Shown: positions 1-64,000 of the stretch, one piece after another | How positions within the stretch are numbered: position 1 is the stretch's first letter | Layout of the letters: every line of letters starts with the position of its first letter | Assembly (NCBI GenBank): GCA_030596395.1 | Contig: JAUVKF010000004.1 | Location: forward strand, 1-64,000 | Direction of reading: 5' to 3' | DNA: 64,000 nucleotides | Source of the DNA: Chlorobiota bacterium | GTDB lineage: Bacteria; Bacteroidota; Bacteroidia; Bacteroidales; F082 | Position numbers and translations under genes: made by a program | The notes under the pieces: model-generated | What the model was told of the DNA's origin: nothing | The model's database searches: none | The model's input: only the letters and a program-made list of their open reading frames with translations

Positions 1-341
1 TAAACAGAAAATTTCAACTAAATTTGATGTCTTAAACATAAGGATTGATTTTGTAATGATTTGTAATTCAACACTATAAATATACAAAACAATCCTTTTT
101 GTTTTACGTTTTTTCTGTTTTTTTATATCGAACTCAGGTTACTACAATGGTGAGCGAAAGTCAAGGTGCCTTTCAGCTATTTATAATAAATAGTAGTTTT
201 CAGGGATAAATTGAAAAGGATAAATACACTAACAATTAAGCTGATGATGAGCAGGGTAAAGATACTAATTAATAAGAATTTATCAAAATGATTTTGAATT
301 TTGGCAGATTAACAAGAAAGTGTTTTGGTGTTTATTTGGTA
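1..341. other. AT-rich spacer at window edge
   Basis: No gene is supported here. The stretch is AT-rich with several T runs, and open frames in it are short or run antisense into the penicillin-binding protein gene. No tRNA-like fold, promoter consensus or strong hairpin was seen. The neighbouring gene on the left lies outside the window. Confidence 0.5.
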
Positions 342-2600
342 TTACTTATCCTCCTTATCTTTCTTCCCAAACAAGCGTTTAAAGAAGCTTTTGAACTTGC
401 TGTCCTTTTTTTCTTTTTTATCTTTCCTGGATTCCTTTTTGTTTTTACGGGTCTCTTTTTTCTCAGACGATTCTTTCTTTTGAAAGAGGTCTTCAAGAAT
501 CGAAAGTTCACGGTAAGGTTCGCAATTAAAAGACAGTGTATCGTTAATCATTTCATTGAATCCGGTCAGGTATTTACTCCTGAGTCCGGGATCATTCTCA
601 ATATCATGCAGCATACCACCGGCAATCGGCAATGCCAATCTGCTTCCACTGCCATTGGCACCCGAACGAAAATGAACCTCCGGTGACATGGCGCCAACCC
701 AAACGCCGCAAACCAGGTTTTCGGTGTATCCAAAAAACCATGCATCGCTGTAGTTTTGTGAGGTTCCTGTTTTTCCGGCTATATCCGATTGAATACCATA
801 AACATTGTGCATTGCTTTTCCGGTTCCTTCCTGAACCGCATTTAACAAAATTTCATTTATTTCCCCTGCTGTCGACTTACTTAATACTTTTTCAAATTGA
901 GGAATTTCACTGTTGTATATTAATTCACCTGATTCATCATATATTTCATTGATCATGATGGCTTGGGGAATCGAACCGTAATTGGCAAATGCTGAATAGG
1001 CCATTACCATCTGGTAAAGCGAAAATTCTTTTGAGCCCAGCGCTACAGAAGGTTGCTCTTCGTCAGAAATAGAAAGTCCGAATAATTGACATTGCAGTTG
1101 TAGCTCTTCAGTGTTTAGTTTGAAATAAAGGTCAACCGAGGGCAGGTTAAGCGAGCGACTTAATGCATACCAGAGTGCAGCTTCACCTCCATATTTTTTG
1201 TCATAATTCTGTGGATGCCAATCAGGATAATTTTCATAACCAACGCTATCGTTGTTCAGGTAATCGCATGGCGAGAAACCATTTTCCAGGGCCGTTGCAT
1301 AAAGAATAGGTTTGAAAGCAGAGGCTGCCTGTCGTTTTGATGTTACCAGATCGTAGGGTAAATACCTGAAATGATTACCGCCGATCCAAACTTTAATTTG
1401 GCCCGTTGTAGGCTCAATGGCAAGAACAGAGGAATGCAACATGCTGTAATAATTCCAGAGACTATCTTTCACAGTCATTTCTTTCGGGGAGTCTTCCCAG
1501 CTGAATACGGCTCTTTTTCGTGAGATATTATCTCCATTATCTTTTGACCCAGACTCGATTGAGCGTTCCCATTGTTTATACAAACCTGAATTTTTCAATT
1601 CCTTTGACAAAATCTTTTGTTTAGACATCAGTTGTTTACGAACCGATTGCAATGCGATTTCCTGAAGATGATAGTCCAGTGTAGTGATTATATTAAGCCC
1701 ATCTTTCTCAATATTGTAGGCTTCTCCATTTTCTTTGGTTAGATTTTGTAAGATTTCTCTTGCCTCTTTTTGCACCTGATACACAAAATAGCCTGTAGGG
1801 TTCGTTAGCGCATAATTTGTGTAATCGGTTCCTAATGGTAATGTTTGTAAACTATCAGATACAGCAGGTGTAATGTATTCAGCATTAGCCATTAATTGTA
1901 AAACAGTGTTGCGTCTTGATAATGATGACTGAGGATTTAACCGGGGATTATAGGTGGTATTTGCCTTGAGCAAGCCAACCAATAATGCAACTTGTTCGAC
2001 ATTGAGCTGGCTTGTACTTTTATTAAAATAGCGTTGCGCTGCGGCTTCAATACCGTAAGTGTTTTCGCCAAAAGGGACCGAATTGAGGTAAAGCAGTAAA
2101 ATTTCTTCTTTATTGTATACATCCTCAATACGGTTGGCAACTATGGCCTCCCTTATTTTATTGATTGGCATAGACAAAAAACCATGATAAGGCCTGCCGA
2201 AAAGATTTTTAACAAGTTGTTGTGAGATGGTGGACCCGCCTCCTGCACTTCGTTGCCCCAGAAGTATTGACTTAAAAAGAACCCTGAAGTAACTCCTGGT
2301 ATCGTAACCTTCGTGCTCATAAAAACGTTTGTCCTCGGTGCTGATAAGGGCTTGTTTGAGATGGATCGGGAGTTCATCAACTTCTGTCCTGTTTTGTGCA
2401 AAAACTTTACCGATTAAAATACCATCACCCGAATAAATCAAAGAGGCTTGCTCGTTGGTGATATTAGCAAGCTCTTCTCTTTCAGGCAACTTACCAAATA
2501 TACCATAAAGCACACCTAAGTAAAGAAAAACGATACCCAACATCAGGCTCAGAAATAAAAAAGCCTGTAGTTTTACTGCTCTTAACAGATTTTTTTTCAC
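342..2600 (-). CDS. bifunctional penicillin-binding protein, PBP1A family
   Basis: Class A penicillin-binding protein that polymerises and cross-links peptidoglycan at the periplasmic face of the inner membrane. An N-terminal membrane anchor spans about residues 10-35. The glycosyltransferase (GT51) domain shows ED-x2-F-x2-H-x-G at residues 89-98 and GGSTISQQL at 121-129. The transpeptidase domain has the serine motif SAFK near 427, S-L-N near 484 and KTG near 608. The last 50 residues are an almost pure Lys/Glu/Arg/Ser tail with no domain, predicted disordered. The start codon appears to be GTG at 2600. It is divergent from the SCP2 gene, with 95 bases between them. The family assignment is secure; which class A paralogue it is cannot be told from sequence reading alone. 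Confidence 0.93.
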   Translation of the reverse strand: MKKNLLRAVKLQAFLFLSLMLGIVFLYLGVLYGIFGKLPEREELANITNEQASLIYSGDGILIGKVFAQNRTEVDELPIHLKQALISTEDKRFYEHEGYDTRSYFRVLFKSILLGQRSAGGGSTISQQLVKNLFGRPYHGFLSMPINKIREAIVANRIEDVYNKEEILLLYLNSVPFGENTYGIEAAAQRYFNKSTSQLNVEQVALLVGLLKANTTYNPRLNPQSSLSRRNTVLQLMANAEYITPAVSDSLQTLPLGTDYTNYALTNPTGYFVYQVQKEAREILQNLTKENGEAYNIEKDGLNIITTLDYHLQEIALQSVRKQLMSKQKILSKELKNSGLYKQWERSIESGSKDNGDNISRKRAVFSWEDSPKEMTVKDSLWNYYSMLHSSVLAIEPTTGQIKVWIGGNHFRYLPYDLVTSKRQAASAFKPILYATALENGFSPCDYLNNDSVGYENYPDWHPQNYDKKYGGEAALWYALSRSLNLPSVDLYFKLNTEELQLQCQLFGLSISDEEQPSVALGSKEFSLYQMVMAYSAFANYGSIPQAIMINEIYDESGELIYNSEIPQFEKVLSKSTAGEINEILLNAVQEGTGKAMHNVYGIQSDIAGKTGTSQNYSDAWFFGYTENLVCGVWVGAMSPEVHFRSGANGSGSRLALPIAGGMLHDIENDPGLRSKYLTGFNEMINDTLSFNCEPYRELSILEDLFQKKESSEKKETRKNKKESRKDKKEKKDSKFKSFFKRLFGKKDKEDK

Positions 2601-2695
2601 AACAAATAATTAGCTTGCAGGCATAACGAAATTGTTGTTTTTTTGTTATTTGTAATCTGGAATTTTTCATTCAAAATATTCCATATTTTTAGCCT

Positions 2696-2989
2696 ATGGA
2701 AATTGAACAAATCAGGCAGGAACTGGCCAACAATGTACAAAAGATAGATCCCCTCGGTAAAAAGCTGAAATTCAAGCTGGATGATGATTTCATCCTGGTA
2801 GATGGATCGGGCGGTAAAAACGAAGTGACCGACCATGATGGGGATGCAGATTGCACCATTACCATGAGTAAAGAAACCTATCTAAAGCTTCAGCGCAAAG
2901 AAATAAAACCCATGATCGCTACATTGACAGGAAAAATTAAAGTAAAAGGCGATATCGGCTTAGCACAAAAGTTGAAACAATTAATGTAA
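2696..2989 (+). CDS. SCP2 sterol-carrier domain protein
   Basis: A 97-residue protein that is essentially one SCP-2 (sterol carrier) lipid-binding domain. It carries the typical central stretch with an acidic turn (VDGSGG, then HDGDADCTI) followed by the MSKETYLKLQ helix and the TGKIKVKGD segment. Proteins of this family bind acyl chains or hydrophobic ligands in the cytoplasm. It sits 7 bases upstream of a sulfotransferase gene and is probably co-transcribed with it, which hints at lipid or sterol-like substrate handling. The ligand is unknown. Confidence 0.8.
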   Translation: MEIEQIRQELANNVQKIDPLGKKLKFKLDDDFILVDGSGGKNEVTDHDGDADCTITMSKETYLKLQRKEIKPMIATLTGKIKVKGDIGLAQKLKQLM

Positions 2990-2996
2990 CAGAAGC

Positions 2997-4241
2997 ATGG
3001 AAAAAGCCCCCTCTCTTAGTATTCAGCGCAGTTCGATGCTTAATGGTATCAATCGCACAGGGAAAGTATTACGGTCGGTAGGCATTGATCCTTTCAGGCT
3101 GGACGCCGACAGGATCATTAAAAAAGTAAAAAAAAGGGCATCCTTTTCAGGAAGGCTGGAAAACGCTGAAAACGGACTTCGTGAAATGATAAAATCCATC
3201 AACGAAGAAGCCCAACCCAACCCTTTCGGTTCACTGGCAGTTAAAAAATTGATAGAGCGAACACTGTATGACCGGTATAAAATTGAACAAGTGCTGGCGC
3301 AAAACTCTGAAATTGAACAGGCCGAAATTAAAGAGCCGGTATTTATCATCGGAATGCCACGTACCGGAACCACCATCCTGCATGCGCTGATGCACGAAGA
3401 TCCGGCACACCGTTCACCGCTGGCATGGGAATGCCTGTTGCCTTACCCGGTGCCAAAGCCCGACACATTCAATGACAACCCACAGCTAAATACTGTAAAA
3501 AAGGAATTTAAACAATTATTTAAACTGGTGCCCGACTTCCAGCGTAAGCATTTCATGGCTGCCGACTCGCCCCAGGAATGCCTGACGATCAACAACTTCG
3601 ATTTTAACAGTTTTCAGATTTCTGCTCAGTTGTATGTACCATCTTATATGGACTGGTTTGCGAACCGGGCCGACAGGCTGGCAACGATGCGTTTTCATAA
3701 GCGATTTCTGCAATACCTGCAATCGGGTGGGGTAAAAGCCGAAAGATGGCTGTTGAAAACCCCGGTCCACCTTATGCGCCTGGATGAACTTTTTGAAGTT
3801 TACCCTGATGCAAGAATTGTGATGACCCACAGACAGCCAACAAATGTTGTTACTTCAACGGCCAGCTTAATTTCTTCAGTGCGTTCATTGTACAGCGATC
3901 ATGAAGACCCCGTACGCACCGGGTATGAACAACTGGAAATGTGGAGTTTATATTTTGAACGATTTCTTGAAAGCAGGAAACGACTTGATAAAGAAGACCG
4001 GTTTATCAACTTGAAATTTGAGGATTTTATTGATGACCAGGTAGCTACTGTAAGAAAAATCTATGAACGATTTAATTGGCCTTTATCAAACTCTACCCTT
4101 GTGAGGTTTGAGAATTTCATCGCCCGGAATCCACGCGATAAGAATGGACTTCATTTTTACCAGATGAAAGATTTTGGTTTGGATAAAGAGATGGTTGATA
4201 CGAAATTCAAGCATTACAACGAGTTTCTCAAGCAACTTTAG
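2997..4241 (+). CDS. sulfotransferase family protein
   Basis: A 414-residue PAPS-dependent sulfotransferase-like protein. The 5'-phosphosulfate-binding loop is FIIGMPRTGTT near residues 119-129, and the 3'-phosphate-binding segment is the VMTHRQPTNVV stretch near 278-288. The N-terminal 110 residues are helical and characteristic of the larger bacterial sulfotransferases (Sulfotransfer_3 type). It lies directly behind an SCP2-domain gene and ahead of a DUF1214 gene, a grouping that suggests modification of a hydrophobic small molecule. The acceptor is unknown and the activity is inferred from motifs only. Confidence 0.85.
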   Translation: MEKAPSLSIQRSSMLNGINRTGKVLRSVGIDPFRLDADRIIKKVKKRASFSGRLENAENGLREMIKSINEEAQPNPFGSLAVKKLIERTLYDRYKIEQVLAQNSEIEQAEIKEPVFIIGMPRTGTTILHALMHEDPAHRSPLAWECLLPYPVPKPDTFNDNPQLNTVKKEFKQLFKLVPDFQRKHFMAADSPQECLTINNFDFNSFQISAQLYVPSYMDWFANRADRLATMRFHKRFLQYLQSGGVKAERWLLKTPVHLMRLDELFEVYPDARIVMTHRQPTNVVTSTASLISSVRSLYSDHEDPVRTGYEQLEMWSLYFERFLESRKRLDKEDRFINLKFEDFIDDQVATVRKIYERFNWPLSNSTLVRFENFIARNPRDKNGLHFYQMKDFGLDKEMVDTKFKHYNEFLKQL

Positions 4242-4289
4242 TGGTAAGATGAGGATATTGGTAATACCAGTTGACATAATGATTTGATA

Positions 4290-4360
4290 TTGGAGTAATG
4301 GAGTGTTGGAGTAGTAAAAAGTAAAGAACACCCCAAGACTCCAGTTCTCCATCACTCCAA
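4290..4360. repeat. imperfect inverted repeat
   Basis: Arms TTGGAGTAATGGAG (4290-4303) and CTCCATCACTCCAA (4347-4360) pair at 13 of 14 positions around a 43-base interior that itself contains further TTGGAG/CTCCA copies. It lies between the sulfotransferase and DUF1214 genes. It could fold in RNA and end or process the upstream transcript, but there is no T run after it, so an intergenic repeat is the safer call. Confidence 0.5.
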
Positions 4361-4419
4361 ACAATATGTAATATATTTGATTTTAAGAGATTTACATAAC
4401 CGAATTTAAATATATCAAA

Positions 4420-5478
4420 ATGACATACAAGAGCAAATCAGCACTGGAACAATTCCTGAATGTGATCAGAAATGCCGAATCAACATTTCTCGATCCTGAA
4501 AAGGTTATAGATGAACAAGGGCACATAGATGGGTATCAGCATCTTTTCCATTTAATGAGAACCAGCATCGATTTTTACCTGTTTAACGATCCATTAAGAC
4601 CCAAATTAATGTTGCTGGCTGATGATAACCACAAAATGCTTGGCGACAATGTGGATGCGGTTTATTATTTCACCCAGATCAGGGGTGACCAGGAATACCT
4701 GATCAAAGGAAAACGATACGATAGCTGCTATTTCTCTATTTCAGTTTATGGAGGAGAGCCTGATGGAGAGATTGTTGAGCGTGTAACCAACAACATCAAC
4801 CATACACAAATTGAATTTGAACCCGATGGCAGTTTTGAAATTAAACTAACACCCAATCCGAATGGAAAAAATGAATTTAAACTGGATACGGATTCGGTAA
4901 ACCTCTTTACCCGTGAATATTTCTTTGATCGGTTCAACAGCCGGGAAAGTGATTTGAGCATCAAAAATCTCACACCGCAGGATAAACCAAAACCATTAAG
5001 CGATGAGGAACTTGCACGGCGAATCAAGGTGATGAGTACTTTTTTTGAGCAAACCACCTGGATATCACCTTTGCCTGTTGATTTTCCTTTAAATGATTTT
5101 CTGCCTCCATTCCCATTCCTTGATGACCAGGGTGGCTGGGGAACTATTGATAATATTTACTGTTTCGGAAGGTTTAAATTAGAAGAAAACCAGTATTTAA
5201 AAATTCGTTTCACCTCTCCTGAAGCCGTTTACTGGGGCATCCAGACATGGAACTTTTTAATGCAGTCGATGAACTACAAAAACTACAAAGTCAGCATCAA
5301 TAAAAGCCAGGCCAAAGCCAATGATGATGGGTCATATTTTGTTTATTTAAGCCATAACCCGATGGATGTTGATAACTGGATCAGTACAGGTGGTTATAAA
5401 GAAGCCATTATATTTTGCCGCTGGCTTTTGGCCGAAGAAATGCCGGAACAGCCTACGGTTGAACTTTGTGAGTTTTAG
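4420..5478 (+). CDS. DUF1214-type protein
   Basis: A 352-residue soluble protein with no signal peptide. The overall pattern (an N-terminal helical part with FYLFNDPLRP, a central domain, and a C-terminal WGIQTWNF and NPMDVDNWIST-type segment) resembles DUF1214 proteins. Its biochemical role is unknown. It follows the SCP2 and sulfotransferase genes on the same strand after 178 bases, so a functional link is possible but not shown. Confidence 0.6.
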   Translation: MTYKSKSALEQFLNVIRNAESTFLDPEKVIDEQGHIDGYQHLFHLMRTSIDFYLFNDPLRPKLMLLADDNHKMLGDNVDAVYYFTQIRGDQEYLIKGKRYDSCYFSISVYGGEPDGEIVERVTNNINHTQIEFEPDGSFEIKLTPNPNGKNEFKLDTDSVNLFTREYFFDRFNSRESDLSIKNLTPQDKPKPLSDEELARRIKVMSTFFEQTTWISPLPVDFPLNDFLPPFPFLDDQGGWGTIDNIYCFGRFKLEENQYLKIRFTSPEAVYWGIQTWNFLMQSMNYKNYKVSINKSQAKANDDGSYFVYLSHNPMDVDNWISTGGYKEAIIFCRWLLAEEMPEQPTVELCEF

Positions 5479-5685
5479 TTAGTGTTTGTCCATAATGTCC
5501 GATTTCTTCGTTACGCGTGTCTTTAAACTCAGTCATTTACAAAAGTAAACTCCTGATTATAAAGACATCACAAGCCTTGAACTCGAACATTCTGAACTAA
5601 ACACAGCCTTTATTAACAGATAATAGTTAGTGTTACCTGTGTTTTTAAATAATTTAATTTTACTCAGATTTATAAATATCCTGAA

Positions 5686-6894
5686 ATGTCGGAACAACTC
5701 CATAAACCAAATCATAATACACTTATCCTTAGCGACTTTACATCTAAGCTTATAAAGGGGAAAGTCGGCAGGGAAGAGGTGATCGCAATACAGGAAAAAC
5801 TAACTGATGCTGTACCAATGGATTTTATTGCAGCAGTTGATCATTTGGTTCAGCAGCAATCTGTTACTGATGAATTGAAAATGGGGATTAATAAAATGCT
5901 GAATGTATTTTATACCTATTTATCACAACTAAAACAACCACAGTTAAAATCCGGATCTTTTCTTGATCAGTTGGTAAATGATAATTCTGAGATCGTCCAA
6001 TTAATGGAATCGTTAAAACCTCTTATTAAAGAAATTCAGAAACCTGACCATCCTACAGTTGAATTATTTGAAGCATTAAAGCAAAAGTTGAAAACAATTG
6101 CTGGGGTTGATCGGCATTACCAGGTAATGGAAAATGTATTGTTCCCCTTTCTCGAAAATAAATGGCCTGATCATCGCTGTTTACAGGTGTTGTGGTCGGT
6201 GCACGATGATGTAAGAAAAGAGATCAGGGAGTTACAACAATTATTCGAGGTTAATACATGGGATTTAAAACGCTTCAACCAGCTTACCGGCGACCTGTTT
6301 TTCAATTTGAAAACCATCATTTTTAGAGAAGAAAAAATCCTGCTTCCAGCAATTATTGAGGCCGGTTTTGCTAATGAGCTGGATAATATGATGCCTGAAG
6401 TAGCAGAAATAGGATGGTCGTTTGTTGAAGCAAAAAATAAAGATGAAAATATTGAGCCCCAAAAAGCAAACTTGGATCAGGGTTTTGTGAATTTTGCTAC
6501 CGGAAGATTAAGTGCTGAACAGATAGAATTGATATATAACCACTTACCTGTTGACATCACCTTTGTGGATGAACAGGATACGGTGAGGTATTTTTCAACA
6601 CCTAAAAAGCGGACATTTACCCGTACGAATGCAGTAATCGGACGTAAAGTTCAAAATTGTCACCCGCCAGAGAGTGTCTGGATGGTGGAAGAAATATTGG
6701 ATGCTTTTAAAAAAGGCGAACAGGATGATGCCTCCTTTTGGGTCCCTTTCAAAGACCAGTTTGTGTATATCCAGTATTTTGCCATGAGAGATGGCGAAGG
6801 GAATTACCGCGGTACGATTGAAGTTACGCAGGATGTGAAGGAAATCCGTAATCTTGAGGGAGAGCGGCGGCTGTTGAATTGGGAGAAGAAGTAA
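5686..6894 (+). CDS. DUF438-hemerythrin-PAS protein
   Basis: A 402-residue cytoplasmic protein with the DUF438 architecture. An N-terminal helical domain covers about residues 10-80. A hemerythrin-like HHE bundle follows at about 110-240, with candidate iron ligands in RHYQVMEN, WSVHDDV and FREEKILLP. A C-terminal PAS-like domain covers about 275-395 and contains the family signature LPVDITFVDE and the conserved NCHPPES. Hemerythrin domains bind a di-iron centre that can sense oxygen or nitric oxide or take part in Fe-S repair. It faces the nap cluster (convergent with napD), so a role in nitrogen-oxide handling is attractive, but that is inference from position. Confidence 0.85.
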   Translation: MSEQLHKPNHNTLILSDFTSKLIKGKVGREEVIAIQEKLTDAVPMDFIAAVDHLVQQQSVTDELKMGINKMLNVFYTYLSQLKQPQLKSGSFLDQLVNDNSEIVQLMESLKPLIKEIQKPDHPTVELFEALKQKLKTIAGVDRHYQVMENVLFPFLENKWPDHRCLQVLWSVHDDVRKEIRELQQLFEVNTWDLKRFNQLTGDLFFNLKTIIFREEKILLPAIIEAGFANELDNMMPEVAEIGWSFVEAKNKDENIEPQKANLDQGFVNFATGRLSAEQIELIYNHLPVDITFVDEQDTVRYFSTPKKRTFTRTNAVIGRKVQNCHPPESVWMVEEILDAFKKGEQDDASFWVPFKDQFVYIQYFAMRDGEGNYRGTIEVTQDVKEIRNLEGERRLLNWEKK

Positions 6895-6895
6895 A

Positions 6896-6988
6896 ACCTT
6901 CCAGAGTCGGAACGACCTGGAAGAGTTAGGTTTAAAAAATTGCACTTCATATACAAGACTCTTCCAGGTTCTGCGAACTCTGGAAGGT
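6896..6988. terminator. long inverted repeat, likely bidirectional terminator
   Basis: Arms at 6896-6926 and 6958-6988 pair over nearly their whole 31-base length (ACCTTCCAGAGT with ACTCTGGAAGGT, ACCTGGAAGAGT with ACTCTTCCAGGT), with small internal mismatches around the GGAACG segment. It fills the gap between two convergent genes, the DUF438 protein and napD, so it can form a hairpin in both transcripts. Confidence 0.6.
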
Positions 6989-7002
6989 CTTTGTTTGATC
7001 AA

Positions 7003-7353
7003 TCAAAACTTGCCCTTTAAATCGCCACCATAATTAATATCCATCATTTTGGCATCGGGGTCATTTAACCAGTCGGGAATGTTGTCTTTCGATTTTTCAA
7101 GCTTTTCACGCTCTGCTTCCAATTCATCTTCACTGTAAGCAAACGCCATTTCCGCAGAAACAACGTAAGGAATTTCCTGAAGTTTTTTCAGCTTGCCAAT
7201 TTCTTCTTCTGTATCTTTCCCATCAATGGTAACGATAATCCGCCCTTTTTCATCATGAATGTGGTATTCGCAATCGGGTGATGATTTGATAATTTTGAGC
7301 ACTGATTCTAAGTGTTCAGGCCTGGTTTGTATGACGATGCTGCTAAGGTTCAT
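7003..7353 (-). CDS. napD: NapD-like nitrate reductase chaperone
   Basis: A 116-residue protein with the NapD pattern: an N-terminal beta strand SSIVIQTRPEH, a helix, then a GRIIVTIDG strand and a second helix leading into IPYVVSAEMAFAY. NapD binds the Tat signal of NapA in the cytoplasm and holds it back until the cofactor is inserted. E. coli NapD is about 87 residues; the extra C-terminal 30 are charged and unassigned. It is the last gene of the nap series, downstream of napL with 198 bases between. The assignment rests on fold pattern plus context. Confidence 0.85.
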   Translation of the reverse strand: MNLSSIVIQTRPEHLESVLKIIKSSPDCEYHIHDEKGRIIVTIDGKDTEEEIGKLKKLQEIPYVVSAEMAFAYSEDELEAEREKLEKSKDNIPDWLNDPDAKMMDINYGGDLKGKF

Positions 7354-7369
7354 GGTTTATGTTTTTTTG

Positions 7370-7535
7370 GCCACGAATGCACGAATAACAATGCTAAAAT
7401 GATTGAATGCTTCAATGCGAGAATAGGGCTTCCCTAAAACAGAATATCTTCACAATATTTCTATTATTCAAGCATTTACACATTTAATCATTAACGTATT
7501 AAGTAGAAAATAATTATCATTCGTGAATTCGTGGC
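7370..7535. repeat. intergenic inverted repeat between napL and napD
   Basis: Outer arms GCCACGAATGCACGAAT (7370-7386) and ATTCGTGAATTCGTGGC (7519-7535) pair at 16 of 17 positions. The interior holds a second repeat, whose GCTTCAATGCGAGAATA and AAGCATTTACACATTTAATC segments reappear, slightly changed, at 32301-32351 behind the SQR gene. No gene lies inside. It may be transcribed as part of the nap message and separate napD expression from napL. Confidence 0.55.
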
Positions 7536-7551
7536 ATTTATTTTTTCAAAG

Positions 7552-8556
7552 CTATTCAATTTCCCAAATCATCAAATATTGGTCATCTCCTGCCGATATA
7601 AAAGTATGGTCATCAAAAAAAGCCATCTTGGTTACTACACTTTCATGACCGGATAGAACACAACTTTCATTGCGGCTTGCTGTTTTAAAAATGGAAATCT
7701 TATTGTCTTCTGTTGCCGAACAGGCTCCGATTGATCCGTCAGCATTCAATCCAACTGAATAAACCAGGAAATCCTTTTGCAGAAAGTAATCGTTGCCGGT
7801 AATTGTATTGTAAACGCCCACCCTGCGATCCTGACCGGCTGTGATGACGATTCCGTTTTTAGAAACAATCTGGTAGATATTATCCACATTAATTCCTGTA
7901 TGATCTTGTTCTAACTCACAACTTTTGATTTCGATTTTATGAACGATCCCGCTTTCATCGGCTGTGAACGCAAATTGTTTATCAACTGTCAGCGAGAAAT
8001 CAGAAAATGTATAAGGAGAGATGCTTAATTCACAAATGGTTTGTCTTTGTCCAATATCATACAAAATAAGGTCGTTGCTCATCAAACCAAGCAAAATAGT
8101 GTTGTGGTTAATCCACCTGGCTTTTTTAATCATCAGCTTATCCTTTTCCGCATTGAAAATTTCTTGCTGCTTTCCATTTTCAAAGATGGAAACATTTCGA
8201 AACCCATGATTGCCCTGTGTAACAACGAGCAGTTTCCCCAAAACCTTATCAATAGAATAGATTTTTGTCGGAACCTCATCACCCATGAAATCTTTCATTG
8301 GGGGCAATTGCAAAAAATCCGTCTGTTTTCCGGTTCTGACATCATAAGTCTCAAGAGTGCCGGCATCGGTTGACAGGACTACTTTCGAATTTTCAATAAA
8401 AAAGTCGGTAATGGCGCCGGCAGTTTTAATTTTAAGAGTGGGATGAATTTCCCGGGCCGGGAGAACTGAGGCGATAAGGATCAATCCAGTAATAAAAAAC
8501 GGCCTTTTCAGAAAATGATTTGTATTAAAATATTTCGGCATCTCCTCAACTTCCAT
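7552..8556 (-). CDS. napL: NapL-like WD40 repeat protein
   Basis: A 334-residue beta-propeller protein with an N-terminal hydrophobic export signal (about residues 18-34), then repeated blade motifs such as GTLETYDVRTGK, RVGVYNTITGN and a final YLMIWEIE. It occupies exactly the napL slot between napB and napD known from the Campylobacter and Wolinella nap operons, where NapL is a periplasmic WD40-like protein needed for full nitrate reductase activity by an unknown mechanism. Start is uncertain: ATG at 8556 or the internal ATG at 8541, which gives a more typical signal peptide. WD40 identity is firm; the napL name rests on context. Confidence 0.75.
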   Translation of the reverse strand: MEVEEMPKYFNTNHFLKRPFFITGLILIASVLPAREIHPTLKIKTAGAITDFFIENSKVVLSTDAGTLETYDVRTGKQTDFLQLPPMKDFMGDEVPTKIYSIDKVLGKLLVVTQGNHGFRNVSIFENGKQQEIFNAEKDKLMIKKARWINHNTILLGLMSNDLILYDIGQRQTICELSISPYTFSDFSLTVDKQFAFTADESGIVHKIEIKSCELEQDHTGINVDNIYQIVSKNGIVITAGQDRRVGVYNTITGNDYFLQKDFLVYSVGLNADGSIGACSATEDNKISIFKTASRNESCVLSGHESVVTKMAFFDDHTFISAGDDQYLMIWEIE

Positions 8557-8594
8557 TTCAACAACAATTGGCTTTTCTAAAATGTTAAAGGAGT

Positions 8595-8837
8595 TTATAA
8601 TTGTCCTTCATGTAAGTCCCAAATTGGAAAGCACATCTCGTAATCATTCCAAATAATATCTCCATACTCGATTGAATAAGACTGAAATAATTCTTTATTA
8701 AAGTACTTTTTTGTCATTGGGTTTTTTGCATTTTTAAGAAAATTCTCGAAATCAATAATCTTCTCAATACCATCAGAAAACAAAAAACGAATTTTGTATT
8801 CTCCTAAATAATTAGCTTCTTGGATTGATATTACCAT
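8595..8837 (-). CDS. DUF2442 protein
   Basis: An 80-residue DUF2442 protein (motifs YKIRFLFSDG, DFENFL and the C-terminal IIWNDYEMCFPIWDLHEG). DUF2442 genes usually travel behind DUF4160 genes as a mobile toxin-antitoxin-like pair; the function is not established. Here the start codon lies only four bases after the restored stop of the DUF4160 gene, so the two form a bicistron. The pair is inserted between napB and napL, which are normally adjacent. Confidence 0.8.
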   Translation of the reverse strand: MVISIQEANYLGEYKIRFLFSDGIEKIIDFENFLKNAKNPMTKKYFNKELFQSYSIEYGDIIWNDYEMCFPIWDLHEGQL

Positions 8838-8841
8838 GTCC

Positions 8842-9143
8842 TTAAATTTTTTTCGTAATTCGTTCAGTTACAATTTCTTTATTGAAAACAAAAAAGTCCA
8901 CCCATTTCCTAATAATGTCATCGCGATAGTATTCTACAAGCTTTTAAATTTTTTTAGATTTTGTACATCAAGCGGTTCTTTCCCCGCAACTTCCTTTACA
9001 ATGACCTTTACGAATTTTCCGTTTTCATAAAGTATTTCAGCTTTGCTTTCTTTTCCCTGATATTTACAATGTACATGAATTGGTTCATGTTCACGGGAAT
9101 AGAATAAAACAACTAATCCAAAATATTCATAAAGTTTTGGCAT
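8842..9143 (-). pseudogene. DUF4160 gene with a 1-base frameshift
   Basis: The first 69 residues from ATG 9143 (MPKLYEYFG, then HEPIHVHCKYQGKESKAEI) are clear DUF4160. The frame then hits a stop just after NLKKFKSL, near 8934. Adding one A to the AAAA run near 8946 gives NLKKFKKLVEYYRDDI and continues through KWVDFFVFNKEI to a stop at 8842-8844, about 100 residues in all, which is the usual family ending. So either the gene lost one base or the assembly did. It is paired with the DUF2442 gene and inserted inside the nap operon. Confidence 0.75.
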
Positions 9144-9295
9144 ACACTTTTTTGTAACAAAATTAAGCAATATATCGCTAATGTCTTGTTAACCTTCAAT
9201 CCTCTACGAGGAAATATCAAAATATCAACAGATTAGTTAATAACAATCTATCCGCTACACTGAATAAGCATACTGTAGTGGGTCAATACATTGTA

Positions 9296-9883
9296 TTACC
9301 TCACCCCTTCACCCATATTGGTTTTCAGGTTCGACTTGGTTTTGTCGCTGCTTTTGCGGTAATCAGGATCGAAAGTGTTGGGGATGTCTACCGTTACTTC
9401 TGCTTGAGGAACATGGCATTGTGAGCAATTGAACATGGCACCGTTAAAATGACCAAGGTCTTTTTCAACCACTTCGCCTTCATAAGCATCCACACGGTAT
9501 TTACCTTCTTCTTCAACCACAAGAGGGCGGTAGCTGGTAAAATGCGTTTTGGGCAATGGAATGGCTTCAAATTCAGGGGCTTTGTCCGGCATATGGCAAC
9601 GCAGGCATTTATTGTCGTCAATCATGATGGGGAGAAAACCACCAACACGGTGAGGTATCAATGGTGGTGCATTTTCAAACGAACGGTCAAACATTTCGCT
9701 TTCACCCCCACGTACTTTTGAATACTCGGGCATATCGGTCAAGACGGATTCATCACTCAAAAGCAATGCATCCGACATGTCGATATTCTCATCAGCAATG
9801 TAATTTGCATTGTTATCACTGCAATCGCATGCTGTCAGCAGCACTACGAAAGAGATTAGGTAAACCAATAGTTTATTCATCAT
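9296..9883 (-). CDS. napB: NapB dihaem cytochrome c, probable lipoprotein
   Basis: The small electron-transfer subunit of periplasmic nitrate reductase. Two haem-binding sites are visible, CLRCH at residues 93-97 and CSQCH at 153-157, in the NapB context (CHMPD, then FNCSQCHVPQ), with further candidate axial histidines in LIPHRV and KTHFTS. The N-terminus ends in a lipobox-like LLTAC at residues 15-19, so this NapB may be a membrane-anchored lipoprotein rather than the soluble form. It lies 9 bases behind napH. The downstream gap (9171-9295) leads to the inserted DUF4160/DUF2442 pair. Confidence 0.92.
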   Translation of the reverse strand: MMNKLLVYLISFVVLLTACDCSDNNANYIADENIDMSDALLLSDESVLTDMPEYSKVRGGESEMFDRSFENAPPLIPHRVGGFLPIMIDDNKCLRCHMPDKAPEFEAIPLPKTHFTSYRPLVVEEEGKYRVDAYEGEVVEKDLGHFNGAMFNCSQCHVPQAEVTVDIPNTFDPDYRKSSDKTKSNLKTNMGEGVR

Positions 9884-9892
9884 TGCACCCTC

Positions 9893-10702
9893 CTAAATTT
9901 TATAATTATTAATTGAAAATTTTAAAGCATTATCATCACAAACTTCAATGCAATGCCCACAATTGCTGCACTCATCTTTTATAAATCCTGATTGTTCTCC
10001 AACAATATGCAGCACTTGTTCTTCGTGGCATACATCGAAGCATTTCATACACATGGTACATTTTTCAACATCGTGTTTTACTTTGATCAGCGAGAAGCGG
10101 CTTGTTGCCGAGTAGAAAACACCCAGCGGACAAAGGTGGCCGCACCAGCCGTATTCCACAAGCAAGAGGTCGAAGAGGAACAAAGCAACAATTACTGCCC
10201 ATCCCATGCCAAATCCGAAGATGATTCCGCGGTGTAACATGGTGATTGGATTGATGACCTCAAAGGCTGCAACACCAACAAATGGTGAAAGCAGAATTCC
10301 TAATCCCAATACCCAATAGCGGGTTTTCCGGCTGAACGTAAAAAAGCTTTCCTTTTTTGTAATCTTCCACTTCTTTCGCATCCAGGTTGCCAGATCGGTA
10401 ATCATATTTATGGGGCAAACCCAACTGCAAAAACTCCTTCCGGCGATCAAAGCATAAAAAACAAGAACGATAACCGCACCGATAATTGCATCGGCACTCA
10501 TGACAAACCCTGTTGCAAATGTTTGCAAAACCGCATGTGGGTCTGCCAGGTAAAATGTTTCCAGCACGTAGGCTGAACTGTAATTTCCCATTAAGAACTT
10601 CCATCCCCACCAATTGGCTCCACCGAATAAAATGAGCAGGCCTAACTGCGTGGTTCTTCTCAGTATTAAGTACCTGTTTCTCTTAATAATATTAGTCATC
10701 AT
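9893..10702 (-). CDS. napH: NapH quinol dehydrogenase membrane subunit
   Basis: Polytopic iron-sulfur membrane protein that with NapG takes electrons from menaquinol for nitrate reduction. About four transmembrane helices are visible, with the two conserved CX3CP motifs (CSWVCP and CGHLCP) on the cytoplasmic side. Two C-terminal [4Fe-4S] ferredoxin motifs follow (CTMCMKCFDVC and CSNCGHCIEVC). Three in-frame ATGs are possible (10723, 10702, 10699); 10702 or 10699 gives the usual short overlap with the end of napG. Neighbours napG and napB confirm the role. Confidence 0.92.
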   Translation of the reverse strand: MMTNIIKRNRYLILRRTTQLGLLILFGGANWWGWKFLMGNYSSAYVLETFYLADPHAVLQTFATGFVMSADAIIGAVIVLVFYALIAGRSFCSWVCPINMITDLATWMRKKWKITKKESFFTFSRKTRYWVLGLGILLSPFVGVAAFEVINPITMLHRGIIFGFGMGWAVIVALFLFDLLLVEYGWCGHLCPLGVFYSATSRFSLIKVKHDVEKCTMCMKCFDVCHEEQVLHIVGEQSGFIKDECSNCGHCIEVCDDNALKFSINNYKI

Positions 10703-11498
10703 CAAGCAGGTATTCCCAATCATTCAATTCATCTTCCGGAGAAGATTTTACTGCTTTCTCCTCTTTCAGGTTTTTCAAGCGTTCTTCGTCAGCTTTGTCC
10801 CATCCTTTGATGTAATGTTCACCGACCTTTCCGGTTGCTATCGTTCGCGGCAGGACAAAAATGGCTGCTTTTTCGGTGACACAGGCATGTTCGCACAAGC
10901 CACAACCTGTACAAATATTGCAATGTACAACCGATTTCAGAAAAGCATGCTTCCCTGTCCGCTCATTTCGTTTGAATTCCAAAGTAATGGCTTCGCCAAG
11001 CAATGGACACGCTTTGTAACAAGCATCGCATTGAATACCCCAAAAAGCCAGGCAAGCTTCCTGGTCAAGCATGGCGATACCCATCTTTGCTTTATTGATA
11101 TCAGGCTCTTCTGACTTGATACCATCAATTTGCTTTGCGATAACATCAACATCCAATGCACCGCTCGGACAAACCGGGACACAAGGGACATCGGGACACA
11201 TATAGCATGGTATCAATCGCGGTTTGAAAAATGGTGTACCAATTGCGGTATGATCATCTAAAGTTGCCAACTGCAAAGTGTCATAAGGACAGGCTTCGAC
11301 ACAAGTACCACAGCGGATACAGGCTTTCACAAAACGCTTTTCTTCCAAAGCACCCGGTGGCCGCAAGGTTAATTCCGAAGCTTTGAGTTTAATGGCTGTC
11401 GTTCCCCAGGCTGCTCCACCCAAACCCAATAGTCCCGCTCCCCGGAACATCGTTTTCAGCGCATCCCTTCTTGAATTCATATTTTGAGTGTCAGCCAT
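10692..11498 (-). CDS. napG: NapG ferredoxin-type protein, Tat-exported
   Basis: A 268-residue periplasmic ferredoxin partner of NapH. A twin-arginine signal (SRRDALKTMF) at residues 9-18 is followed by a hydrophobic Gly/Ala stretch. Four cysteine clusters for [4Fe-4S] centres follow: CIRCGTCVEAC, CYMCPDVPCVPVC, CAxWGIQCDACYKAC-type, and CNICTGCGLCEHAC. The C-terminus is charged. It sits between napA and napH, giving the menaquinol to NapH to NapG to NapB to NapA electron route of organisms without NapC. Confidence 0.93.
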   Translation of the reverse strand: MADTQNMNSRRDALKTMFRGAGLLGLGGAAWGTTAIKLKASELTLRPPGALEEKRFVKACIRCGTCVEACPYDTLQLATLDDHTAIGTPFFKPRLIPCYMCPDVPCVPVCPSGALDVDVIAKQIDGIKSEEPDINKAKMGIAMLDQEACLAFWGIQCDACYKACPLLGEAITLEFKRNERTGKHAFLKSVVHCNICTGCGLCEHACVTEKAAIFVLPRTIATGKVGEHYIKGWDKADEERLKNLKEEKAVKSSPEDELNDWEYLLDDD

Positions 11499-11542
11499 TT
11501 AATTTGAATCTATGTGTTTTGTAAAAGGATAAAATAAGCCTA

Positions 11543-14335
11543 TTATGCTTTATTAATTTTAACAGCACACTTTTTAAAGTCGGTTTGCTTTGATTGCGGG
11601 TCGGTAGCATCAAGGCATACCTTATTGATGAGCACTTTCTCATCAAACCATGGAACATAAACCGATCCTTTTGGCATGCGGTTTCTTCCACGAGTTTCGA
11701 CGTGTACTTTCACTTTACCACGTCTCGAATCAATCCAAATTAAATCACCTTGTGCAACGTTGTATTTCATAGCATCGTCAGGATGCATATAGCAAAGTGC
11801 CTCGGGAACTGCCCTGTATAGCTCGGGAACCCGCATGGTCATTGTTCCACTGTGCCAGTGCTCCAACACACGTCCAGTACATAACCAAAGTGGATATTCT
11901 TTGTTTGGCATTTCAGGTGGATCCATATACGGTCGGAAGAATATTTTGGCTTTGTTGGTCAGATCAACTTTTCCGGCAGATTTATCTATTCCCTTAAGGT
12001 TTCCTTTTGCAATCTTTTTTAGGGCTTTACCATAAAAAGCAAATTCGCCTACATCAGCTTTACGCGCATAAGGGTCATATTTTGAATTGAACCGCCATTG
12101 GGTTTCTTTGCCATCAACAACCGGCCATTTCAATCCGCGTACTTTATGATAGGTATCGAAATCGGCATAGTCGTGTTGTCTACCTTCACCGAAACTACGA
12201 TATTCTTCCCACAAATATTTATGAATAAAGAAGCCATAGCCTTTCCATTCTTCGCCATTTGTACCCATTATTTCACGTCCGTCACCTTCAACTTCAGTAT
12301 TTGTAAACCCTTCGCCAATTGGATCAGGCCATGAATACGATTTGGCATCTTCATTGGCAAACAACACATCAAACAAAGTATCTTCAGGGCTATAACCCAT
12401 TTTTTTTGCTTCATCCAAAACGTCCGGTAAACCACCTTTAAGGCCCGGAATTTTCTGCGCTCCCCAAACATCTTTTAGCTTAAACCTTTTGGATATTTCA
12501 ATATATTGCCAGAGGTCAGGCATGGCATGACCAACAGGAACTACCTGCTGTTTCCAGTGTTGTGTCCTCCGTTCAGCGTTTCCATAGGCACCCCATTTTT
12601 CGTAAATCATGGCAACGGGCAAAACGAGGTCGGCAACTTTTGCTGAAACGCCCGAATAGCTATCTGAGACAACAATGAAGTTATCCATTTTATGCGCTGT
12701 TTTCAGCCAATGGTTGGCATTTGCAGTACACATAAACGGATTACAAACATTGACCCAGGCAAACTTGATTTTTTCATCTTCGAGGTCGCGGAATATTTTC
12801 ATAATGTGTGAACCAAACTTCGGATTGATAGTCCCCTTTGGGATTTTCCACAATTTTTCCGAGACATCACGGTGCTTTTGAATGGATACCAGCATATCGG
12901 CAGGAAGCCTGTGTGAAAATGTTCCTACTTCGCGGGCTGTTCCACAAGCAGATGGCTGTCCGGTTAGGCTGAAAGCACCGTTGCCGGGCTTCGCTTGTTT
13001 CCCAAGTAGAAAGTGAACCATATACGCCTGTTCGTTTACCCAAACACCACGTGTATGCTGATTCATACCCATCGTCCAGAAGGAGACAACTTTCCTGTTT
13101 TTCTCCATATAGAGGCTGCCTAGCAATTTCAGCTTCACTTTGAAAGAAGAAAGATCTTCGTCAGGATCGCCTTTCGCCAGGCCGGTAACATAATTTAATG
13201 TATAAGGTTCGAGGCCTTTTTTAAACTCTTCAAATGAAATGGCCCAGTGCCCATTTGCTTTCGCACGGTGCTTCATTTCAAGTGTATCACCTTCTTTATA
13301 TCCCAAATAACCAAGGGTTACTGCTTCGTCTTTAGAAATTTTCTTTGAAACCTCTTTTTTAACGGTCTGTTTCTCCAAATCGGTAAAACCGGGATGATCA
13401 GGTGTGCGCATACCATAACCGGTATCAACAAACCCGGTTGTGAATTGCATATACTTATCAATAAATTCCTGATCCATCGACTCTGGGTTGTTATAAACTA
13501 TTTCACGGGCGATGTAGTTCCAGATGGCCAGATCGGTATGGGGCTTAAAGATGATTTCCACATCTGCAAGGTCGGAACAGCGGTTGGTGTAAGTTGACAG
13601 GTTAATGATCTTTACTTTATCAGGGTCAGATAATTTTCTGTCGGTTACCCTCGACCAAAGTACAGGATGCATTTCGGCCATATTTGCGCCCCAGGTTACA
13701 ACGGTATCAGTCAATTCGATATCATCATAGCAGCCTGCGGGTTCGTCAATTCCAAATGTTTGGATAAATGCACCAACTGCCGAAGCCATACAATGTCGGG
13801 CATTGGGATCAAGGTTATTCGAACGGAAACCGGCTTTCATCAGTTTTGCCATCGCATATCCTTCTTGAACGGTATATTGCCCGGAACCAAAAACCCCGAT
13901 TCCTGTCGGCCCTAATTCATCCAGGCTTTTTCTCATCTGCTTTTCCATCTCGTCGTAGGCAACTTTCCACGAAACGGGTTTAAACTTGCCATCTTTGCTG
14001 AATTTGCCATCTGCACCAAGTCGCATCAATGGCTGTTTTAAACGGTCGGCACCGTACATAATTTTGGCATTGAAGTAGCCTTTTATACAATTCAATCCAC
14101 GATTGACCGGAGCTGCGGGGTCTCCTTTTACGGCAACAATTTTTTCGTTTTTAGTGGCTACCATTATTCCACAACCGGTACCACAAAAACGGCAAACGGC
14201 TTTGTCCCAGCGCCATCCGCCCTCAGATTTTTCGGGTGTGCCTGCCATCATTTTCTTAGGCAGGGATATTCCTATTGCTGTAGCTGCAGCTGCAACGGCA
14301 GTGGTTTTTACGAAATCTCTTCTGTTTATACCCAT
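11543..14335 (-). CDS. napA: periplasmic nitrate reductase catalytic subunit
   Basis: A 930-residue molybdoenzyme that reduces nitrate to nitrite in the periplasm. The Tat signal is [10 protein letters not shown] at residues 4-13. The [4Fe-4S] site is CX2CX3CX27C at C48, C51, C55 and C83. The Mo-coordinating cysteine of the Nap type is C182 in ARHCMASAV. The C-terminal molydopterin-binding domain ([16 protein letters not shown]) is intact. It heads the order napA-G-H-B-L-D, as in Campylobacterota. It needs bis-MGD cofactor, for which mobA is present at 34924, and Tat export, for which tatC is at 52929. Confidence 0.97.
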
Positions 14336-14424
14336 GATATTATTTCTTATTGGAAAAGAAGTATGTTACCAATTAATCACCATAATACACCATTAAATCT
14401 GCATCTTTTCCCACTTAGCTTCTC

Positions 14425-14466
14425 TACAAAAAACTTCCGTAGCTACGGCTATGCAAGTTTTTTGTA
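14425..14466. other. nested hairpin between the HAO-like gene and napA
   Basis: Outer arms TACAAAAAACTT (14425-14436) and AAGTTTTTTGTA (14455-14466) are perfectly complementary, and the enclosed CCGTAGCTACGG (14437-14448) is itself a perfect palindrome. It sits in the 268-base gap between the octahaem cytochrome gene and napA, both read on the minus strand. It could attenuate or process the message between the two modules. No clear T run follows on the minus strand, so it is not called a simple terminator. Confidence 0.5.
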
Positions 14467-14603
14467 AATCGTTAAGCAGAAAAATATTTTGATTTAAAAG
14501 GTGCATTCTGATAATTATTTGATAAGAAAAACAATTTAATTAATAATGGCAAACTATGGTTCGGAACTGTCCAAACCATAGCCTGCTTTAGAACATGCAA
14601 AAC

Positions 14604-16130
14604 CTATTCAGAGTACCTTTTGCGGAATTCAGCTGCGGCAGCTTTACGTCTGGCCACCTCTTCAGGATTGGTTTTTCCGAGGAACCATTTGTGCATTTCG
14701 CTATTTAGGATATTATCCAGTAAGGCTTGCACTTTTCTGGCTTGAGCAGTTTTGCCATGCTTTTTGCCTTCAGCAATTAATTCCTCAACTTCTGGAACCA
14801 TTTCCATATAAAACCTGTCGGCCACTTCAAAATTACCATGCCATTGTGTATAATCAGGCCCCATCATAGAAGCGCCCATTCTTGCACGACGACCTTCGTG
14901 GTGCCACAGGAAGAAATAAGTCCATTCAATTTTATCGTCAAATGGAATAGGAGTAATCAATTTTTCTGCTTTCAAAGCTTTCATCAATGCAAGAGCGGGT
15001 TTGCCAAACTTCTCATTGTATAAGTGAATCTGATTGTCATATTGTGTGTAGAAATTCTTTACATAATCTTTTGTATGACATTGGAAGCAAACATTCTGCA
15101 TACCTTTTCTTCTTTGTTCCCAGGTCAGAAAATCTTCAGGCAATGGTTTTCCCTGCGCTTCATATTTAGCCAGTTCGGCAGCATCAATTTTCTCAGAAAC
15201 TTTTGGTCGAAGTGTCCAGCTAATCCTGTCGCCTACATCGTGTGTCACCGGTTGATCAGGTGTAGCACTCATGTGGCAGGTTGCGCATGTTGGAGCTGCA
15301 GAATAATCCTGCCCAACTATCCATGGCTGTGCACCAAGGTTCATGTCTTCGCGGTGTGCACGGAAATTAATCCCGTGTTTTGATTCGTTATAAATTTCCA
15401 ATTGCGGATGGTCAGGTCCCATGTGGCATTTGCCGCAATTTTCAGGTTGCCGTACCTGTGCAATAGAAAAATGGTGCCTGTTATGACAGGCTGAACACGC
15501 TCCTTTTGATCCATCCAGATTGATACGGCCCATGCCTGTATTCGGCCAGGTTTTCGGATCAAGAAGCAGAATCCCCATATCATTGTATTTGGGATCTCCG
15601 TTCTCATCAGTCTGAACCTGTACTCTCGATCCATGACACTGCCAGCATCCAGATGCGGCTGCCGGATTTGCCCCATCCATAAATGAAGCATGCCCTTCAA
15701 CTACTTCTGCCAGCACATTATCCAACGATCCCATAATCATCCCTGCATCGGCATGGTGACTGGTGGTAAACTGTTCGGCCTCTTCAGCATGACATTCAGC
15801 ACAATCATTTGGGGTAACAATTGTAGCAATAAACTGTCCTTCGTGTTCATAGCCATCAACATCCCCTTTTTTGGCCTGATGACATTCAAGACATCCAACG
15901 CCAACTTCAGCATGTTTGCTGTTTTTCCATTGTTCAACAATTACCTTTCCGACGCCTTGTTCTCCGTGACAGCTAACGCAATGTCGCGTTCCTTCATCAA
16001 CGATAGGGGAAGGTTTGTAATCAGGCATTGCATGCTGCACTTCTTTCCAAAGTGCCATCAGCAATATTACGATAAACACCACGCTCAGCACGCCGATAAT
16101 GGTTCTTTTTGTATTTAAACTTGTTGCCAT
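14604..16130 (-). CDS. octahaem cytochrome c, hydroxylamine oxidoreductase-like (HAO/IhOCC family)
   Basis: A 508-residue cytochrome with eight CXXCH motifs at about residues 51, 80, 110, 162, 212, 232, 282 and 348. One uncleaved-looking N-terminal membrane helix spans about 11-28. The haem 4 context (SGCWQCHGS) and the C-terminal LWHHEGRRARMGASMMGPDYTQWHG region are those of the HAO family. Members either oxidise hydroxylamine or, in nitrate ammonifiers, work reductively on nitrite or hydroxylamine. It follows Rieske and cytochrome b genes and precedes napA, which favours a reductive role. Whether Tyr427 is the haem-crosslinking tyrosine of oxidising enzymes needs an alignment. No NrfA gene is in the window. 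Confidence 0.88.
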   Translation of the reverse strand: MATSLNTKRTIIGVLSVVFIVILLMALWKEVQHAMPDYKPSPIVDEGTRHCVSCHGEQGVGKVIVEQWKNSKHAEVGVGCLECHQAKKGDVDGYEHEGQFIATIVTPNDCAECHAEEAEQFTTSHHADAGMIMGSLDNVLAEVVEGHASFMDGANPAAASGCWQCHGSRVQVQTDENGDPKYNDMGILLLDPKTWPNTGMGRINLDGSKGACSACHNRHHFSIAQVRQPENCGKCHMGPDHPQLEIYNESKHGINFRAHREDMNLGAQPWIVGQDYSAAPTCATCHMSATPDQPVTHDVGDRISWTLRPKVSEKIDAAELAKYEAQGKPLPEDFLTWEQRRKGMQNVCFQCHTKDYVKNFYTQYDNQIHLYNEKFGKPALALMKALKAEKLITPIPFDDKIEWTYFFLWHHEGRRARMGASMMGPDYTQWHGNFEVADRFYMEMVPEVEELIAEGKKHGKTAQARKVQALLDNILNSEMHKWFLGKTNPEEVARRKAAAAEFRKRYSE

Positions 16131-16172
16131 TTTATGTAAGTTTTAAGTTATTTATTTTTTTCATTGAATTAA

Positions 16173-17216
16173 TTAATGTCCGAAGGTTTCCCAGACGGTG
16201 AATACAGTTATTGTGAGCATTCCAAGAACGCCAATCCAGAATCCAACTTCTTTGCCAGGGAAAACTTTATCGAAAAACCGATCGATATAAGGCCAGAAGA
16301 ACAGAATCCCAATAAAGACCATCGGCCCAAGTACCCCAACCATCAGGTTTGTAATTTTTAACCAGCGGAATACGGCGAAGAAGTACCATTCGGGCTTAAT
16401 GTGCAATGGTGTTACATTCGGATTAGCCGGGTCGCCAAGCTGTACCGGGAATAACAATGAGAGTGTTAGCAGTAATATCATGATAATTGATACCATGATA
16501 AGTTCTGTAAAAACATGGTCAGGCCACAATGGGAAAGTTTTCTTTTCCACTTTTTCCTCGCCTTCAAATTCCAATTCTGTTACGCCATGCACCCTGATGA
16601 GGTAAACATGTACACCAACTGCCATAGCAAGTAAAAGTGGCAATAGTACGATATGAAAAATGTAGAACCTTGTTAGTGTGTTCTGACCAATTTCACTTCC
16701 ACCCCGCATAAAATCTGCCATCCATTCGCCAACAAAAGGTGTTGCACCGGCGATACCGGTTCCAACTTGCATTGCCCAATATGACATTTGTTCGTAAACA
16801 AGCGAATAGCCTGTAAATCCAAACATCAGCGTAAGCAAGAACAAAACAACACCAAACATCCAGTTGATGTCTCTTGGAGGTTGGTACGACCGTGTAAAAA
16901 ATACCCGCATCATGTGCAATATCAAAGATGCAATCATAATGTTGGAAGACCAACGGTGTATGCTTCTAATCAGCCAGCCATAATCGGCAGTATAAGTGAT
17001 GTATGCAATGCTGTCGTAGGCTTTGGCGGTATCGGGCACATAATAAAAAACGAGCATAATACCTGTTATCACCTGAACAGTGAACATATATAAAGGTGTA
17101 CCACCCAATGCCCACCACCATCTTTTCAGGTGATTTGGGATGGGTTCTGCGGTCAGTTCAATCAGGGCATCCTGATCAACCGGAAATGATTGTTTAAGCC
17201 AAGCTCCTAGTCCCAT
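16173..17216 (-). CDS. cytochrome b subunit of a Rieske/cytochrome b complex
   Basis: A 347-residue membrane protein joining the four-helix cytochrome b6-like part and a shortened subunit IV-like part. Haem b ligands are seen as H-X13-H in the SIHRWSS...LILH helix and H-X14-H in IFHIVLL...VGVH. The quinol-site PEWY motif is intact (KPEWYFF, near residue 264). With the adjacent Rieske protein it should form a menaquinol-oxidising complex that delivers electrons to the HAO-like cytochrome encoded next, in place of cytochrome c1. Three bases separate it from the Rieske gene. Confidence 0.93.
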   Translation of the reverse strand: MGLGAWLKQSFPVDQDALIELTAEPIPNHLKRWWWALGGTPLYMFTVQVITGIMLVFYYVPDTAKAYDSIAYITYTADYGWLIRSIHRWSSNIMIASLILHMMRVFFTRSYQPPRDINWMFGVVLFLLTLMFGFTGYSLVYEQMSYWAMQVGTGIAGATPFVGEWMADFMRGGSEIGQNTLTRFYIFHIVLLPLLLAMAVGVHVYLIRVHGVTELEFEGEEKVEKKTFPLWPDHVFTELIMVSIIMILLLTLSLLFPVQLGDPANPNVTPLHIKPEWYFFAVFRWLKITNLMVGVLGPMVFIGILFFWPYIDRFFDKVFPGKEVGFWIGVLGMLTITVFTVWETFGH

Positions 17217-17218
17217 AA

Positions 17219-17653
17219 TTAACCCTCCGCATCTTTAAAGTAAATAAATACGTTGTCGTCCTCAATCTCTGTATGGTAGGTCTGCAAGGGTGCAGGTGGC
17301 GGACCGGCAATCACATTCCCATTTTTATCAAACCTTCCGGCATGACAGGGGCAGTAAAACTCCTGGTTATCTTTTTGCCAGTAAACTGTACATCCCAAAT
17401 GTGTGCATACAGTGGACATGGCCTTGATTTCCCGTTCGCCGGTGCGTACAAGGACGAGGTCTTTTCCCCGCAAATCGGTGATCTTGCGGGAGGCGTTGAT
17501 GGGCAGTTCATCCAGGTGCATTGTGAATATCCGCCGGGTTACATCGCGCTTTTTTGGAGTAATAAAGCGAAAACCCATTGCAGTTATTCCGGCAAATGCA
17601 CCTCCTAATGGAATGAACGCCAATATGTTTTTTAATGCATCTCTTCTGTCCAT
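17219..17653 (-). CDS. Rieske iron-sulfur protein
   Basis: A 144-residue Rieske protein with an N-terminal signal/anchor starting MDRRDALKN (possible Tat signal with RR) and both cluster-binding boxes, CTHLGC and CPCHAG. It supplies the [2Fe-2S] centre on the periplasmic side of the Rieske/cytochrome b complex. It is compact, with a short loop between the boxes. It sits between the porin gene (18 bases) and cytochrome b (2 bases), so it is in one operon with them. Confidence 0.94.
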   Translation of the reverse strand: MDRRDALKNILAFIPLGGAFAGITAMGFRFITPKKRDVTRRIFTMHLDELPINASRKITDLRGKDLVLVRTGEREIKAMSTVCTHLGCTVYWQKDNQEFYCPCHAGRFDKNGNVIAGPPPAPLQTYHTEIEDDNVFIYFKDAEG

Positions 17654-17671
17654 ATAATTGTTGTTTTTGGT

Positions 17672-19003
17672 TTATTTTTTATTGTCTGAATTAAAGAAAG
17701 TAGGTTTGAAAGTGAGCATGATCCATCCCCAGTTGTTGGTGTTTTGGTAATTGCCGCCTTTAAGAACCTGCATGGTTTCGGTAGCAAACATTTGCGAATA
17801 ACCACCCTGGATGTTCACACTTTTTGTTATCGTATATTTTACAACGAAATCAATCTCAGCACCGAGTCCGCTACCGTAATCTTTCCATTCGTTTACATCT
17901 CTTGATTCATCAGGAATTGATTTGGATACGGTTGCGGCTGACATCAGATAATGCGGAATCAATGCAAAGCTTAGCTTTTTAACTTTAAATTTTAAGGGCA
18001 GATAGATATCAATCAGTCCAACATTCCCACCATGGTTCCCGACATAGAAATAATCCATCCATCCATTAAACTTATGGTTTGTTCCATAAAAAGGAGTAAA
18101 TGATTTGTCTTTTTCACCACTTAGGCCCTTGTCTTTTGTTGCAGTTCCTGAAAGATATTCCCCTCCTAGTCCAAAAGAAAATCCTTTAACCAGATGGAAA
18201 GAAATATCACCTGCAAAATACGTCGCTGACAAATCGTTGTTTGACTTATTTTTTCCACCCTGGTAATAGACAGCAGCATTGAACTTAATTTTTTTACCTT
18301 TAAAGGTATACCTGGCACCAATAGTCTGGCTGTAGGCAATTTTCTCATCATATGCTTTTGTTGTGTCAGCGGCTGCAGCATCATAAGCTAGTCCATTGTT
18401 CAGGAATAATACACTAATGCCTGATTTACCAAAATCTCCATGGTAATGCAGCCATTGAATGGTTTTGTAATTTTTATTGGTATAAGCAACTTTATATAGC
18501 GATTGCTGCATAGCATTGATGGCAAAACCAGCATCAAGTTTATGGCTATCACCAAAAAAGAATTTCAAAATTGCGGCATCATGGCTACGTGCCTGCTGTG
18601 CCCAGCCAACGCTACCAAAAATCCTATGGTCATCGTAAATGATTTCCATACGGCCAACTTTCAAATGCAGGAACTTGGCAAACTTTACCTGTGCCCATGC
18701 TTCGTGAACTGAGAAACCAACAGTATCACCAGTATTAAGTTGGTTTACATCACCCCAAACACGTACATCCTGAAGACTGATATATGCTTTGAAAGTTTTA
18801 TTGGCAAAAAAACCATTTAATCGGGTTCGTTGTGAAACATAACTGGCTGCTTTTGCGTCATCAGGAAACAAAGTTTTGTAACCATGTCTGAATTCATATC
18901 GAGGCCTGACTTCGGCAGATATTTTTACAGATTGAGCGAGGATATCACCTGCCATTACCATAAAAATCCCGCAAAATAAAAGCGGAAGAAAATACCTTTT
19001 CAT
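17672..19003 (-). CDS. outer-membrane porin, alginate-export-like
   Basis: A 443-residue protein with a signal peptide (cleavage after about residue 23, ILAQS) and the alternating beta-strand pattern of an outer-membrane barrel; the sequence style (RPRYEFRHGY, SQRTRLNGF near the N-terminus) resembles the alginate-export-like porin family. It is the first gene of the Rieske/cytochrome b/HAO/nap series and directly behind the regulated promoter, which suggests it lets nitrate, nitrite or another small anion into the periplasm. That role is inference. Confidence 0.7.
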   Translation of the reverse strand: MKRYFLPLLFCGIFMVMAGDILAQSVKISAEVRPRYEFRHGYKTLFPDDAKAASYVSQRTRLNGFFANKTFKAYISLQDVRVWGDVNQLNTGDTVGFSVHEAWAQVKFAKFLHLKVGRMEIIYDDHRIFGSVGWAQQARSHDAAILKFFFGDSHKLDAGFAINAMQQSLYKVAYTNKNYKTIQWLHYHGDFGKSGISVLFLNNGLAYDAAAADTTKAYDEKIAYSQTIGARYTFKGKKIKFNAAVYYQGGKNKSNNDLSATYFAGDISFHLVKGFSFGLGGEYLSGTATKDKGLSGEKDKSFTPFYGTNHKFNGWMDYFYVGNHGGNVGLIDIYLPLKFKVKKLSFALIPHYLMSAATVSKSIPDESRDVNEWKDYGSGLGAEIDFVVKYTITKSVNIQGGYSQMFATETMQVLKGGNYQNTNNWGWIMLTFKPTFFNSDNKK

Positions 19004-19040
19004 AATGTGTTGGTTTAGTTAAAAAAGAATTTAAGACATA

Positions 19041-19070
19041 AAATACTTAAATTCAAAAATACAAGTATTT
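19041..19070. promoter_or_regulatory. inverted repeat overlapping the core promoter, candidate repressor site
   Basis: Arms AAATACTT (19041-19048) and AAGTATTT (19063-19070) are perfectly complementary with 14 bases between. The repeat brackets the -7 box at 19054-19061, a position that fits a repressor. The nearest regulator gene encodes an Rrf2-type protein at 19223. The link is inference. Confidence 0.45.
19054..19061 (-). promoter_or_regulatory. -7 box TATTTTTG for the porin/Rieske/HAO/nap operon
   Basis: On the minus strand this reads TATTTTTG, a full match to the Bacteroidota -7 consensus TAnnTTTG. The predicted start of transcription is near 19050, giving a leader of about 47 bases before the porin ATG at 19003. 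No TTTG -33 element is seen at the right spacing, as expected for an activator-dependent promoter. Confidence 0.55.
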
Positions 19071-19076
19071 GTCGCG

Positions 19077-19106
19077 AGCATTTTATGATTTAAATCATAA
19101 AATGCT
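19077..19106. promoter_or_regulatory. perfect 30-bp palindrome, candidate Crp/Fnr-type operator
   Basis: The two 15-base halves (AGCATTTTATGATTT and its exact complement) form a perfect palindrome. Its core is TATGA-N6-TCATA, the half-site layout of Crp/Fnr proteins. Its centre lies 30 bases ahead of the -7 box, about 41 bases before the predicted transcription start, which is the classical class II activator position. Confidence 0.6.
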
Positions 19107-19222
19107 GATTTAGAAGATATCTAAATAAATAGCGGTAAACATTGACCGTGATGACTTCCGTTGATTATCGGCAAGAAAGTATCAACCGGAGAGGGTTCTC
19201 AATGCGGATTAATTCAAAACAA

Positions 19223-19621
19223 TTAAAGGTATTCCTGTAAAGTTCGTGATTGGAGGTAGGTGACAAATTCTTCCGATAATCTTTTTATCAAATCATTTCG
19301 GATACATTTATTAGTTGGACAGATATGTAAATCGTGCGGGCACTCACCGATGTCAACTTCACCTTCGATGGAACGGTAAATATCATAGATTTTTATATCC
19401 TCAGGCTTTTTTTTCATTTCAAATCCACCGGTTGGGCCACGATACGATTTTAAAAAGCCATCCTTCACCAGCCTTTGCATGACTTTGCCAATATGATGCT
19501 TTGAGAAACCTATTTTTTCTGATAACAGGATTGCATTTAACGGTTTATCCGATTTTGAAATTACAATTAAACCATGAATTCCAATGGAAGCAGCATCAGA
19601 GAAATTAATAATTTTAGGCAT
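19223..19621 (-). CDS. Rrf2 family regulator, NsrR/IscR-like
   Basis: A 132-residue Rrf2 protein with an N-terminal winged helix (LLSEKIGFSKHHIGKVMQRLVKDGFLKSYRG region). Three cysteines lie in the position used for an Fe-S cluster: C94, C101 and C106 (GECPHDLHICPTNKC). NsrR and IscR use three cysteines at similar spacing to hold a cluster that senses nitric oxide, redox state or iron. It lies just upstream of the nitrogen-respiration operon and on the same strand, separated by 219 bases that hold two palindromes. It is a likely sensor for that operon. Confidence 0.85.
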   Translation of the reverse strand: MPKIINFSDAASIGIHGLIVISKSDKPLNAILLSEKIGFSKHHIGKVMQRLVKDGFLKSYRGPTGGFEMKKKPEDIKIYDIYRSIEGEVDIGECPHDLHICPTNKCIRNDLIKRLSEEFVTYLQSRTLQEYL

Positions 19622-19729
19622 AATTGATTGAATAAAGTTAGCTTTACAAAGCTACAGTTATTTAAGAACTGATTTTCTTAAATTAATTTAAATCAAGATT
19701 TATACAAATTACCTTAATCCATATTTATA

Positions 19730-19737
19730 TAGATTTG
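19730..19737 (+). promoter_or_regulatory. -7 box TAGATTTG before deoC
   Basis: A full match to TAnnTTTG ending 17 bases before the deoC ATG. The -33 element is not clear. The implied leader is only about 13 bases. Confidence 0.4.
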
Positions 19738-19754
19738 TTTAAAAATTTGAAACC

Positions 19755-20606
19755 ATGCATCATTTTCAGGATTACACAGCAACACAAAACGAACTTACAA
19801 ATAGGGGGAAAGCAATCAGGATAGAGAGTCTCGATATAACTAATCGGATTAGTGTCTTAAAACAAATCCTGGGCTTTATTGATCTGACAACCTTAAGCGG
19901 TGATGATACCACTCAAAAAATACTTGACCTCTGTCATACCGGCATGTCGTTTTTTGACGGTGAAAAAGGTATTCCCAATGTTGCAGCAATTTGCGTTTAC
20001 CCGGTTTTTGCAAATACAGTTCATCATGCATTGAAAGGCACAGATATTAAAACTGCATGCGTTGCAGGAGCGTTTCCGAGCGGACAATCTCCATTGCCTG
20101 TGCGTATTGATGAGGTTAAATATGCCGTTGACCACGGCGCGGATGAAATTGATATGGTGATTTCAAGAGGAAGATTAATTGAAGGGGATGTAGATTTTAT
20201 TTCGGATGAAGTAAGGCTGATCAAAGAAGCCTGTGGCGAAGCGCATTTAAAAGTAATAATTGAAACGGGCGAGCTGAAATCGGTAGAACTGATAAGGAAA
20301 GCAAGTGAACTGGCCATTACGGCAGGTGCTGATTTTATCAAAACTTCCACCGGGAAGATTGACCCGGCAGCTACACCCGAGGCTTTTTTAATCATGCTTG
20401 ATACCATAAAAGAATATTTTGAAGCTAGCGGTAAAATTATCGGGATAAAACCTGCCGGAGGTATTTCAGAACCCGATGAAGCCATACATTATTATTGTAT
20501 GGTAAAAAGCGTTTTAGGTGAAGCATGGTTAAATTCAAGCCACTTCAGAATTGGGGCAAGCAGGCTGGCAAATAAGGTTTATCAGGAAATAACTGAAACC
20601 GGTTAG
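19755..20606 (+). CDS. deoC: deoxyribose-phosphate aldolase
   Basis: A 283-residue DeoC that cleaves 2-deoxyribose-5-phosphate to acetaldehyde and glyceraldehyde-3-phosphate in the cytoplasm. The Schiff-base lysine is in FIKTSTGK near residue 200, with the supporting DEIDMVI motif near 133 and KPAGGI near 236. The protein has about 40 extra N-terminal residues compared with the short bacterial enzyme, as in other Bacteroidota. It stands alone and is divergent from the Rrf2 regulator. Confidence 0.93.
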   Translation: MHHFQDYTATQNELTNRGKAIRIESLDITNRISVLKQILGFIDLTTLSGDDTTQKILDLCHTGMSFFDGEKGIPNVAAICVYPVFANTVHHALKGTDIKTACVAGAFPSGQSPLPVRIDEVKYAVDHGADEIDMVISRGRLIEGDVDFISDEVRLIKEACGEAHLKVIIETGELKSVELIRKASELAITAGADFIKTSTGKIDPAATPEAFLIMLDTIKEYFEASGKIIGIKPAGGISEPDEAIHYYCMVKSVLGEAWLNSSHFRIGASRLANKVYQEITETG

Positions 20607-20927
20607 CAAAGCTGTTTGTACTATTTATATATACCAATCAAGGGTTAAATTATACTAAACTTTAACAAAAAATCCAGGTTGGTACGAAGTACGTGTTGCG
20701 GGGTCAGTGAGTTATAACAATCAAATTACCCGTAACCCGCATCCACGCAACCCGTAACCTGAATTCATCCAGTTGAAAACGAATTGATAATCAGCCAGGA
20801 ATTTTAACTCTTGATTCGCATTATTTTATATTTGCAAACAATTTTGCTGAAATGAAACTCCGATTAAACAGACGGGTTAACCCGTCTGTTCACCCAGGGA
20901 GAATGATTATTTCTAAAATATAATCAG
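20607..20927. other. intergenic spacer with palindromes
   Basis: A 321-base gap. It holds a partly palindromic GTTGCGGG/CCCGTAACCCGC-rich stretch at about 20690-20760, the -7 box at 20827-20834, and a perfect hairpin at 20867-20890 (arms AACAGACGGG and CCCGTCTGTT around TTAA). A 23-codon open frame (20852-20923) spans the hairpin but has no other support as a gene. Confidence 0.5.
20827..20834 (+). promoter_or_regulatory. -7 box TATATTTG before the thioredoxin-like gene
   Basis: A full match to TAnnTTTG, 93 bases before the ATG of the thioredoxin-like secreted protein. The resulting leader RNA would carry the AACAGACGGG hairpin at 20867-20890. Confidence 0.45.
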
Positions 20928-21716
20928 ATGAAACAAATATCTGTTCTTCTATTTTCTATTGCATTCGCTTTACTTTTAAATGGTCAAACTCCCCTTACAG
21001 AGGCAGTAAATTTTCATGTTAAAACCATCGAAGGTGAAACCATCTGGTTATTCCCTTTACTGGATGATTATAATATTGTTGTGATTGACTTTTTCTCAAC
21101 AACCTGCGGGCCATGTCAGGATTATGCGCCTGATTACCAGGAAGCTTATGAAGAGTTTGGCGAAAATCAGAGCAATGTTTTTTTTATGGGCATCAACTGG
21201 GGTGATGATAACGATGGGGTTCATGAATTTGATTCGATTTTTGGGTTGACCTATCCTTCGGTTAGCGGCACGCAAGGAGGCGGAGATGATGTTTTTGAAG
21301 ATTACGAAGTGCTTTCTTATCCTACGGTAATAGTAATTACACCCGATCATCAAATTGTTGAGCAATACATCTGGCCGCCAACTGCCGAAAATATAATCAG
21401 CGCGGTGATTGCAGCCGGGGGAATGTATGTTGGTGTTGAAGATCAGGTGCAGGTTATCGAGAATTTAGTTGTTTATCCAAATCCGGTTGTTCAAAAGGCA
21501 TTTCTTAATTTCAGTATTTCTTACAATGTCAATGTGGAATATGAAATTGTTGATGTTCTTGGAAATAATCTTTTCTCATCAGAAAAACAATTTTTTACTG
21601 TGGGTAGTAATGTAGTTGAACTTCCGGTTTCCGGATTAATTAATGGCCTGTATTTTGTAAGGTTAAACATTAATAATGCGGAGGTCATAACTTGTCGTTT
21701 TATTTTAGCCCGCTAA
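20928..21716 (+). CDS. secreted thioredoxin-like protein with T9SS sorting domain
   Basis: A 262-residue exported protein. It has an N-terminal signal peptide (about residues 1-20), a thioredoxin/TlpA-like domain with the redox motif CGPC in STTCGPCQDYAP near residue 62, and a C-terminal type IX secretion sorting domain of about 80 residues (VYPNPV, then NGLYFVRL and a final RFILA). It is probably delivered to the cell surface or medium by the type IX system. The substrate is unknown. Confidence 0.85.
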   Translation: MKQISVLLFSIAFALLLNGQTPLTEAVNFHVKTIEGETIWLFPLLDDYNIVVIDFFSTTCGPCQDYAPDYQEAYEEFGENQSNVFFMGINWGDDNDGVHEFDSIFGLTYPSVSGTQGGGDDVFEDYEVLSYPTVIVITPDHQIVEQYIWPPTAENIISAVIAAGGMYVGVEDQVQVIENLVVYPNPVVQKAFLNFSISYNVNVEYEIVDVLGNNLFSSEKQFFTVGSNVVELPVSGLINGLYFVRLNINNAEVITCRFILAR

Positions 21717-21734
21717 GCAAAATCCTTTCATGAT

Positions 21735-22139
21735 ATGGTAAATAATGGTTTCAAATTTATTTTTCCAGTATTGCTGTTTTTGATCGCTTCCTGTGGTGTA
21801 AACGATATAGACGGGAACCAGGATAATGATAACCAGGTCGAAATGTTTCTGGGAACCTGGAATGTATCTGATCAGCCGGCAAGGTTGAATTATATTGTTA
21901 CCATTCAACGCTCTCCACTATATGCTGACCGGGTTTTGATGGAAAACTTTGGAGATCTTGGAAGCAATACTTTTGGTCTGGTAGTGAACAACACGATCGT
22001 TATTGATCAACAAGATATCGGTAATGGATTTACAACCGAAGGTTCGGGGAATTACATCAGCGAGAATAAGCTGGAATTTGAATTTTTTCTGGATGACGGG
22101 ATTGATAAAGAATTGAGGAGAGCGATATTTACAAAGTAA
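21735..22139 (+). CDS. small lipoprotein, unknown function
   Basis: A 134-residue protein with a lipoprotein signal peptide ending in a lipobox-like LIASC near residue 20. The remaining 110 residues look like a compact beta-rich domain (lipocalin-like alternation, for example FLGTWNVSD and GNYISENKLEFEF). It is 18 bases behind the thioredoxin-like gene, so it may be co-transcribed. No family was recognised with certainty. Confidence 0.65.
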   Translation: MVNNGFKFIFPVLLFLIASCGVNDIDGNQDNDNQVEMFLGTWNVSDQPARLNYIVTIQRSPLYADRVLMENFGDLGSNTFGLVVNNTIVIDQQDIGNGFTTEGSGNYISENKLEFEFFLDDGIDKELRRAIFTK

Positions 22140-22145
22140 TCATTG

Positions 22146-22556
22146 CTAATTTATTGTGTCAGTCTTCATATCCCCCGCCTTTGCCTCTTCCTCCGCCTTC
22201 ATCTCAACCTCACTTTGCATTCTGCTCAAATTGGCCAGTACCTCTTCGTAAATGTCTTCCATTATCTCGGGATAACTGTTGTAATAATTTACATTTTCCT
22301 TGAATATCGTTACCGTTATGCCATAATGACGAAAGATTTGAGCATAAACAGAATCTTTGTATTCATTATTCATATTGGTACGAACCGAGCGGTTATGAAC
22401 AATAATCCCTTCTGCAAGCTGGATATCTGTTAATATTTTCGTCATTTTATCATATGAAAGAAATGTTTCAGGTTTATCAGGATTTACCTTATTTTCATGA
22501 TAACATCCTAACAAAAATAGGACAATAAAAGATAGTGGAAAAATATGTTTGATCAT
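22146..22556 (-). CDS. DUF4296 lipoprotein
   Basis: A 136-residue Bacteroidota-specific DUF4296 protein. The signal peptide ends in a lipobox-like FLLGC near residue 18, and the family core MTKILTDIQLAEGIIV is followed by a second helical part. The C-terminus is rich in Glu, Lys and Ala. It lies four bases downstream of recQ on the same strand. The function is unknown. Confidence 0.75.
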   Translation of the reverse strand: MIKHIFPLSFIVLFLLGCYHENKVNPDKPETFLSYDKMTKILTDIQLAEGIIVHNRSVRTNMNNEYKDSVYAQIFRHYGITVTIFKENVNYYNSYPEIMEDIYEEVLANLSRMQSEVEMKAEEEAKAGDMKTDTIN

Positions 22557-22560
22557 AGTT

Positions 22561-24768
22561 TTAATTTCCGACCTCCGAAAGGAATTTGATTCGCATCAGC
22601 CTTACTTCTTCCTCGGTATATTCTGATTCTCCTAATTCCGCCAGCGCATCTTCAATTGAATCGGTTTCTGCCTCAGAAAAATAATCATAAATATCATCCT
22701 GATGATATTCATCAACTGCATCACTAATATAATAGCTGATATCTAATTTTGTGCCTGAGGAAACAATACTTTCAATCTCGGTTAGCATCTCGCTCAGACT
22801 AAGAGCTTTTGAATGGGCAATATCTTTAAGCGGTAATTTACGATCGATGCTTTTGATGATAAATACCTTCATCCCCGATTTATTGACAACTGATTTAATA
22901 ACCATGTCGTTAGGCCGGGTAATATCATTTTCTTCAACGTATTGTTTGATCAGTTCAATAAATGGCTCACCATATTTTTCCGCTTTGCCCGATCCCACAC
23001 CAATAATTTGTGTCAGCTCTTCTTGCTTGATTGGATATTGTATAGCCATATCTTCGAGTGAAGGATCCTGGAATATTACAAAAGGAGGTAAATTTTCTTT
23101 CCTAGATAAATGCTTTCTTAAATCCTTTAACATTGAAAACAGCATCGAATCAGCACCACTCGTTTTTTGGCCGCCGTTGGCTGTAATAATTGAATCATCA
23201 TCGGAGTCATCATAATCATGATCCCTGGCCAACATAATGCTGAATGGATGTTTCAGGTACTCATTACCTTTTTCGGTTAACCGCAAAATGCCATAATTCT
23301 CTATTTCTTTTACCAGTAGTCTCTGGATTAATGCCTGGCGGATGACCGTATTCCAGTATTTTGATTCGTGCTTACTACCTTTATTAAAAAATTCATTCTG
23401 ATCAAGCTTGATGGATTTCACATCCCCACTTTTATTGCCGGCAAGCATATCGGAAATAATTTTGGCTTTAAATTGCTCCTTTGTTGCCTTCACAGCTTCA
23501 ATGGCCAATTTAATATCGTCTTTTCCTTCAAATTTTTCTTTCGGGTTCAGGCAGTTATCGCAAGCGCCACAATTTTCTTTGGTAGTATGTTCACCAAAAT
23601 AATGCAGTAGTGATTTATGACGGCATACCGAAGATTCGGCATAAGCCACAGTTTCAAATAGTAACTCTTTGGCAATTTCCTGTTCGGCAACAGGCTTGTC
23701 TTTCGTGAACTTCTCAAGTTTCTGGATATCATCATAACTGTAAAAAGTAATACAGTTACCTTCACCGCCATCGCGTCCACCCCTGCCTGTTTCCTGGTAA
23801 TAACCTTCAATACTTTTTGGAATATCGTGGTGGATTACAAAACGGATATCAGGTTTATCGATTCCCATTCCGAATGCAATGGTTGCCACGATCACCTCAA
23901 CTTCTTCCATCAGGAACATATCCTGGTTGTTTCGCCGTGTGGCTGCATCCAGTCCGGCATGATATGGCAGGGCCCTGATACCATTTACGACAAGCGATTC
24001 AGCTGTTTCTTCAACTTTTTTCCGCGAAAGGCAATAAACAATACCCGACTTTCCGGGTTGTGTTTTGATGTATTTGATTATGTTCTTTATTACCTGTTTG
24101 GTTTTTGGCCTTACTTCATAATACAGGTTCTCCCGATCGAAAGATGATTTAAAAACCTTTGCATCCGGGATTTCAAGGTTTTTTAAAATGTCTTCCTGAA
24201 CTTTTAAGGTTGCAGTCGCCGTTAAGGCAATAACCGGAACATCTTGTCCGATGGCATCAATTATCGGGCGTAACTTTCGGTACTCGGGCCTGAAATCGTG
24301 CCCCCATTCCGAAATACAGTGCGCTTCATCAATAGCATACAAGGTAATATTGATCTGCTGTAGAAACTCAATATTTTCTTCTTTGGTCAACGACTCGGGG
24401 GCCATGTATAACAGTTTGGTTTTCCGGTTTAATAAGTCTGCGCGGACCTCTATTAACTCAGCTTTCGATAACGAGGAATTCATCACGTGCGCAATACCCG
24501 ATTGCGTTCCGAAATTCCTGATCATATCCACCTGGTTTTTCATTAAAGCGATCAGGGGAGAGACAACAATAGCTGTTCCTGAATTCATTAATGCCGGTAA
24601 TTGGTAGCATAGCGATTTACCACCTCCGGTAGGCATAACAACAAATGTGTCTTTGCCATCCAATAAACTATTGATTATTGGTTCCTGATTTCCTTTAAAA
24701 CTTGAAAACCCAAAAAAGGATTTCAATAAATTCATCAAGTCAACTTTCTCCTTCTTGCTATCCATCAC
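22561..24768 (-). CDS. recQ: ATP-dependent DNA helicase RecQ
   Basis: A 735-residue 3'-5' helicase. The Walker A motif is PTGGGKS near residue 41, the DEAH box is in [13 protein letters not shown] near 143, and motif VI is [10 protein letters not shown]. The zinc-binding cysteines follow ([11 protein letters not shown] and CGACDNC, near 378-402), then the RQC winged helix and an HRDC domain near 545-620. The C-terminal 100 residues are an extra helical domain typical of Bacteroidota RecQ. It is divergent from kdsD. Confidence 0.95.
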
Positions 24769-24917
24769 ATCAGTAGATAAAATATATCTTTGTCGTATAG
24801 TAGAGTGTAAACATCATTTCATTCTCTGGTAAAGAGGAACTTGTATTAATTGTTAATGATGCCTACACAAATATAATAATAAAAGATTTCTTTTTCATAA
24901 GTTTTAATAAAAAAATT

Positions 24918-25883
24918 TTGAACAACCGAAAAAAAATAATCCAAACCGCTATTGATGTAGTGAAAAATGAACAGGAGGCAGTAGAGCATTTGTTAAGTGC
25001 TGTAAACGAAGATTTTGTGAATGCTGTTGAGATGGTTTTTAACGCCCAGGGCCGCGTTATTGTTACAGGCATTGGTAAAAGCGCCATTATTGCACATAAA
25101 ATTGTTGCGACGTTCAATTCAACAGGCACACCGGCCATTTTTATGCATGCAGCCGATGCTATACATGGAGATATAGGTATTGTACGAAAGGAAGATATAA
25201 TAATCGTTTTATCCAAAAGTGGTGAAACCCCGGAAATAAAAGTGCTTATACCTTTGTTGAAAGCCAGGAAAAACCGGCTCATTGCGCTGGTTGGAAATAC
25301 CTCTTCGTATTTGGCCCGGCAGGCAGATTTAATTTTGGATGCTACCGTTGAAAAAGAAGCCTGTCCCAATAACCTGGTTCCAACTTCGAGCACCACCGCA
25401 CAACTTGTACTTGGTGATGCGCTGGCAATTAGCTTATTGGAGTTAAAGGGTTTTACTGCATCTGATTTTGCAAAATTCCATCCCGGTGGTGCTTTAGGTA
25501 AGAGAATGTTCCTGCATGTGGAAGACCTGTCGGTAAATAACCAGGTTCCAAAGGTTGACATCGACGAGCAAATGGATAAGGTGATTATTGAGATGACGTC
25601 GAAAAGACTTGGTGTAACAGCTGTTTTAGAAAAGGGTGAGCTGGTTGGCCTTATTACAGATGGTGATCTGAGGAGGATGATACAAAAGTATTCGGATTAT
25701 CATGCGCTAAAAGCCAGGGATGCCATGACAGTAAACCCGCAAACCATTCAGTATGATGCGCTGGTTGTGAATGCATTGAGTAATATGAGAGAGAACAACA
25801 TCACTCAACTTCCGGTTTTGAATGGCGATAAATATGTTGGTGTAATTCATTTACACGACATTTTAAATGAAGGAATTTTCTAA
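24918..25883 (+). CDS. kdsD: D-arabinose-5-phosphate isomerase (KdsD/KpsF type)
   Basis: A 321-residue enzyme interconverting ribulose-5-phosphate and arabinose-5-phosphate, the first step towards Kdo for lipopolysaccharide. The SIS domain occupies about residues 35-175 (GIGKSA, LSKSGETPE, TSSTTAQL), and two CBS domains fill 205-321. The start codon appears to be TTG at 24918, since no ATG is in frame before the SIS domain. It is followed after 9 bases by an AhpD-like gene. Confidence 0.92.
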   Translation: MNNRKKIIQTAIDVVKNEQEAVEHLLSAVNEDFVNAVEMVFNAQGRVIVTGIGKSAIIAHKIVATFNSTGTPAIFMHAADAIHGDIGIVRKEDIIIVLSKSGETPEIKVLIPLLKARKNRLIALVGNTSSYLARQADLILDATVEKEACPNNLVPTSSTTAQLVLGDALAISLLELKGFTASDFAKFHPGGALGKRMFLHVEDLSVNNQVPKVDIDEQMDKVIIEMTSKRLGVTAVLEKGELVGLITDGDLRRMIQKYSDYHALKARDAMTVNPQTIQYDALVVNALSNMRENNITQLPVLNGDKYVGVIHLHDILNEGIF

Positions 25884-25892
25884 AAGAAACCG

Positions 25893-26252
25893 ATGAAAAA
25901 AAATATCGTTAAAGAATATAGAAGCTACAGGCAAAAAATGAATAAAAAACTGCTTGCAGCTCCCAACAATAAGGTAATTAAGCGGATTTTTAACGTGGAC
26001 ACCAACGCCTATATGGAAGGCGCACTGAATGTAAAAACAAAAGAGATGCTGGGCCTGGTAGCGTCAATGGTACTTAAATGTGACGATTGTATTTACTACC
26101 ACCTTGAAAAATGTTACAAAGAAGGTGTGAGCACGGAAGAAATGATGGAAATTTTTGGTATTGCGAACCTTGTTGGAGGAACAATTGTTATACCTCACAC
26201 ACGACGTGCGCTGGAATTTTGGGAGGAACTAAATGGGATCAATAATTCTTAA
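25893..26252 (+). CDS. carboxymuconolactone decarboxylase/AhpD-like protein
   Basis: A 119-residue protein of the AhpD/CMD superfamily. The redox motif is in LKCDDCIYYHLEKCYKEG near residues 67-84 (CxxC followed by the conserved histidine). Such proteins have peroxidase-linked thiol activity. Its gene follows kdsD closely and its last 20 bases overlap the start of the DUF5686 gene, so the three are probably one transcript. Confidence 0.85.
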   Translation: MKKNIVKEYRSYRQKMNKKLLAAPNNKVIKRIFNVDTNAYMEGALNVKTKEMLGLVASMVLKCDDCIYYHLEKCYKEGVSTEEMMEIFGIANLVGGTIVIPHTRRALEFWEELNGINNS

Positions 26253-28773
26253 TATCGGGTTAATTGAAAAATATATCCGTTCCTTTCGTCTGTCTTCCGG
26301 TTTTCTGTTGGGATTAGTTATTTTTCTGTTACCTGTAATTGCTCAATCGCAAATTACAAAAATCATAGGTAAAGTTGTTGATAAAGAAAACAACGAACCA
26401 ATACCATTTGCCAATATTATTATCCTGAATTCGCTTCAGGGTACCTTAACCGATTTTGAAGGAAAATATTCACTCGAAATCAAAGGCGTTAAACCCGATT
26501 CTATTCGTGCATCCCTGCTTGGGTATGCCCAGAACACAAAACCAATAAGTATTGGGATTTTTCAGACTATCAATTTCGAATTATCTTCCAAAGACCAGGA
26601 ATTACCTGAAGTTGTAATTAGGTACAAAGGTAATCCTGCAGATGCGCTAATCGACAGCATTGTTAAATATAAACAAAAGAATACGTTTCAACCTTTTCAA
26701 ACCTCTCAGTTTAATGTTTACACCAAAATCAGGTTAGAGGCCAATAATGTTTCCGAACGTATTGTCGGACGGAAGTTTATGAAGCCATTTCAGTTTGTTT
26801 TGACTTATGTTGATACTTCAACAATTAATGGTAAATCATACTTGCCTGTAATGATGTCTGAAACCAATTCGGTGATCTATGAACGTAAATCTCCAAAATC
26901 AAAAAGAGAAATTATCAACGCATCCCGGGTTTCGGGCATCGACAATACTAACGTTTCTCAGTTTTTGGGAAGCATGTCGCAGGAGATTGATGTGTATCAG
27001 AATTTTACCGAGATATTTGAGAAGAATTTTGTTAGCCCGATTGCTAATTTTAGCCACGATTACTATAAATACTACCTGGTTGATAGTTCGTTTATCAACA
27101 AAAAATGGTGCTATCACATTATGTTTAAGCCAAAACGCAAACAGGAACTAACCTATACCGGTGGTTTGTGGGTAAATGACACTTCTTATGCACTGGTTCA
27201 GATTAATTTGCGAATTGCTGCTGATGCCAACATTAATTTTATTAATGACCTGGGTGTTGAACAACAGTTTGAATGGACCAACGACCAAATATGGATGAAG
27301 TCGAAAGAAAGGCTGTGGGCGGATTTTAATCCCTTTGAAAATGCGAAAAAAATTATTGGGTTGTATGGACATAAAACTACTTTCTATAACAATTATATTT
27401 TTGATAGTCTGGACTATGAAGATGTTTTTAAGGAGCCAACCTATGTTATAATTCAGGAGAATGCAGTACAAAACAGTGATGCTTATTGGGATACAATTCG
27501 CCCCGAATCGTTAACCGGGACAGAAGATGGTATCTACGAAATGGTTGATTCAGTTAAAAATGTTCCGAGGTTTCAACGCATTTATGACCTTTTATATGGT
27601 TTGACCGGTGGTTATTTTCCCTGGGGTAAAGTAGAGATAGGGCCATATTTTAAATTTTTTAGTTATAACAAAGTTGAAGGAGCACGGGTCAGGTTTGGTG
27701 GTCGTACTTCAACCGAGTTAAGCAGAAAATTCCGTATCGGTGCTTATCTGGCTTATGGTACTTATGATGAGCAGTTTAAATACGGTGCTGACTTTTTATA
27801 TTTATTCAATAAAAATCCAAGAAGATCATTATTTGTTTCCTTCAAATATGATATGGAGCAATTGGGTAGCAGTCCTGATGGAAGATCAACTGACAATATA
27901 CTGAGTTCATTTTACAGCAGGGGGCCTATTGATAAATTAACCCTTGTTCGTGAGTATAAAACGTATTATGAACATGAATGGTTCAATGGACTGATCAATA
28001 AATTTGTTGTACAGCGTCGTGAAATATTTCCGTTGGGCAATACAAAATTTATTATTTATCCCGAATCAGTTGAAGATACAGTTTATCTCAATTCAATTAC
28101 AACATCTGAAATAGGCCTTGACACCAGGATTTCTTTTCACGAAAAATACATTAGCGGGAAGTTTAGCCGAATCTCAATCAAAAGTCAGTATCCGATAATT
28201 ACAATTCGATACAGGTATGGGTTTCCAAATCTTTTTAATACAGATTTTACCTATCACAAATTGAACATTGGAGTTAAACAGTGGTTTAACCTCGGAACAA
28301 TCGGGTGGTCAAGATTTAACCTTGATATTGGTAAAATCTGGGGCACGCTTCCGTATCCTTTACTTAAAATCCACGATGCCAACGAAACCTGGCTTTTTAC
28401 TGAATCAGCTTCAAACCTGATGGATTATTATGAATTTATAAGTGATCAGTATATTAACTTATTTTACACGCATCATTTTGACGGCCTGCTTTTTAATAGA
28501 ATTCCGCTGATACGAAAACTTAAATGGAGAGAAGTAATATACTTTAAAGGAGTTTACGGCACTTTAACAGATGCAAATCGCAAATTTTCAGAGTTCCCTG
28601 GTAATTTAAGGCCCCTTGGTAACGAACCTTATTTAGAGACAGGAGTAGCCATCGAAAATATTTTTAAAGTTTTTAGAATTGATGCCATTTGGCGCTTGAC
28701 TCACCTGGACGATCCGGAAAACCAGGGGGTATCAAAATTTGGAATTTTTGCTTCATTATACTTTGCATTTTAA
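26233..28773 (+). CDS. DUF5686 outer-membrane protein with carboxypeptidase-like plug domain
   Basis: An 846-residue protein. A signal peptide-like segment (about residues 20-40) is followed by a carboxypeptidase-regulatory-like beta domain (GKVVDKENNEPIPFANI, about 45-130), then a long beta-rich region typical of the DUF5686 outer-membrane barrel family of Bacteroidota. The function is unknown; a role in envelope or surface assembly is usual speculation. A strong terminator follows at 28783. Confidence 0.8.
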   Translation: MGSIILNIGLIEKYIRSFRLSSGFLLGLVIFLLPVIAQSQITKIIGKVVDKENNEPIPFANIIILNSLQGTLTDFEGKYSLEIKGVKPDSIRASLLGYAQNTKPISIGIFQTINFELSSKDQELPEVVIRYKGNPADALIDSIVKYKQKNTFQPFQTSQFNVYTKIRLEANNVSERIVGRKFMKPFQFVLTYVDTSTINGKSYLPVMMSETNSVIYERKSPKSKREIINASRVSGIDNTNVSQFLGSMSQEIDVYQNFTEIFEKNFVSPIANFSHDYYKYYLVDSSFINKKWCYHIMFKPKRKQELTYTGGLWVNDTSYALVQINLRIAADANINFINDLGVEQQFEWTNDQIWMKSKERLWADFNPFENAKKIIGLYGHKTTFYNNYIFDSLDYEDVFKEPTYVIIQENAVQNSDAYWDTIRPESLTGTEDGIYEMVDSVKNVPRFQRIYDLLYGLTGGYFPWGKVEIGPYFKFFSYNKVEGARVRFGGRTSTELSRKFRIGAYLAYGTYDEQFKYGADFLYLFNKNPRRSLFVSFKYDMEQLGSSPDGRSTDNILSSFYSRGPIDKLTLVREYKTYYEHEWFNGLINKFVVQRREIFPLGNTKFIIYPESVEDTVYLNSITTSEIGLDTRISFHEKYISGKFSRISIKSQYPIITIRYRYGFPNLFNTDFTYHKLNIGVKQWFNLGTIGWSRFNLDIGKIWGTLPYPLLKIHDANETWLFTESASNLMDYYEFISDQYINLFYTHHFDGLLFNRIPLIRKLKWREVIYFKGVYGTLTDANRKFSEFPGNLRPLGNEPYLETGVAIENIFKVFRIDAIWRLTHLDDPENQGVSKFGIFASLYFAF

Positions 28774-28782
28774 GCAATAATT

Positions 28783-28810
28783 CCCCGAGCTTATGCCTCG
28801 GGGTTTCCTA
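28783..28810 (+). terminator. rho-independent terminator
   Basis: Arms CCCCGAG and CTCGGGG around a short loop (28783-28803), followed by TTTCCTATTT. It closes the kdsD/AhpD/DUF5686 transcript. Confidence 0.75.
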
Positions 28811-28815
28811 TTTCT

Positions 28816-28836
28816 CCCTCTCCAATTTGGAGAGGG
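28816..28836. repeat. short perfect hairpin repeat
   Basis: Arms CCCTCTCCA and TGGAGAGGG around ATT. The following GTCGGGGTGAGG continues a motif seen in many Bacteroidota intergenic regions. Part of it resembles the CCTCACCCC stretch at the napB end (9299-9307). Confidence 0.5.
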
Positions 28837-28849
28837 TCGGGGTGAGGTA

Positions 28850-28953
28850 AAATAATGAAAATTCGATGATTAATCTCATGATTGAAATAAGATTGGCGAA
28901 ACGCTCCTTCACTCTGCGACGGAGATAGTCAGTTATATAAATTTTCATTATTT
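28850..28953. repeat. 104-bp element with 14-bp terminal inverted repeats
   Basis: The end arms AAATAATGAAAATT (28850-28863) and AATTTTCATTATTT (28940-28953) are perfect inverted repeats. No open frame lies inside. The size and ends are compatible with a miniature transposable element or a stable RNA fold, and it lies just ahead of the lptB promoter. Confidence 0.45.
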
Positions 28954-28967
28954 CGCCGTTTATTTTC

Positions 28968-28975
28968 TACCTTTG
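28968..28975 (+). promoter_or_regulatory. -7 box TACCTTTG before lptB
   Basis: A full match to TAnnTTTG ending 8 bases before the lptB ATG. If used, the message would be nearly leaderless, so this may be chance. Confidence 0.35.
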
Positions 28976-28983
28976 ATTGAATT

Positions 28984-29733
28984 ATGAAGCTATATACAAA
29001 AGACCTTACCAAAAAATATCGTAAGCGGACAGTTGCGAAAGATATGTCGGTTGAAGTAAACCAGGGAGAGATTATCGGCTTACTCGGGCCAAATGGTGCT
29101 GGTAAAACAACCACCTTTTATATGATTGTTGGTTTGATCAAACCTTTTTCAGGCCAGGTATTCCTTGATGATAAAAATATCACCGATATGCCAATGTATA
29201 AACGGGCGCAACTGGGTATTGGTTATCTTGCACAGGAGGCATCGGTTTTCAGGCATATGAGTGTCGAAGATAACTTGAAGGCAGTCATGCAATTTACCAA
29301 AATGACGAAGGCAGAACAGAGAGAAAGACTGGAGACCTTATTGGATGAATTTGGTTTGGAGCACATCCGAAAAAGTAAAGGCATTCAGCTTTCAGGTGGC
29401 GAGAGAAGGCGAACAGAAATTGCACGTGCGCTGGCGGTAAGCCCAAACTTTATTTTGCTTGATGAGCCTTTTGCCGGCGTCGACCCGATTGCCGTTGAAG
29501 ATATTCAGTCAATCGTTTCCAAATTAAAGAGCAAAAACATAGGCATACTCATTACCGACCATAATGTACATGAAACACTGAGTATTGTTGACCGTGCCTA
29601 CCTGATGTTCGAAGGATCTATTCTAAAAGCAGGATCAGCCGAAGATCTTGCTGAAGATGAACACGTCCGTAAAGTTTACCTGGGTCAGAATTTTGAACTT
29701 CGCAAGAAGGATTTTAACAATGTCACCAAATAG
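28984..29733 (+). CDS. lptB: LPS export ABC transporter ATP-binding protein LptB
   Basis: A 249-residue ABC ATPase that powers lipopolysaccharide extraction from the inner membrane by the Lpt machine. Visible motifs are Walker A GPNGAGKT at about residues 37-44, the LptB-type signature LSGGERRR, Walker B FILLDEPFAG and the H-loop ITDHNV. The whole sequence has the LptB hallmark Q-loop region IGYLAQEASVFRHMSV. It stands alone between divergent and convergent neighbours. Confidence 0.95.
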   Translation: MKLYTKDLTKKYRKRTVAKDMSVEVNQGEIIGLLGPNGAGKTTTFYMIVGLIKPFSGQVFLDDKNITDMPMYKRAQLGIGYLAQEASVFRHMSVEDNLKAVMQFTKMTKAEQRERLETLLDEFGLEHIRKSKGIQLSGGERRRTEIARALAVSPNFILLDEPFAGVDPIAVEDIQSIVSKLKSKNIGILITDHNVHETLSIVDRAYLMFEGSILKAGSAEDLAEDEHVRKVYLGQNFELRKKDFNNVTK

Positions 29734-29772
29734 TCTGGTTAATACCAATCCTTTTTTTCAGTTTTTCCTTTT

Positions 29773-30501
29773 TTACCTGCCTATTTCATCAAATAAAAAA
29801 ATGATTGATAAAATAATATAAAGCAAGATGATCAGAGGTATTGCTGCCAATTTCAATAGTAGTATCAGGAAAACAGAAAGAATAATAAAAATGTAGCGGG
29901 TTTGGTTTTCAGCCCACGATACTGAAGTAAACTTCAGGGCAAACATCGGTAAGCGCGACACCATTAATAGTGAACTTACAATTGCTACAGCCACCAGGAA
30001 GTACACATTGGTTACCAGGTCGTAATAAAAGCCTTTGTTTTCGGCAAGGCAAACCTCAATCATAATGGGGAAAGAAGCCAGTAAAATACCAACAGCCGGA
30101 GTTGGTAGTCCGACAAAAGAGCTTGATTGGCTCTCATCAATATTGAATTTTGCAAGCCTTATGGCAGAGAAAAGAGGAACAACAAAAGCACTAAAAGCCA
30201 GGTAATTTAAATCAGTTTGCCCCTGCATTTCCAAAACCATCTCGATGGTGTGAAACAAAACAAATGCAGGTGCAACGCCAAACGACACAATATCGGCTAG
30301 CGAATCCAATTGCGCACCTATTTCTGATTTGGCATCTAACACTCTTGCAAGCATCCCATCCAGAAAATCCATGATTGCAGCTAAAAAGATCAGGGATGCA
30401 GATAATTGGAGTTCACCGATCATTCCGAGGTATATAGAAACAATCCCTGCAAGCAGGTTCATTAAAGTGATGAAATTCGGAATCTGGTTTTTTAAATTCA
30501 T
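29773..30501 (-). CDS. pssA: CDP-diacylglycerol-serine O-phosphatidyltransferase
   Basis: A 242-residue integral membrane enzyme making phosphatidylserine, the precursor of phosphatidylethanolamine. The CDP-alcohol phosphatidyltransferase signature DG-x2-AR-x8-G-x3-D-x3-D is complete at about residues 47-69 (DGMLARVLDAKSEIGAQLD). About eight membrane helices are visible. It converges with lptB, 39 bases apart. Confidence 0.92.
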   Translation of the reverse strand: MNLKNQIPNFITLMNLLAGIVSIYLGMIGELQLSASLIFLAAIMDFLDGMLARVLDAKSEIGAQLDSLADIVSFGVAPAFVLFHTIEMVLEMQGQTDLNYLAFSAFVVPLFSAIRLAKFNIDESQSSSFVGLPTPAVGILLASFPIMIEVCLAENKGFYYDLVTNVYFLVAVAIVSSLLMVSRLPMFALKFTSVSWAENQTRYIFIILSVFLILLLKLAAIPLIILLYIILSIIFLFDEIGR

Positions 30502-30828
30502 AGCTGTTGATCTTTTGGTTTATCCAAAATTAGTGAAATATTATTGGATAGCTTTAAAATTTGAATAATTCATCACACAATGGCGAAGAGACCCATTAGT
30601 TTGATTTAATATCTGCAGAACTTCATACAATCAAATTAAATATTTCAAACCATTGTTTGTAATTTGCTTATTCTTTGCGGCTTAGCGGCTTTGCAAGAGA
30701 TTTTATGAATAATGTTGATTAATAGATGTGTGTGAACATATTGGTTTATTTCTATGGGTCATATATAAGTTTCTCAATATGATAATTTTTTGTTAGCTTT
30801 GTGACAAATATCGTAATTCCTCTTCTAT
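30502..30828. other. intergenic spacer upstream of the SQR gene
   Basis: A 327-base gap between divergent pssA and the SQR-type gene. It shows a GCGGCTTAGCGGCTTTGC stretch near 30675-30695, resembling a common intergenic repeat, and the -7 box at 30794-30801. No open frame of note and no TGA-N6-TCA palindrome like those before the other sulfur operon were found. Confidence 0.5.
30794..30801 (+). promoter_or_regulatory. -7 box TAGCTTTG before the SQR gene
   Basis: A full match to TAnnTTTG, 27 bases ahead of the ATG at 30829, giving a leader of about 20-25 bases. The -33 element is weak. Confidence 0.5.
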
Positions 30829-32286
30829 ATGGCAAAAGTTGTTGTTCTGGGAGCTGGCATATCAGGCCACACTGCTTCCGCATTGCTTAAAAAAAAGCTC
30901 GGTAAAAAACATGAAGTAGTTGTTGTAACTCCCAATGCTTACTATCATTGGATACCTTCTAATATTTGGGTAGGTGTTGGACGAATGACGGTGGACCAGG
31001 TGAGGTTTAAACTTGACAAACGATATCAAAAAGTAGGTATTGTTTACAAACAGTCAAAAGCGGTTTCGTTCCATCCCGAAGGCGATAATGAAATTGACAA
31101 GGGTTTTGTTAGCATTGAATACACCGGTCAGGATAGGGTAGGAGAAGTGGAAAAAGTGGACTACGATTTCCTGGTCAATGCCACTGGGCCCATGCTTAAA
31201 TTCAGTGCTACCGAAGGATTAGGGCCCGGCAAACACACTGTTTCAGTATGTTCATACGACCATGCTGCCGAAGCCTGGGAAAAACTCCAGGAGTGTTTTG
31301 CTAAAATGGAAAAAGGTGAAAAGCAGAAATTTTTGATTGGTACAGGCCATCCGGATGCAACATGCCAGGGTGCTGCTTTTGAATATATCTTAAATGTAGC
31401 CTACGAAATCAAAAAAAGGAAACTCTCCCACCTTGCCGAAATAAAGTGGATTACCAACGAATATGAAGTGGGCGATTTTGGAATGGGAGGTGCTTATATT
31501 AAGCGCGGTGGTTACATTACCTCCACTAAAACTTTTGCCGAATCATTTCTAAAACAAAGAGACATTTCCTGGCTGAAAAGAACCGGAGTGAAAAAAGTAG
31601 AAAAGGGCAAGGTGTATTATGAAAAACTTGATGGAACCGAAGGCGAAGAAACTTTTGATTTTGCTATGCTTATTCCTGCTTTTTCAGGTCCCGGGTTTAC
31701 TGCTTTCGATAAAAAAGGGGAAGACATTACAAATAAGGTGTTTATGCCCAACGGTTTTATGAAAGTGGATGCCGATTATACCAAAAAGCCATTTGAAGAA
31801 TGGTCGGCTGACGATTGGCCTTCAACTTATCAAAACCCTGATTATGCAAACATTTTTGCTGCCGGAATTGCATTTGCACCACCACATTCCATTTCCAAAC
31901 CCATGACCAGTCCGAATGGAACAGCAATTTTCCCTGCGCCACCACGTACAGGAATGCCCTCCGGTGTAACCGGAAAAGTTGTTGCTGAGAATATTATCGA
32001 CTGGATCAAAAAAGGAAAACCATTGATGAAGCACAAAGCTTCAATGGCAAAAATGGGGGCCGCTTGTATTATTTCGGCGGGTTACGGCCAGATGAATGGC
32101 GCCGCGGCCACCATGACCGTAAATCCAATTGTACAGGATTGGGACAAATATCCCGAATATGGTCGTAGCCTGAAGGATACAATGGGAGAAGCCGGGTTGG
32201 CAGGCCACTGGCTGAAATGGTCAATGCATTATATGTTTTTACACAAAGCCAAAGGCTACCCTTTCTGGTGGTTGTTACCGGAATAA
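30829..32286 (+). CDS. sulfide:quinone oxidoreductase-type flavoprotein
   Basis: A 485-residue FAD-dependent oxidoreductase of the SQR/flavocytochrome c sulfide dehydrogenase group. The N-terminal dinucleotide fold is VVVLGAGISGHTA at residues 3-15, followed by the substrate-domain signature YYHWIPSNIWVGVG. A cysteine in DATCQGAAFEY near residue 180 is at the place of a catalytic SQR cysteine; others lie at VSVCSY and GAACIIS. The C-terminus is amphipathic (WLKWSMHYMFLH, then YPFWWLLPE), suited to membrane contact and quinone access. Sulfide oxidation is the best guess; the SQR subtype needs a tree. Confidence 0.8.
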   Translation: MAKVVVLGAGISGHTASALLKKKLGKKHEVVVVTPNAYYHWIPSNIWVGVGRMTVDQVRFKLDKRYQKVGIVYKQSKAVSFHPEGDNEIDKGFVSIEYTGQDRVGEVEKVDYDFLVNATGPMLKFSATEGLGPGKHTVSVCSYDHAAEAWEKLQECFAKMEKGEKQKFLIGTGHPDATCQGAAFEYILNVAYEIKKRKLSHLAEIKWITNEYEVGDFGMGGAYIKRGGYITSTKTFAESFLKQRDISWLKRTGVKKVEKGKVYYEKLDGTEGEETFDFAMLIPAFSGPGFTAFDKKGEDITNKVFMPNGFMKVDADYTKKPFEEWSADDWPSTYQNPDYANIFAAGIAFAPPHSISKPMTSPNGTAIFPAPPRTGMPSGVTGKVVAENIIDWIKKGKPLMKHKASMAKMGAACIISAGYGQMNGAAATMTVNPIVQDWDKYPEYGRSLKDTMGEAGLAGHWLKWSMHYMFLHKAKGYPFWWLLPE

Positions 32287-32296
32287 AAAAATGCCA

Positions 32297-32329
32297 AAAT
32301 GCTTAAATGCGAGAATAATTTAAGCATTT
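32297..32329. repeat. hairpin behind the SQR gene
   Basis: Perfect 12-base arms AAATGCTTAAAT (32297-32308) and ATTTAAGCATTT (32318-32329). The loop region GCGAGAATA and the following AAGCATTTA...CATTTAATC match the interior of the napL-napD repeat at 7408-7490, so the two are copies of one intergenic family. The stretch after it (32331-32376) is made of CATTCACTCATT-like units. Confidence 0.55.
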
Positions 32330-32382
32330 ACGCATTCACTCATTTAATCATTCACTCATTCACTCATTAAATCATTAAACCA

Positions 32383-32547
32383 ATGGAAGACATAAAAAAA
32401 AGAACCATAGCCTATTCCGACGAATCCTACCCGCCCATGCCAACAAAATCTACTTTGTTTTGGCGCAGGTTCTGGCCCTGGCAGGCCTGGCGCTGGCTGG
32501 TGCTGAATATTAAAATATTAAAAATTGTTGCCGGAGGGCACTCTTAA
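32383..32547 (+). CDS. small 54-residue protein behind the SQR gene
   Basis: An open frame from ATG 32383 to TAA 32545-32547. The first 24 residues are polar with a SYPPMP turn. The rest is strikingly rich in aromatic and basic residues (FWRRFWPWQAWRWLVLN) and ends in a short hydrophobic segment and GGHS. It could be an amphipathic membrane-surface peptide associated with the SQR encoded 96 bases upstream. The composition is not that of random intergenic DNA. No family was recognised. Confidence 0.55.
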   Translation: MEDIKKRTIAYSDESYPPMPTKSTLFWRRFWPWQAWRWLVLNIKILKIVAGGHS

Positions 32548-32575
32548 GATTTGTGATTTAAGAGTTACACTTTCA

Positions 32576-32610
32576 ACTGAAGACTGCGGACTGAAGACTG
32601 CGGACTGAAA
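32576..32610. repeat. 7-bp tandem repeat, five units
   Basis: Units ACTGAAG and ACTGCGG alternate five times. A related array of GACTGNN units occurs at 59991-60029. The surrounding 263-base gap (32548-32810) contains no convincing gene; a 29-codon frame from 32614 (MKVFMINPNDD) looks like a fragment at most. Confidence 0.6.
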
Positions 32611-32810
32611 AAAATGAAGGTTTTCATGATTAATCCAAACGATGATATTCCGGTCGAGGAAATTTATTCGGTTTTTGAACAGGCTTTGAGATTTTATCTT
32701 TGAATTTTGTTTTTGCTTCATAAGTGAGGTTATATACAGAAACACGGATCCGGACACACAACCCCGAAATTTCACGGAAAAATTAATTTTAACGCTTTAA
32801 AATTAGAAAG

Positions 32811-34028
32811 ATGCTGCCCACCGGGGAAATAAAAATCGAAGATTACAATTACCTTCTACCTGAAGGAAAGATCGCTAAATTTCCATTAGCAGAGCGTGAT
32901 CAGTCAAAGCTGCTTTATTTGCATCAAGGCCAGATTTCAGAAGAAAAATTCCGCCAAATTCCAAATTTGTTACCGGCACATTCTCTTCTTATTTTCAACG
33001 AAACCAGGGTAATCAGGGCCAGGCTTCTTTTTTATAAATCAACAGGTGCACAAATTGAGGTTTTCTGTCTTGAGCCAGTAAAACCATTCAATGATTTTCA
33101 GTTAGCTTTTCAGCAGCAATCACCGGTTATGTGGAAATGTTTGGTTGGCAACGCCAAAAGATGGAAAGAAGGCGATTTGTTGGCAGAACTCAATAATGAT
33201 AGAGAACCAATACGGTTAAAAGCCCGAAAGATCGAAAAGTTTTCTGATGCGTTTTTAATTGAATTTTCGTGGGAACCGGTTGATTTAACTTTCTCCGAAA
33301 TTATCGAATTAAGCGGCCTTGTTCCATTACCTCCTTATCTGAATCGTGAAGCTGTAGAATCCGACAAGGAAAGGTACCAAACCGTTTACGCAAAATATGA
33401 CGGATCGGTAGCCGCACCAACAGCTGGTCTGCATTTTACAGATGCTCTATTAAGTCAAATTGAGCATAAAGGAATAGTATCCGACAAAGTTACCTTGCAT
33501 GTTGGAGCAGGAACTTTTAAACCTGTGATATCAAGCACGATTGCTGAACACGATATGCACACAGAGAAGATTGCAATTGGATTAGCGATGTTAAAACATC
33601 TTTACCGGAAAATTGATGACCCCATCATCCCGGTAGGAACAACAAGCATGCGTACCCTTGAAAGCCTTTTTTGGCTTGCATTAAAAATTAATAATGGTGA
33701 TGATTTGTTGTTTGTTGACCAATGGGATCCGTATAATTTGACACCTCCCACAGATTTTGATTCTAAAAAAGCAATTCGGACATTGATCGAATATCTTGAA
33801 AAAAATAAGATTGAACAGCTCAAAGCCGAAACAAGGTTGATGATCGCCCCAAGCTATCAGTTTAAATTTGCTACCGGGTTGATTACAAATTTTCACCTAC
33901 CTAAAAGCACGCTTTTGTTGCTTGTTTCAGCGTTGATAGGGAACAAGTGGGAAGAGGCATATGATTTCGCCATGCAACATAACTTTCGCTTTCTGAGCTA
34001 TGGCGATAGTTGTTTATTTTTGTCTTAG
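32811..34028 (+). CDS. queA: tRNA preQ1(34) S-adenosylmethionine ribosyltransferase-isomerase
   Basis: A 405-residue QueA, which transfers and isomerises the ribosyl part of S-adenosylmethionine onto preQ1 in tRNA to make epoxyqueuosine. The N-terminus YNYLLPEGKIAKFPLAERDQSKLL is the QueA start signature, and the later APTAGLHFT and GTTSMRTLESL motifs are conserved. The protein is longer than the 350-residue E. coli enzyme, as usual in Bacteroidota. It is followed by an M48 peptidase gene after 31 bases. Confidence 0.95.
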   Translation: MLPTGEIKIEDYNYLLPEGKIAKFPLAERDQSKLLYLHQGQISEEKFRQIPNLLPAHSLLIFNETRVIRARLLFYKSTGAQIEVFCLEPVKPFNDFQLAFQQQSPVMWKCLVGNAKRWKEGDLLAELNNDREPIRLKARKIEKFSDAFLIEFSWEPVDLTFSEIIELSGLVPLPPYLNREAVESDKERYQTVYAKYDGSVAAPTAGLHFTDALLSQIEHKGIVSDKVTLHVGAGTFKPVISSTIAEHDMHTEKIAIGLAMLKHLYRKIDDPIIPVGTTSMRTLESLFWLALKINNGDDLLFVDQWDPYNLTPPTDFDSKKAIRTLIEYLEKNKIEQLKAETRLMIAPSYQFKFATGLITNFHLPKSTLLLLVSALIGNKWEEAYDFAMQHNFRFLSYGDSCLFLS

Positions 34029-34059
34029 AACTAAATTTTAATTCTTCAAACTAAACACC

Positions 34060-34869
34060 ATGATCAAAACAGCCAAAGCTTTGATTGCATTTGTAATACT
34101 TAATTCAATCATCATTGCTTGTTCAACGGTTCCTTTAACCAATCGTTCACAGTTGAATTTGATACCTGACAGTGAAATGCAGGCCATGAGTTATCAGCAA
34201 TATGGCGAATTTCTAAAGGATAACAAGCTTAGCAAAAACCACTCGCAGACCCAAATGGTGAAAAGGGCTGGAAAAAATATTCAAAGTGCAGTTACCCAAT
34301 ATCTTGCCGATAATAATTATGCGCATCTGCTTGAAGGCTACGCATGGGAATTCAATTTGGTAGAAAGTGATCAGGTAAATGCCTGGTGCATGCCCGGTGG
34401 AAAAGTTGTGGTATATAGTAGAATATTGCCAGTTACCAAAAATGAAACCGGTTTGGCAGTGGTAATGGGTCACGAAATTGCACATGCAATTGCCGAACAT
34501 GGAAATGAACGAATGAGCCAGGAATTGATAAGGCAGGCTGGAGGTGTTGCTCTATCGGTAGCGCTTAAAGACAACCCTGAACAAACCCGCAACTATTGGC
34601 TGGCGGCTTATGGATTGGGTTCTGAAGTTGGAGTGATGTTACCCTTTAGCAGACTTCATGAAAGTGAAGCCGACCACCTGGGTTTGATTTTTATGGCCAT
34701 GGCAGGTTATAATCCGCAGGAAGCACCTAAATTCTGGGAAAGAATGGCAAAAGCCGGCGAACAAAAACCTCCTGAATTTCTCAGCACTCACCCATCTGAT
34801 GAAACTCGTATCAGCAACCTGAACAAATGGATGCCTGAGGCAATGAGGTATTACGATAAAACTAAATAA
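34060..34869 (+). CDS. M48 family metallopeptidase, lipoprotein
   Basis: A 269-residue zinc peptidase. The signal peptide ends in a lipobox-like IIIAC near residue 21. The zinc motif HEIAH is at about residues 138-142, and the third ligand is the glutamate in ESEADHLG near 205. It resembles the periplasmic LoiP/YcaL-type peptidases that act on outer-membrane proteins. It is probably co-transcribed with queA. Confidence 0.9.
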   Translation: MIKTAKALIAFVILNSIIIACSTVPLTNRSQLNLIPDSEMQAMSYQQYGEFLKDNKLSKNHSQTQMVKRAGKNIQSAVTQYLADNNYAHLLEGYAWEFNLVESDQVNAWCMPGGKVVVYSRILPVTKNETGLAVVMGHEIAHAIAEHGNERMSQELIRQAGGVALSVALKDNPEQTRNYWLAAYGLGSEVGVMLPFSRLHESEADHLGLIFMAMAGYNPQEAPKFWERMAKAGEQKPPEFLSTHPSDETRISNLNKWMPEAMRYYDKTK

Positions 34870-34923
34870 TCCGATTATCCCTGCTTTCTCCTTTTCTTAA
34901 ATTTGCCATTTTAGTTCAAGTAA

Positions 34924-35517
34924 ATGGTCAAAGAAGAAATTACAGGTATAATCCTTTCGGGTGGAAAAAGCAGCAGGCTGGGTGTAGAAAAGGGTTTGGC
35001 TGATTTTAATGGTAAGCCGCTGATACAATATGCAATTGATACCTTACAAGCAGTTTGTGACAAAATCATCATCAGTGCCAACAACCAACTTGATGATTAT
35101 GCTGCTTTTGGATACGAAATAGTTGAAGATCAGGTAAAAGATATTGGTCCAATGGGTGGTTTGATGGCTTGTTTGGAGCGATCAGATACCAGGTACAATT
35201 TTGTCATCTCCTGCGATACTCCATTTGTATTGTCTGATTTGTTTCCGTTTTTACTTGAGTCGATTGAGAATTTTCAGGTAGCAGTACCTGTTCATCATGA
35301 TAATTATATTGAACCGCTGTGTGCAGTTTATGCTACAAATGTAATCTGGCAATTACAGCATTGTATTGTAAGCGGAAATTATAAACTAACTGATTTTATT
35401 GCTGAAGTGAAAACAAAAAAGCTTACTGTAAACGATCAATTGTCTTTTTACCATGATGAAATGTTTGTGAATATGAATACCCGGAAAGATATTCAAAAGA
35501 ACTCGCCTGATGGATAA
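34924..35517 (+). CDS. mobA: molybdenum cofactor guanylyltransferase
   Basis: A 197-residue MobA that attaches GMP to molybdopterin to build the bis-MGD cofactor. The nucleotide-binding loop is ILSGGKSSRLGVEKG at about residues 10-24, followed by GPMGGLMACL and the CDTPF metal-binding motif near 99-103. The product is required by NapA encoded at 11543. It overlaps the next gene by 8 bases. Confidence 0.92.
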   Translation: MVKEEITGIILSGGKSSRLGVEKGLADFNGKPLIQYAIDTLQAVCDKIIISANNQLDDYAAFGYEIVEDQVKDIGPMGGLMACLERSDTRYNFVISCDTPFVLSDLFPFLLESIENFQVAVPVHHDNYIEPLCAVYATNVIWQLQHCIVSGNYKLTDFIAEVKTKKLTVNDQLSFYHDEMFVNMNTRKDIQKNSPDG

Positions 35518-36715
35518 AGAGAATATCAAACCGGTGAAAAAACCGGATGATATTTGGCTGCGGGCTGCCGTTGTGGGTGGACTGTGGGCCTCGATGGAGA
35601 TCATTGTCGGGAGTTTTTTACACAATACCCGATTGCCTTTCGCCGGATCGATGCTGGCATTTGCCGGAACGGTTTTACTAATTGGTTTTTACCAGGTTTG
35701 GCCCATGAAGGGATTGATCATTCGTGCAGGCCTTATCACTGCAATCATGAAGTCGGTTTCTCCAAGTGCCATTATTTTAGGACCGATGATGGGAATTATG
35801 CTTGAAGCCATATTGCTTGAGCTGATGATCATGTTTTTCGGAAACAATATGTTTGGATTAATTATTGCCGGTATTTCCAGTGTTTCGAGCGCCTTGTTTT
35901 ATAAGCTGTTCAGTTTGCTGATCTTTTTTGGTTTCGACCTGATCAAAATTTATGTAAACATTGTCAATTTTGCTTTAAAACAATTTGGAATAGAAGAAGC
36001 TGAACCGGTGGAAATATTGTTAGCACTTCTTTTGGTTTATGCAGCTTTTGGTATCCTCGCTGCATTGATGGGCAGGTATATTGGAAAGAAAGCAATCAGC
36101 TATCAAAATGCCAAGTACGATTTTAATGTTCAAAACAAACATGAGCGGGACAATGATTTTTTTGAATTAAAGGAAGGCCAGAAAACCTCTTCTTTGATGC
36201 TGATTATTCACATTATTGCTGTTCCGTTGGGCCTTTATTTGCTGAATGCTTTTGAAACGCGAATAGGTTTTGCATTTATAGGAATATATATTGTTTCCAT
36301 CGGTTTTATGTACCGTCATGCATTACGAAAGCTACGAAAGCCATTCTTCTGGCTTCAATTATTGATCATTGTATTATTATCGGCCTTATTCTGGGATGTT
36401 GGTAATGAAACTGGTGAGTGGTTTAGTATTGAAGGATTATGGGTAGGGGTTGAAATGATTGTCAGGGCAATTTTCATCATTATAGCATTTTCGGCCATCA
36501 GTGTTGAACTGCGTAATGAGAAGGTCCGAAATTTTATTTTCAATGTTGGGATCGGAAAGTTTTATAAGGCAGTCGGGATGGCCTTCACTGCTTTGCCCAT
36601 GATGATCAGTTTTTTACCCGGATCGAAGGAAATCGTCAGGCATCCGATGCAATCCCTCTTAAAACCATTGATCATGGCTGATGAATGGTTAGAGGTATTG
36701 AAGAAAGAAAGTTAG
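35510..36715 (+). CDS. polytopic membrane protein of unknown function, coupled to mobA
   Basis: A 401-residue membrane protein with about ten predicted helices. The first half (LRAAVVGGLWASMEIIVGSFLH, then GLITAIMKSVSP and LGPMMGIMLEAILLE) has the look of an ECF-transporter substrate-binding (S) component, while the second half has a different set of helices. Its start overlaps mobA, so a role in molybdenum cofactor or metal supply is possible. No family was recognised with confidence. Confidence 0.6.
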   Translation: MDKENIKPVKKPDDIWLRAAVVGGLWASMEIIVGSFLHNTRLPFAGSMLAFAGTVLLIGFYQVWPMKGLIIRAGLITAIMKSVSPSAIILGPMMGIMLEAILLELMIMFFGNNMFGLIIAGISSVSSALFYKLFSLLIFFGFDLIKIYVNIVNFALKQFGIEEAEPVEILLALLLVYAAFGILAALMGRYIGKKAISYQNAKYDFNVQNKHERDNDFFELKEGQKTSSLMLIIHIIAVPLGLYLLNAFETRIGFAFIGIYIVSIGFMYRHALRKLRKPFFWLQLLIIVLLSALFWDVGNETGEWFSIEGLWVGVEMIVRAIFIIIAFSAISVELRNEKVRNFIFNVGIGKFYKAVGMAFTALPMMISFLPGSKEIVRHPMQSLLKPLIMADEWLEVLKKES

Positions 36716-36723
36716 GAAACTCA

Positions 36724-36966
36724 TTAAAAGCTTCGCGCCTGTAACTGGTTTAAGTTTGCAACACTTGCTGAAGCAATTAAATGAATATGATTGGTCATGA
36801 TAACCCAGGCATGAATAATGAGTCCTTTATTTTTTTGAGCATATTTCAGACTCTCCACAATAATATCTTTATAGACAAGTCTTGAAAAAACGTCTATCCA
36901 TTCGATAACAGAATATGTTACGAAGTAGAGCCCTTCAGGGTCATTGAATTTATATTTTGATGGCAT
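36724..36966 (-). pseudogene. truncated REP-associated transposase (IS200-like, HUH type)
   Basis: The 80-residue frame matches the N-terminal part of REP-associated tyrosine transposases (DPEGLYFVTYSVIEWIDVF, then the catalytic HUH motif in MTNHIHLI). Full-length proteins are about 180-220 residues and carry a later catalytic tyrosine that is missing here. The frame ends inside a palindromic sequence (36744-36762) that also occurs at 37048-37066, so the 3' part was replaced or lost at such a palindrome. Confidence 0.75.
36744..36762. repeat. REP half-copy at the transposase break
   Basis: ACTGGTTTAAGTTTGCAAC, identical over 19 bases to 37048-37066. It marks the truncated 3' end of the transposase. 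Confidence 0.7.
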
Positions 36967-37010
36967 ATTGATGAATTGTTCTGAAAGTTACAAACTTTCC
37001 TGAATTTGTA

Positions 37011-37033
37011 GGCTTAAGTCGCAGACTTAAGCC
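37011..37033. repeat. REP-like palindrome
   Basis: Perfect arms GGCTTAAGTC and GACTTAAGCC around GCA, directly upstream of the transposase remnant. Confidence 0.7.
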
Positions 37034-37050
37034 AGTGTAACACAGCGACT

Positions 37051-37073
37051 GGTTTAAGTTTGCAACTTAAACC
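37051..37073. repeat. REP-like palindrome
   Basis: Perfect arms GGTTTAAGTT and AACTTAAACC around TGC. It is related to the palindrome at 37011-37033; the pair is arranged as in REP doublets next to their transposase gene. It lies 20 bases from the end of the cytochrome b-dodecahaem gene. Confidence 0.7.
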
Positions 37074-37093
37074 AAGTATTATATAATCAAGTA

Positions 37094-39814
37094 TTAATAC
37101 TCTGGTAAGATACACTTCGAAGTCAAACCTTTTAGCAAAACATCATATTCCACCAAACTCCTTTTCATCACCTGCGAATCATCATCATGACAGCTCAAAC
37201 AAGCGCCAACCTTTAAAATCTTCTGTTGTTCTTCAAGACTGAATGGACGAACATCAGAACGGGTAGATACTATACCTGCCCGTTCTTGCATAAAACCAAT
37301 CCAGGAATCTTCAGGCAATCCATCGTGTACGTTGTTTTGATATTTGGGTGTAAAAATCCATTTACCTTTTCCGTTATTGGTTTTGTATACCAATTGCCCT
37401 TCTCCAAATCCAAGAGCCACCGGGTTATTGTGACATGATTTACAATCCCTGCCAATGGTTTGTGTAGTATGTGGAGCAGCAGGTGCAAATAAGCGGTGAA
37501 AGATCAGTGAATCATGAAGTGACTTGTCAGAACTGCCAACATCAATGGTAAGAACCATGCCCGGAATAACCGGAATGACTGATTTTCCATTATCACTTTC
37601 GCGAAAACCCAACGCAGGAAGATGTGCGCTGTACTCGCCAACATATTCAACCCAGCTTCCCAGCTCTTCTATGTTGGTAAGCATATTATAACCGGGTTCA
37701 TTGGGTTCGTATTTGTTGTGGCATCCAATACAACTGGGCGCCCACGAAGTATGACAGGATGAACAACTCAGGTTATCGTGGGCATTTCCACGGCTGCAAA
37801 CCTCGGCTGGTCTTTTCATGGCGAACTTTTTACCTGAGTTTTTGCTGATCATAAACGCCGTATCGTCTTTATAATAAGTATTGATCAGCGGACGATTCAT
37901 CTTTTCGGTAACAAGGTAATTTCTTCCGGTTATGCTGCTAAACCTTAACGAAGCAATGATTGCCGATTCCTGGTCGAGTTGCGTATGGTCAACTATCTTC
38001 GGATCCCCGGTTAAATGACAATCTTCGCACTGTATGTTCACCTGACTTTCCTGATGGGTATAGAAAGTGCCGTCACCCATTAATTCATACGAGTTATGGC
38101 AATCGATGCAATTTATACCCAATTGATGATGCACATCTTCCTGAATATACCTGAAAACCCTGGTTTCTTCTACTATTCTGTATTGCGAATTTTTTGGCGC
38201 TTCTTCAACGGTGAGTATGGTTTCGTGCCATCCTTCGTAATTGGTTGATATTCTTCCCGACCGGCTGTGGCAACCAAAACAATGCTCATTGGAAACCTGC
38301 AGGCTTATGGAGGGATGATATTGAAGATAAGTCGTATCGTTGATATTCCATTGCTTTTCGAAATTTGCGGTAGAGGCAAACTCATCATAATTTAAATGGC
38401 AGGACAGGCAGCCTCCACCACGACTCTTTTCGGTGATCGGCCCTGTTTCTGTTTTTGGGTTTCCCAGGTGGCAGCGAACGCAGAGATTTCGAAGATGCTC
38501 ATCGGCAGCTGTGTTGCCGAGATGGTGTATATCCGTTAGCAAATCAGGATTATCCTGTTCATTGAAAACAAAGCGGTCAACACTTATCATCCCGCTTAAG
38601 GTTGCCATTAAACCTGTATTGATCCTTTCAGTAATTTGAGGATGACAATTCACAGTTCCACAACTTCTTTCGGCGTTGGTAAGGTTGCCTGGAATGAGCA
38701 ACATATCCCTGTGCGACAGATCTTTGTCCGATTCAAAAGGATGGCCGCCATGGCATGAAAAACAACCAATTGATTCTGGGTTGTGTGATTCTGTAAATCC
38801 ATTCACTTCATCATGACAGATTACGCAACTCTCTTTGTGCCCATTAATTATCGGACTGGATGTGGCGGTTTTCGGCTGAAAATCAAGCTGAAAGTTTAAT
38901 GGTGAAACTTTTAGCTGGGACAAAGTTTTATAGTTGTATTCCTTTTCCCAGGGCCAGATCCATGTCCAGTTTGGCCCCCTGAAGAATACGCCTATAACGG
39001 TGAGGAACAAATAAGCAATGGTCAGGATAAGTAATGTGCGTTTGGTAATAAATGCTTTTTTCTTACTTACAAATGGAACCAGGAAAACAAGTACAATCAG
39101 GAAAATGATCATTAGCAGGGATAACCCGGGAGTGGTAAGCCAGTGTAGTATTTCCTGTAAGCCAAGAAAATACCAGGGGCCTTTAACGGTTGGGTTGAGG
39201 TTATCGTGGAGTGGGGCGGTAATTAAGTAACTCAGTAGTATGGCGACTGAAGTAGCCACTACAAATTCGCCCCATCGTGGCCAGAATTTCCGGTGGTGTT
39301 CCAATATGATAACAGCAATAAAAATGGTGAATGTGGCAATGTGATGGACATAGATCAATTGCAGGTCGCCTTCATTACCTAAAAATGAGTAGGAAATCAG
39401 GCCGCCGATCAACGGGACTCCTGATGTCAGGCTTTCCAGTATCCTCCATGCTTGTAAACTGTCGGCATCGCCTTTTAATAAAAAGCCGGTTAGCATAGCA
39501 AGGAAAATGATCAGAACTCCAATACTCAATCTTGCCCAGAGACCCATTTTCAGGCGGATATCTTCTTTTTTACTGAAGTGGTCGTAAATGTGAACCAGGC
39601 TTAATATCAGGAAAAGTTGCGCAGTCCAGTAATGTATGTTTCTGAATAGCGATGCAACCGGATTGGCTATCATTAAAAGACTGATGGATTCGTAAGGCCT
39701 GGCCACATCATAAGGAATGGCCAAATAAATACCCGAAACCACACAGATGATAAACAAAGCAATTGTTAGCTGGCCAAAGGTGGTTAAGTTCCATATTTTT
39801 TTTAGCCAGCTCAT
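37094..39814 (-). CDS. cytochrome b fused to a dodecahaem cytochrome c
   Basis: A 906-residue fusion. Residues 1-300 form a bc1/b6f-like cytochrome b with haem ligands in H-X13-H (NIHYWTA...LVH) and H-X14-H (HHIATFT...EHH). At the quinol site PEWY is replaced by GPWYFLGLQE. After the last helix, residues 330-890 are periplasmic and hold eleven CXXCH motifs plus one CX4CH (SCGTVNCH), twelve haem c sites. The Rieske gene overlaps it by four bases. The domain order suggests quinol oxidation with electrons passed straight into a long haem wire, replacing cytochrome c1. I do not recognise a named family for the whole protein. Confidence 0.85.
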   Translation of the reverse strand: MSWLKKIWNLTTFGQLTIALFIICVVSGIYLAIPYDVARPYESISLLMIANPVASLFRNIHYWTAQLFLILSLVHIYDHFSKKEDIRLKMGLWARLSIGVLIIFLAMLTGFLLKGDADSLQAWRILESLTSGVPLIGGLISYSFLGNEGDLQLIYVHHIATFTIFIAVIILEHHRKFWPRWGEFVVATSVAILLSYLITAPLHDNLNPTVKGPWYFLGLQEILHWLTTPGLSLLMIIFLIVLVFLVPFVSKKKAFITKRTLLILTIAYLFLTVIGVFFRGPNWTWIWPWEKEYNYKTLSQLKVSPLNFQLDFQPKTATSSPIINGHKESCVICHDEVNGFTESHNPESIGCFSCHGGHPFESDKDLSHRDMLLIPGNLTNAERSCGTVNCHPQITERINTGLMATLSGMISVDRFVFNEQDNPDLLTDIHHLGNTAADEHLRNLCVRCHLGNPKTETGPITEKSRGGGCLSCHLNYDEFASTANFEKQWNINDTTYLQYHPSISLQVSNEHCFGCHSRSGRISTNYEGWHETILTVEEAPKNSQYRIVEETRVFRYIQEDVHHQLGINCIDCHNSYELMGDGTFYTHQESQVNIQCEDCHLTGDPKIVDHTQLDQESAIIASLRFSSITGRNYLVTEKMNRPLINTYYKDDTAFMISKNSGKKFAMKRPAEVCSRGNAHDNLSCSSCHTSWAPSCIGCHNKYEPNEPGYNMLTNIEELGSWVEYVGEYSAHLPALGFRESDNGKSVIPVIPGMVLTIDVGSSDKSLHDSLIFHRLFAPAAPHTTQTIGRDCKSCHNNPVALGFGEGQLVYKTNNGKGKWIFTPKYQNNVHDGLPEDSWIGFMQERAGIVSTRSDVRPFSLEEQQKILKVGACLSCHDDDSQVMKRSLVEYDVLLKGLTSKCILPEY

Positions 39815-40257
39815 AAATCAATGGTGATTTGCTGTTTGTTTTTATCCAGTTGGAAGGCCAGTTTTTTCAATGGACGCACAGCAGGTCCGTTCAACGGATT
39901 CCCTTCGATATCAAACTTTGAACCATGGCAGGGGCAAACCAGTTCACCGTTTACGGCATGTCCGATGGTACAGCCCAGGTGTGTACATTTTGAGGAATAA
40001 ACCACAATATTGTTGTTTTTATTTGCAACAATCACATCCCTGTGAAAGGTGAACTCCTGGTTTGGATTAAAAGGTATGGTAATGCTTTGAATTTGTGACA
40101 ATAATTTCTGCGACCGCACCAATTTTTCCCATAAGAATGCAGTGCCAAGTAATATACCGGCTCCGGCCAGTTTTATAAAGTTCCTTCGGTTGTGTTTTTC
40201 TTCTGCCAATTTGGTTTTGTTAGTATGCAAACTTATTAAATTGATTGGAAAGAGCAT
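39811..40257 (-). CDS. Rieske iron-sulfur protein of the dodecahaem complex
   Basis: A Rieske protein of about 148 residues with the cluster boxes CTHLGC and CPCHGS in the C-terminal half. The N-terminal RRNFIKLAGAG resembles a Tat-type signal/anchor, preceded by an unusual basic stretch. A start at 40296 is also open and would add 13 residues, but it would leave only 21 bases to the divergent gene, so ATG 40257 is preferred. The last four bases overlap the start of the cytochrome b-dodecahaem gene, so the two subunits are translationally coupled. Confidence 0.88.
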   Translation of the reverse strand: MLFPINLISLHTNKTKLAEEKHNRRNFIKLAGAGILLGTAFLWEKLVRSQKLLSQIQSITIPFNPNQEFTFHRDVIVANKNNNIVVYSSKCTHLGCTIGHAVNGELVCPCHGSKFDIEGNPLNGPAVRPLKKLAFQLDKNKQQITIDL

Positions 40258-40317
40258 AATTCCATTTCGGGCATTTTTTCTTATCTTTATTGACACAATT
40301 AACCAAACCAGAGGATC

Positions 40318-41823
40318 ATGAAAAGGTTTGCTTTTCTTGTCTATTTCTTTCTGATATTAAGTTTTGTTCAAGCACAACCCTGTTTGCCTGAAGGAATCAC
40401 TTTCACCACACAGGTTCAGATTGATAGCTTCCAAATCAATTATCCAAACTGTACCGAGATAGAGGGTTATGTGCTGATAAGGGGTGCAGAAATAAAAAAT
40501 CTCTCTGGTTTAAGTGCGATAACTTCATTTAGGAATACATTACAGATTTATGAATGTGATTCCCTAATAAATTTATCTGGATTAGATAATATTACCACAG
40601 TTGATGAAAGTGTCTTTATTAGCGAAAATAACTCATTATCAAGCCTTACTGGTTTGGGCAATTTAAAATCTATTGGTGACGCTTTTTCAATTTCTGGTAA
40701 CGATGTCTTAACCAGTTTGAATGGATTAACAAGTTTGGAATCTGTTAAAGGAACATTTGGCGTAGACGGTGATTCACTTGCCAATTTGAATGGTTTGAAT
40801 AAAATGACAACCTTTGAAGGTAATGTAATTATTTCGGGTTGTCATTCCTTAATTGATTTAACGGGGTTGAATAACATTGTAACCATTGAAAAAAACTTTA
40901 GGGTAATATTGAATAATAATATGACCAGTCTTAATGGAATAGAAAATCTTGATTCCATCAAAGGGTATTTTACGATTGACCATAATTCTTCATTAAGCGA
41001 CTTAACTGGTCTGGAAAATATCAAACATATAGGGACTAGTTTTGTCATTTATCATAATAGTGGAATGACTAATTTATCAGGTATTGAAAACTGGACGTAT
41101 TTGAATAGTTGGCTTAATATCAGAAGTAATGAGTCATTAAACAGTTTAGCTGGTTTAGAAAATATAACTCATGTTGGTGGGCTATTCATCCATGAAAATC
41201 CCGAATTGGACAACCTGAATAAGTTAGAAAAATTGGATAGCATTGATGGTATGTTGTTAATTAAGCACAACGAGACTTTAACAAGTTTAGATGGAATAAG
41301 TAACGTAACATCTATTGGTGGTAACCTTAAAATTATCGAAAACAATTCATTAGTAACCTTATCAGGTTTGGATAACATTGCCTCAGCTTCTATAGACAGT
41401 TTATATATTTATGACAACGAATTGTTAACCACTTGTGAAGTAGAAAGTATTTGTAATTTTTTGGTTAGCCCAAACGGAACTATAGAAATACATAATAATG
41501 CTACAGGATGCAACAGCCAGGAAGAAGTTGAAGAAGCCTGTGCTGTTTCAATGAATGAGATTAAGCTATCTGAAAATGTATCAATCTACCCCAACCCCTT
41601 CACCACCTCCACAACCATCGAGTACGAAATCAAACAATCTGCTGATGTTACATTAAACATTTACAACTACTTTGGAGAACAAATTGAAGTGATCCGGAAA
41701 CATCAAAAACCGGGTAAGCAAAAAGTGACTTGGAATGCGGAAGGATTAACTTCGGGGATGTATTATTTTACTTTAAAGGCCGGAGAACAAATGGCAAATG
41801 GGAAAATGGTAGTAGTTAGATAA
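40318..41823 (+). CDS. secreted receptor-L-domain-like repeat protein with T9SS sorting domain
   Basis: A 501-residue secreted protein. After a signal peptide (about residues 1-19) come about twelve repeats of roughly 24 residues with a pattern such as SLTSLNGLxNLxSIGGxLxIxxN, the receptor L-domain/leucine-rich type that folds as a solenoid. The C-terminal 80 residues are a type IX sorting domain (YPNPFTTST, then SGMYYFTLKAG). It is probably surface-exposed and may bind ligands or surfaces. It is divergent from the Rieske gene; no role in respiration is implied. Confidence 0.85.
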   Translation: MKRFAFLVYFFLILSFVQAQPCLPEGITFTTQVQIDSFQINYPNCTEIEGYVLIRGAEIKNLSGLSAITSFRNTLQIYECDSLINLSGLDNITTVDESVFISENNSLSSLTGLGNLKSIGDAFSISGNDVLTSLNGLTSLESVKGTFGVDGDSLANLNGLNKMTTFEGNVIISGCHSLIDLTGLNNIVTIEKNFRVILNNNMTSLNGIENLDSIKGYFTIDHNSSLSDLTGLENIKHIGTSFVIYHNSGMTNLSGIENWTYLNSWLNIRSNESLNSLAGLENITHVGGLFIHENPELDNLNKLEKLDSIDGMLLIKHNETLTSLDGISNVTSIGGNLKIIENNSLVTLSGLDNIASASIDSLYIYDNELLTTCEVESICNFLVSPNGTIEIHNNATGCNSQEEVEEACAVSMNEIKLSENVSIYPNPFTTSTTIEYEIKQSADVTLNIYNYFGEQIEVIRKHQKPGKQKVTWNAEGLTSGMYYFTLKAGEQMANGKMVVVR

Positions 41824-41839
41824 AAAACTATTAAAAGTA

Positions 41840-41962
41840 ATTTGTCATTCTGAGCACAAGCGAAGAATCTTTATGAAAATGTCAACTATTTTCTATTATA
41901 AGTGTAAGTAATTCCCTTTTAAAGATTCTTCACTCCATTTCATTCCGTTCAGAATAACAAAT
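41840..41962. repeat. intergenic inverted repeat
   Basis: Left arm ATTTGTCATTCTGAGC followed by GAAGAATCTTT; right arm AAAGATTCTTC followed by GTTCAGAATAACAAAT. The arms pair with a few mismatches. It fills the gap between two convergent genes and could terminate both. The TGTCATTCTGAGC motif is widespread in Bacteroidota intergenic DNA (established observation). Confidence 0.6.
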
Positions 41963-41972
41963 AATATGTTAA

Positions 41973-42677
41973 TTACCCCAACTGGCAAATTTTCTGCAAT
42001 CCCTCAGGGTCAATAACTTCAAAATGTTTACCGGTAATTTTAATCAGGCCGTCTTCCTGGAAATGTTTAAGTGTGCGAATTACACTTTCAGTTGACATGC
42101 CCGATAGTTCGGCCAGCTCTTTTCGGCTTAACGCAAATTCAAAATCGGATTTTTTGAATATATTTCCTGCCAGGCATAAAATAATATCGGCAAGTTTACC
42201 GTATGACTGCCTGTGTGAGAGGCAAAAAAACCGGCCATTTTTTTGAATCGAAATTTCGCAAAGAATATCAATCAAAGCCAAGGCAAATCGTCCGTTTTCT
42301 AAGGCAAGTTTTTTTATTATTTCGAGCTCAATAAGTTTTACAGTGGTATTTATATAAGCCGAAGCAGTATATTGAAATACATTATTATTTTGCGGTAACG
42401 AAGTTAATCCGATCAGGCTTCCAGGTGCAGCAATTCGGAGGATTAGTGTTTTATTGTCTTCTTCGTAGTAAACTTTTGCCAAACCTTCGCTGAGCACAAG
42501 CATATGTGTGGTAAAAGTTCCCTGTTTGGCGATGATCTCCCCTTTTTTAAAAGCAACAGTAACCTGCCGGCTTTCTACCAGCTCTTTTTGTTCATCTGTA
42601 AGAAAATGAAAAGCATCTTTGTTTACATTAACTACAGTACAACTTGTCTTTATACGTTCAACAACACTTTGCTGCAT
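41973..42677 (-). CDS. Crp/Fnr family transcription regulator
   Basis: A 234-residue regulator with an N-terminal cyclic-nucleotide-binding-like beta barrel (FKKGEIIAKQG to about residue 130), a dimer helix, and a C-terminal winged helix. The recognition helix is MSTESVIRTLKHF, which keeps the Glu-x3-Arg pair used by Crp and Fnr to read TGA half-sites. Only scattered cysteines are present and no clear Fnr-type four-cysteine cluster site is seen. It is divergent from the octahaem cytochrome operon, with a perfect Fnr-type box between them, so it is the obvious candidate for controlling that operon. Confidence 0.92.
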   Translation of the reverse strand: MQQSVVERIKTSCTVVNVNKDAFHFLTDEQKELVESRQVTVAFKKGEIIAKQGTFTTHMLVLSEGLAKVYYEEDNKTLILRIAAPGSLIGLTSLPQNNNVFQYTASAYINTTVKLIELEIIKKLALENGRFALALIDILCEISIQKNGRFFCLSHRQSYGKLADIILCLAGNIFKKSDFEFALSRKELAELSGMSTESVIRTLKHFQEDGLIKITGKHFEVIDPEGLQKICQLG

Positions 42678-42742
42678 GGATACCGGAAATTATTGAGCAA
42701 ATATAGTTTTTATTCAAATTACTTTTTTGCAAGGTCAGTCCG

Positions 42743-42764
42743 AAAGTTGATACATATCAACTTT
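42743..42764. promoter_or_regulatory. perfect Fnr-type box
   Basis: Arms AAAGTTGATA and TATCAACTTT around CA, with the core TTGATACATATCAA at 42747-42760. The core is an exact match to the E. coli Fnr consensus TTGAT-N4-ATCAA and also fits TGA-N6-TCA. It lies about 73 bases before the predicted start of the octahaem operon and 70 bases before the start codon of the divergent Crp/Fnr gene. Confidence 0.7.
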
Positions 42765-42815
42765 TTCAAGGCTGAACATCATATACCGAATTTCTAAATG
42801 TGTTTCTCCACTTGT

Positions 42816-42823
42816 TATTTTTG
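42816..42823 (+). promoter_or_regulatory. -7 box TATTTTTG of the octahaem cytochrome operon
   Basis: A full match to TAnnTTTG and identical to the -7 box of the nap-region operon. The same CTTG (CTTGT in both) precedes it in both places. The predicted transcription start is near 42827, giving a leader of about 40 bases. Confidence 0.55.
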
Positions 42824-42866
42824 TAACAGTAGAAAAACAAGGTTAAACCATTAAATAACCATCAGT

Positions 42867-44474
42867 ATGAAAAAACTCATAAGTATTGTTTTAATACTCT
42901 GTTTTACAGGATGGGTAATGGCAGATGATGAAGGTGCAGAAAAAGATTCAAGCCGTTCATTTCCCATTACAAATTACATTTATAAAGCTGACAGGAATAC
43001 AAATCCTTCGGCTGACCATTCAAAATTTGAAATATTAAAACAACCATTTGAAAATGCACATCAGTTAACAGCCGCCTGTCTATCGTGTCATACCGAAAGG
43101 GACAAGGAAATAATGATCACCTCCCACTGGAACTGGGAGCGTGAAGATGTACTGGAAGGAAAAGGCAAGGTAAAACTGGGCAAAAAAAACATCCTCAATA
43201 ATTTTTGTATTGGAGTTAAAGGAAGTGAAGCAACATGTACCAGATGTCATATTGGATATGGCTGGAAGGACAAAAGCTTTAATTTCAAAGATCCTTTAAA
43301 TATCGACTGCGTGATTTGTCATGATAACAGCGGAACCTATAAAAAAGGTAAAGGAATGGCCGGTTACCCCGATCCTTCTGTAAACCTAAATTATGTGGCT
43401 CAAAGTGTCGGACAGCCGGGAAGAGACAATTGTGGTGTTTGTCACTTCTGGGGAGGTGGAGGAAACAATGTAAAGCATGGCGATCTGGATGTTAGTATGC
43501 TGGATGTTAAACGTGAAGTTGACGTGCATATGACTACCGAAGGTGAGGACATGAGCTGTGTTGATTGCCATGTTACTGAAAAACATCAGATGGCAGGTAA
43601 GGTGTATGCACTATCATCCGAAAATAAAGACCGTGCCACCTGTGTGCAATGCCATACCAATAAACCTCATACCGATGAAATATTAAATGATCATATGATA
43701 AGGATTGCCTGTCAAACCTGTCATATACCGGTTTATGCCAAAGAAAACGCCACTAAAATGTGGTGGGACTGGTCATCGGCTGGCCGGTTGGATGAAGATG
43801 GACATCCTATGCACGAAAACGATGCTTATGGTAATCACAACTACCTTAGTATTAAAGGAAACTTCGTATATGATGATGATGTGGTCCCAGAATATTATTG
43901 GTTTAATGGGTTGGCAAATCACCAGTTGATAAGCGATAAAATTGACACGGTCCCTCTACAGATGAATACATTATATGGATCGTACAGAGACAAGGGCGAA
44001 TTCCAGTCGAGTGTGGAACCCTCGAAAATATGGCCGGTAAAGGTGCACCGCGGAAAACAAATTTACGATACCATCCTCAAGACTTTAATCCAGCCTAAAC
44101 TTTGGGACAAGGAAAAAGGAAAAGGGGCTTATTGGGTGGACTTTGATTGGGATGAAGCCTCCAGGGTAGGCATGGAATACGTAGGCCAGCCTTACAGCGG
44201 AGCATATGGATTTATTGAAACAGAAATGTACTGGCCATTAAACCACCAGGTTTCTCCGGCCAGCGAATCTTTAAAATGTGTTGATTGCCACACAAGGAAC
44301 AATGGAAGGCTCGCTAGTTTAACTGATTTTTATTTACCGGGCCGAGACCGCAACGCATTTTTGGATGGGTTTGGCATTATCGTTATCGTCGGCGCTATTG
44401 TTGGAGTTATAATCCATTCCATACTCAGGAGATACCTGAGAAGAAAGTGCTTTTTTCAAAAAGAAACAAATTAA
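42867..44474 (+). CDS. octahaem cytochrome c, tetrathionate reductase family (OTR-like)
   Basis: A 535-residue periplasmic multihaem cytochrome with a signal peptide (about 1-19), eight CXXCH motifs (near residues 71, 124, 148, 189, 231, 259, 282 and 474) and a C-terminal membrane helix (about 500-525) with a basic tail. The DCVICHDNSGTYKKG segment matches the active-site haem region of the Shewanella octahaem tetrathionate reductase, where a lysine serves as haem ligand. OTR reduces tetrathionate, nitrite and hydroxylamine in vitro. It is first in an operon with a cytochrome b-PAS protein and a rhodanese, which favours a sulfur-compound substrate. Confidence 0.88.
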   Translation: MKKLISIVLILCFTGWVMADDEGAEKDSSRSFPITNYIYKADRNTNPSADHSKFEILKQPFENAHQLTAACLSCHTERDKEIMITSHWNWEREDVLEGKGKVKLGKKNILNNFCIGVKGSEATCTRCHIGYGWKDKSFNFKDPLNIDCVICHDNSGTYKKGKGMAGYPDPSVNLNYVAQSVGQPGRDNCGVCHFWGGGGNNVKHGDLDVSMLDVKREVDVHMTTEGEDMSCVDCHVTEKHQMAGKVYALSSENKDRATCVQCHTNKPHTDEILNDHMIRIACQTCHIPVYAKENATKMWWDWSSAGRLDEDGHPMHENDAYGNHNYLSIKGNFVYDDDVVPEYYWFNGLANHQLISDKIDTVPLQMNTLYGSYRDKGEFQSSVEPSKIWPVKVHRGKQIYDTILKTLIQPKLWDKEKGKGAYWVDFDWDEASRVGMEYVGQPYSGAYGFIETEMYWPLNHQVSPASESLKCVDCHTRNNGRLASLTDFYLPGRDRNAFLDGFGIIVIVGAIVGVIIHSILRRYLRRKCFFQKETN

Positions 44475-44489
44475 CAGGAGGCAGTAATC

Positions 44490-45653
44490 ATGGAAAAAAT
44501 TTATATCTACAAAATATTTGAACGATTCTGGCATTGGTCACAAGCATTGATCATTGGCTTTTTAGGAGTTACCGGTTTCGAAATACATGGGTCCTTTTCG
44601 CTCTTTGGTTTTGAAAATGCCGTTCGCTGGCATAGTATAGCAGCCTGGGTCTTTCTTATTTTAATTGTTTTTGCCATTTTCTGGCATTTTACTTCAGGCG
44701 AATGGAGGCAATACATACCTACAACCAAATTGTTGAAAGAACAATTTATGTATTACATCGGTGGAATTTTTAACAATGCACCTCACCCTACCAACAAAAC
44801 AGTTTACAATAAGTTTAACCCTTTGCAAAGGATAACCTACCTTGGTCTTAAAATACTGGTTATTCCGGTTATTGTTACCAGCGGATTCCTTTACCTTTAT
44901 TTTCAGTATCCAAAATTTGGCATTGAATTCCAGAGCCTTGAACCGATCGCCCTTATTCACACTTTTGGAGCTTACATTCTTCTTGCTTTTGTTATTGCCC
45001 ATGTTTATTTAACCACAGTAACAGGAGTAAAATCATTTTCGAGTATTAAAGCCATGATTACCGGATGGGAAGAGATGGAAGATGAAGAAATTAAAATTGT
45101 TGTTGAAGAGGAGATGGAAGTAGCTTTACAGGAAATCAAAGGAAAACTAAAAGCCGGTGACGAAAAAAGTGATCTGCTGGATGATGCTTTAGGCGCAGTA
45201 GAAGAAAAACTGGGCGTAAAACGTGAAACCTTTTTCAGGGATGCTATTGCGGAAAGTTCTGCAGGTTATTTCTGTATTGGTAAGGATGGTTATTATAAGG
45301 AAGTAAATGATGCCTGGCTGAATTTATATAAATACAATTCGAAGAATGAAATTATAGATCAACATTATCGCTTAAGCCGAACCGAGGAAGATTTTAAAGA
45401 ACTGGAAGCTAGTGTTATGAAAGTATTGCAGGGTGAAACCATTAACCACGGTGAGGTAAAAAGAATTTGTAAAGATGGTTCAGAAGGCTATCATACACTA
45501 ACATTATCACCTGTTTATATTGATGATGAAATCAGTTGTTTTGAAGGATTTATCATTGATACTACTGCAAAACACCTTGCTGAACATGAAATGTTGAAAA
45601 AGAAAATCAGGTTGGCAGAACGTCAGAAAAAAAACAAAGAAGAGAATAATTAA
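44490..45653 (+). CDS. cytochrome b561-type membrane subunit fused to a PAS domain
   Basis: A 387-residue fusion. Residues 1-185 are a four- to five-helix cytochrome b of the Ni/Fe-hydrogenase/thiosulfate-reductase type, with histidines in RFWHWSQ, RWHSIAAW and the later LIHTFGA and VIAHVYL helices as haem ligands. Residues 190-240 are an acidic coiled-coil-like linker, and 248-375 form a PAS domain (AGYFCIGKDGYYKEVND). No kinase, GGDEF or other output domain follows. It should pass electrons from quinol to the octahaem cytochrome encoded 15 bases upstream; the PAS domain may sense redox state or regulate this step. I know of no described system with this fusion. Confidence 0.85.
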   Translation: MEKIYIYKIFERFWHWSQALIIGFLGVTGFEIHGSFSLFGFENAVRWHSIAAWVFLILIVFAIFWHFTSGEWRQYIPTTKLLKEQFMYYIGGIFNNAPHPTNKTVYNKFNPLQRITYLGLKILVIPVIVTSGFLYLYFQYPKFGIEFQSLEPIALIHTFGAYILLAFVIAHVYLTTVTGVKSFSSIKAMITGWEEMEDEEIKIVVEEEMEVALQEIKGKLKAGDEKSDLLDDALGAVEEKLGVKRETFFRDAIAESSAGYFCIGKDGYYKEVNDAWLNLYKYNSKNEIIDQHYRLSRTEEDFKELEASVMKVLQGETINHGEVKRICKDGSEGYHTLTLSPVYIDDEISCFEGFIIDTTAKHLAEHEMLKKKIRLAERQKKNKEENN

Positions 45654-45672
45654 AAAATTAAAAGATAGTACT

Positions 45673-46188
45673 ATGAAAACGATGAAATCATTTTTTGGAT
45701 TAATACTCATTTTGCTTGTATCGCTTTCGGCCTGTAACAATGCAGGACCAACACAAAGCCTTGATGAAATGGTAGCAGCAGCTAAAAAAACAGTTGATGC
45801 TGTTATTGTTGAACAATTAATGCAAAAGCTGGATAATGGCGATATGATTATGTTAATTGATGTTAGGGAACCGAATGAATTTAATGCAGGCTATATTCCC
45901 GGAGCTGTTAATATCCCTCGCGGGGTACTCGAGTTTAAAATTGGGAACGAAGATTTTTGGGATGCTGCTATGTTATATATGCCTGAAATGACTGAAGAGA
46001 TTATTGTGTATTGTAAAAAAGGTAAAAGAGGTATCCTTTCCGGACAAACCCTGAAGAAACTGGGATATACTAATGTAACCTATATTGAAGGTGGTTGGAA
46101 AAAATGGGAGTTGACGTATCCGGATCTGTTTGAAAAGAACCTTGATGCCATGGGCCATGATGATGGGGGCGAGGTAGGCGGTTGCTAA
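45673..46188 (+). CDS. rhodanese-domain lipoprotein
   Basis: A 171-residue protein with a lipoprotein signal (lipobox-like SLSAC near residue 21) and a single rhodanese domain (LIDVREPNEFNAGYIPGAVNIPRG). The active-site cysteine is in IVYCKKGKRG near residue 118. It would transfer sulfane sulfur in the periplasm. It is the third gene of the octahaem cytochrome operon, which strengthens the sulfur-compound interpretation of that operon. Confidence 0.9.
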   Translation: MKTMKSFFGLILILLVSLSACNNAGPTQSLDEMVAAAKKTVDAVIVEQLMQKLDNGDMIMLIDVREPNEFNAGYIPGAVNIPRGVLEFKIGNEDFWDAAMLYMPEMTEEIIVYCKKGKRGILSGQTLKKLGYTNVTYIEGGWKKWELTYPDLFEKNLDAMGHDDGGEVGGC

Positions 46189-46194
46189 TGTGCC

Positions 46195-46210
46195 GGCGAA
46201 TTCATTCGCC
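46195..46210. repeat. short hairpin GGCGAAT/ATTCGCC
   Basis: Perfect seven-base arms around TC, directly after the rhodanese gene. Confidence 0.5.
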
Positions 46211-46232
46211 AAATAAAATCATATCTTGATTT

Positions 46233-46273
46233 AAGGCGGATTTATCAGCATTACAGGCGGATAAATCCGCCTT
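46233..46273. terminator. bidirectional terminator
   Basis: Arms AAGGCGGATTTA (46233-46244) and TAAATCCGCCTT (46262-46273) are fully complementary. T-rich flanks follow on the plus strand (TTTACTTTTT). It separates the convergent rhodanese and DUF6787-like genes and reaches into the stop codon of the latter. Confidence 0.7.
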
Positions 46274-46584
46274 TACTTTTTGGGTTTAATAAACAATAAG
46301 CGGCGAAAAAACTTGACAATAAAGTTTTTGAAAAATTTATACTGACCTAAAAGCGTACCCCAGATAATCAACAGGATATTATAAACGGGTAAAGTAATAA
46401 TTATAAATACGACCACTTTAATCCAAAACGGGTCTTCTTCGGTTAAGCCCAGTAAGCGGTCGATTAATGGATTGATAAACAAAAATGAAAAACCGGTTAA
46501 TGTAAAGACTAATAGAATAACTGCTACCTGCCAGTCGTTTTCAATACCCCACCTTTTTTTAAGTTTTTGCCAGAATTTTTTCAT
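46273..46584 (-). CDS. small two-helix membrane protein, DUF6787-like
   Basis: A protein of about 103 residues with basic ends and two or three hydrophobic helices (VAVILLVFTLTGFSFLFI and VVVFIIITLPVYNILLIIWG). It resembles a Bacteroidota family of small inner-membrane proteins (DUF6787); the recall is moderate. A start at 46596 is also open (MPAHMKKF). The function is unknown. Confidence 0.6.
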   Translation of the reverse strand: MKKFWQKLKKRWGIENDWQVAVILLVFTLTGFSFLFINPLIDRLLGLTEEDPFWIKVVVFIIITLPVYNILLIIWGTLLGQYKFFKNFIVKFFRRLLFIKPKK

Positions 46585-46641
46585 ATGAGCAGGCAAAAGT
46601 AAGGAAATAGAGTAATTATTGAATTGAAATAAACAATTACA

Positions 46642-47307
46642 TTATTTTAAAATTATTTTAAATCTTCTGCTATCAACTTTACTTTTTCGTGCTGTAGCAG
46701 GCGCAACGTGAACTGAGTAATCATCAACATCTCTATTAATAATAGATCCGGAACCGATTATTGATTTAACACCGATTTTGAGTGTAGGATTAACTGTTGA
46801 ATTCATACCAATAAATGCATTGTTTTTAACAACAACATCAGATCCGATAGTCGCAGTTGAGATGAAACAATTATCTTCAATTTTTATGTTATAACCTATT
46901 TTTGATCCTATAAGTGATACATTATTACCAATTTCAACAAAAGGTTCAATTGAAGTATCTTGAATAATAAGCACATTATCACCATGTTTTAAATCTTTCC
47001 AATAATCAGCCTTCGAACTTATATAGCTGGCAAGTTTGTACCCTTTATCCTTGGCTTGAGTATATATTTTTTCACGAAGTTCATTACAATTTTGTGGTCC
47101 CATAGCTACAAACATTTCGTATTCAGATGGCGGATAAGTATCAGTAATGTCTTCAAAACCTATAAGTGGTAAATCAAGAAATTGAGTTTCCTTGATATAT
47201 TCTGCATTAATAGTGAAAGAGACAACCTGGTATTCGCTATCGTTTGTGAAAAAGAAATGCGCCAGTTTTGCCATATCACCGTTGCCAAATATTATGACTT
47301 TTTTCAT
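46642..47307 (-). CDS. NeuD-like sugar O-acyltransferase
   Basis: A 221-residue protein. An N-terminal Rossmann-like PglD/NeuD domain (KVIIFGNGDMAKLAHFF) covers about residues 1-90, and a left-handed beta-helix of hexapeptide repeats (IEDNCFISTATIG, VVKNNAFIGMNS, IGVKSIIGSGSII) covers 105-205. Such enzymes acetylate sugars in surface polysaccharide pathways. Here it stands alone, with no polysaccharide cluster beside it. The acceptor is unknown. Confidence 0.8.
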   Translation of the reverse strand: MKKVIIFGNGDMAKLAHFFFTNDSEYQVVSFTINAEYIKETQFLDLPLIGFEDITDTYPPSEYEMFVAMGPQNCNELREKIYTQAKDKGYKLASYISSKADYWKDLKHGDNVLIIQDTSIEPFVEIGNNVSLIGSKIGYNIKIEDNCFISTATIGSDVVVKNNAFIGMNSTVNPTLKIGVKSIIGSGSIINRDVDDYSVHVAPATARKSKVDSRRFKIILK

Positions 47308-47412
47308 AGTATACTTTGTAATTCTGCTACTATAAGTTAGTTAAAGATACGGATTATAAAATTAAAAGTTGCAAAGTAACAATCTTAAACATATGATTTT
47401 CAAAAAATTTCA

Positions 47413-49038
47413 TCAATCAAAGCTTTTTAAAATGATCTTCCGTATTATTGTTGTATTTACGTGCTTAATTTTTAAATAATAAACACCATTTTCCTCTCCT
47501 GATAAATCTGCCATTATTTCATCTTTCACTACGCTTTCATTTTTCCATAAATCCCTGATAAATCGGCCATTAATATCGAATAATTGAATTGAACGGACAT
47601 TAATTGACCGGATAGTCAAAACCCCATTTGTTGGATTTGGAAAAACAACCGTTTCCTGGGAGTCTTCAGGATAATCATCAGCGGAATTTGGGAAGATTAC
47701 CGTTACCTCATCTGAGTAAATAGTAGTCGACAGGGTTTTATCAATCGATGCTCCGGTTAATTGGAATATGATAACTGAACTGTCGTTTAAATGGCTAAAT
47801 TCCCAAAAATAGGCTGTATCGGTTATTCCATCCTCAATTTCTTCAAATGTTTCCCCATTATCGATCGAGTACGATAAAGTATAATACAAAGGGTTACCGT
47901 CATCCGGGTTTAAAACGTTCCAGCTTATGGTTTCATCCTCTCCAATCCAGGTAGCTGTTGTATCCGGATTTATAAAAACCAGATCAGGTATTGCATATTT
48001 GTGTAAAAGTTCAGCAAAACCAAATCCTGAAACGTCTTTCCCGTCATATGTACCCGAAATCTCTAATGCGCCCTCATAAAACCTTAAAGGTATTTCTACT
48101 TCACGTTCCGGACTCAATGTAGTAAGAATCAAATCAATATTGTCGTATTTAAAATTCCATTGTTGAGCATAGCATAGCGCGGTATCAGGGAGGTAGGAAT
48201 ATTTGAGTCGTTGCAATGTAAAGTCTCTAAAAGAGACACTAGTCGAATCATTAATATACATTGAACACAAAACATAAGTTGATGTGTCAGGAATTTGATA
48301 ATCGGGAGTAAAAATGTTCCAGATATTCAAGTCAATACCATTCGACAACTGAACGCTGAACCATTCATAATGTTCACCTGTATAAGGGTTAAAGGTTCCG
48401 TACTGGCGGTCAATCCATCCGGTTCCGTTAATATTTTCTGTAAAATCATCTACAGTAATTGTTCCAGCTATATTGAGCCCCGTTTGAGAGTAGTAATAGG
48501 TAAAGTTACCATATCCCCCCTGGTAGAGGTATCCAGAATCTCCAACAATCAATGGTCTCTTGTACGTGTCCAGAACAAGACTGATAGAGCCATGATCCTG
48601 TGATGCTTCTACTTCATATTGAAACGGGATCATAGTGCTATCTGGGTCAATAAGGTTTTTCCACGTTTCTATTGGCGCTCCAATGGGGTCACAAACTATA
48701 TGTAAAGAGTCGGCAGCAATAGTATTATATAAAACCAGTAATGTTTGAGGGTAAAAAAGATCTTTAGTTTCATTGGTTATATTGAATATCCGGAATCCAT
48801 GTAAACCTTGGTACGGGTAATAAAAATAAGTCAGCATTAAAGTATAATAATCACCGCTCGTTTCCCCATATACATGTCCAGTCAGGTACCACCATTCTGT
48901 AGGTTCAGCGTGATGTACCCCTTCATCTTCAGGAAAATATATATAAGTACCCGGCTGATGGTAAGGATAAGTTTTCCAATCCTGGGCGAATGAGAAACTA
49001 ATACAAATGATAAAAAGAGTAGTTATGATAAACTTCAT
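47413..49038 (-). CDS. secreted lipocalin/CrtC-like protein with T9SS sorting domain
   Basis: A 541-residue secreted protein with a signal peptide (about 1-18). Residues 25-360 resemble the AttH/CrtC-like double-lipocalin fold (EWWYLTGHVYG, FRIFNITNE, GTGWIDRQYG, with the conserved Trp/Asp/Tyr). A fibronectin-like module with ISWNVLNPDDGNPLYY follows, then a type IX sorting domain (VFPNPTNGVLTI, NGVYYLKI). It may bind or modify a hydrophobic molecule at the cell surface. The function is not established. Confidence 0.8.
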   Translation of the reverse strand: MKFIITTLFIICISFSFAQDWKTYPYHQPGTYIYFPEDEGVHHAEPTEWWYLTGHVYGETSGDYYTLMLTYFYYPYQGLHGFRIFNITNETKDLFYPQTLLVLYNTIAADSLHIVCDPIGAPIETWKNLIDPDSTMIPFQYEVEASQDHGSISLVLDTYKRPLIVGDSGYLYQGGYGNFTYYYSQTGLNIAGTITVDDFTENINGTGWIDRQYGTFNPYTGEHYEWFSVQLSNGIDLNIWNIFTPDYQIPDTSTYVLCSMYINDSTSVSFRDFTLQRLKYSYLPDTALCYAQQWNFKYDNIDLILTTLSPEREVEIPLRFYEGALEISGTYDGKDVSGFGFAELLHKYAIPDLVFINPDTTATWIGEDETISWNVLNPDDGNPLYYTLSYSIDNGETFEEIEDGITDTAYFWEFSHLNDSSVIIFQLTGASIDKTLSTTIYSDEVTVIFPNSADDYPEDSQETVVFPNPTNGVLTIRSINVRSIQLFDINGRFIRDLWKNESVVKDEIMADLSGEENGVYYLKIKHVNTTIIRKIILKSFD

Positions 49039-49109
49039 ATGAGTAATAATTCAAACAAGTAACATTACGAAAATATATATTCTGTAGAAAAGCAGGCAGG
49101 CAAAAGTAA

Positions 49110-49805
49110 TCAACCGGTTTTTGTTATATTCTTCAATCTGTTATAATCGTGGATGGTAATCGTTTTTGCATCAAACGAAATGATGCCGTCTTTTTTAAAT
49201 TCCGAGATCGTCCGAATGGTGTTTTCGGTGGTCATAGAAATCAATTCACCAATTTCGCGCCTCGTTATCGGCATTCTGAAAGTGTCTTTCCGGTATATTT
49301 TTTCAGCAAGGAACAATAAAATATGTGCAACCCTTCCTTTTATTTGTTTTTGGTTCAGCTCGAAACGGTTTTCAATGATTTCATCTGAAATTTTACTGAT
49401 GCGGTTTAAGATTTTCAAGGCAAAATCACTGTTTTCTCGTATGACAGCCAACAATGCAGATAACTCGACATTACACACCAATGTTTCTTCCAGCGCAGCA
49501 ATTGAATATTTGTAAGTAGAATTTGAAAAAATACTTAACAGATTAATGAAATCGCCCGGTTTATTAATGCTTAATATCTGGTCTTTCCCATTTTTGTCAG
49601 TCTTGTATAATTTAACCAAACCTTTTCTTAAATACAGAAATGAATGAATGGGCTGGCCTTCCTGCCTGATCACATCCCCCCGCTTAACAATGTATTCCGT
49701 ACGGGCACTATTAACAGCCTCATATTCACTGTCGCTAAGCTCGTTGAATAACATGAATCTGTAAATGCACGATTTACAATTGATTATGTCGTTACTTACT
49801 CTCAT
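49110..49805 (-). CDS. Crp/Fnr family transcription regulator
   Basis: A 231-residue second regulator of the family. A CKSC pair lies at the N-terminus (INCKSCIYRFMLF), followed by the effector barrel (VKRGDVIRQEGQPIHSFLYL) and the winged helix with recognition helix MTTENTIRTISEF. The Glu-x3-Arg pair is the same as in the regulator at 41973. It is divergent from the SQR/DUF1641/DsrC/DsrE operon, and a TATGA-N6-TCATA palindrome lies 27 bases before its start codon, so it may regulate both that operon and itself. Confidence 0.92.
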   Translation of the reverse strand: MRVSNDIINCKSCIYRFMLFNELSDSEYEAVNSARTEYIVKRGDVIRQEGQPIHSFLYLRKGLVKLYKTDKNGKDQILSINKPGDFINLLSIFSNSTYKYSIAALEETLVCNVELSALLAVIRENSDFALKILNRISKISDEIIENRFELNQKQIKGRVAHILLFLAEKIYRKDTFRMPITRREIGELISMTTENTIRTISEFKKDGIISFDAKTITIHDYNRLKNITKTG

Positions 49806-49831
49806 TATAAATTGTAGGTAAAGATATAAAT

Positions 49832-49847
49832 TATGACAAATATCATA
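49832..49847. promoter_or_regulatory. TATGA-N6-TCATA palindrome, candidate Crp/Fnr operator
   Basis: Five-base arms TATGA and TCATA around CAAATA, the same core as in the palindrome before the nap-region operon. It lies between the divergent Crp/Fnr gene and the sulfur operon, about 51 bases before the predicted start of the latter. Confidence 0.55.
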
Positions 49848-49879
49848 GCTGTTTCTTAAAACATATACATATCTATATA

Positions 49880-49887
49880 TAAATTTG
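49880..49887 (+). promoter_or_regulatory. -7 box TAAATTTG of the sulfur operon
   Basis: A full match to TAnnTTTG, 57 bases before the ATG of the SQR-like gene. The predicted transcription start is near 49891. Confidence 0.5.
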
Positions 49888-49944
49888 TTACCTCAAAAGA
49901 TACTGAAAATTAAGCTATTTGTGAAAAATAAACAGTTAAAATAA

Positions 49945-51174
49945 ATGAAAAAATTATTAATACTTGGTGCCGGAACAGCTGGTACTATGATGGCAAATAA
50001 AATGCGTAAACATCTAGCACGCGATGCATGGGAGATTACCATTGTCGACCAGTTCAAAACCCATTACTACCAACCCGGCTTTTTATTTATACCGTTCGGG
50101 ATGTATAACCGCAATGACGTTATCAAGCCAAAAAGCGATTTCTTCCCGGTAGGTGTAAATGTGATCTATTCGAAAATTGACAAAATACAGGCAAAGGAAA
50201 GCAATGTGATTCTCGAAGATGGTGTTGTGTTGAAATACGATTACCTGATTGTTGCAACAGGCTGTAAAACTGCACCGGAGGAAGTTGACGGTTTGAATGG
50301 TGAATTGTGGTATAAAGACATCTTTGATTTTTATACCATCGAGGGCGCAGTTGCACTTGCCAATTATTTTAAAACCTGGAAAGGCGGTGAGCTAATCATC
50401 AACATCTCCGAATTGCCTTACAAATGTCCGGTCGCACCGCTTGAGTTCGCCTTTTTTGCAGATGCCTTTTTTACTGAGAGAGGTATGCGCGATAAAGTAA
50501 ACATTACCTATGTTACACCCATGTCAGGCGCATTTACCAAGCCCAGGGCTACAAAAATGCTTGGTGAATTGCTTGAGCAAAAAAACATCAATCTGGTTCC
50601 TGATTTCGCCATCATGGAAGTTAATAATGAGGAAAAGAAAATTATGGATTATGGTGGAACCGAAGTAAAATTCGATTGCCTGGTATCTGTTCCGCCTAAC
50701 CTTGGTGATGAGGTAATGGAAAGAAGCGGATTGGGTGATGATATGAATTATGTGCCTACTGATAAGCATACTCTGCAATCCACGGCTCACGAAAATATTT
50801 TCGTTATCGGTGATGCTTCCAATATCCCAACCTCAAAAGCGGGATCAGTTGCACACTTTGCAGCCGAGATACTGGAAGAAAATCTGATGTGCGCCATCGA
50901 AGGCAGGCCATTCACCGGCAGCTTCGACGGACATGCCAATTGCTATATCGAAACCGGATACGGAAAAGGTACTTTAATTGATTTTAATTACGATACCGAG
51001 CCATTACCTGGCTCATTCCCTTTTCCCGGCTTAGGCCCCTTCGGGTTGCTAAAAGTCTCCCGGATGAACCATTATGGAAAAGTATTGTTCAGGTGGATAT
51101 ACTGGCACATCCTGCTTAAAGGAAAGGAAATGCCTATCGATTCGGAAATGCAGATGGCCGGTAAAAAATTATAG
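49945..51174 (+). CDS. SQR-like FAD/NAD(P)-binding oxidoreductase
   Basis: A 409-residue flavoprotein of the sulfide:quinone oxidoreductase group. The FAD fold is LLILGAGTAGTMMANKM at residues 4-20; HYYQPGFLFIPFG near 41-53 is the SQR substrate-region signature. Cysteines at VATGCKT, PYKCPVAPLE and HANCYIETG are at candidate catalytic positions. The C-terminus holds a membrane-associating amphipathic stretch. It heads a four-gene set with DUF1641, DsrC/TusE-like and DsrE-like genes, a known partnership in sulfur-oxidising prokaryotes. Confidence 0.87.
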   Translation: MKKLLILGAGTAGTMMANKMRKHLARDAWEITIVDQFKTHYYQPGFLFIPFGMYNRNDVIKPKSDFFPVGVNVIYSKIDKIQAKESNVILEDGVVLKYDYLIVATGCKTAPEEVDGLNGELWYKDIFDFYTIEGAVALANYFKTWKGGELIINISELPYKCPVAPLEFAFFADAFFTERGMRDKVNITYVTPMSGAFTKPRATKMLGELLEQKNINLVPDFAIMEVNNEEKKIMDYGGTEVKFDCLVSVPPNLGDEVMERSGLGDDMNYVPTDKHTLQSTAHENIFVIGDASNIPTSKAGSVAHFAAEILEENLMCAIEGRPFTGSFDGHANCYIETGYGKGTLIDFNYDTEPLPGSFPFPGLGPFGLLKVSRMNHYGKVLFRWIYWHILLKGKEMPIDSEMQMAGKKL

Positions 51175-51211
51175 GCCGGGAACTGATGAATAAAATTAAT
51201 TTTTGACAATT

Positions 51212-51901
51212 ATGGCAAAAGATAATATTCAGGAGCAAATAAACGACATTAACCGAAAACTTGATATCGTGCTCGAAGAGGTATTGGCCCAGAAAGAAAC
51301 ACGGCAATCCATTGAAGATTTAACAACCGATTTAACCATTGTTGGTAAAGACGTGTTTAAATCTACTGTTTCAGAATTGGAAAATGCCGGAGTAGAACTT
51401 GATGGCGAAGCAGTTAAGCAACTTATGCTCAAACTGATAAGAAATGTTGGAACCATCAACGAAATGTTTGAAATGCTGGAAAGTGCCAACGACCTGATCA
51501 AGGATGTTACACCGATAATGCATCAGATGGGCCTCGATGGCATTCACATGATGAATGAATTTGAGCAAAAGGGATACTTCGATTTCATGCGCGAAGCCAT
51601 GAACATCATGGACAATGTATTAGAACATTTCACTGTTGAAGATGTCAGGCTGTTGGCCGATAATGCTGTTACCATTCTGGAAACTGTGAAAAACCTGACT
51701 CAACCTGATATGCTTAAGGCAATTAATAGTGGTTTGATTGTGTACAAGAGCATTGAAATTGAAGACGTGCAAGAATATTCCATGTGGAGGGCAATAAAGG
51801 CAATGAATTCCAAAGAGATGAAAAAAGGTATCGGATTCATGATCACGTTCTTACAAAACATCGCAAAAGAAACGGAAAAAGCAAAACAGAAATCTAAATA
51901 A
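51212..51901 (+). CDS. DUF1641 protein
   Basis: A 229-residue helical protein with the DUF1641 core (MREAMNIMDNVLEHFTVEDVRLLADNA region, about residues 125-150). DUF1641 proteins are encoded next to SQR-like flavoproteins and are thought to help them, but the biochemical role is unknown. ATG 51212 is preferred over the TTG at 51203. It lies 37 bases behind the SQR-like gene. Confidence 0.85.
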   Translation: MAKDNIQEQINDINRKLDIVLEEVLAQKETRQSIEDLTTDLTIVGKDVFKSTVSELENAGVELDGEAVKQLMLKLIRNVGTINEMFEMLESANDLIKDVTPIMHQMGLDGIHMMNEFEQKGYFDFMREAMNIMDNVLEHFTVEDVRLLADNAVTILETVKNLTQPDMLKAINSGLIVYKSIEIEDVQEYSMWRAIKAMNSKEMKKGIGFMITFLQNIAKETEKAKQKSK

Positions 51902-51933
51902 TTAATCATTGATTTAATCATAAAATAAATATT

Positions 51934-52245
51934 ATGGCAACAAAAAATTATGGAGGAGTTTCAGTAGACGTAAACGATGAAGGTTACATGACTGACTCCT
52001 CACAATGGACAAAAAAAGTAGCATCTGGAATCGCGACAGATGAAGGTGTTGTTTTGACAGATAAACACTTTGAGGTGATTGATTTCATCCGTACCAAAGT
52101 AGCTGATGGCGCAACATTAACCATCCGTGGAATCAACAAATCGGGTGTAGTGAATGCAAAAGAATTTTACCAGATGTTCCCTGGTGCTCCTTTAAAAAAA
52201 TCAACAAAAATTGCCGGTGTTCCTAAACCTGAATCATGCATTTAA
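51934..52245 (+). CDS. DsrC/TusE family sulfur carrier protein
   Basis: A 103-residue DsrC/TusE-like protein. The C-terminal arm ends PKPESCI with the conserved penultimate cysteine that carries sulfur. The second cysteine found about 11 residues upstream in true DsrC is absent, so this is the single-cysteine form that relays sulfur rather than making an intramolecular trisulfide with DsrAB. No dsrAB genes are in the window. It sits between DUF1641 and DsrE-like genes. Confidence 0.9.
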   Translation: MATKNYGGVSVDVNDEGYMTDSSQWTKKVASGIATDEGVVLTDKHFEVIDFIRTKVADGATLTIRGINKSGVVNAKEFYQMFPGAPLKKSTKIAGVPKPESCI

Positions 52246-52264
52246 TTTTTAAAACCTAAATATT

Positions 52265-52768
52265 ATGGAAAATGACGAAAAATATAAATTGAAAAAAGTC
52301 CTTTTAATCTGTTCCAAAGGAACAATTGAGGATGTTTACGCTGCCCTGGTAATGGGCAATGGCGCAGTTATGGAAGGAATCGAAACAAAACTCTTTTTTA
52401 CTTTTTTTGGGTTGGATGCCATCACAAAAAAAAGGATGAATCATCTGCATACTTCCACCGTGGGAAATCCCGCCATGCGTATGCCGGGGAACCTTCCTTT
52501 CCCAACGTGGCTTGGCGGATTACCGGGCGTTGAAGCTGGTGTGTCAGCAATGATGCGAAAAGAAATGGAAAAACTGGATATTCCAAACGTTGATGAATTT
52601 CTTGAATTAATTGTTGCCGGTGGTGGTGAACTTTATGCCTGCAAACTGGCATCCGATATGTTTGGTATTACAAAAGAAGACCTGCACGATGATGTAAAAG
52701 GTATTATTACCGTTGGTGACCTTTATGAAATGTGTGACGGACCAGGGACACAAATAATTTTTACGTAA
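52265..52768 (+). CDS. DsrE-like sulfur transfer protein
   Basis: A 167-residue DsrE/DsrF-like protein of the larger DsrE family (KKVLLICSKGTIEDVYAALVMGNGA at the start, then MEGIETKLFFTFFGLDA). A cysteine in LLICSKG and one in GELYACKLASDMFG, near residue 126, are candidates for sulfur binding. It would exchange persulfide with the DsrC/TusE-like protein encoded 19 bases upstream. It ends the four-gene sulfur set. Confidence 0.87.
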   Translation: MENDEKYKLKKVLLICSKGTIEDVYAALVMGNGAVMEGIETKLFFTFFGLDAITKKRMNHLHTSTVGNPAMRMPGNLPFPTWLGGLPGVEAGVSAMMRKEMEKLDIPNVDEFLELIVAGGGELYACKLASDMFGITKEDLHDDVKGIITVGDLYEMCDGPGTQIIFT

Positions 52769-52783
52769 AAGTAATCAGGCAAA

Positions 52784-52855
52784 GGCTAAGGTGGAGTCGA
52801 AGGGGTTTCAAAACGGAATGTTTAGTTTTATTCAAACTCCGCCTCCAACTTAGCC
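52784..52855. repeat. inverted repeat behind the sulfur operon
   Basis: Arms GGCTAAGGTGGAG (52784-52796) and CTCCAACTTAGCC (52843-52855) pair at 12 of 13 positions. The following CCTTAGCCTTCAC and CGCCTTCACC stretches belong to the same motif. It may end the sulfur operon before tatC. Confidence 0.5.
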
Positions 52856-52928
52856 TCCGCCTTAGCCTTCACTTTTTTCTTTTCTTACGCCTTCACCTTT
52901 TTTTTACTTTTGCTTTTCAGCATAAGTG

Positions 52929-53768
52929 ATGACCGAAGAAATAAAGAATAAAAAAGCGACGAAAAAGGAAAAAGTAATGACTTTCTGGGATCATCTTGAA
53001 GAACTCAGGGGTCATATCATCCGTTCATTAGTTGCCATTGTAGTGCTGGCTGTGGTTGCATTTTTGAACCGTGAGTTTATTTTTGATAGTGTTATACTTG
53101 CGCCAAGTAAACCTGGTTTTTTAACCAATCGCGTTTTATGCTGGTTGGCTGGGCAGTTGAGTATCGATACGCTGTGTATTGAAGATATGAATTTACAGAT
53201 CATCAACATCAAAATGTCGGGGCAGTTTCTTACACATATGTACATTTCAATTGTTGCCGGCGTTATATTTTCTTTTCCATATATTTTATGGGAAATATGG
53301 CGATTTGTTAAACCCGCTATGCACCAAAACGAAAGAAAATATTCGCAGGGTGGTGTATTTATCAGCACTTTGCTTTTTATGATGGGAATACTATTCAGCT
53401 ATTTCCTGATCGTACCGCTTACAGTGAATTTTTTAGGTAACTACCATGTCAGCGAAACGGTCGTCAACCAGATATCGCTTAGTTCGTATATCAGTACGGT
53501 AGTATCGGTAACTTTTGCTGTCGGGATTGTTTTTGAACTGCCAATCCTGGTTTATTTTCTGACCAAAATAGGAGTTATCACACCTGATTTTCTGAAAAAA
53601 AACAGGAGGTATATGTATGTTATTTTACTGGTTCTTTCGGCAATTATTACGCCACCGGATATGTTTAGCCAGGTGCTGGTTGTTTTTCCGTTAATTGGGC
53701 TTTACGAATTCAGTATCGTGGTTTCGAGGAGGGTGTACAAGAAGCAGCTTGAGTTTTTAGAAGGTTAA
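52929..53768 (+). CDS. tatC: Sec-independent protein translocase TatC
   Basis: A 279-residue polytopic membrane protein, the receptor of the twin-arginine export system. The N-terminal signature MTFWDHLEELRGHIIRS is at about residues 18-34, and about six helices follow with the conserved FExPILVYF segment. ATG 52929 is preferred over the GTG three bases earlier. Likely clients in the window are NapA, NapG and the Rieske proteins. It overlaps the convergent hydrolase gene by 12 bases. Confidence 0.95.
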   Translation: MTEEIKNKKATKKEKVMTFWDHLEELRGHIIRSLVAIVVLAVVAFLNREFIFDSVILAPSKPGFLTNRVLCWLAGQLSIDTLCIEDMNLQIINIKMSGQFLTHMYISIVAGVIFSFPYILWEIWRFVKPAMHQNERKYSQGGVFISTLLFMMGILFSYFLIVPLTVNFLGNYHVSETVVNQISLSSYISTVVSVTFAVGIVFELPILVYFLTKIGVITPDFLKKNRRYMYVILLVLSAIITPPDMFSQVLVVFPLIGLYEFSIVVSRRVYKKQLEFLEG

Positions 53769-54578
53769 TTTTTCTTTCGCCCTCTCATACCAGGTCGGAT
53801 TTCCGGAAGCAAACCCCATTGTTAGTTGGTAAAACCTTTCAGGTGATTCTACATGCACCCAATGCGAAGCATCGGCGATTGTGATGATCTCTGCATTCGG
53901 AAAGTTGTACCTGATCTGGTCATAATCCTCCAGCAAAATATAGTCAGAGGCGCCGCCTTTCACAAAAAGTGTCGGTTTTTCAAATTTGGTGATGGTATCA
54001 ATTCCGTCAAATAGTTGATCCAGGTTTTGTTCAATTCCCGGGATATTGATCCGCCATTCAAACTCATCCTTTTCTTTTCGATGGAGGTTTTTCAGAATAA
54101 ACTGCCTGATACGTAATTCAGGTACTAAATTGGCAATCTGGTCTTCTACTTCTTTTCTGGTTTTAACCAAAGCCAAATCAACAGACTTCATCGCTTTGAT
54201 AATACTTTTATGCTGCTTCCTTGGCCCATATGCTTTCAGTGAAATATCGACCACAATTAATTTATTTACCATCTGCGGATTTTCAAGTGCAAAGCGCATG
54301 GCTACTTTTCCGCCCATTGAATGACCAAGCAGAATTGGGTCTTCAATTTCGTGTTCATCAATAAAATCGAACAGGTCATCGGTCATGGCCAGGTAATTAA
54401 AATTATCGCTGTGTGGTGATTGCCCATGATTTCGCTGATCAAGGGTAAAAACTTCAAATCCTTCCTGTGAAAGCCTCCGGGCATACGAATACCAGTTATC
54501 TGAGGTGCCGAAAATACCGTGTAGAATAATGATAGTTTGATCACCTTCTTCACCAAATTTGCGATGGAACAATTGCAT
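53757..54578 (-). CDS. alpha/beta hydrolase
   Basis: A 273-residue cytoplasmic alpha/beta hydrolase, YbfF/esterase-like. The oxyanion segment is ILHGIFGTSDNW near residues 18-29, the nucleophile elbow GHSMGG near 96-101, and the catalytic histidine DASHWVHVE near 245. The substrate is unknown. The gene converges with tatC. Confidence 0.88.
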   Translation of the reverse strand: MQLFHRKFGEEGDQTIIILHGIFGTSDNWYSYARRLSQEGFEVFTLDQRNHGQSPHSDNFNYLAMTDDLFDFIDEHEIEDPILLGHSMGGKVAMRFALENPQMVNKLIVVDISLKAYGPRKQHKSIIKAMKSVDLALVKTRKEVEDQIANLVPELRIRQFILKNLHRKEKDEFEWRINIPGIEQNLDQLFDGIDTITKFEKPTLFVKGGASDYILLEDYDQIRYNFPNAEIITIADASHWVHVESPERFYQLTMGFASGNPTWYERAKEKLTF

Positions 54579-54661
54579 GGGGCAAAAGTAAAAAAAGGTG
54601 GATTTGACAATTCTTTTGCTTTAATGTATTTTTATACTCAATTATCCTAACCCAATTCTTG

Positions 54662-54829
54662 ATGTTCCGACTCAGCATAATTACTTGTTTTATAATATCG
54701 GTCTTTTCTTGTGATGGCCTCTGGTGTCAGGGAGAACAAGTCAAGTACACTTTTGATTTCGAATTTGAAGAGGGGATTTACCTCGCTTTCGAGGAATTCA
54801 AATATAATAATCCCTCAATTAAACATTGA
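54662..54829 (+). CDS. short lipoprotein-like open frame, probable gene remnant
   Basis: A 55-residue frame with a signal-like N-terminus ending VFSC near residue 17, then a compact acidic part (GIYLAFEEFKYNNPSI) that looks like the beginning of a larger Bacteroidota surface protein. It stops abruptly and no continuation was found in the other frames, so it is more likely a remnant than a working gene. Confidence 0.35.
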   Translation: MFRLSIITCFIISVFSCDGLWCQGEQVKYTFDFEFEEGIYLAFEEFKYNNPSIKH

Positions 54830-54882
54830 AATATCCACCTTAAAACTCAAGAAACTAAGAAAATAAAAAAATTGAAATTTAA

Positions 54883-55329
54883 ATGAATACAAAATCATCC
54901 AATAATTTTTTTACAGATAAAGAACAAGTAAGTACGATTGATACAATCAGGATTGTCTATCTGATTACCGGCCTGTTTTCATTTTTACTTACCGAGTTCG
55001 GCCGCTTTGTTTATCGTCCTTATATCTATGAAAACAATATAAACGATTTCGGCATTGCCGACTCAATTGGCAATTCGGGGGGAATTGTCGTACAGATATT
55101 TTTTGGGCTCGCATTGATCAATTCACCTTTTAAAAAAGGATTTCGACTTATCGGGTTGTTTGTTGTGGGTTATATTTTTTATGAAATACTTCAACCGATT
55201 CTTCCAAAAGGCACTTTTGACTGGTTAGATATTTACGGAACACTTATCGGAGGTGTGATTGGATTGTTTCTATATCTGTTGATACATAAATTGATCAAGC
55301 AGAATAGTGTTGTTTTTAAGTTTAATTAA
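54883..55329 (+). CDS. VanZ-like small membrane protein
   Basis: A 148-residue protein with four predicted helices and an acidic loop between them. The C-terminal part (GTFDWLDIYGTLIGGVIGLFLY) has the Asp/Gly pattern of VanZ-like proteins. The function is unknown. Confidence 0.5.
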   Translation: MNTKSSNNFFTDKEQVSTIDTIRIVYLITGLFSFLLTEFGRFVYRPYIYENNINDFGIADSIGNSGGIVVQIFFGLALINSPFKKGFRLIGLFVVGYIFYEILQPILPKGTFDWLDIYGTLIGGVIGLFLYLLIHKLIKQNSVVFKFN

Positions 55330-55341
55330 TTCTAAAGGAAA

Positions 55342-55443
55342 ATGGAACGTGTTAATTGGAACGCTGCTAACCCTGTTTTGTATTGTTTTATCTGGTTGAT
55401 TTATTTTATCAAGGCTTACATATTCACTAAAAAATCAAAATAA
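55342..55443 (+). CDS. possible 33-residue membrane peptide
   Basis: Open frame from ATG 55342 to TAA 55441-55443, with one hydrophobic helix (VLYCFIWLIYFIKAYIF) and a basic end. AAAGGA lies a few bases before the start. It lies in the gap between the VanZ-like gene and the esterase. Support is weak. Confidence 0.25.
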   Translation: MERVNWNAANPVLYCFIWLIYFIKAYIFTKKSK

Positions 55444-55479
55444 GATGAAAAAAACTAATTTTACTAAAAGAGTTCGCAC

Positions 55480-56637
55480 ATGAAAAAATTGATATTGATC
55501 ATAGCAATAATATTTGGTTTTATTGTTGCTTCAAATGCTGGAGATGACAAAGACAATAAATACATTATTGGCAAGCGAATTACCATTAAATCTGAAATCC
55601 TCAATGAAGACCGGAGTTTATTGATTTACCTTCCTAAATCATATTCTACAAATTCTCAAAGCTATCCGGTTCTGTATATTTTAGATGGCAGCGCACATTT
55701 CCATCATGCAACGGGTATCGTACAGTATTTATCATCACGTGGTTTGATGCCCGAAATGATTGTTGTTGCCGTTGTAAATGTGAACCGGGACAGGGATTTT
55801 ACGCCGATTCCTGAGCTTGCTTATCCCGGTACAGGTGGGGCGCCAAAGTTTATGTCGTTTTTCAAAGATGAATTAATTCCATATGTTGATCAAAATTACC
55901 GGACTGAAGCCTATAAAATGATTGTCGGGCATTCGCTTGGAGGCACATTTGCTACATATGCTATGGTTGACTTTCCGGATGTGTTTGATGGTTATATTGC
56001 GATCAGCCCCTTTTTACATTTTCAAAACGAAATTTTCCTGGATGAAATAGAAACAAAAATGGGCACATTTGTTGAAGGAAAAAGGCAGTACTTTATGACG
56101 GTAGGAAATGAACCCCAGTATTTTGAGCCACTGGCAAGATTCGAAAAGATCATAGAATCTTCGATACCAAAGAGCTTTGATTTTAAATATGTTCAATTCT
56201 TGGATGATAACCATATGTCGGTACCCCACATAAGCATTTATCATGGCTTGCTATTTATTTATTCTGACTGGAAACTTAATCCTGATAACTATGATGATGG
56301 ACTGAAATACCTTGATAAGCATTATAAAAAGTTGTCAAAAAAGTTTGGCTATAATATCCGGGTTCCTCAAAATACGATCAATAGTTTAGGCTATTATTTT
56401 GTTCGAAAAGGGCAACATGAACAAGCCATTGAAATATTTAGTGAGAATGTGAAGCGATTTCCTAATTCAGCCAATGCGTACGATAGCCTTGGCGAAGCCT
56501 ATGAAAGTGTTATCTGGTTTGAGGAAGCAGAAAAGAATTACCGGCAAGCAGTAGAATTAGCCGCACAACAGAATCACCCGAATTTGAATGTTTTTGCTGA
56601 CAACCTTAAAAGGATTCAAAAGAAATTAAATCGCTAA
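55480..56637 (+). CDS. secreted esterase with TPR tail
   Basis: A 385-residue exported alpha/beta hydrolase of the Fes/IroE-like putative esterase family. It has a signal peptide (about 1-20), the YPVLYILDGSAHFHHATGI region, the nucleophile motif GHSLGG near residue 150, and a later histidine (DDNHMSVPHIS). The C-terminal 80 residues hold tetratricopeptide-like repeats (RFPNSANAYDSLGEAYE). Iron-siderophore esterases are close relatives, but the substrate cannot be told here. Confidence 0.85.
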   Translation: MKKLILIIAIIFGFIVASNAGDDKDNKYIIGKRITIKSEILNEDRSLLIYLPKSYSTNSQSYPVLYILDGSAHFHHATGIVQYLSSRGLMPEMIVVAVVNVNRDRDFTPIPELAYPGTGGAPKFMSFFKDELIPYVDQNYRTEAYKMIVGHSLGGTFATYAMVDFPDVFDGYIAISPFLHFQNEIFLDEIETKMGTFVEGKRQYFMTVGNEPQYFEPLARFEKIIESSIPKSFDFKYVQFLDDNHMSVPHISIYHGLLFIYSDWKLNPDNYDDGLKYLDKHYKKLSKKFGYNIRVPQNTINSLGYYFVRKGQHEQAIEIFSENVKRFPNSANAYDSLGEAYESVIWFEEAEKNYRQAVELAAQQNHPNLNVFADNLKRIQKKLNR

Positions 56638-56652
56638 GATGTATCATCCCTG

Positions 56653-56674
56653 CTTCGGGCGTCCATGCACGAAG
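56653..56674. repeat. 22-base hairpin repeat, copy 1
   Basis: Begins CTTCGGGCGTCCA and ends CGAAG; the right arm has lost some pairing (ATGCACGAAG). It is a member of a four-copy family with TCCA at the centre. Confidence 0.6.
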
Positions 56675-56696
56675 ATTAGTTCTATTCTTTGAAACC

Positions 56697-56794
56697 AGAC
56701 CCGCTAAGTCGACCTGGACTTAGCAGGTCGAAATATTACCGGGAACCCCTATTTCAACCCGTTGAAAGCTAAAGTCCATTCAGCGGGTTTACCT
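56697..56794. repeat. 98-base structured repeat, copy 1
   Basis: It matches 57770-57867 at 95 of 98 positions. Two hairpins are visible: GCTAAGTC with GACTTAGC around GACCTG, and AACCCGTTGAA with TTCAGCGGGTT. No open frame is conserved, so a non-coding repeat is likely. Confidence 0.75.
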
Positions 56795-56796
56795 TG

Positions 56797-56818
56797 CTTC
56801 GGGCGTCCACGCCCGAAG
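56797..56818. repeat. 22-base hairpin repeat, copy 2
   Basis: Perfect arms CTTCGGGCG and CGCCCGAAG around TCCA. Confidence 0.7.
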
Positions 56819-56990
56819 AACAATAATGTTTCAATCTTTCACCAGAAACTCTCCAACAGAAAACGGATAAATCAACACTAATTTATTAGTGCAGACACCA
56901 ACCAAGATTTAGACATTGATTTAGAAAAGCGATTGACTTTTAATATGAAACAGCTTACTTTTACAGTGTTAAACCTTTAATTTACATTTC

Positions 56991-57359
56991 ATGAAAAGAT
57001 TAATTGTTGCCACAATCAGTGGTTTAGTTTTTGGGTTTGTTTGTTTTGGCTTTGCCTGCAGCGGTTCTAACGATATTATACCATGGCTTGGTGTATCCAT
57101 CATTGCAGGTCGTACATTGTTGGGTTTCGGAATTGGAATAAGCCGTTTCCCAATGAAACATTGGGCCATACATGGCCTTGTTATGGGCTTCCTGTTCAGT
57201 CTGCCCATGGGGTTTAGTGCGATGTTAGGCCCTGAAAATGCAGGCATGGCCGCCGGAACCATTGCCATATCCACTGTAGTTATGGGTCTTATTTACGGTT
57301 TCCTGATTGAGTTAATCACCACAGTACTTTTTAAGGCAAAAATGCCGGAATGTAAATAA
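56991..57359 (+). CDS. small membrane protein, unknown function
   Basis: A 122-residue, strongly hydrophobic protein with three or four helices rich in Gly (ISGLVFGFVCFGFACSG, GLVMGFLFSLPMGFSAMLG, VVMGLIYGFLIELITTVLF). The pattern suggests a conserved small inner-membrane family, but none was recognised. It is convergent with the frameshifted thioredoxin gene, 6 bases apart. Confidence 0.6.
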   Translation: MKRLIVATISGLVFGFVCFGFACSGSNDIIPWLGVSIIAGRTLLGFGIGISRFPMKHWAIHGLVMGFLFSLPMGFSAMLGPENAGMAAGTIAISTVVMGLIYGFLIELITTVLFKAKMPECK

Positions 57360-57365
57360 AAGGCT

Positions 57366-57663
57366 TTAAACATGTGCCTGTAACATCTGAACCAGTTGTG
57401 GTGCTGGAATAACCCCGGCCTGTCTGAAAACAATTTGTCCTTTTTTAAAAAAGCATCAATGTTGGTACACTCCTGATCTGATGCTTTTGTGCAATGGCAG
57501 GGTTACGGTCAACATCTACTTTTAGAATCCTGATCTTATCACCCAGTTGCTTTTTCACATCTTTTAAAATGGGGGGCATCATTTTGCATGGCTGGCACCA
57601 CTCGGCTGAAAAATCAATTAAGACTGGTATGTTCCCATTAATTATATCATGAAATTTGCTCAT
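57366..57663 (-). pseudogene. thioredoxin gene with a frameshift at a T6A6 run
   Basis: The first 72 codons encode a thioredoxin (MSKFHDIINGN start, redox motif WCQPC near residues 22-26, cis-proline in RSVPTL). The frame then ends at TAA inside CTTTTTTAAAAAAGG. Removing one T restores the family C-terminus (FKKGQIVFRQAGVIPAPQ and on to a stop at 57366-57368), giving 98 residues, the usual thioredoxin size. It may be a real mutation, a sequence error, or a slip site at which ribosome or polymerase recovers the full protein. Confidence 0.8.
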
Positions 57664-57769
57664 TGTCTTGTTTATTGTCCACTTATCAATTTTTATTCCA
57701 TTGCGGATATGCTGATAAAATGATATTTCCCGATTCTGGTGGCCACGTTCGTAAGTTAGATAAAATACA

Positions 57770-57867
57770 AGACCCGCTCAGTCGACCTGGACTTAGCAGG
57801 TCGAAATATTACCGGGAACCCCTATTTCAACCCGTTAAAAGCTAAAGCCCATTCAGCGGGTTTACCT
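57770..57867. repeat. 98-base structured repeat, copy 2
   Basis: Near-identical to 56697-56794 (three differences). It lies between the thioredoxin start and the end of the TrmO-like gene. Confidence 0.75.
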
Positions 57868-57875
57868 GGGTAAAA

Positions 57876-58340
57876 TTATTCTTCTTTCTGCTCAAACCAT
57901 CCTTTTCCGGCATCAGGATAGCAGTCAATGTCAGGAACATAGGGTTTGATGTCGAGCAGGGGAGTGCCGTCAATCATGTCTGCTCCGGTAAAATGCAGGA
58001 TATTATTTTCAACGGATATAATTTTTACTATTGTCAACCCGATTTTGTTTGGTCTGAGCGGACTTCGGATAGCGAAAACACCACGGGGAATAGTTCTTCC
58101 TTTCGGGTATTGCAATAATTTCAGGCTTTCATTTTTTTGATGAAAATAAAATATCAAAAAGGCGTGTGTAAACGAATCAATATCTTTTAGTCCCTTTGAA
58201 AACTCATCGTTTACCACTGCCTGTCCCTGATTATTGTCAGCAAACCGGCCCTGCCGGGGTATCTTATCAAATTCGTCAAAAGGAGTATGGATTGTGCCGA
58301 TTGGCTTGAAAATAATATTTTGTGAACTCATTCGGGTCAA
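57876..58340 (-). CDS. TrmO-like tRNA t6A37 methyltransferase
   Basis: A 154-residue TsaA/YaeB/TrmO-family protein. The N-terminal signature KPIGTIHTPFDE is at about residues 11-22, followed by HAFLIFYFHQ, RGVFAIRSPLRPNKIGLTIV and the DGTPLLDIKPYVP motif. TrmO adds a methyl group to the t6A modification next to tRNA anticodons. It is shorter than the E. coli enzyme, as many family members are. Confidence 0.88.
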   Translation of the reverse strand: MTRMSSQNIIFKPIGTIHTPFDEFDKIPRQGRFADNNQGQAVVNDEFSKGLKDIDSFTHAFLIFYFHQKNESLKLLQYPKGRTIPRGVFAIRSPLRPNKIGLTIVKIISVENNILHFTGADMIDGTPLLDIKPYVPDIDCYPDAGKGWFEQKEE

Positions 58341-58373
58341 AGTTTCTAATGCAAATTTAATTACTTACAACCG

Positions 58374-58395
58374 TTTCGAGCGTCCACACTCGAAA
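58374..58395. repeat. 22-base hairpin repeat, copy 3
   Basis: Arms TTTCGAG and CTCGAAA around CGTCCACA. Compared with copy 2, GGG/CCC has changed to GAG/CTC on both arms, a compensatory change. Confidence 0.65.
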
Positions 58396-58417
58396 TTAAT
58401 CAATAATCTTACCTCTG

Positions 58418-58439
58418 CTTTGGGCGTCCACGCTCGAAG
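58418..58439. repeat. 22-base hairpin repeat, copy 4
   Basis: Begins CTTTGGGCGTCCA and ends CGCTCGAAG; same length and centre as the others with partial pairing. Confidence 0.6.
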
Positions 58440-58445
58440 ACAATT

Positions 58446-59165
58446 TTATTCACCCCTCAACTCCCTCAAATACATCTGTACTGCATTATCCAGCCCAAAA
58501 TAAAGTGCATCACATACAAGCGCATGTCCGATGCTGACTTCAAGTAAACCAGGGATGTTTTGCGCGAAATATTTCAGATTATCCAGGTTGAGATCGTGGC
58601 CGGCATTAAGACCTAATCCAATTTCATTCGCAACATTTGCGGCTTCAACAAATGGTTTTATTGCAGCTTCTTTTCCATCTGAAAACTCAGCTGCATAACT
58701 TTCAGTGTACAATTCGATGCGATCGGTGCCTGTTGCTTTGGCACCTTCAACCATTTCAATATCCGGATCTACAAAAATAGAAGTGCGTATCCCTGCTTCA
58801 TGGAAATTAGCAATAACATTTTGCAGAAAAACTTTGTGTTTTATCGTATTCCAGCCATGGTCGGAGGTCAACTGGTTTGGATCATCAGGTACAAGCGTAA
58901 CCTGGTCGGGTTTGTGTTTTAAAACCAGTTCGATAAACTCAGGAGTTGGGTTCCCTTCAATATTGAATTCGGTTGTTACCATAGGCCTGATCAATTCAAC
59001 ATCCTTGCGTGTTATATGCCTTTCGTCCGATCGGGGATGCACAGTGATACCCTGGGCTCCGAACCGTTCACAATCAATTGCAGCTTTCAATACATCAGGC
59101 AATTCACCTCCTCTTGCATTTCTAAGTGTTGCGATTTTATTAATATTAACGCTTAACCTTGTCAT
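58446..59165 (-). CDS. pdxJ: pyridoxine 5'-phosphate synthase
   Basis: A 239-residue PdxJ, the last step of the DXP-dependent vitamin B6 pathway, joining aminoacetone-phosphate and deoxyxylulose-phosphate. Visible motifs are RLSVNINKIATLRNARGG at the start, ITVHPRSDERHI near 38-49, EFNIEGNP near 67, GLNAGHDLN near 190 and VSIGHALV near 210. ATG 59165 is preferred over an upstream TTG. It stands apart from its neighbours. Confidence 0.94.
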   Translation of the reverse strand: MTRLSVNINKIATLRNARGGELPDVLKAAIDCERFGAQGITVHPRSDERHITRKDVELIRPMVTTEFNIEGNPTPEFIELVLKHKPDQVTLVPDDPNQLTSDHGWNTIKHKVFLQNVIANFHEAGIRTSIFVDPDIEMVEGAKATGTDRIELYTESYAAEFSDGKEAAIKPFVEAANVANEIGLGLNAGHDLNLDNLKYFAQNIPGLLEVSIGHALVCDALYFGLDNAVQMYLRELRGE

Positions 59166-59258
59166 GGTTTTTTTCAGCAAAGGTATTGTTTTCAGTTTCT
59201 GAAAGTTTTTGTTTTATCATTATATATGATGTTGGTTTTACTCTGAGAAATTCTGTAT

Positions 59259-59331
59259 CTTCTTTGTGATTTCTCTGTGCCACAGCTATTACACAGAGTT
59301 ACACGGAGAAGCACAGAGCTACACAAAGAAG
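59259..59331. repeat. inverted repeat with perfect 10-base ends
   Basis: Ends CTTCTTTGTG (59259-59268) and CACAAAGAAG (59322-59331), with CTCTGTG/CACAGAG motifs inside. It lies between divergent pdxJ and dtd. Confidence 0.55.
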
Positions 59332-59441
59332 TTACTCTCATCAACTAAGCTAATTCATCTCAGTATCTTCAAAACCTTTATTATTTAGTATTCGTCAAAT
59401 ATTCAATTATGTTTAAATTGCATCATTAAAAATGAATGTAA

Positions 59442-59894
59442 ATGAGAGCAGTAATTCAAAGGGTTTCCAGTGCATCTGTAAAAATTAATGCTGAAGTAAA
59501 GGCAAGTATAAAAAGTGGCTTGTTAGTTTTGCTTGGAATTGAATCGGAAGATAGCCGGGAGGATATTGACTGGCTTACCGGGAAAATTGCACGACTTCGA
59601 ATTTTTAATGATAAGAATGGTGTGATGAACCTTTCAATTCAGGATATTGATGGGGAGATTATTGTAGTCAGTCAGTTTACTTTACATGCCAGCACCAAAA
59701 AAGGAAACCGCCCATCTTATATTAAAGCTGCTTACCCTGATAGAGCAATTCCGCTTTATGAACAGTTTGTAAAAGCAATGGAAAGCCAATTGGGAAAATC
59801 TGTAAGTACAGGTGAGTTTGGTGCGATGATGGATATTGAACTGGTGAACTCAGGACCGGTAACGATCATCATAGACACAAAAAATAAGACCTGA
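59442..59894 (+). CDS. dtd: D-aminoacyl-tRNA deacylase
   Basis: A 150-residue DTD that hydrolyses D-amino acids wrongly attached to tRNA. The start signature MRAVIQRVSSASVKI, the catalytic SQFTLHAS near residue 77, KGNRPSYIKAA and the Gly-cis-Pro motif NSGPVTIIIDT near 137 are all present. Length is normal for the family. Confidence 0.96.
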   Translation: MRAVIQRVSSASVKINAEVKASIKSGLLVLLGIESEDSREDIDWLTGKIARLRIFNDKNGVMNLSIQDIDGEIIVVSQFTLHASTKKGNRPSYIKAAYPDRAIPLYEQFVKAMESQLGKSVSTGEFGAMMDIELVNSGPVTIIIDTKNKT

Positions 59895-59990
59895 GACACA
59901 AGAACCAAGAAGACCAAGAACCAAGGCATAACGGAAGCCAAAGATGAAGTGATTGTTGAATAGCGTTTAGTGATTGGTGAAGTACGCGCC

Positions 59991-60029
59991 GACTGAAGAC
60001 TGTAGACTGCAGACTGTGGACTGAAGACT
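59991..60029. repeat. 7-bp tandem repeat, GACTGNN array
   Basis: Five GACTGNN units plus GACT (GACTGAA, GACTGTA, GACTGCA, GACTGTG, GACTGAA). It is related to the array at 32576-32610. It lies in the gap between convergent dtd and hemD. Confidence 0.6.
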
Positions 60030-60034
60030 ACTCT

Positions 60035-60805
60035 CTACTTCCTTCCGTTTCTCCTGTTTTCTTTCAATAGCTCGGTCAAAAACTCCTCAATAGCCATCGA
60101 CATAGAAGGGGCAGATTGTGTTGGCGCCGGTATGTTTAATTTTAATCCGGCCTGTTTTACGGCATTCGCAGTAGTCTTTCCAAAAGCAGCAATCAGTTTT
60201 TCTCCCTGGCTATATTCCGGGAAATTATTCTTAAGTGATTGAATGCCGGCGGGACTAAAGAAAATCATCATATCGTACTTTTTAATATCAATATGAGATA
60301 AATTACTGGCAACAGTTTTATAAATCACCGCCTTTGAATATTTTATTTTTTCTGCATCAAGCAAATTAAACATGCTTTGCTTATGAATATCTGAGGCTGG
60401 CAACAAAAAAGTTTCTTCTTCGTGCTTTTTGATAACCTCTAAGAGGTCAACAAAATTTTGTTTGCCGTAGAAAATTTTACGTTTCCGGTATTGAACATAT
60501 TTTTGAAGATAATATGCTGTAGACTCGGACATGCAGAAATATTTTAGTGCATCGGGGATTTCAAACCGCATCTCCTTGGCCATTCTGAAGAAATGGTCAA
60601 CAGCATGACGGCTGGTCATAATTATTGCTGTATGTCCGTTAAAGGTGCCTTTGGCTCTTCTGAATTCCTTGGCACTTATTCCTTCAACCTTAATAAATTT
60701 GCAAAAATCAATCTTCAGATTAAACCTTTTAATCAATTCACCATAAGGTGATTTTTCCAGATCAGCAGGTTCGGGTTGTGAAACCAGTATATTTTTTACC
60801 TTCAA
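60035..60805 (-). CDS. hemD: uroporphyrinogen-III synthase
   Basis: A 256-residue two-domain HemD-like enzyme that closes hydroxymethylbilane to uroporphyrinogen III for haem. The family is poorly conserved; support comes from the ILVSQPEPADLEKSPY start, HTAIIMTSRHAVDHFF, DMMIFFSPAGIQSLKNNF and AFGKTTANAVKQAGL stretches, and from the DUF4271 partner upstream, a pairing typical of Bacteroidota. The start codon seems to be TTG at 60805. Haem supply fits the large haem demand of this window. Confidence 0.87.
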   Translation of the reverse strand: MKVKNILVSQPEPADLEKSPYGELIKRFNLKIDFCKFIKVEGISAKEFRRAKGTFNGHTAIIMTSRHAVDHFFRMAKEMRFEIPDALKYFCMSESTAYYLQKYVQYRKRKIFYGKQNFVDLLEVIKKHEEETFLLPASDIHKQSMFNLLDAEKIKYSKAVIYKTVASNLSHIDIKKYDMMIFFSPAGIQSLKNNFPEYSQGEKLIAAFGKTTANAVKQAGLKLNIPAPTQSAPSMSMAIEEFLTELLKENRRNGRK

Positions 60806-60845
60806 ATTACCGCCTTTTTATGTTCCCAACATTCGTTAAACAGCA

Positions 60846-61676
60846 CTAAATCAGCTTGGTACTGTAAAGCTTTATCAATACTATTACTGGTATTAATTCG
60901 AGCGTGCAAAGGTACATAAATAAATGTAATATAGAAAACCCCGATATTGATTTTCCGAGATTAAATGTTTGAACCCACCTGAATATATGAAGGATAAATA
61001 ATAGAATAATCCCAGCATAAAAAATAAAATCTGCCCTTACAAACAACAACAGAAATAAAACGGGAATAAGGATGATACCAATGATATTATCAATATTGAT
61101 ATAAAGTTTCAGTTGTTGGTTTGCTGCATCTTTTGTGTTGAAAATATATCCTGCAAAAAGAATAATAATCACTCTGATCAGGTAAAAGCAAATAACCGAA
61201 ATAATAATAAAAAGAAGGTATTTATTTTCGATCAGGCTCTGGTTAGTACTAAATTTATTTATAGATAGAAAGAGGAATAAACTGAGTGTAATGAAATAGT
61301 TCAAAATAAAAAAGAAGAGTATGACAATACCCGGTGTTTCGGTATTTACATTCTCCCTTAGCCGAAAATCCCTTCGGTTTTTGGCAAAGTTGAACAATGA
61401 GAATGCCCTTTCAGGCAGGTAATACCAGATTAGTGAAAAACCAAAGGTAAGTAACAACAAAACGTAAACCATCCAGTCGGTATAATCAGGCTGTAACGAT
61501 TTAATAGTAAAATCAACCGGTAAATCCTGGAGGAATGTCTGTGTAATAACTTCATCGGCTTTTGCAGCATCAGCAACCGTATCGCTCACAAGGGGATGAT
61601 AATTCCCAAGATGCTTGAACACCTCTTGTTTTGATGCAAGCGAATCGGAATTTGTTATGTGTTTTAATTGTTGCAA
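60846..61676 (-). CDS. DUF4271 membrane protein
   Basis: A 276-residue DUF4271 protein with about seven helices after a 60-residue soluble start. It is encoded 40 bases upstream of hemD, as in many Bacteroidota, but its function is unknown. The start codon appears to be TTG at 61676. Confidence 0.8.
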   Translation of the reverse strand: MQQLKHITNSDSLASKQEVFKHLGNYHPLVSDTVADAAKADEVITQTFLQDLPVDFTIKSLQPDYTDWMVYVLLLLTFGFSLIWYYLPERAFSLFNFAKNRRDFRLRENVNTETPGIVILFFFILNYFITLSLFLFLSINKFSTNQSLIENKYLLFIIISVICFYLIRVIIILFAGYIFNTKDAANQQLKLYINIDNIIGIILIPVLFLLLFVRADFIFYAGIILLFILHIFRWVQTFNLGKSISGFSILHLFMYLCTLELIPVIVLIKLYSTKLI

Positions 61677-61991
61677 ACGAAATTCTTAAAAATGATCTAA
61701 CCGCTGATATTTTTCACATTAAATATACGTAAATAAATGAAAAATATTTCTGATAATAAACCTTATAACTCAATGATTTTTTATCAGGAAGACTAATTGC
61801 TAATATACGTTTTTCAATAGTCAGAAATTAACAATAATATTTTCGAAAGAATAGACTTGCTAACACCTTTGTAAAGGCAAGAAAATCAGTATTATAACTA
61901 TTTTAACTTAGATTGCCAATAAATAAGCATATCCAGACGAAAAGGCAGAAAAAAAATCTAAATTTGTGGCTTGTTGTGAATTAATTAACAA
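61677..61991. other. intergenic spacer upstream of the porin-like gene
   Basis: A 315-base AT-rich gap between divergent genes. Apart from the -7 box at 61959-61966, nothing recognisable was seen; no open frame, tRNA or strong palindrome. Confidence 0.5.
61959..61966 (+). promoter_or_regulatory. -7 box TAAATTTG before the porin-like gene
   Basis: A full match to TAnnTTTG, 25 bases before the ATG at 61992, giving a leader of about 20 bases. Confidence 0.5.
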
Positions 61992-63290
61992 ATGAAATTC
62001 AAACCATTATATTACTTTATGAGAAAGCATTTTATACTCTTTTTACTGGTCATTCCAATAATAGGAGTAGCACAGGAAAAAAAGAATTTTACAGTTAAGT
62101 TGCACGGCTTTGTTAAAAGTGATTTGCTTTTCGACTCAAGGCAAACTGTAAATGTTCGTGAAGGCCATTTTTTACTCTATCCTAAAAATGAAGACTTAGA
62201 TAAAGAAGGAAATGATATAAATGCCCAGCCAACATTAAATATGTTGTCAATTCAAACCCGGTTAAAAGTACTTGCTACGGGGCCGGATGTATGGGGAGCT
62301 AAAACTATTGGATATATAGAAGGAGAATTTTTTGGAACAACAAATGCTGATGTCAATGGGTTCAGATTAAGACATGCTTTTGTAAAATTACAATGGCCAA
62401 AAACAATGATCATGGTAGGGCAGTACTGGAACCCTTTGTTTAATGTCAGGTGTTATCCAGGTACAGTCTCATTCAACACGGGTGCACCTTTTCAACCTTT
62501 TGCCCGCAACCCACAATTGCGTTTTAACCAGCAGTTCGGAAAATTTAACATAAATGTTACTGCCTATTGGCAACATGATTTTGTAAGTACTGGACCTTCC
62601 GGATCAAGTTCAGTTTACCTGCGTAATTCAGCAATTCCAATATTCAATCTTCGGTTTGAGTTTTACACAAAAAATGAAAGTACTGGAAATGAATTTCTTG
62701 CCGGTGTAAGCGCAAATTACAAATCGATTATACCAAGAATTATGTCTGATAGTACATATCAAACCCCGAAAACTGAAAATGTATATAAAACAGATACCCG
62801 GATAAACAGCGTTGGTTTTTCAGCATATTTTAAAGCCAAACTAAAACCAGTTACCATCAAATTGAACGGATTTTATGGAGGAGATGCTTTTGATATAATT
62901 ATGATTGGCGGTTATGCCGTGAAAGAAATTACTGATCCTGTGAAAGGTTTTGTAACGTATACACCTATCTGCGTTACTTCTTATTGGATTGATTTGCATA
63001 CAAATGGTAAAAGATTCCAATATGGACTGTTTGCAGGTTATTCGAAAAATCTTGGTCCTCGGGAAGACGTTATGGCAGATGGGAATGTGTATGCCAGAAG
63101 TGCCAATATTGATTATGCTTACAGGGTTTCGGGCAGGATGATCTATAACAATGGGAAATTCAGACTTGCACCCGAAGTAGAATACACAGTTGCAGCTTAT
63201 GCAACCGAATATGGTAAACCACTTGAAATTACCAACTCTAATCCGATAGGTAATTTCAGGGTTTTGGTCGGATTTTATTATTTCTTTTAA
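61992..63290 (+). CDS. outer-membrane beta-barrel porin-like protein
   Basis: A 432-residue exported protein (signal peptide to about residue 28, GVAQEKKN) with the alternating strand pattern of a barrel, an N-terminal KLHGFVKSDLLFDSRQ motif and a closing aromatic RVLVGFYYFF. It resembles DcaP-like porins. It lies 48 bases upstream of acs on the same strand, so it may admit a carboxylic acid such as acetate. That link is inference. Confidence 0.75.
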   Translation: MKFKPLYYFMRKHFILFLLVIPIIGVAQEKKNFTVKLHGFVKSDLLFDSRQTVNVREGHFLLYPKNEDLDKEGNDINAQPTLNMLSIQTRLKVLATGPDVWGAKTIGYIEGEFFGTTNADVNGFRLRHAFVKLQWPKTMIMVGQYWNPLFNVRCYPGTVSFNTGAPFQPFARNPQLRFNQQFGKFNINVTAYWQHDFVSTGPSGSSSVYLRNSAIPIFNLRFEFYTKNESTGNEFLAGVSANYKSIIPRIMSDSTYQTPKTENVYKTDTRINSVGFSAYFKAKLKPVTIKLNGFYGGDAFDIIMIGGYAVKEITDPVKGFVTYTPICVTSYWIDLHTNGKRFQYGLFAGYSKNLGPREDVMADGNVYARSANIDYAYRVSGRMIYNNGKFRLAPEVEYTVAAYATEYGKPLEITNSNPIGNFRVLVGFYYFF

Positions 63291-63338
63291 GACAACAGTT
63301 AAAATACATATAATTAACCTTTAACAATTTAAATAGCT

Positions 63339-64000
63339 ATGTTAAATAAAATTACAAGTTTCGCAGAATACCTTGAAAAATACCAGGAAAGTGTTGCTGA
63401 TCCTGAAGGTTTTTGGACGAAAATCGCCGAAACACATTTCTGGCGTAAAAAATGGGATCGAGTATTGGATTGGCGCTTTGATGGTGAAGGCGCTCCCGAT
63501 GTAAACTGGTTCGTAAATGGTAAACTGAATATTACCGAAAACATTTTCGAAAGGAATATGTTTATGCGCAAAGACCAGCTTGCAATTATCTGGGAACCTA
63601 ATAACCCAAAAGAAAAAGAAGTTAAACTGACGTATGGCGAACTTTTTGATAAAGTTAAACAGTTTGCCAATGGTTTGAAAAAAATTGGTGTTGAAAAAGG
63701 TGACCGGGTTGCCATTTACCTTCCAATGGTCCCTGAATTGGCAATTGCCATGCTTGCCTGTGCAAGGATTGGCGCCATTCATTCAATCGTATTTGCCGGT
63801 TTCTCATCAACCGCTTTGGCCGACAGGCTAATAGATTGCGATACAAAAGCACTCATTACTTCCGATGGAGGATATCGTGGAACCAAAACTATTCCATTGA
63901 AAGATATTGCTGATGAAGCACTGGAAAAAAGCCCTACTGTACAGCATAGTATCGTTCTTAAGAGGACCGGACAGGAAATTAAATGGACTGATGGCCGCGA
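63339..64000 (+). CDS. acs: acetyl-CoA synthetase, 5' part (cut by window end)
   Basis: The frame opens at ATG 63339 and runs to the end of the window without a stop, about 220 residues. The start MLNKITSFAEYLEKYQES, the FWTKIAETHFWRKKWDRVLDW segment, and GDRVAIYLPMVPELAIAMLACARIGAIHSIVFAGFS are hallmark Acs sequences. Acs converts acetate, ATP and CoA to acetyl-CoA. The catalytic C-terminal part lies beyond the window. Confidence 0.93.
   Translation, partial: MLNKITSFAEYLEKYQESVADPEGFWTKIAETHFWRKKWDRVLDWRFDGEGAPDVNWFVNGKLNITENIFERNMFMRKDQLAIIWEPNNPKEKEVKLTYGELFDKVKQFANGLKKIGVEKGDRVAIYLPMVPELAIAMLACARIGAIHSIVFAGFSSTALADRLIDCDTKALITSDGGYRGTKTIPLKDIADEALEKSPTVQHSIVLKRTGQEIKWTDGR

Follow-up and report, generated by a model that had tools for sequence, protein, structure and literature searches.

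What kind of electron-transfer complex is encoded where a Rieske gene is followed by a single gene that runs from a membrane cytochrome b directly into a twelve-haem cytochrome? Such a gene lies at 37094..39814 on the reverse strand of the 64,000-nucleotide stretch of DNA analysed here (the window), and its 906-residue product is encoded by an open reading frame without internal stop. Residues 1-322 (38852..39814, reverse strand) correspond to a seven-helix cytochrome b of the b6f/bc1 type (PF00033, E 1.7e-9), and residues 326-906 (37097..38851, reverse strand) to a predicted periplasmic ExtM-like domain with eleven CXXCH sites and one CX4CH site (NF040943, E 2.6e-76). The initial annotation had proposed this one-piece architecture, with cytochrome b joined to the haem part, and the numbers of both kinds of site, all of which stand on the motif positions; its length of 560 residues for the haem part is slightly short of the ~580 measured here. 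One chain combines a membrane cytochrome b and a twelve-haem electron wire in a Bacteroidota bacterium.

The gene for the Rieske [2Fe-2S] protein (39811..40296, reverse strand; PF00355, E 3.2e-12) lies immediately upstream and shares four bases (ATGA) with the fused gene, the overlap originally described. Its product carries a Tat-like RRNFIK motif and the boxes CTHLGC and CPCHGSKFD, and both cluster boxes (CTHLGC, CPCHGS) are also found in most relatives. Candidate starts are GTG at 40296, ATG at 40257 (chosen in the initial annotation) and a later TTG, with homologues of ~127-136 aa, and in most loci the Rieske and cytochrome b genes adjoin or overlap. The closest solved Rieske structure is 9rk3, apparently from work on anammox bacteria (PMC12954380). 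As the annotation implied, the Rieske partner is present without a cytochrome c1: no c1 or f gene adjoins the pair, and the twelve-haem domain stands in its place. The complex is a variant of the Rieske/cytochrome b (bc) complex, not a canonical one, in which cytochrome c1/f is replaced by the fused twelve-haem domain.

Could the fusion be an artefact of assembly or a frameshift? A scan of GTDB contigs yielded 16 fused relatives from independent assemblies, 14 of them full-length and the other 2 partial, with cultured Draconibacterium and Maribellus among the carriers, and whole-genome searches enlarged the set to 43 full-length fused and 9 unfused proteins, all from Bacteroidota, which were aligned. 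The same domain order is therefore found in 43 full-length proteins from separate assemblies, some of them single-contig genomes, and a second fused copy (69% identity) is present in the genome of the window itself, so that a sequencing join error is excluded. In one relative the gene falls into two reading frames and contains an in-frame TGA (L100, G692 C2:22559-25218), either a pseudogene or a sequencing error, and the same genome is also without a PsrA-like match; against the 43 intact proteins, an artefactual origin of the fusion has a negligible chance of being correct. A search of plasmids for homologues returned just weak Sphingobium matches. We found no paper describing the full-length fusion, in a literature search of incomplete coverage with most subscription journals outside it, and within that scope no earlier characterisation of the architecture came to light. 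The genome also contains a third, distant ExtM-like multihaem gene (G000 contig C47:11870-13579; L006, L051) of ~24% identity and 161 bits to NF040943, with neither cytochrome b nor Rieske gene adjoining.

The cytochrome b half has the features of a Rieske partner. Its b-haem ligands, recognised earlier as H-X13-H and H-X14-H, are H61-X13-H75 and H158-X14-H173, and all four histidines are kept in 43/43 fused proteins. The family profile matches solved cytochrome b6 (E 1.5e-14). In a low-confidence predicted model of this part alone (pLDDT 48), helices A-G plus the cd and ef helices can be traced, and its 25 best Foldseek matches are all bc1 cytochrome b chains over nearly the whole length, fold matches that are consistent but weak; AlphaFold2 gave pLDDT 38 for the whole fused protein. 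CbcL and other Geobacter fused proteins also join a b-type cytochrome to a multihaem c domain, and are not known to have a Rieske partner. The annotation's comparison with the CbcL type is not supported as kinship, the fused b part being of the Rieske-partner type by its PF00033 match, the b6 profile match and the bc1 Foldseek matches; the b part of CbcL belongs to another family, a distinction made by description and not by sequence. Because seven helices that begin inside finish outside in the topology of b6/subunit IV, the haem domain would be periplasmic. Thr12 aligns with Cys35 of b6, a position occupied by T, S, P or N in 43/43 fused proteins, and for this reason a covalent haem ci of the b6f type is not expected.

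At the Qo site, residues 212-215 read GPWY where PEWY is usual, a change that had been noticed in the window and extends through the family. GPW is kept in 43/43 fused proteins and the tyrosine in 41/43, so by the alignment GPWY is a family trait and no local oddity. Motifs of the PEWY type are known to vary systematically (PMC9162462). With GPWY in place of PEWY, the glutamate proposed as proton acceptor is missing, which counts against the best reading offered below.

The haem half is related to a component of the Geobacter Ext system. Residues 324-895 align with positions 16-595 of the 599 in the ExtM model NF040943, and alignment from end to end was also found for other family members. Since the score of 257 bits lies below the curated cut-off of 800, we call the domain ExtM-like and not ExtM; the kinship is drawn from the NCBIfam model and from papers, the sequences compared here being all from Bacteroidota, with Geobacter ExtM itself not among them. 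Geobacter has ExtM (12 haems) in its ext cluster together with the Rieske protein ExtO, the cytochrome b ExtP and ExtQ, each encoded as a protein of its own (PMC5877670). The genes were proposed to specify a bc complex whose cytochromes had no assigned role, and the cluster is kept in all six Geobacter genomes compared (PMC2825233). The two systems share an ExtM-type twelve-haem cytochrome, a Rieske protein and a cytochrome b of the split type, and rhodanese and porin genes belong to the Geobacter cluster (PMC5877670, PMC2825233). They differ in that separate genes there correspond to one chain here, and in that ExtK, ExtL, ExtN and ExtS are not seen beside the fused gene; a further multihaem gene of this kind is absent from the neighbourhoods of most fused loci. 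The idea of a specifically ExtP-like cytochrome b half found no support, as this half scores 54 bits with the ExtP model against 44 with generic b6; the Nap-linked cytochrome b of the window scores 219 with ExtP. The fused cytochrome b is hardly nearer to ExtP than to generic b6, so the fused and Geobacter complexes need not have a common origin. Separately, the NCBIfam model NF040968 (FeS_ExtO, 416 positions) matches the same multihaem stretches as ExtN (NF040967) with nearly equal scores and looks mislabelled, ExtO being described as a 14.1 kDa Rieske protein.

Other complexes resemble this one in part. In the anammox complexes Kuste4569-4574, Kustd1480-1485 and Kuste3096-3097, a multihaem cytochrome replaces cytochrome c1/f, and in Kuste3096-3097 a dihaem domain is fused to cytochrome b (PMC12954380); unlike the present complex, they have separate hexa- or octahaem chains and NAD(P) oxidoreductase subunits, and no twelve-haem fusion. 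In the Caldithrix-type Nap complex, Rieske protein and cytochrome b are likewise proposed donors to a multihaem c protein (PMC5317091), but the system is one of nitrate/nitrite with an octahaem HAO-like protein and no fusion. The window holds a second, separate Rieske/cytochrome b complex, with PEWY, inside a nitrate reductase cluster (9296-17653, reverse strand) that encodes NapB, NapH-like, NapG-like and NapA proteins, an octahaem HAO/hydrazine-dehydrogenase-like cytochrome, cytochrome b and Rieske protein, and its layout resembles the Caldithrix abyssi cluster (PMC5317091).

Does the haem domain merely conduct electrons, or does it carry an active site? The CXXCH motifs begin at residues 330, 351, 445, 469, 512, 569, 596, 684, 695, 791 and 872, where composition-matched shuffles of the domain gave a mean of 0.06 and a maximum of 2. 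Twelve haem sites are present in 52/52 relatives (43 full-length fused and 9 unfused). The CX4CH site, CGTVNCH at residues 385-391 (38642..38662, reverse strand), is invariant among the 43 fused proteins, and two unfused relatives have CXXCH in its place, strong evidence for a genuine haem-binding site. The twelve proximal histidines are kept in 52/52 proteins and just eight further histidines are invariant (344, 368, 440, 500, 562, 587, 679 and 782). One relative has 21 histidines in its whole haem domain, enough for bis-His ligation of no more than nine of its 12 haems; in the 52-protein alignment, Met403, Met579, Met753, Cys673, Cys901, Lys454 and Lys658 are nearly invariant. We infer that some haems of the chain are His/Met or open and the others bis-His, and the limit of nine together with the three methionines makes a c1-like His/Met haem possible.

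These same features bear on a rival reading that makes the haem domain the terminal enzyme: it would act as a sulfur- or chalcogen-oxyanion reductase to which its own quinol oxidase is joined. At least three haems lack a conserved histidine as distal ligand, Cys673 and Cys901 lie outside the haem motifs, a short stretch resembles NrfA, ExtM persists without Rieske and cytochrome b, and loss of ExtI impairs selenite and tellurite reduction in Geobacter (PMC5877670). Yet no catalytic-haem signature was identified, the methionines could occupy the open haems, the two cysteines may form a disulfide, and the selenite phenotype is that of ExtI and not of ExtM, so that we regard a terminal enzyme as unlikely. 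Its explicit form, a single-chain menaquinol:sulfur- or chalcogen-oxyanion reductase with an active-site haem in the ExtM domain, strikes us as rather improbable. If it were true, a periplasmic reduction that is usually regarded as non-electrogenic would conserve energy by way of electron bifurcation at the Qo site, and the same would apply to the Geobacter Ext complex.

The neighbourhood of the fused gene points to a function in sulfur metabolism. Taking the best label for each neighbouring open reading frame, a PsrA-like gene adjoins or lies within 33 of the 43 fused loci, usually together with PsrB, NrfD, two YeeE/YedE-like proteins and rhodaneses, and at least one of ten sulfur-linked neighbours is present in 39/43 (of the four loci without one, two are short). 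Among the genomes of the order sample, a PsrA-like gene occurs in 20/20 with the fusion vs 69/275 without it (p = 7e-12); the class sample around G062 gives 13/15 for ExtM-bearing genomes vs 27/230 (p = 8e-10). The test counts genomes as independent, and as the 20 fused genomes represent 12 families these p values overstate independence. In the genome of the window, the Psr catalytic subunit is encoded on contig C37 beside ExtI-like and ExtH-like genes and aligns end to end with Thermus thermophilus PsrA (E 1.5e-190). Since fused genomes nearly always carry a polysulfide-reductase-like enzyme, the fused complex probably serves sulfur respiration. Psr is found without ExtM in many genomes and ExtM without Psr in hardly any, and for that reason the ExtM-like cytochrome appears to be accessory to sulfur metabolism.

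The nine unfused relatives retain the haem domain, in most cases preceded by a helix at the N terminus, have no adjoining cytochrome b or Rieske gene, and lie mostly beside a Psr operon. Their existence counts against the best reading, as it means that ExtM has another partner too, and suggests that this second partner is probably the Psr complex. On the haem-domain tree the fused/unfused label needs four changes and unfused rows nest among fused ones, which suggests repeated loss of the quinol module (cytochrome b and Rieske), although on this quick tree without bootstrap the starred branches force just two changes.

Around the fused gene, the window encodes further redox proteins. A Crp/Fnr-type regulator (41973..42677, reverse strand) lies upstream on the same strand and is kept as a neighbour in L005, L008, L009, L018 and L019. 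Divergent from it is a conserved forward-strand block (42867-46188) of an octahaem tetrathionate-reductase-family (OTR) cytochrome (42867..44474; TIGR04315, 574 bits against a cut-off of 375; also in L005, L008, L009 and L019), a b561-type cytochrome with a PAS domain (44490..45653; PF01292, E 8e-26) and a rhodanese-domain protein in the same cluster (45673..46188). The b561-type protein is the likely quinol partner of the octahaem cytochrome, and a PAS sensor domain is unusual on a respiratory cytochrome b. OTR was rejected as a general partner enzyme: it neighbours the fused gene in the window and at four other loci, yet as a control it occurs in 4/20 fused genomes vs 59/275 others, with no association. 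On the other side of the fused gene lie a forward-strand gene (34924..35517) whose product we take to be MobA-like, with homologues in 22/43 fused loci, and beside it one for a conserved multi-spanning membrane protein of ~400-580 aa (35510-36715, forward strand), also found in L005 and L007, with similar proteins in L086 and L090.

Two different SQR-like flavoproteins are encoded in the window (30829-32286 and 49945-51174, forward strand), the second accompanied by DUF1641, DsrC/TusE and DsrE genes (49945..52768, forward strand), a block that occurs near the fused gene in 8-9/43 loci of other genomes. Together with the rhodaneses throughout, these genes speak for reverse flow, in which oxidation of sulfide or polysulfide by SQR or a reversed Psr feeds menaquinone, or ExtM directly. 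Electrons passing backwards through the Rieske protein would run uphill, however, and menaquinol formed by SQR and Psr still needs an oxidising complex, so that this reading, which we find distinctly unlikely, bears on where the quinol comes from and not on the direction in which the complex works.

Extracellular acceptors were among the possibilities named in the initial annotation. That the complex is the point where electrons leave the inner membrane for an extracellular electron-transfer chain, by way of an ExtI-like porin, seems to us very unlikely. An ExtI-like porin and ExtH-like rhodanese occur near the fused gene or Psr operon in L005, L008, L018, L084, L091, L093 and our own-genome locus L105, and in Geobacter the ext genes show a response to Fe(III) (PMC5877670). 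The porin is near just 6/43 fused loci and the rhodanese near 8/43, both below the curated cut-off, other multihaem genes do not adjoin most loci, and ExtI is regarded as an oxyanion channel and not a cytochrome conduit (PMC5877670), so that extracellular delivery of electrons is at best weakly suggested.

The reading we prefer, and judge reasonably probable, is that of a menaquinol-oxidising Rieske/cytochrome b complex whose c1/f is replaced by a fused ExtM-type twelve-haem chain and which serves PsrABC-like sulfur metabolism. To the directly established architecture, conservation, haem sites, b-haem ligands and PsrABC co-occurrence it adds, by inference, an electron direction, a Q-cycle bifurcation, an entry haem and a periplasmic acceptor. 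The haem chain would share the periplasmic side with the Rieske domain. Of the two electrons of a quinol oxidised at the Qo site, one would go to the Rieske cluster and the other to the b haems; the Rieske cluster would reduce an entry haem of the chain, and from the chain electrons would reach periplasmic partners in a sulfur-compound pathway that has the PsrABC-like molybdoenzyme at its centre. A point against this reading is that polysulfide is a low-potential acceptor, which makes electron transfer to PsrA itself by way of the Rieske protein thermodynamically difficult; a high-potential acceptor such as tetrathionate would suit such a route better than polysulfide.

By the Rosetta-stone argument, the fusion is a natural pointer that the twelve-haem ExtM directly partners a Rieske/cytochrome b pair. 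As a single expressible polypeptide with a small Rieske subunit, it offers material for work on electron delivery from a bc complex into a long chain of haems, and cultured carriers are available in Draconibacterium and Maribellus. Strong and specific co-occurrence ties such complexes of Rieske protein, cytochrome b and haem chain to PsrABC-type sulfur metabolism in Bacteroidota.
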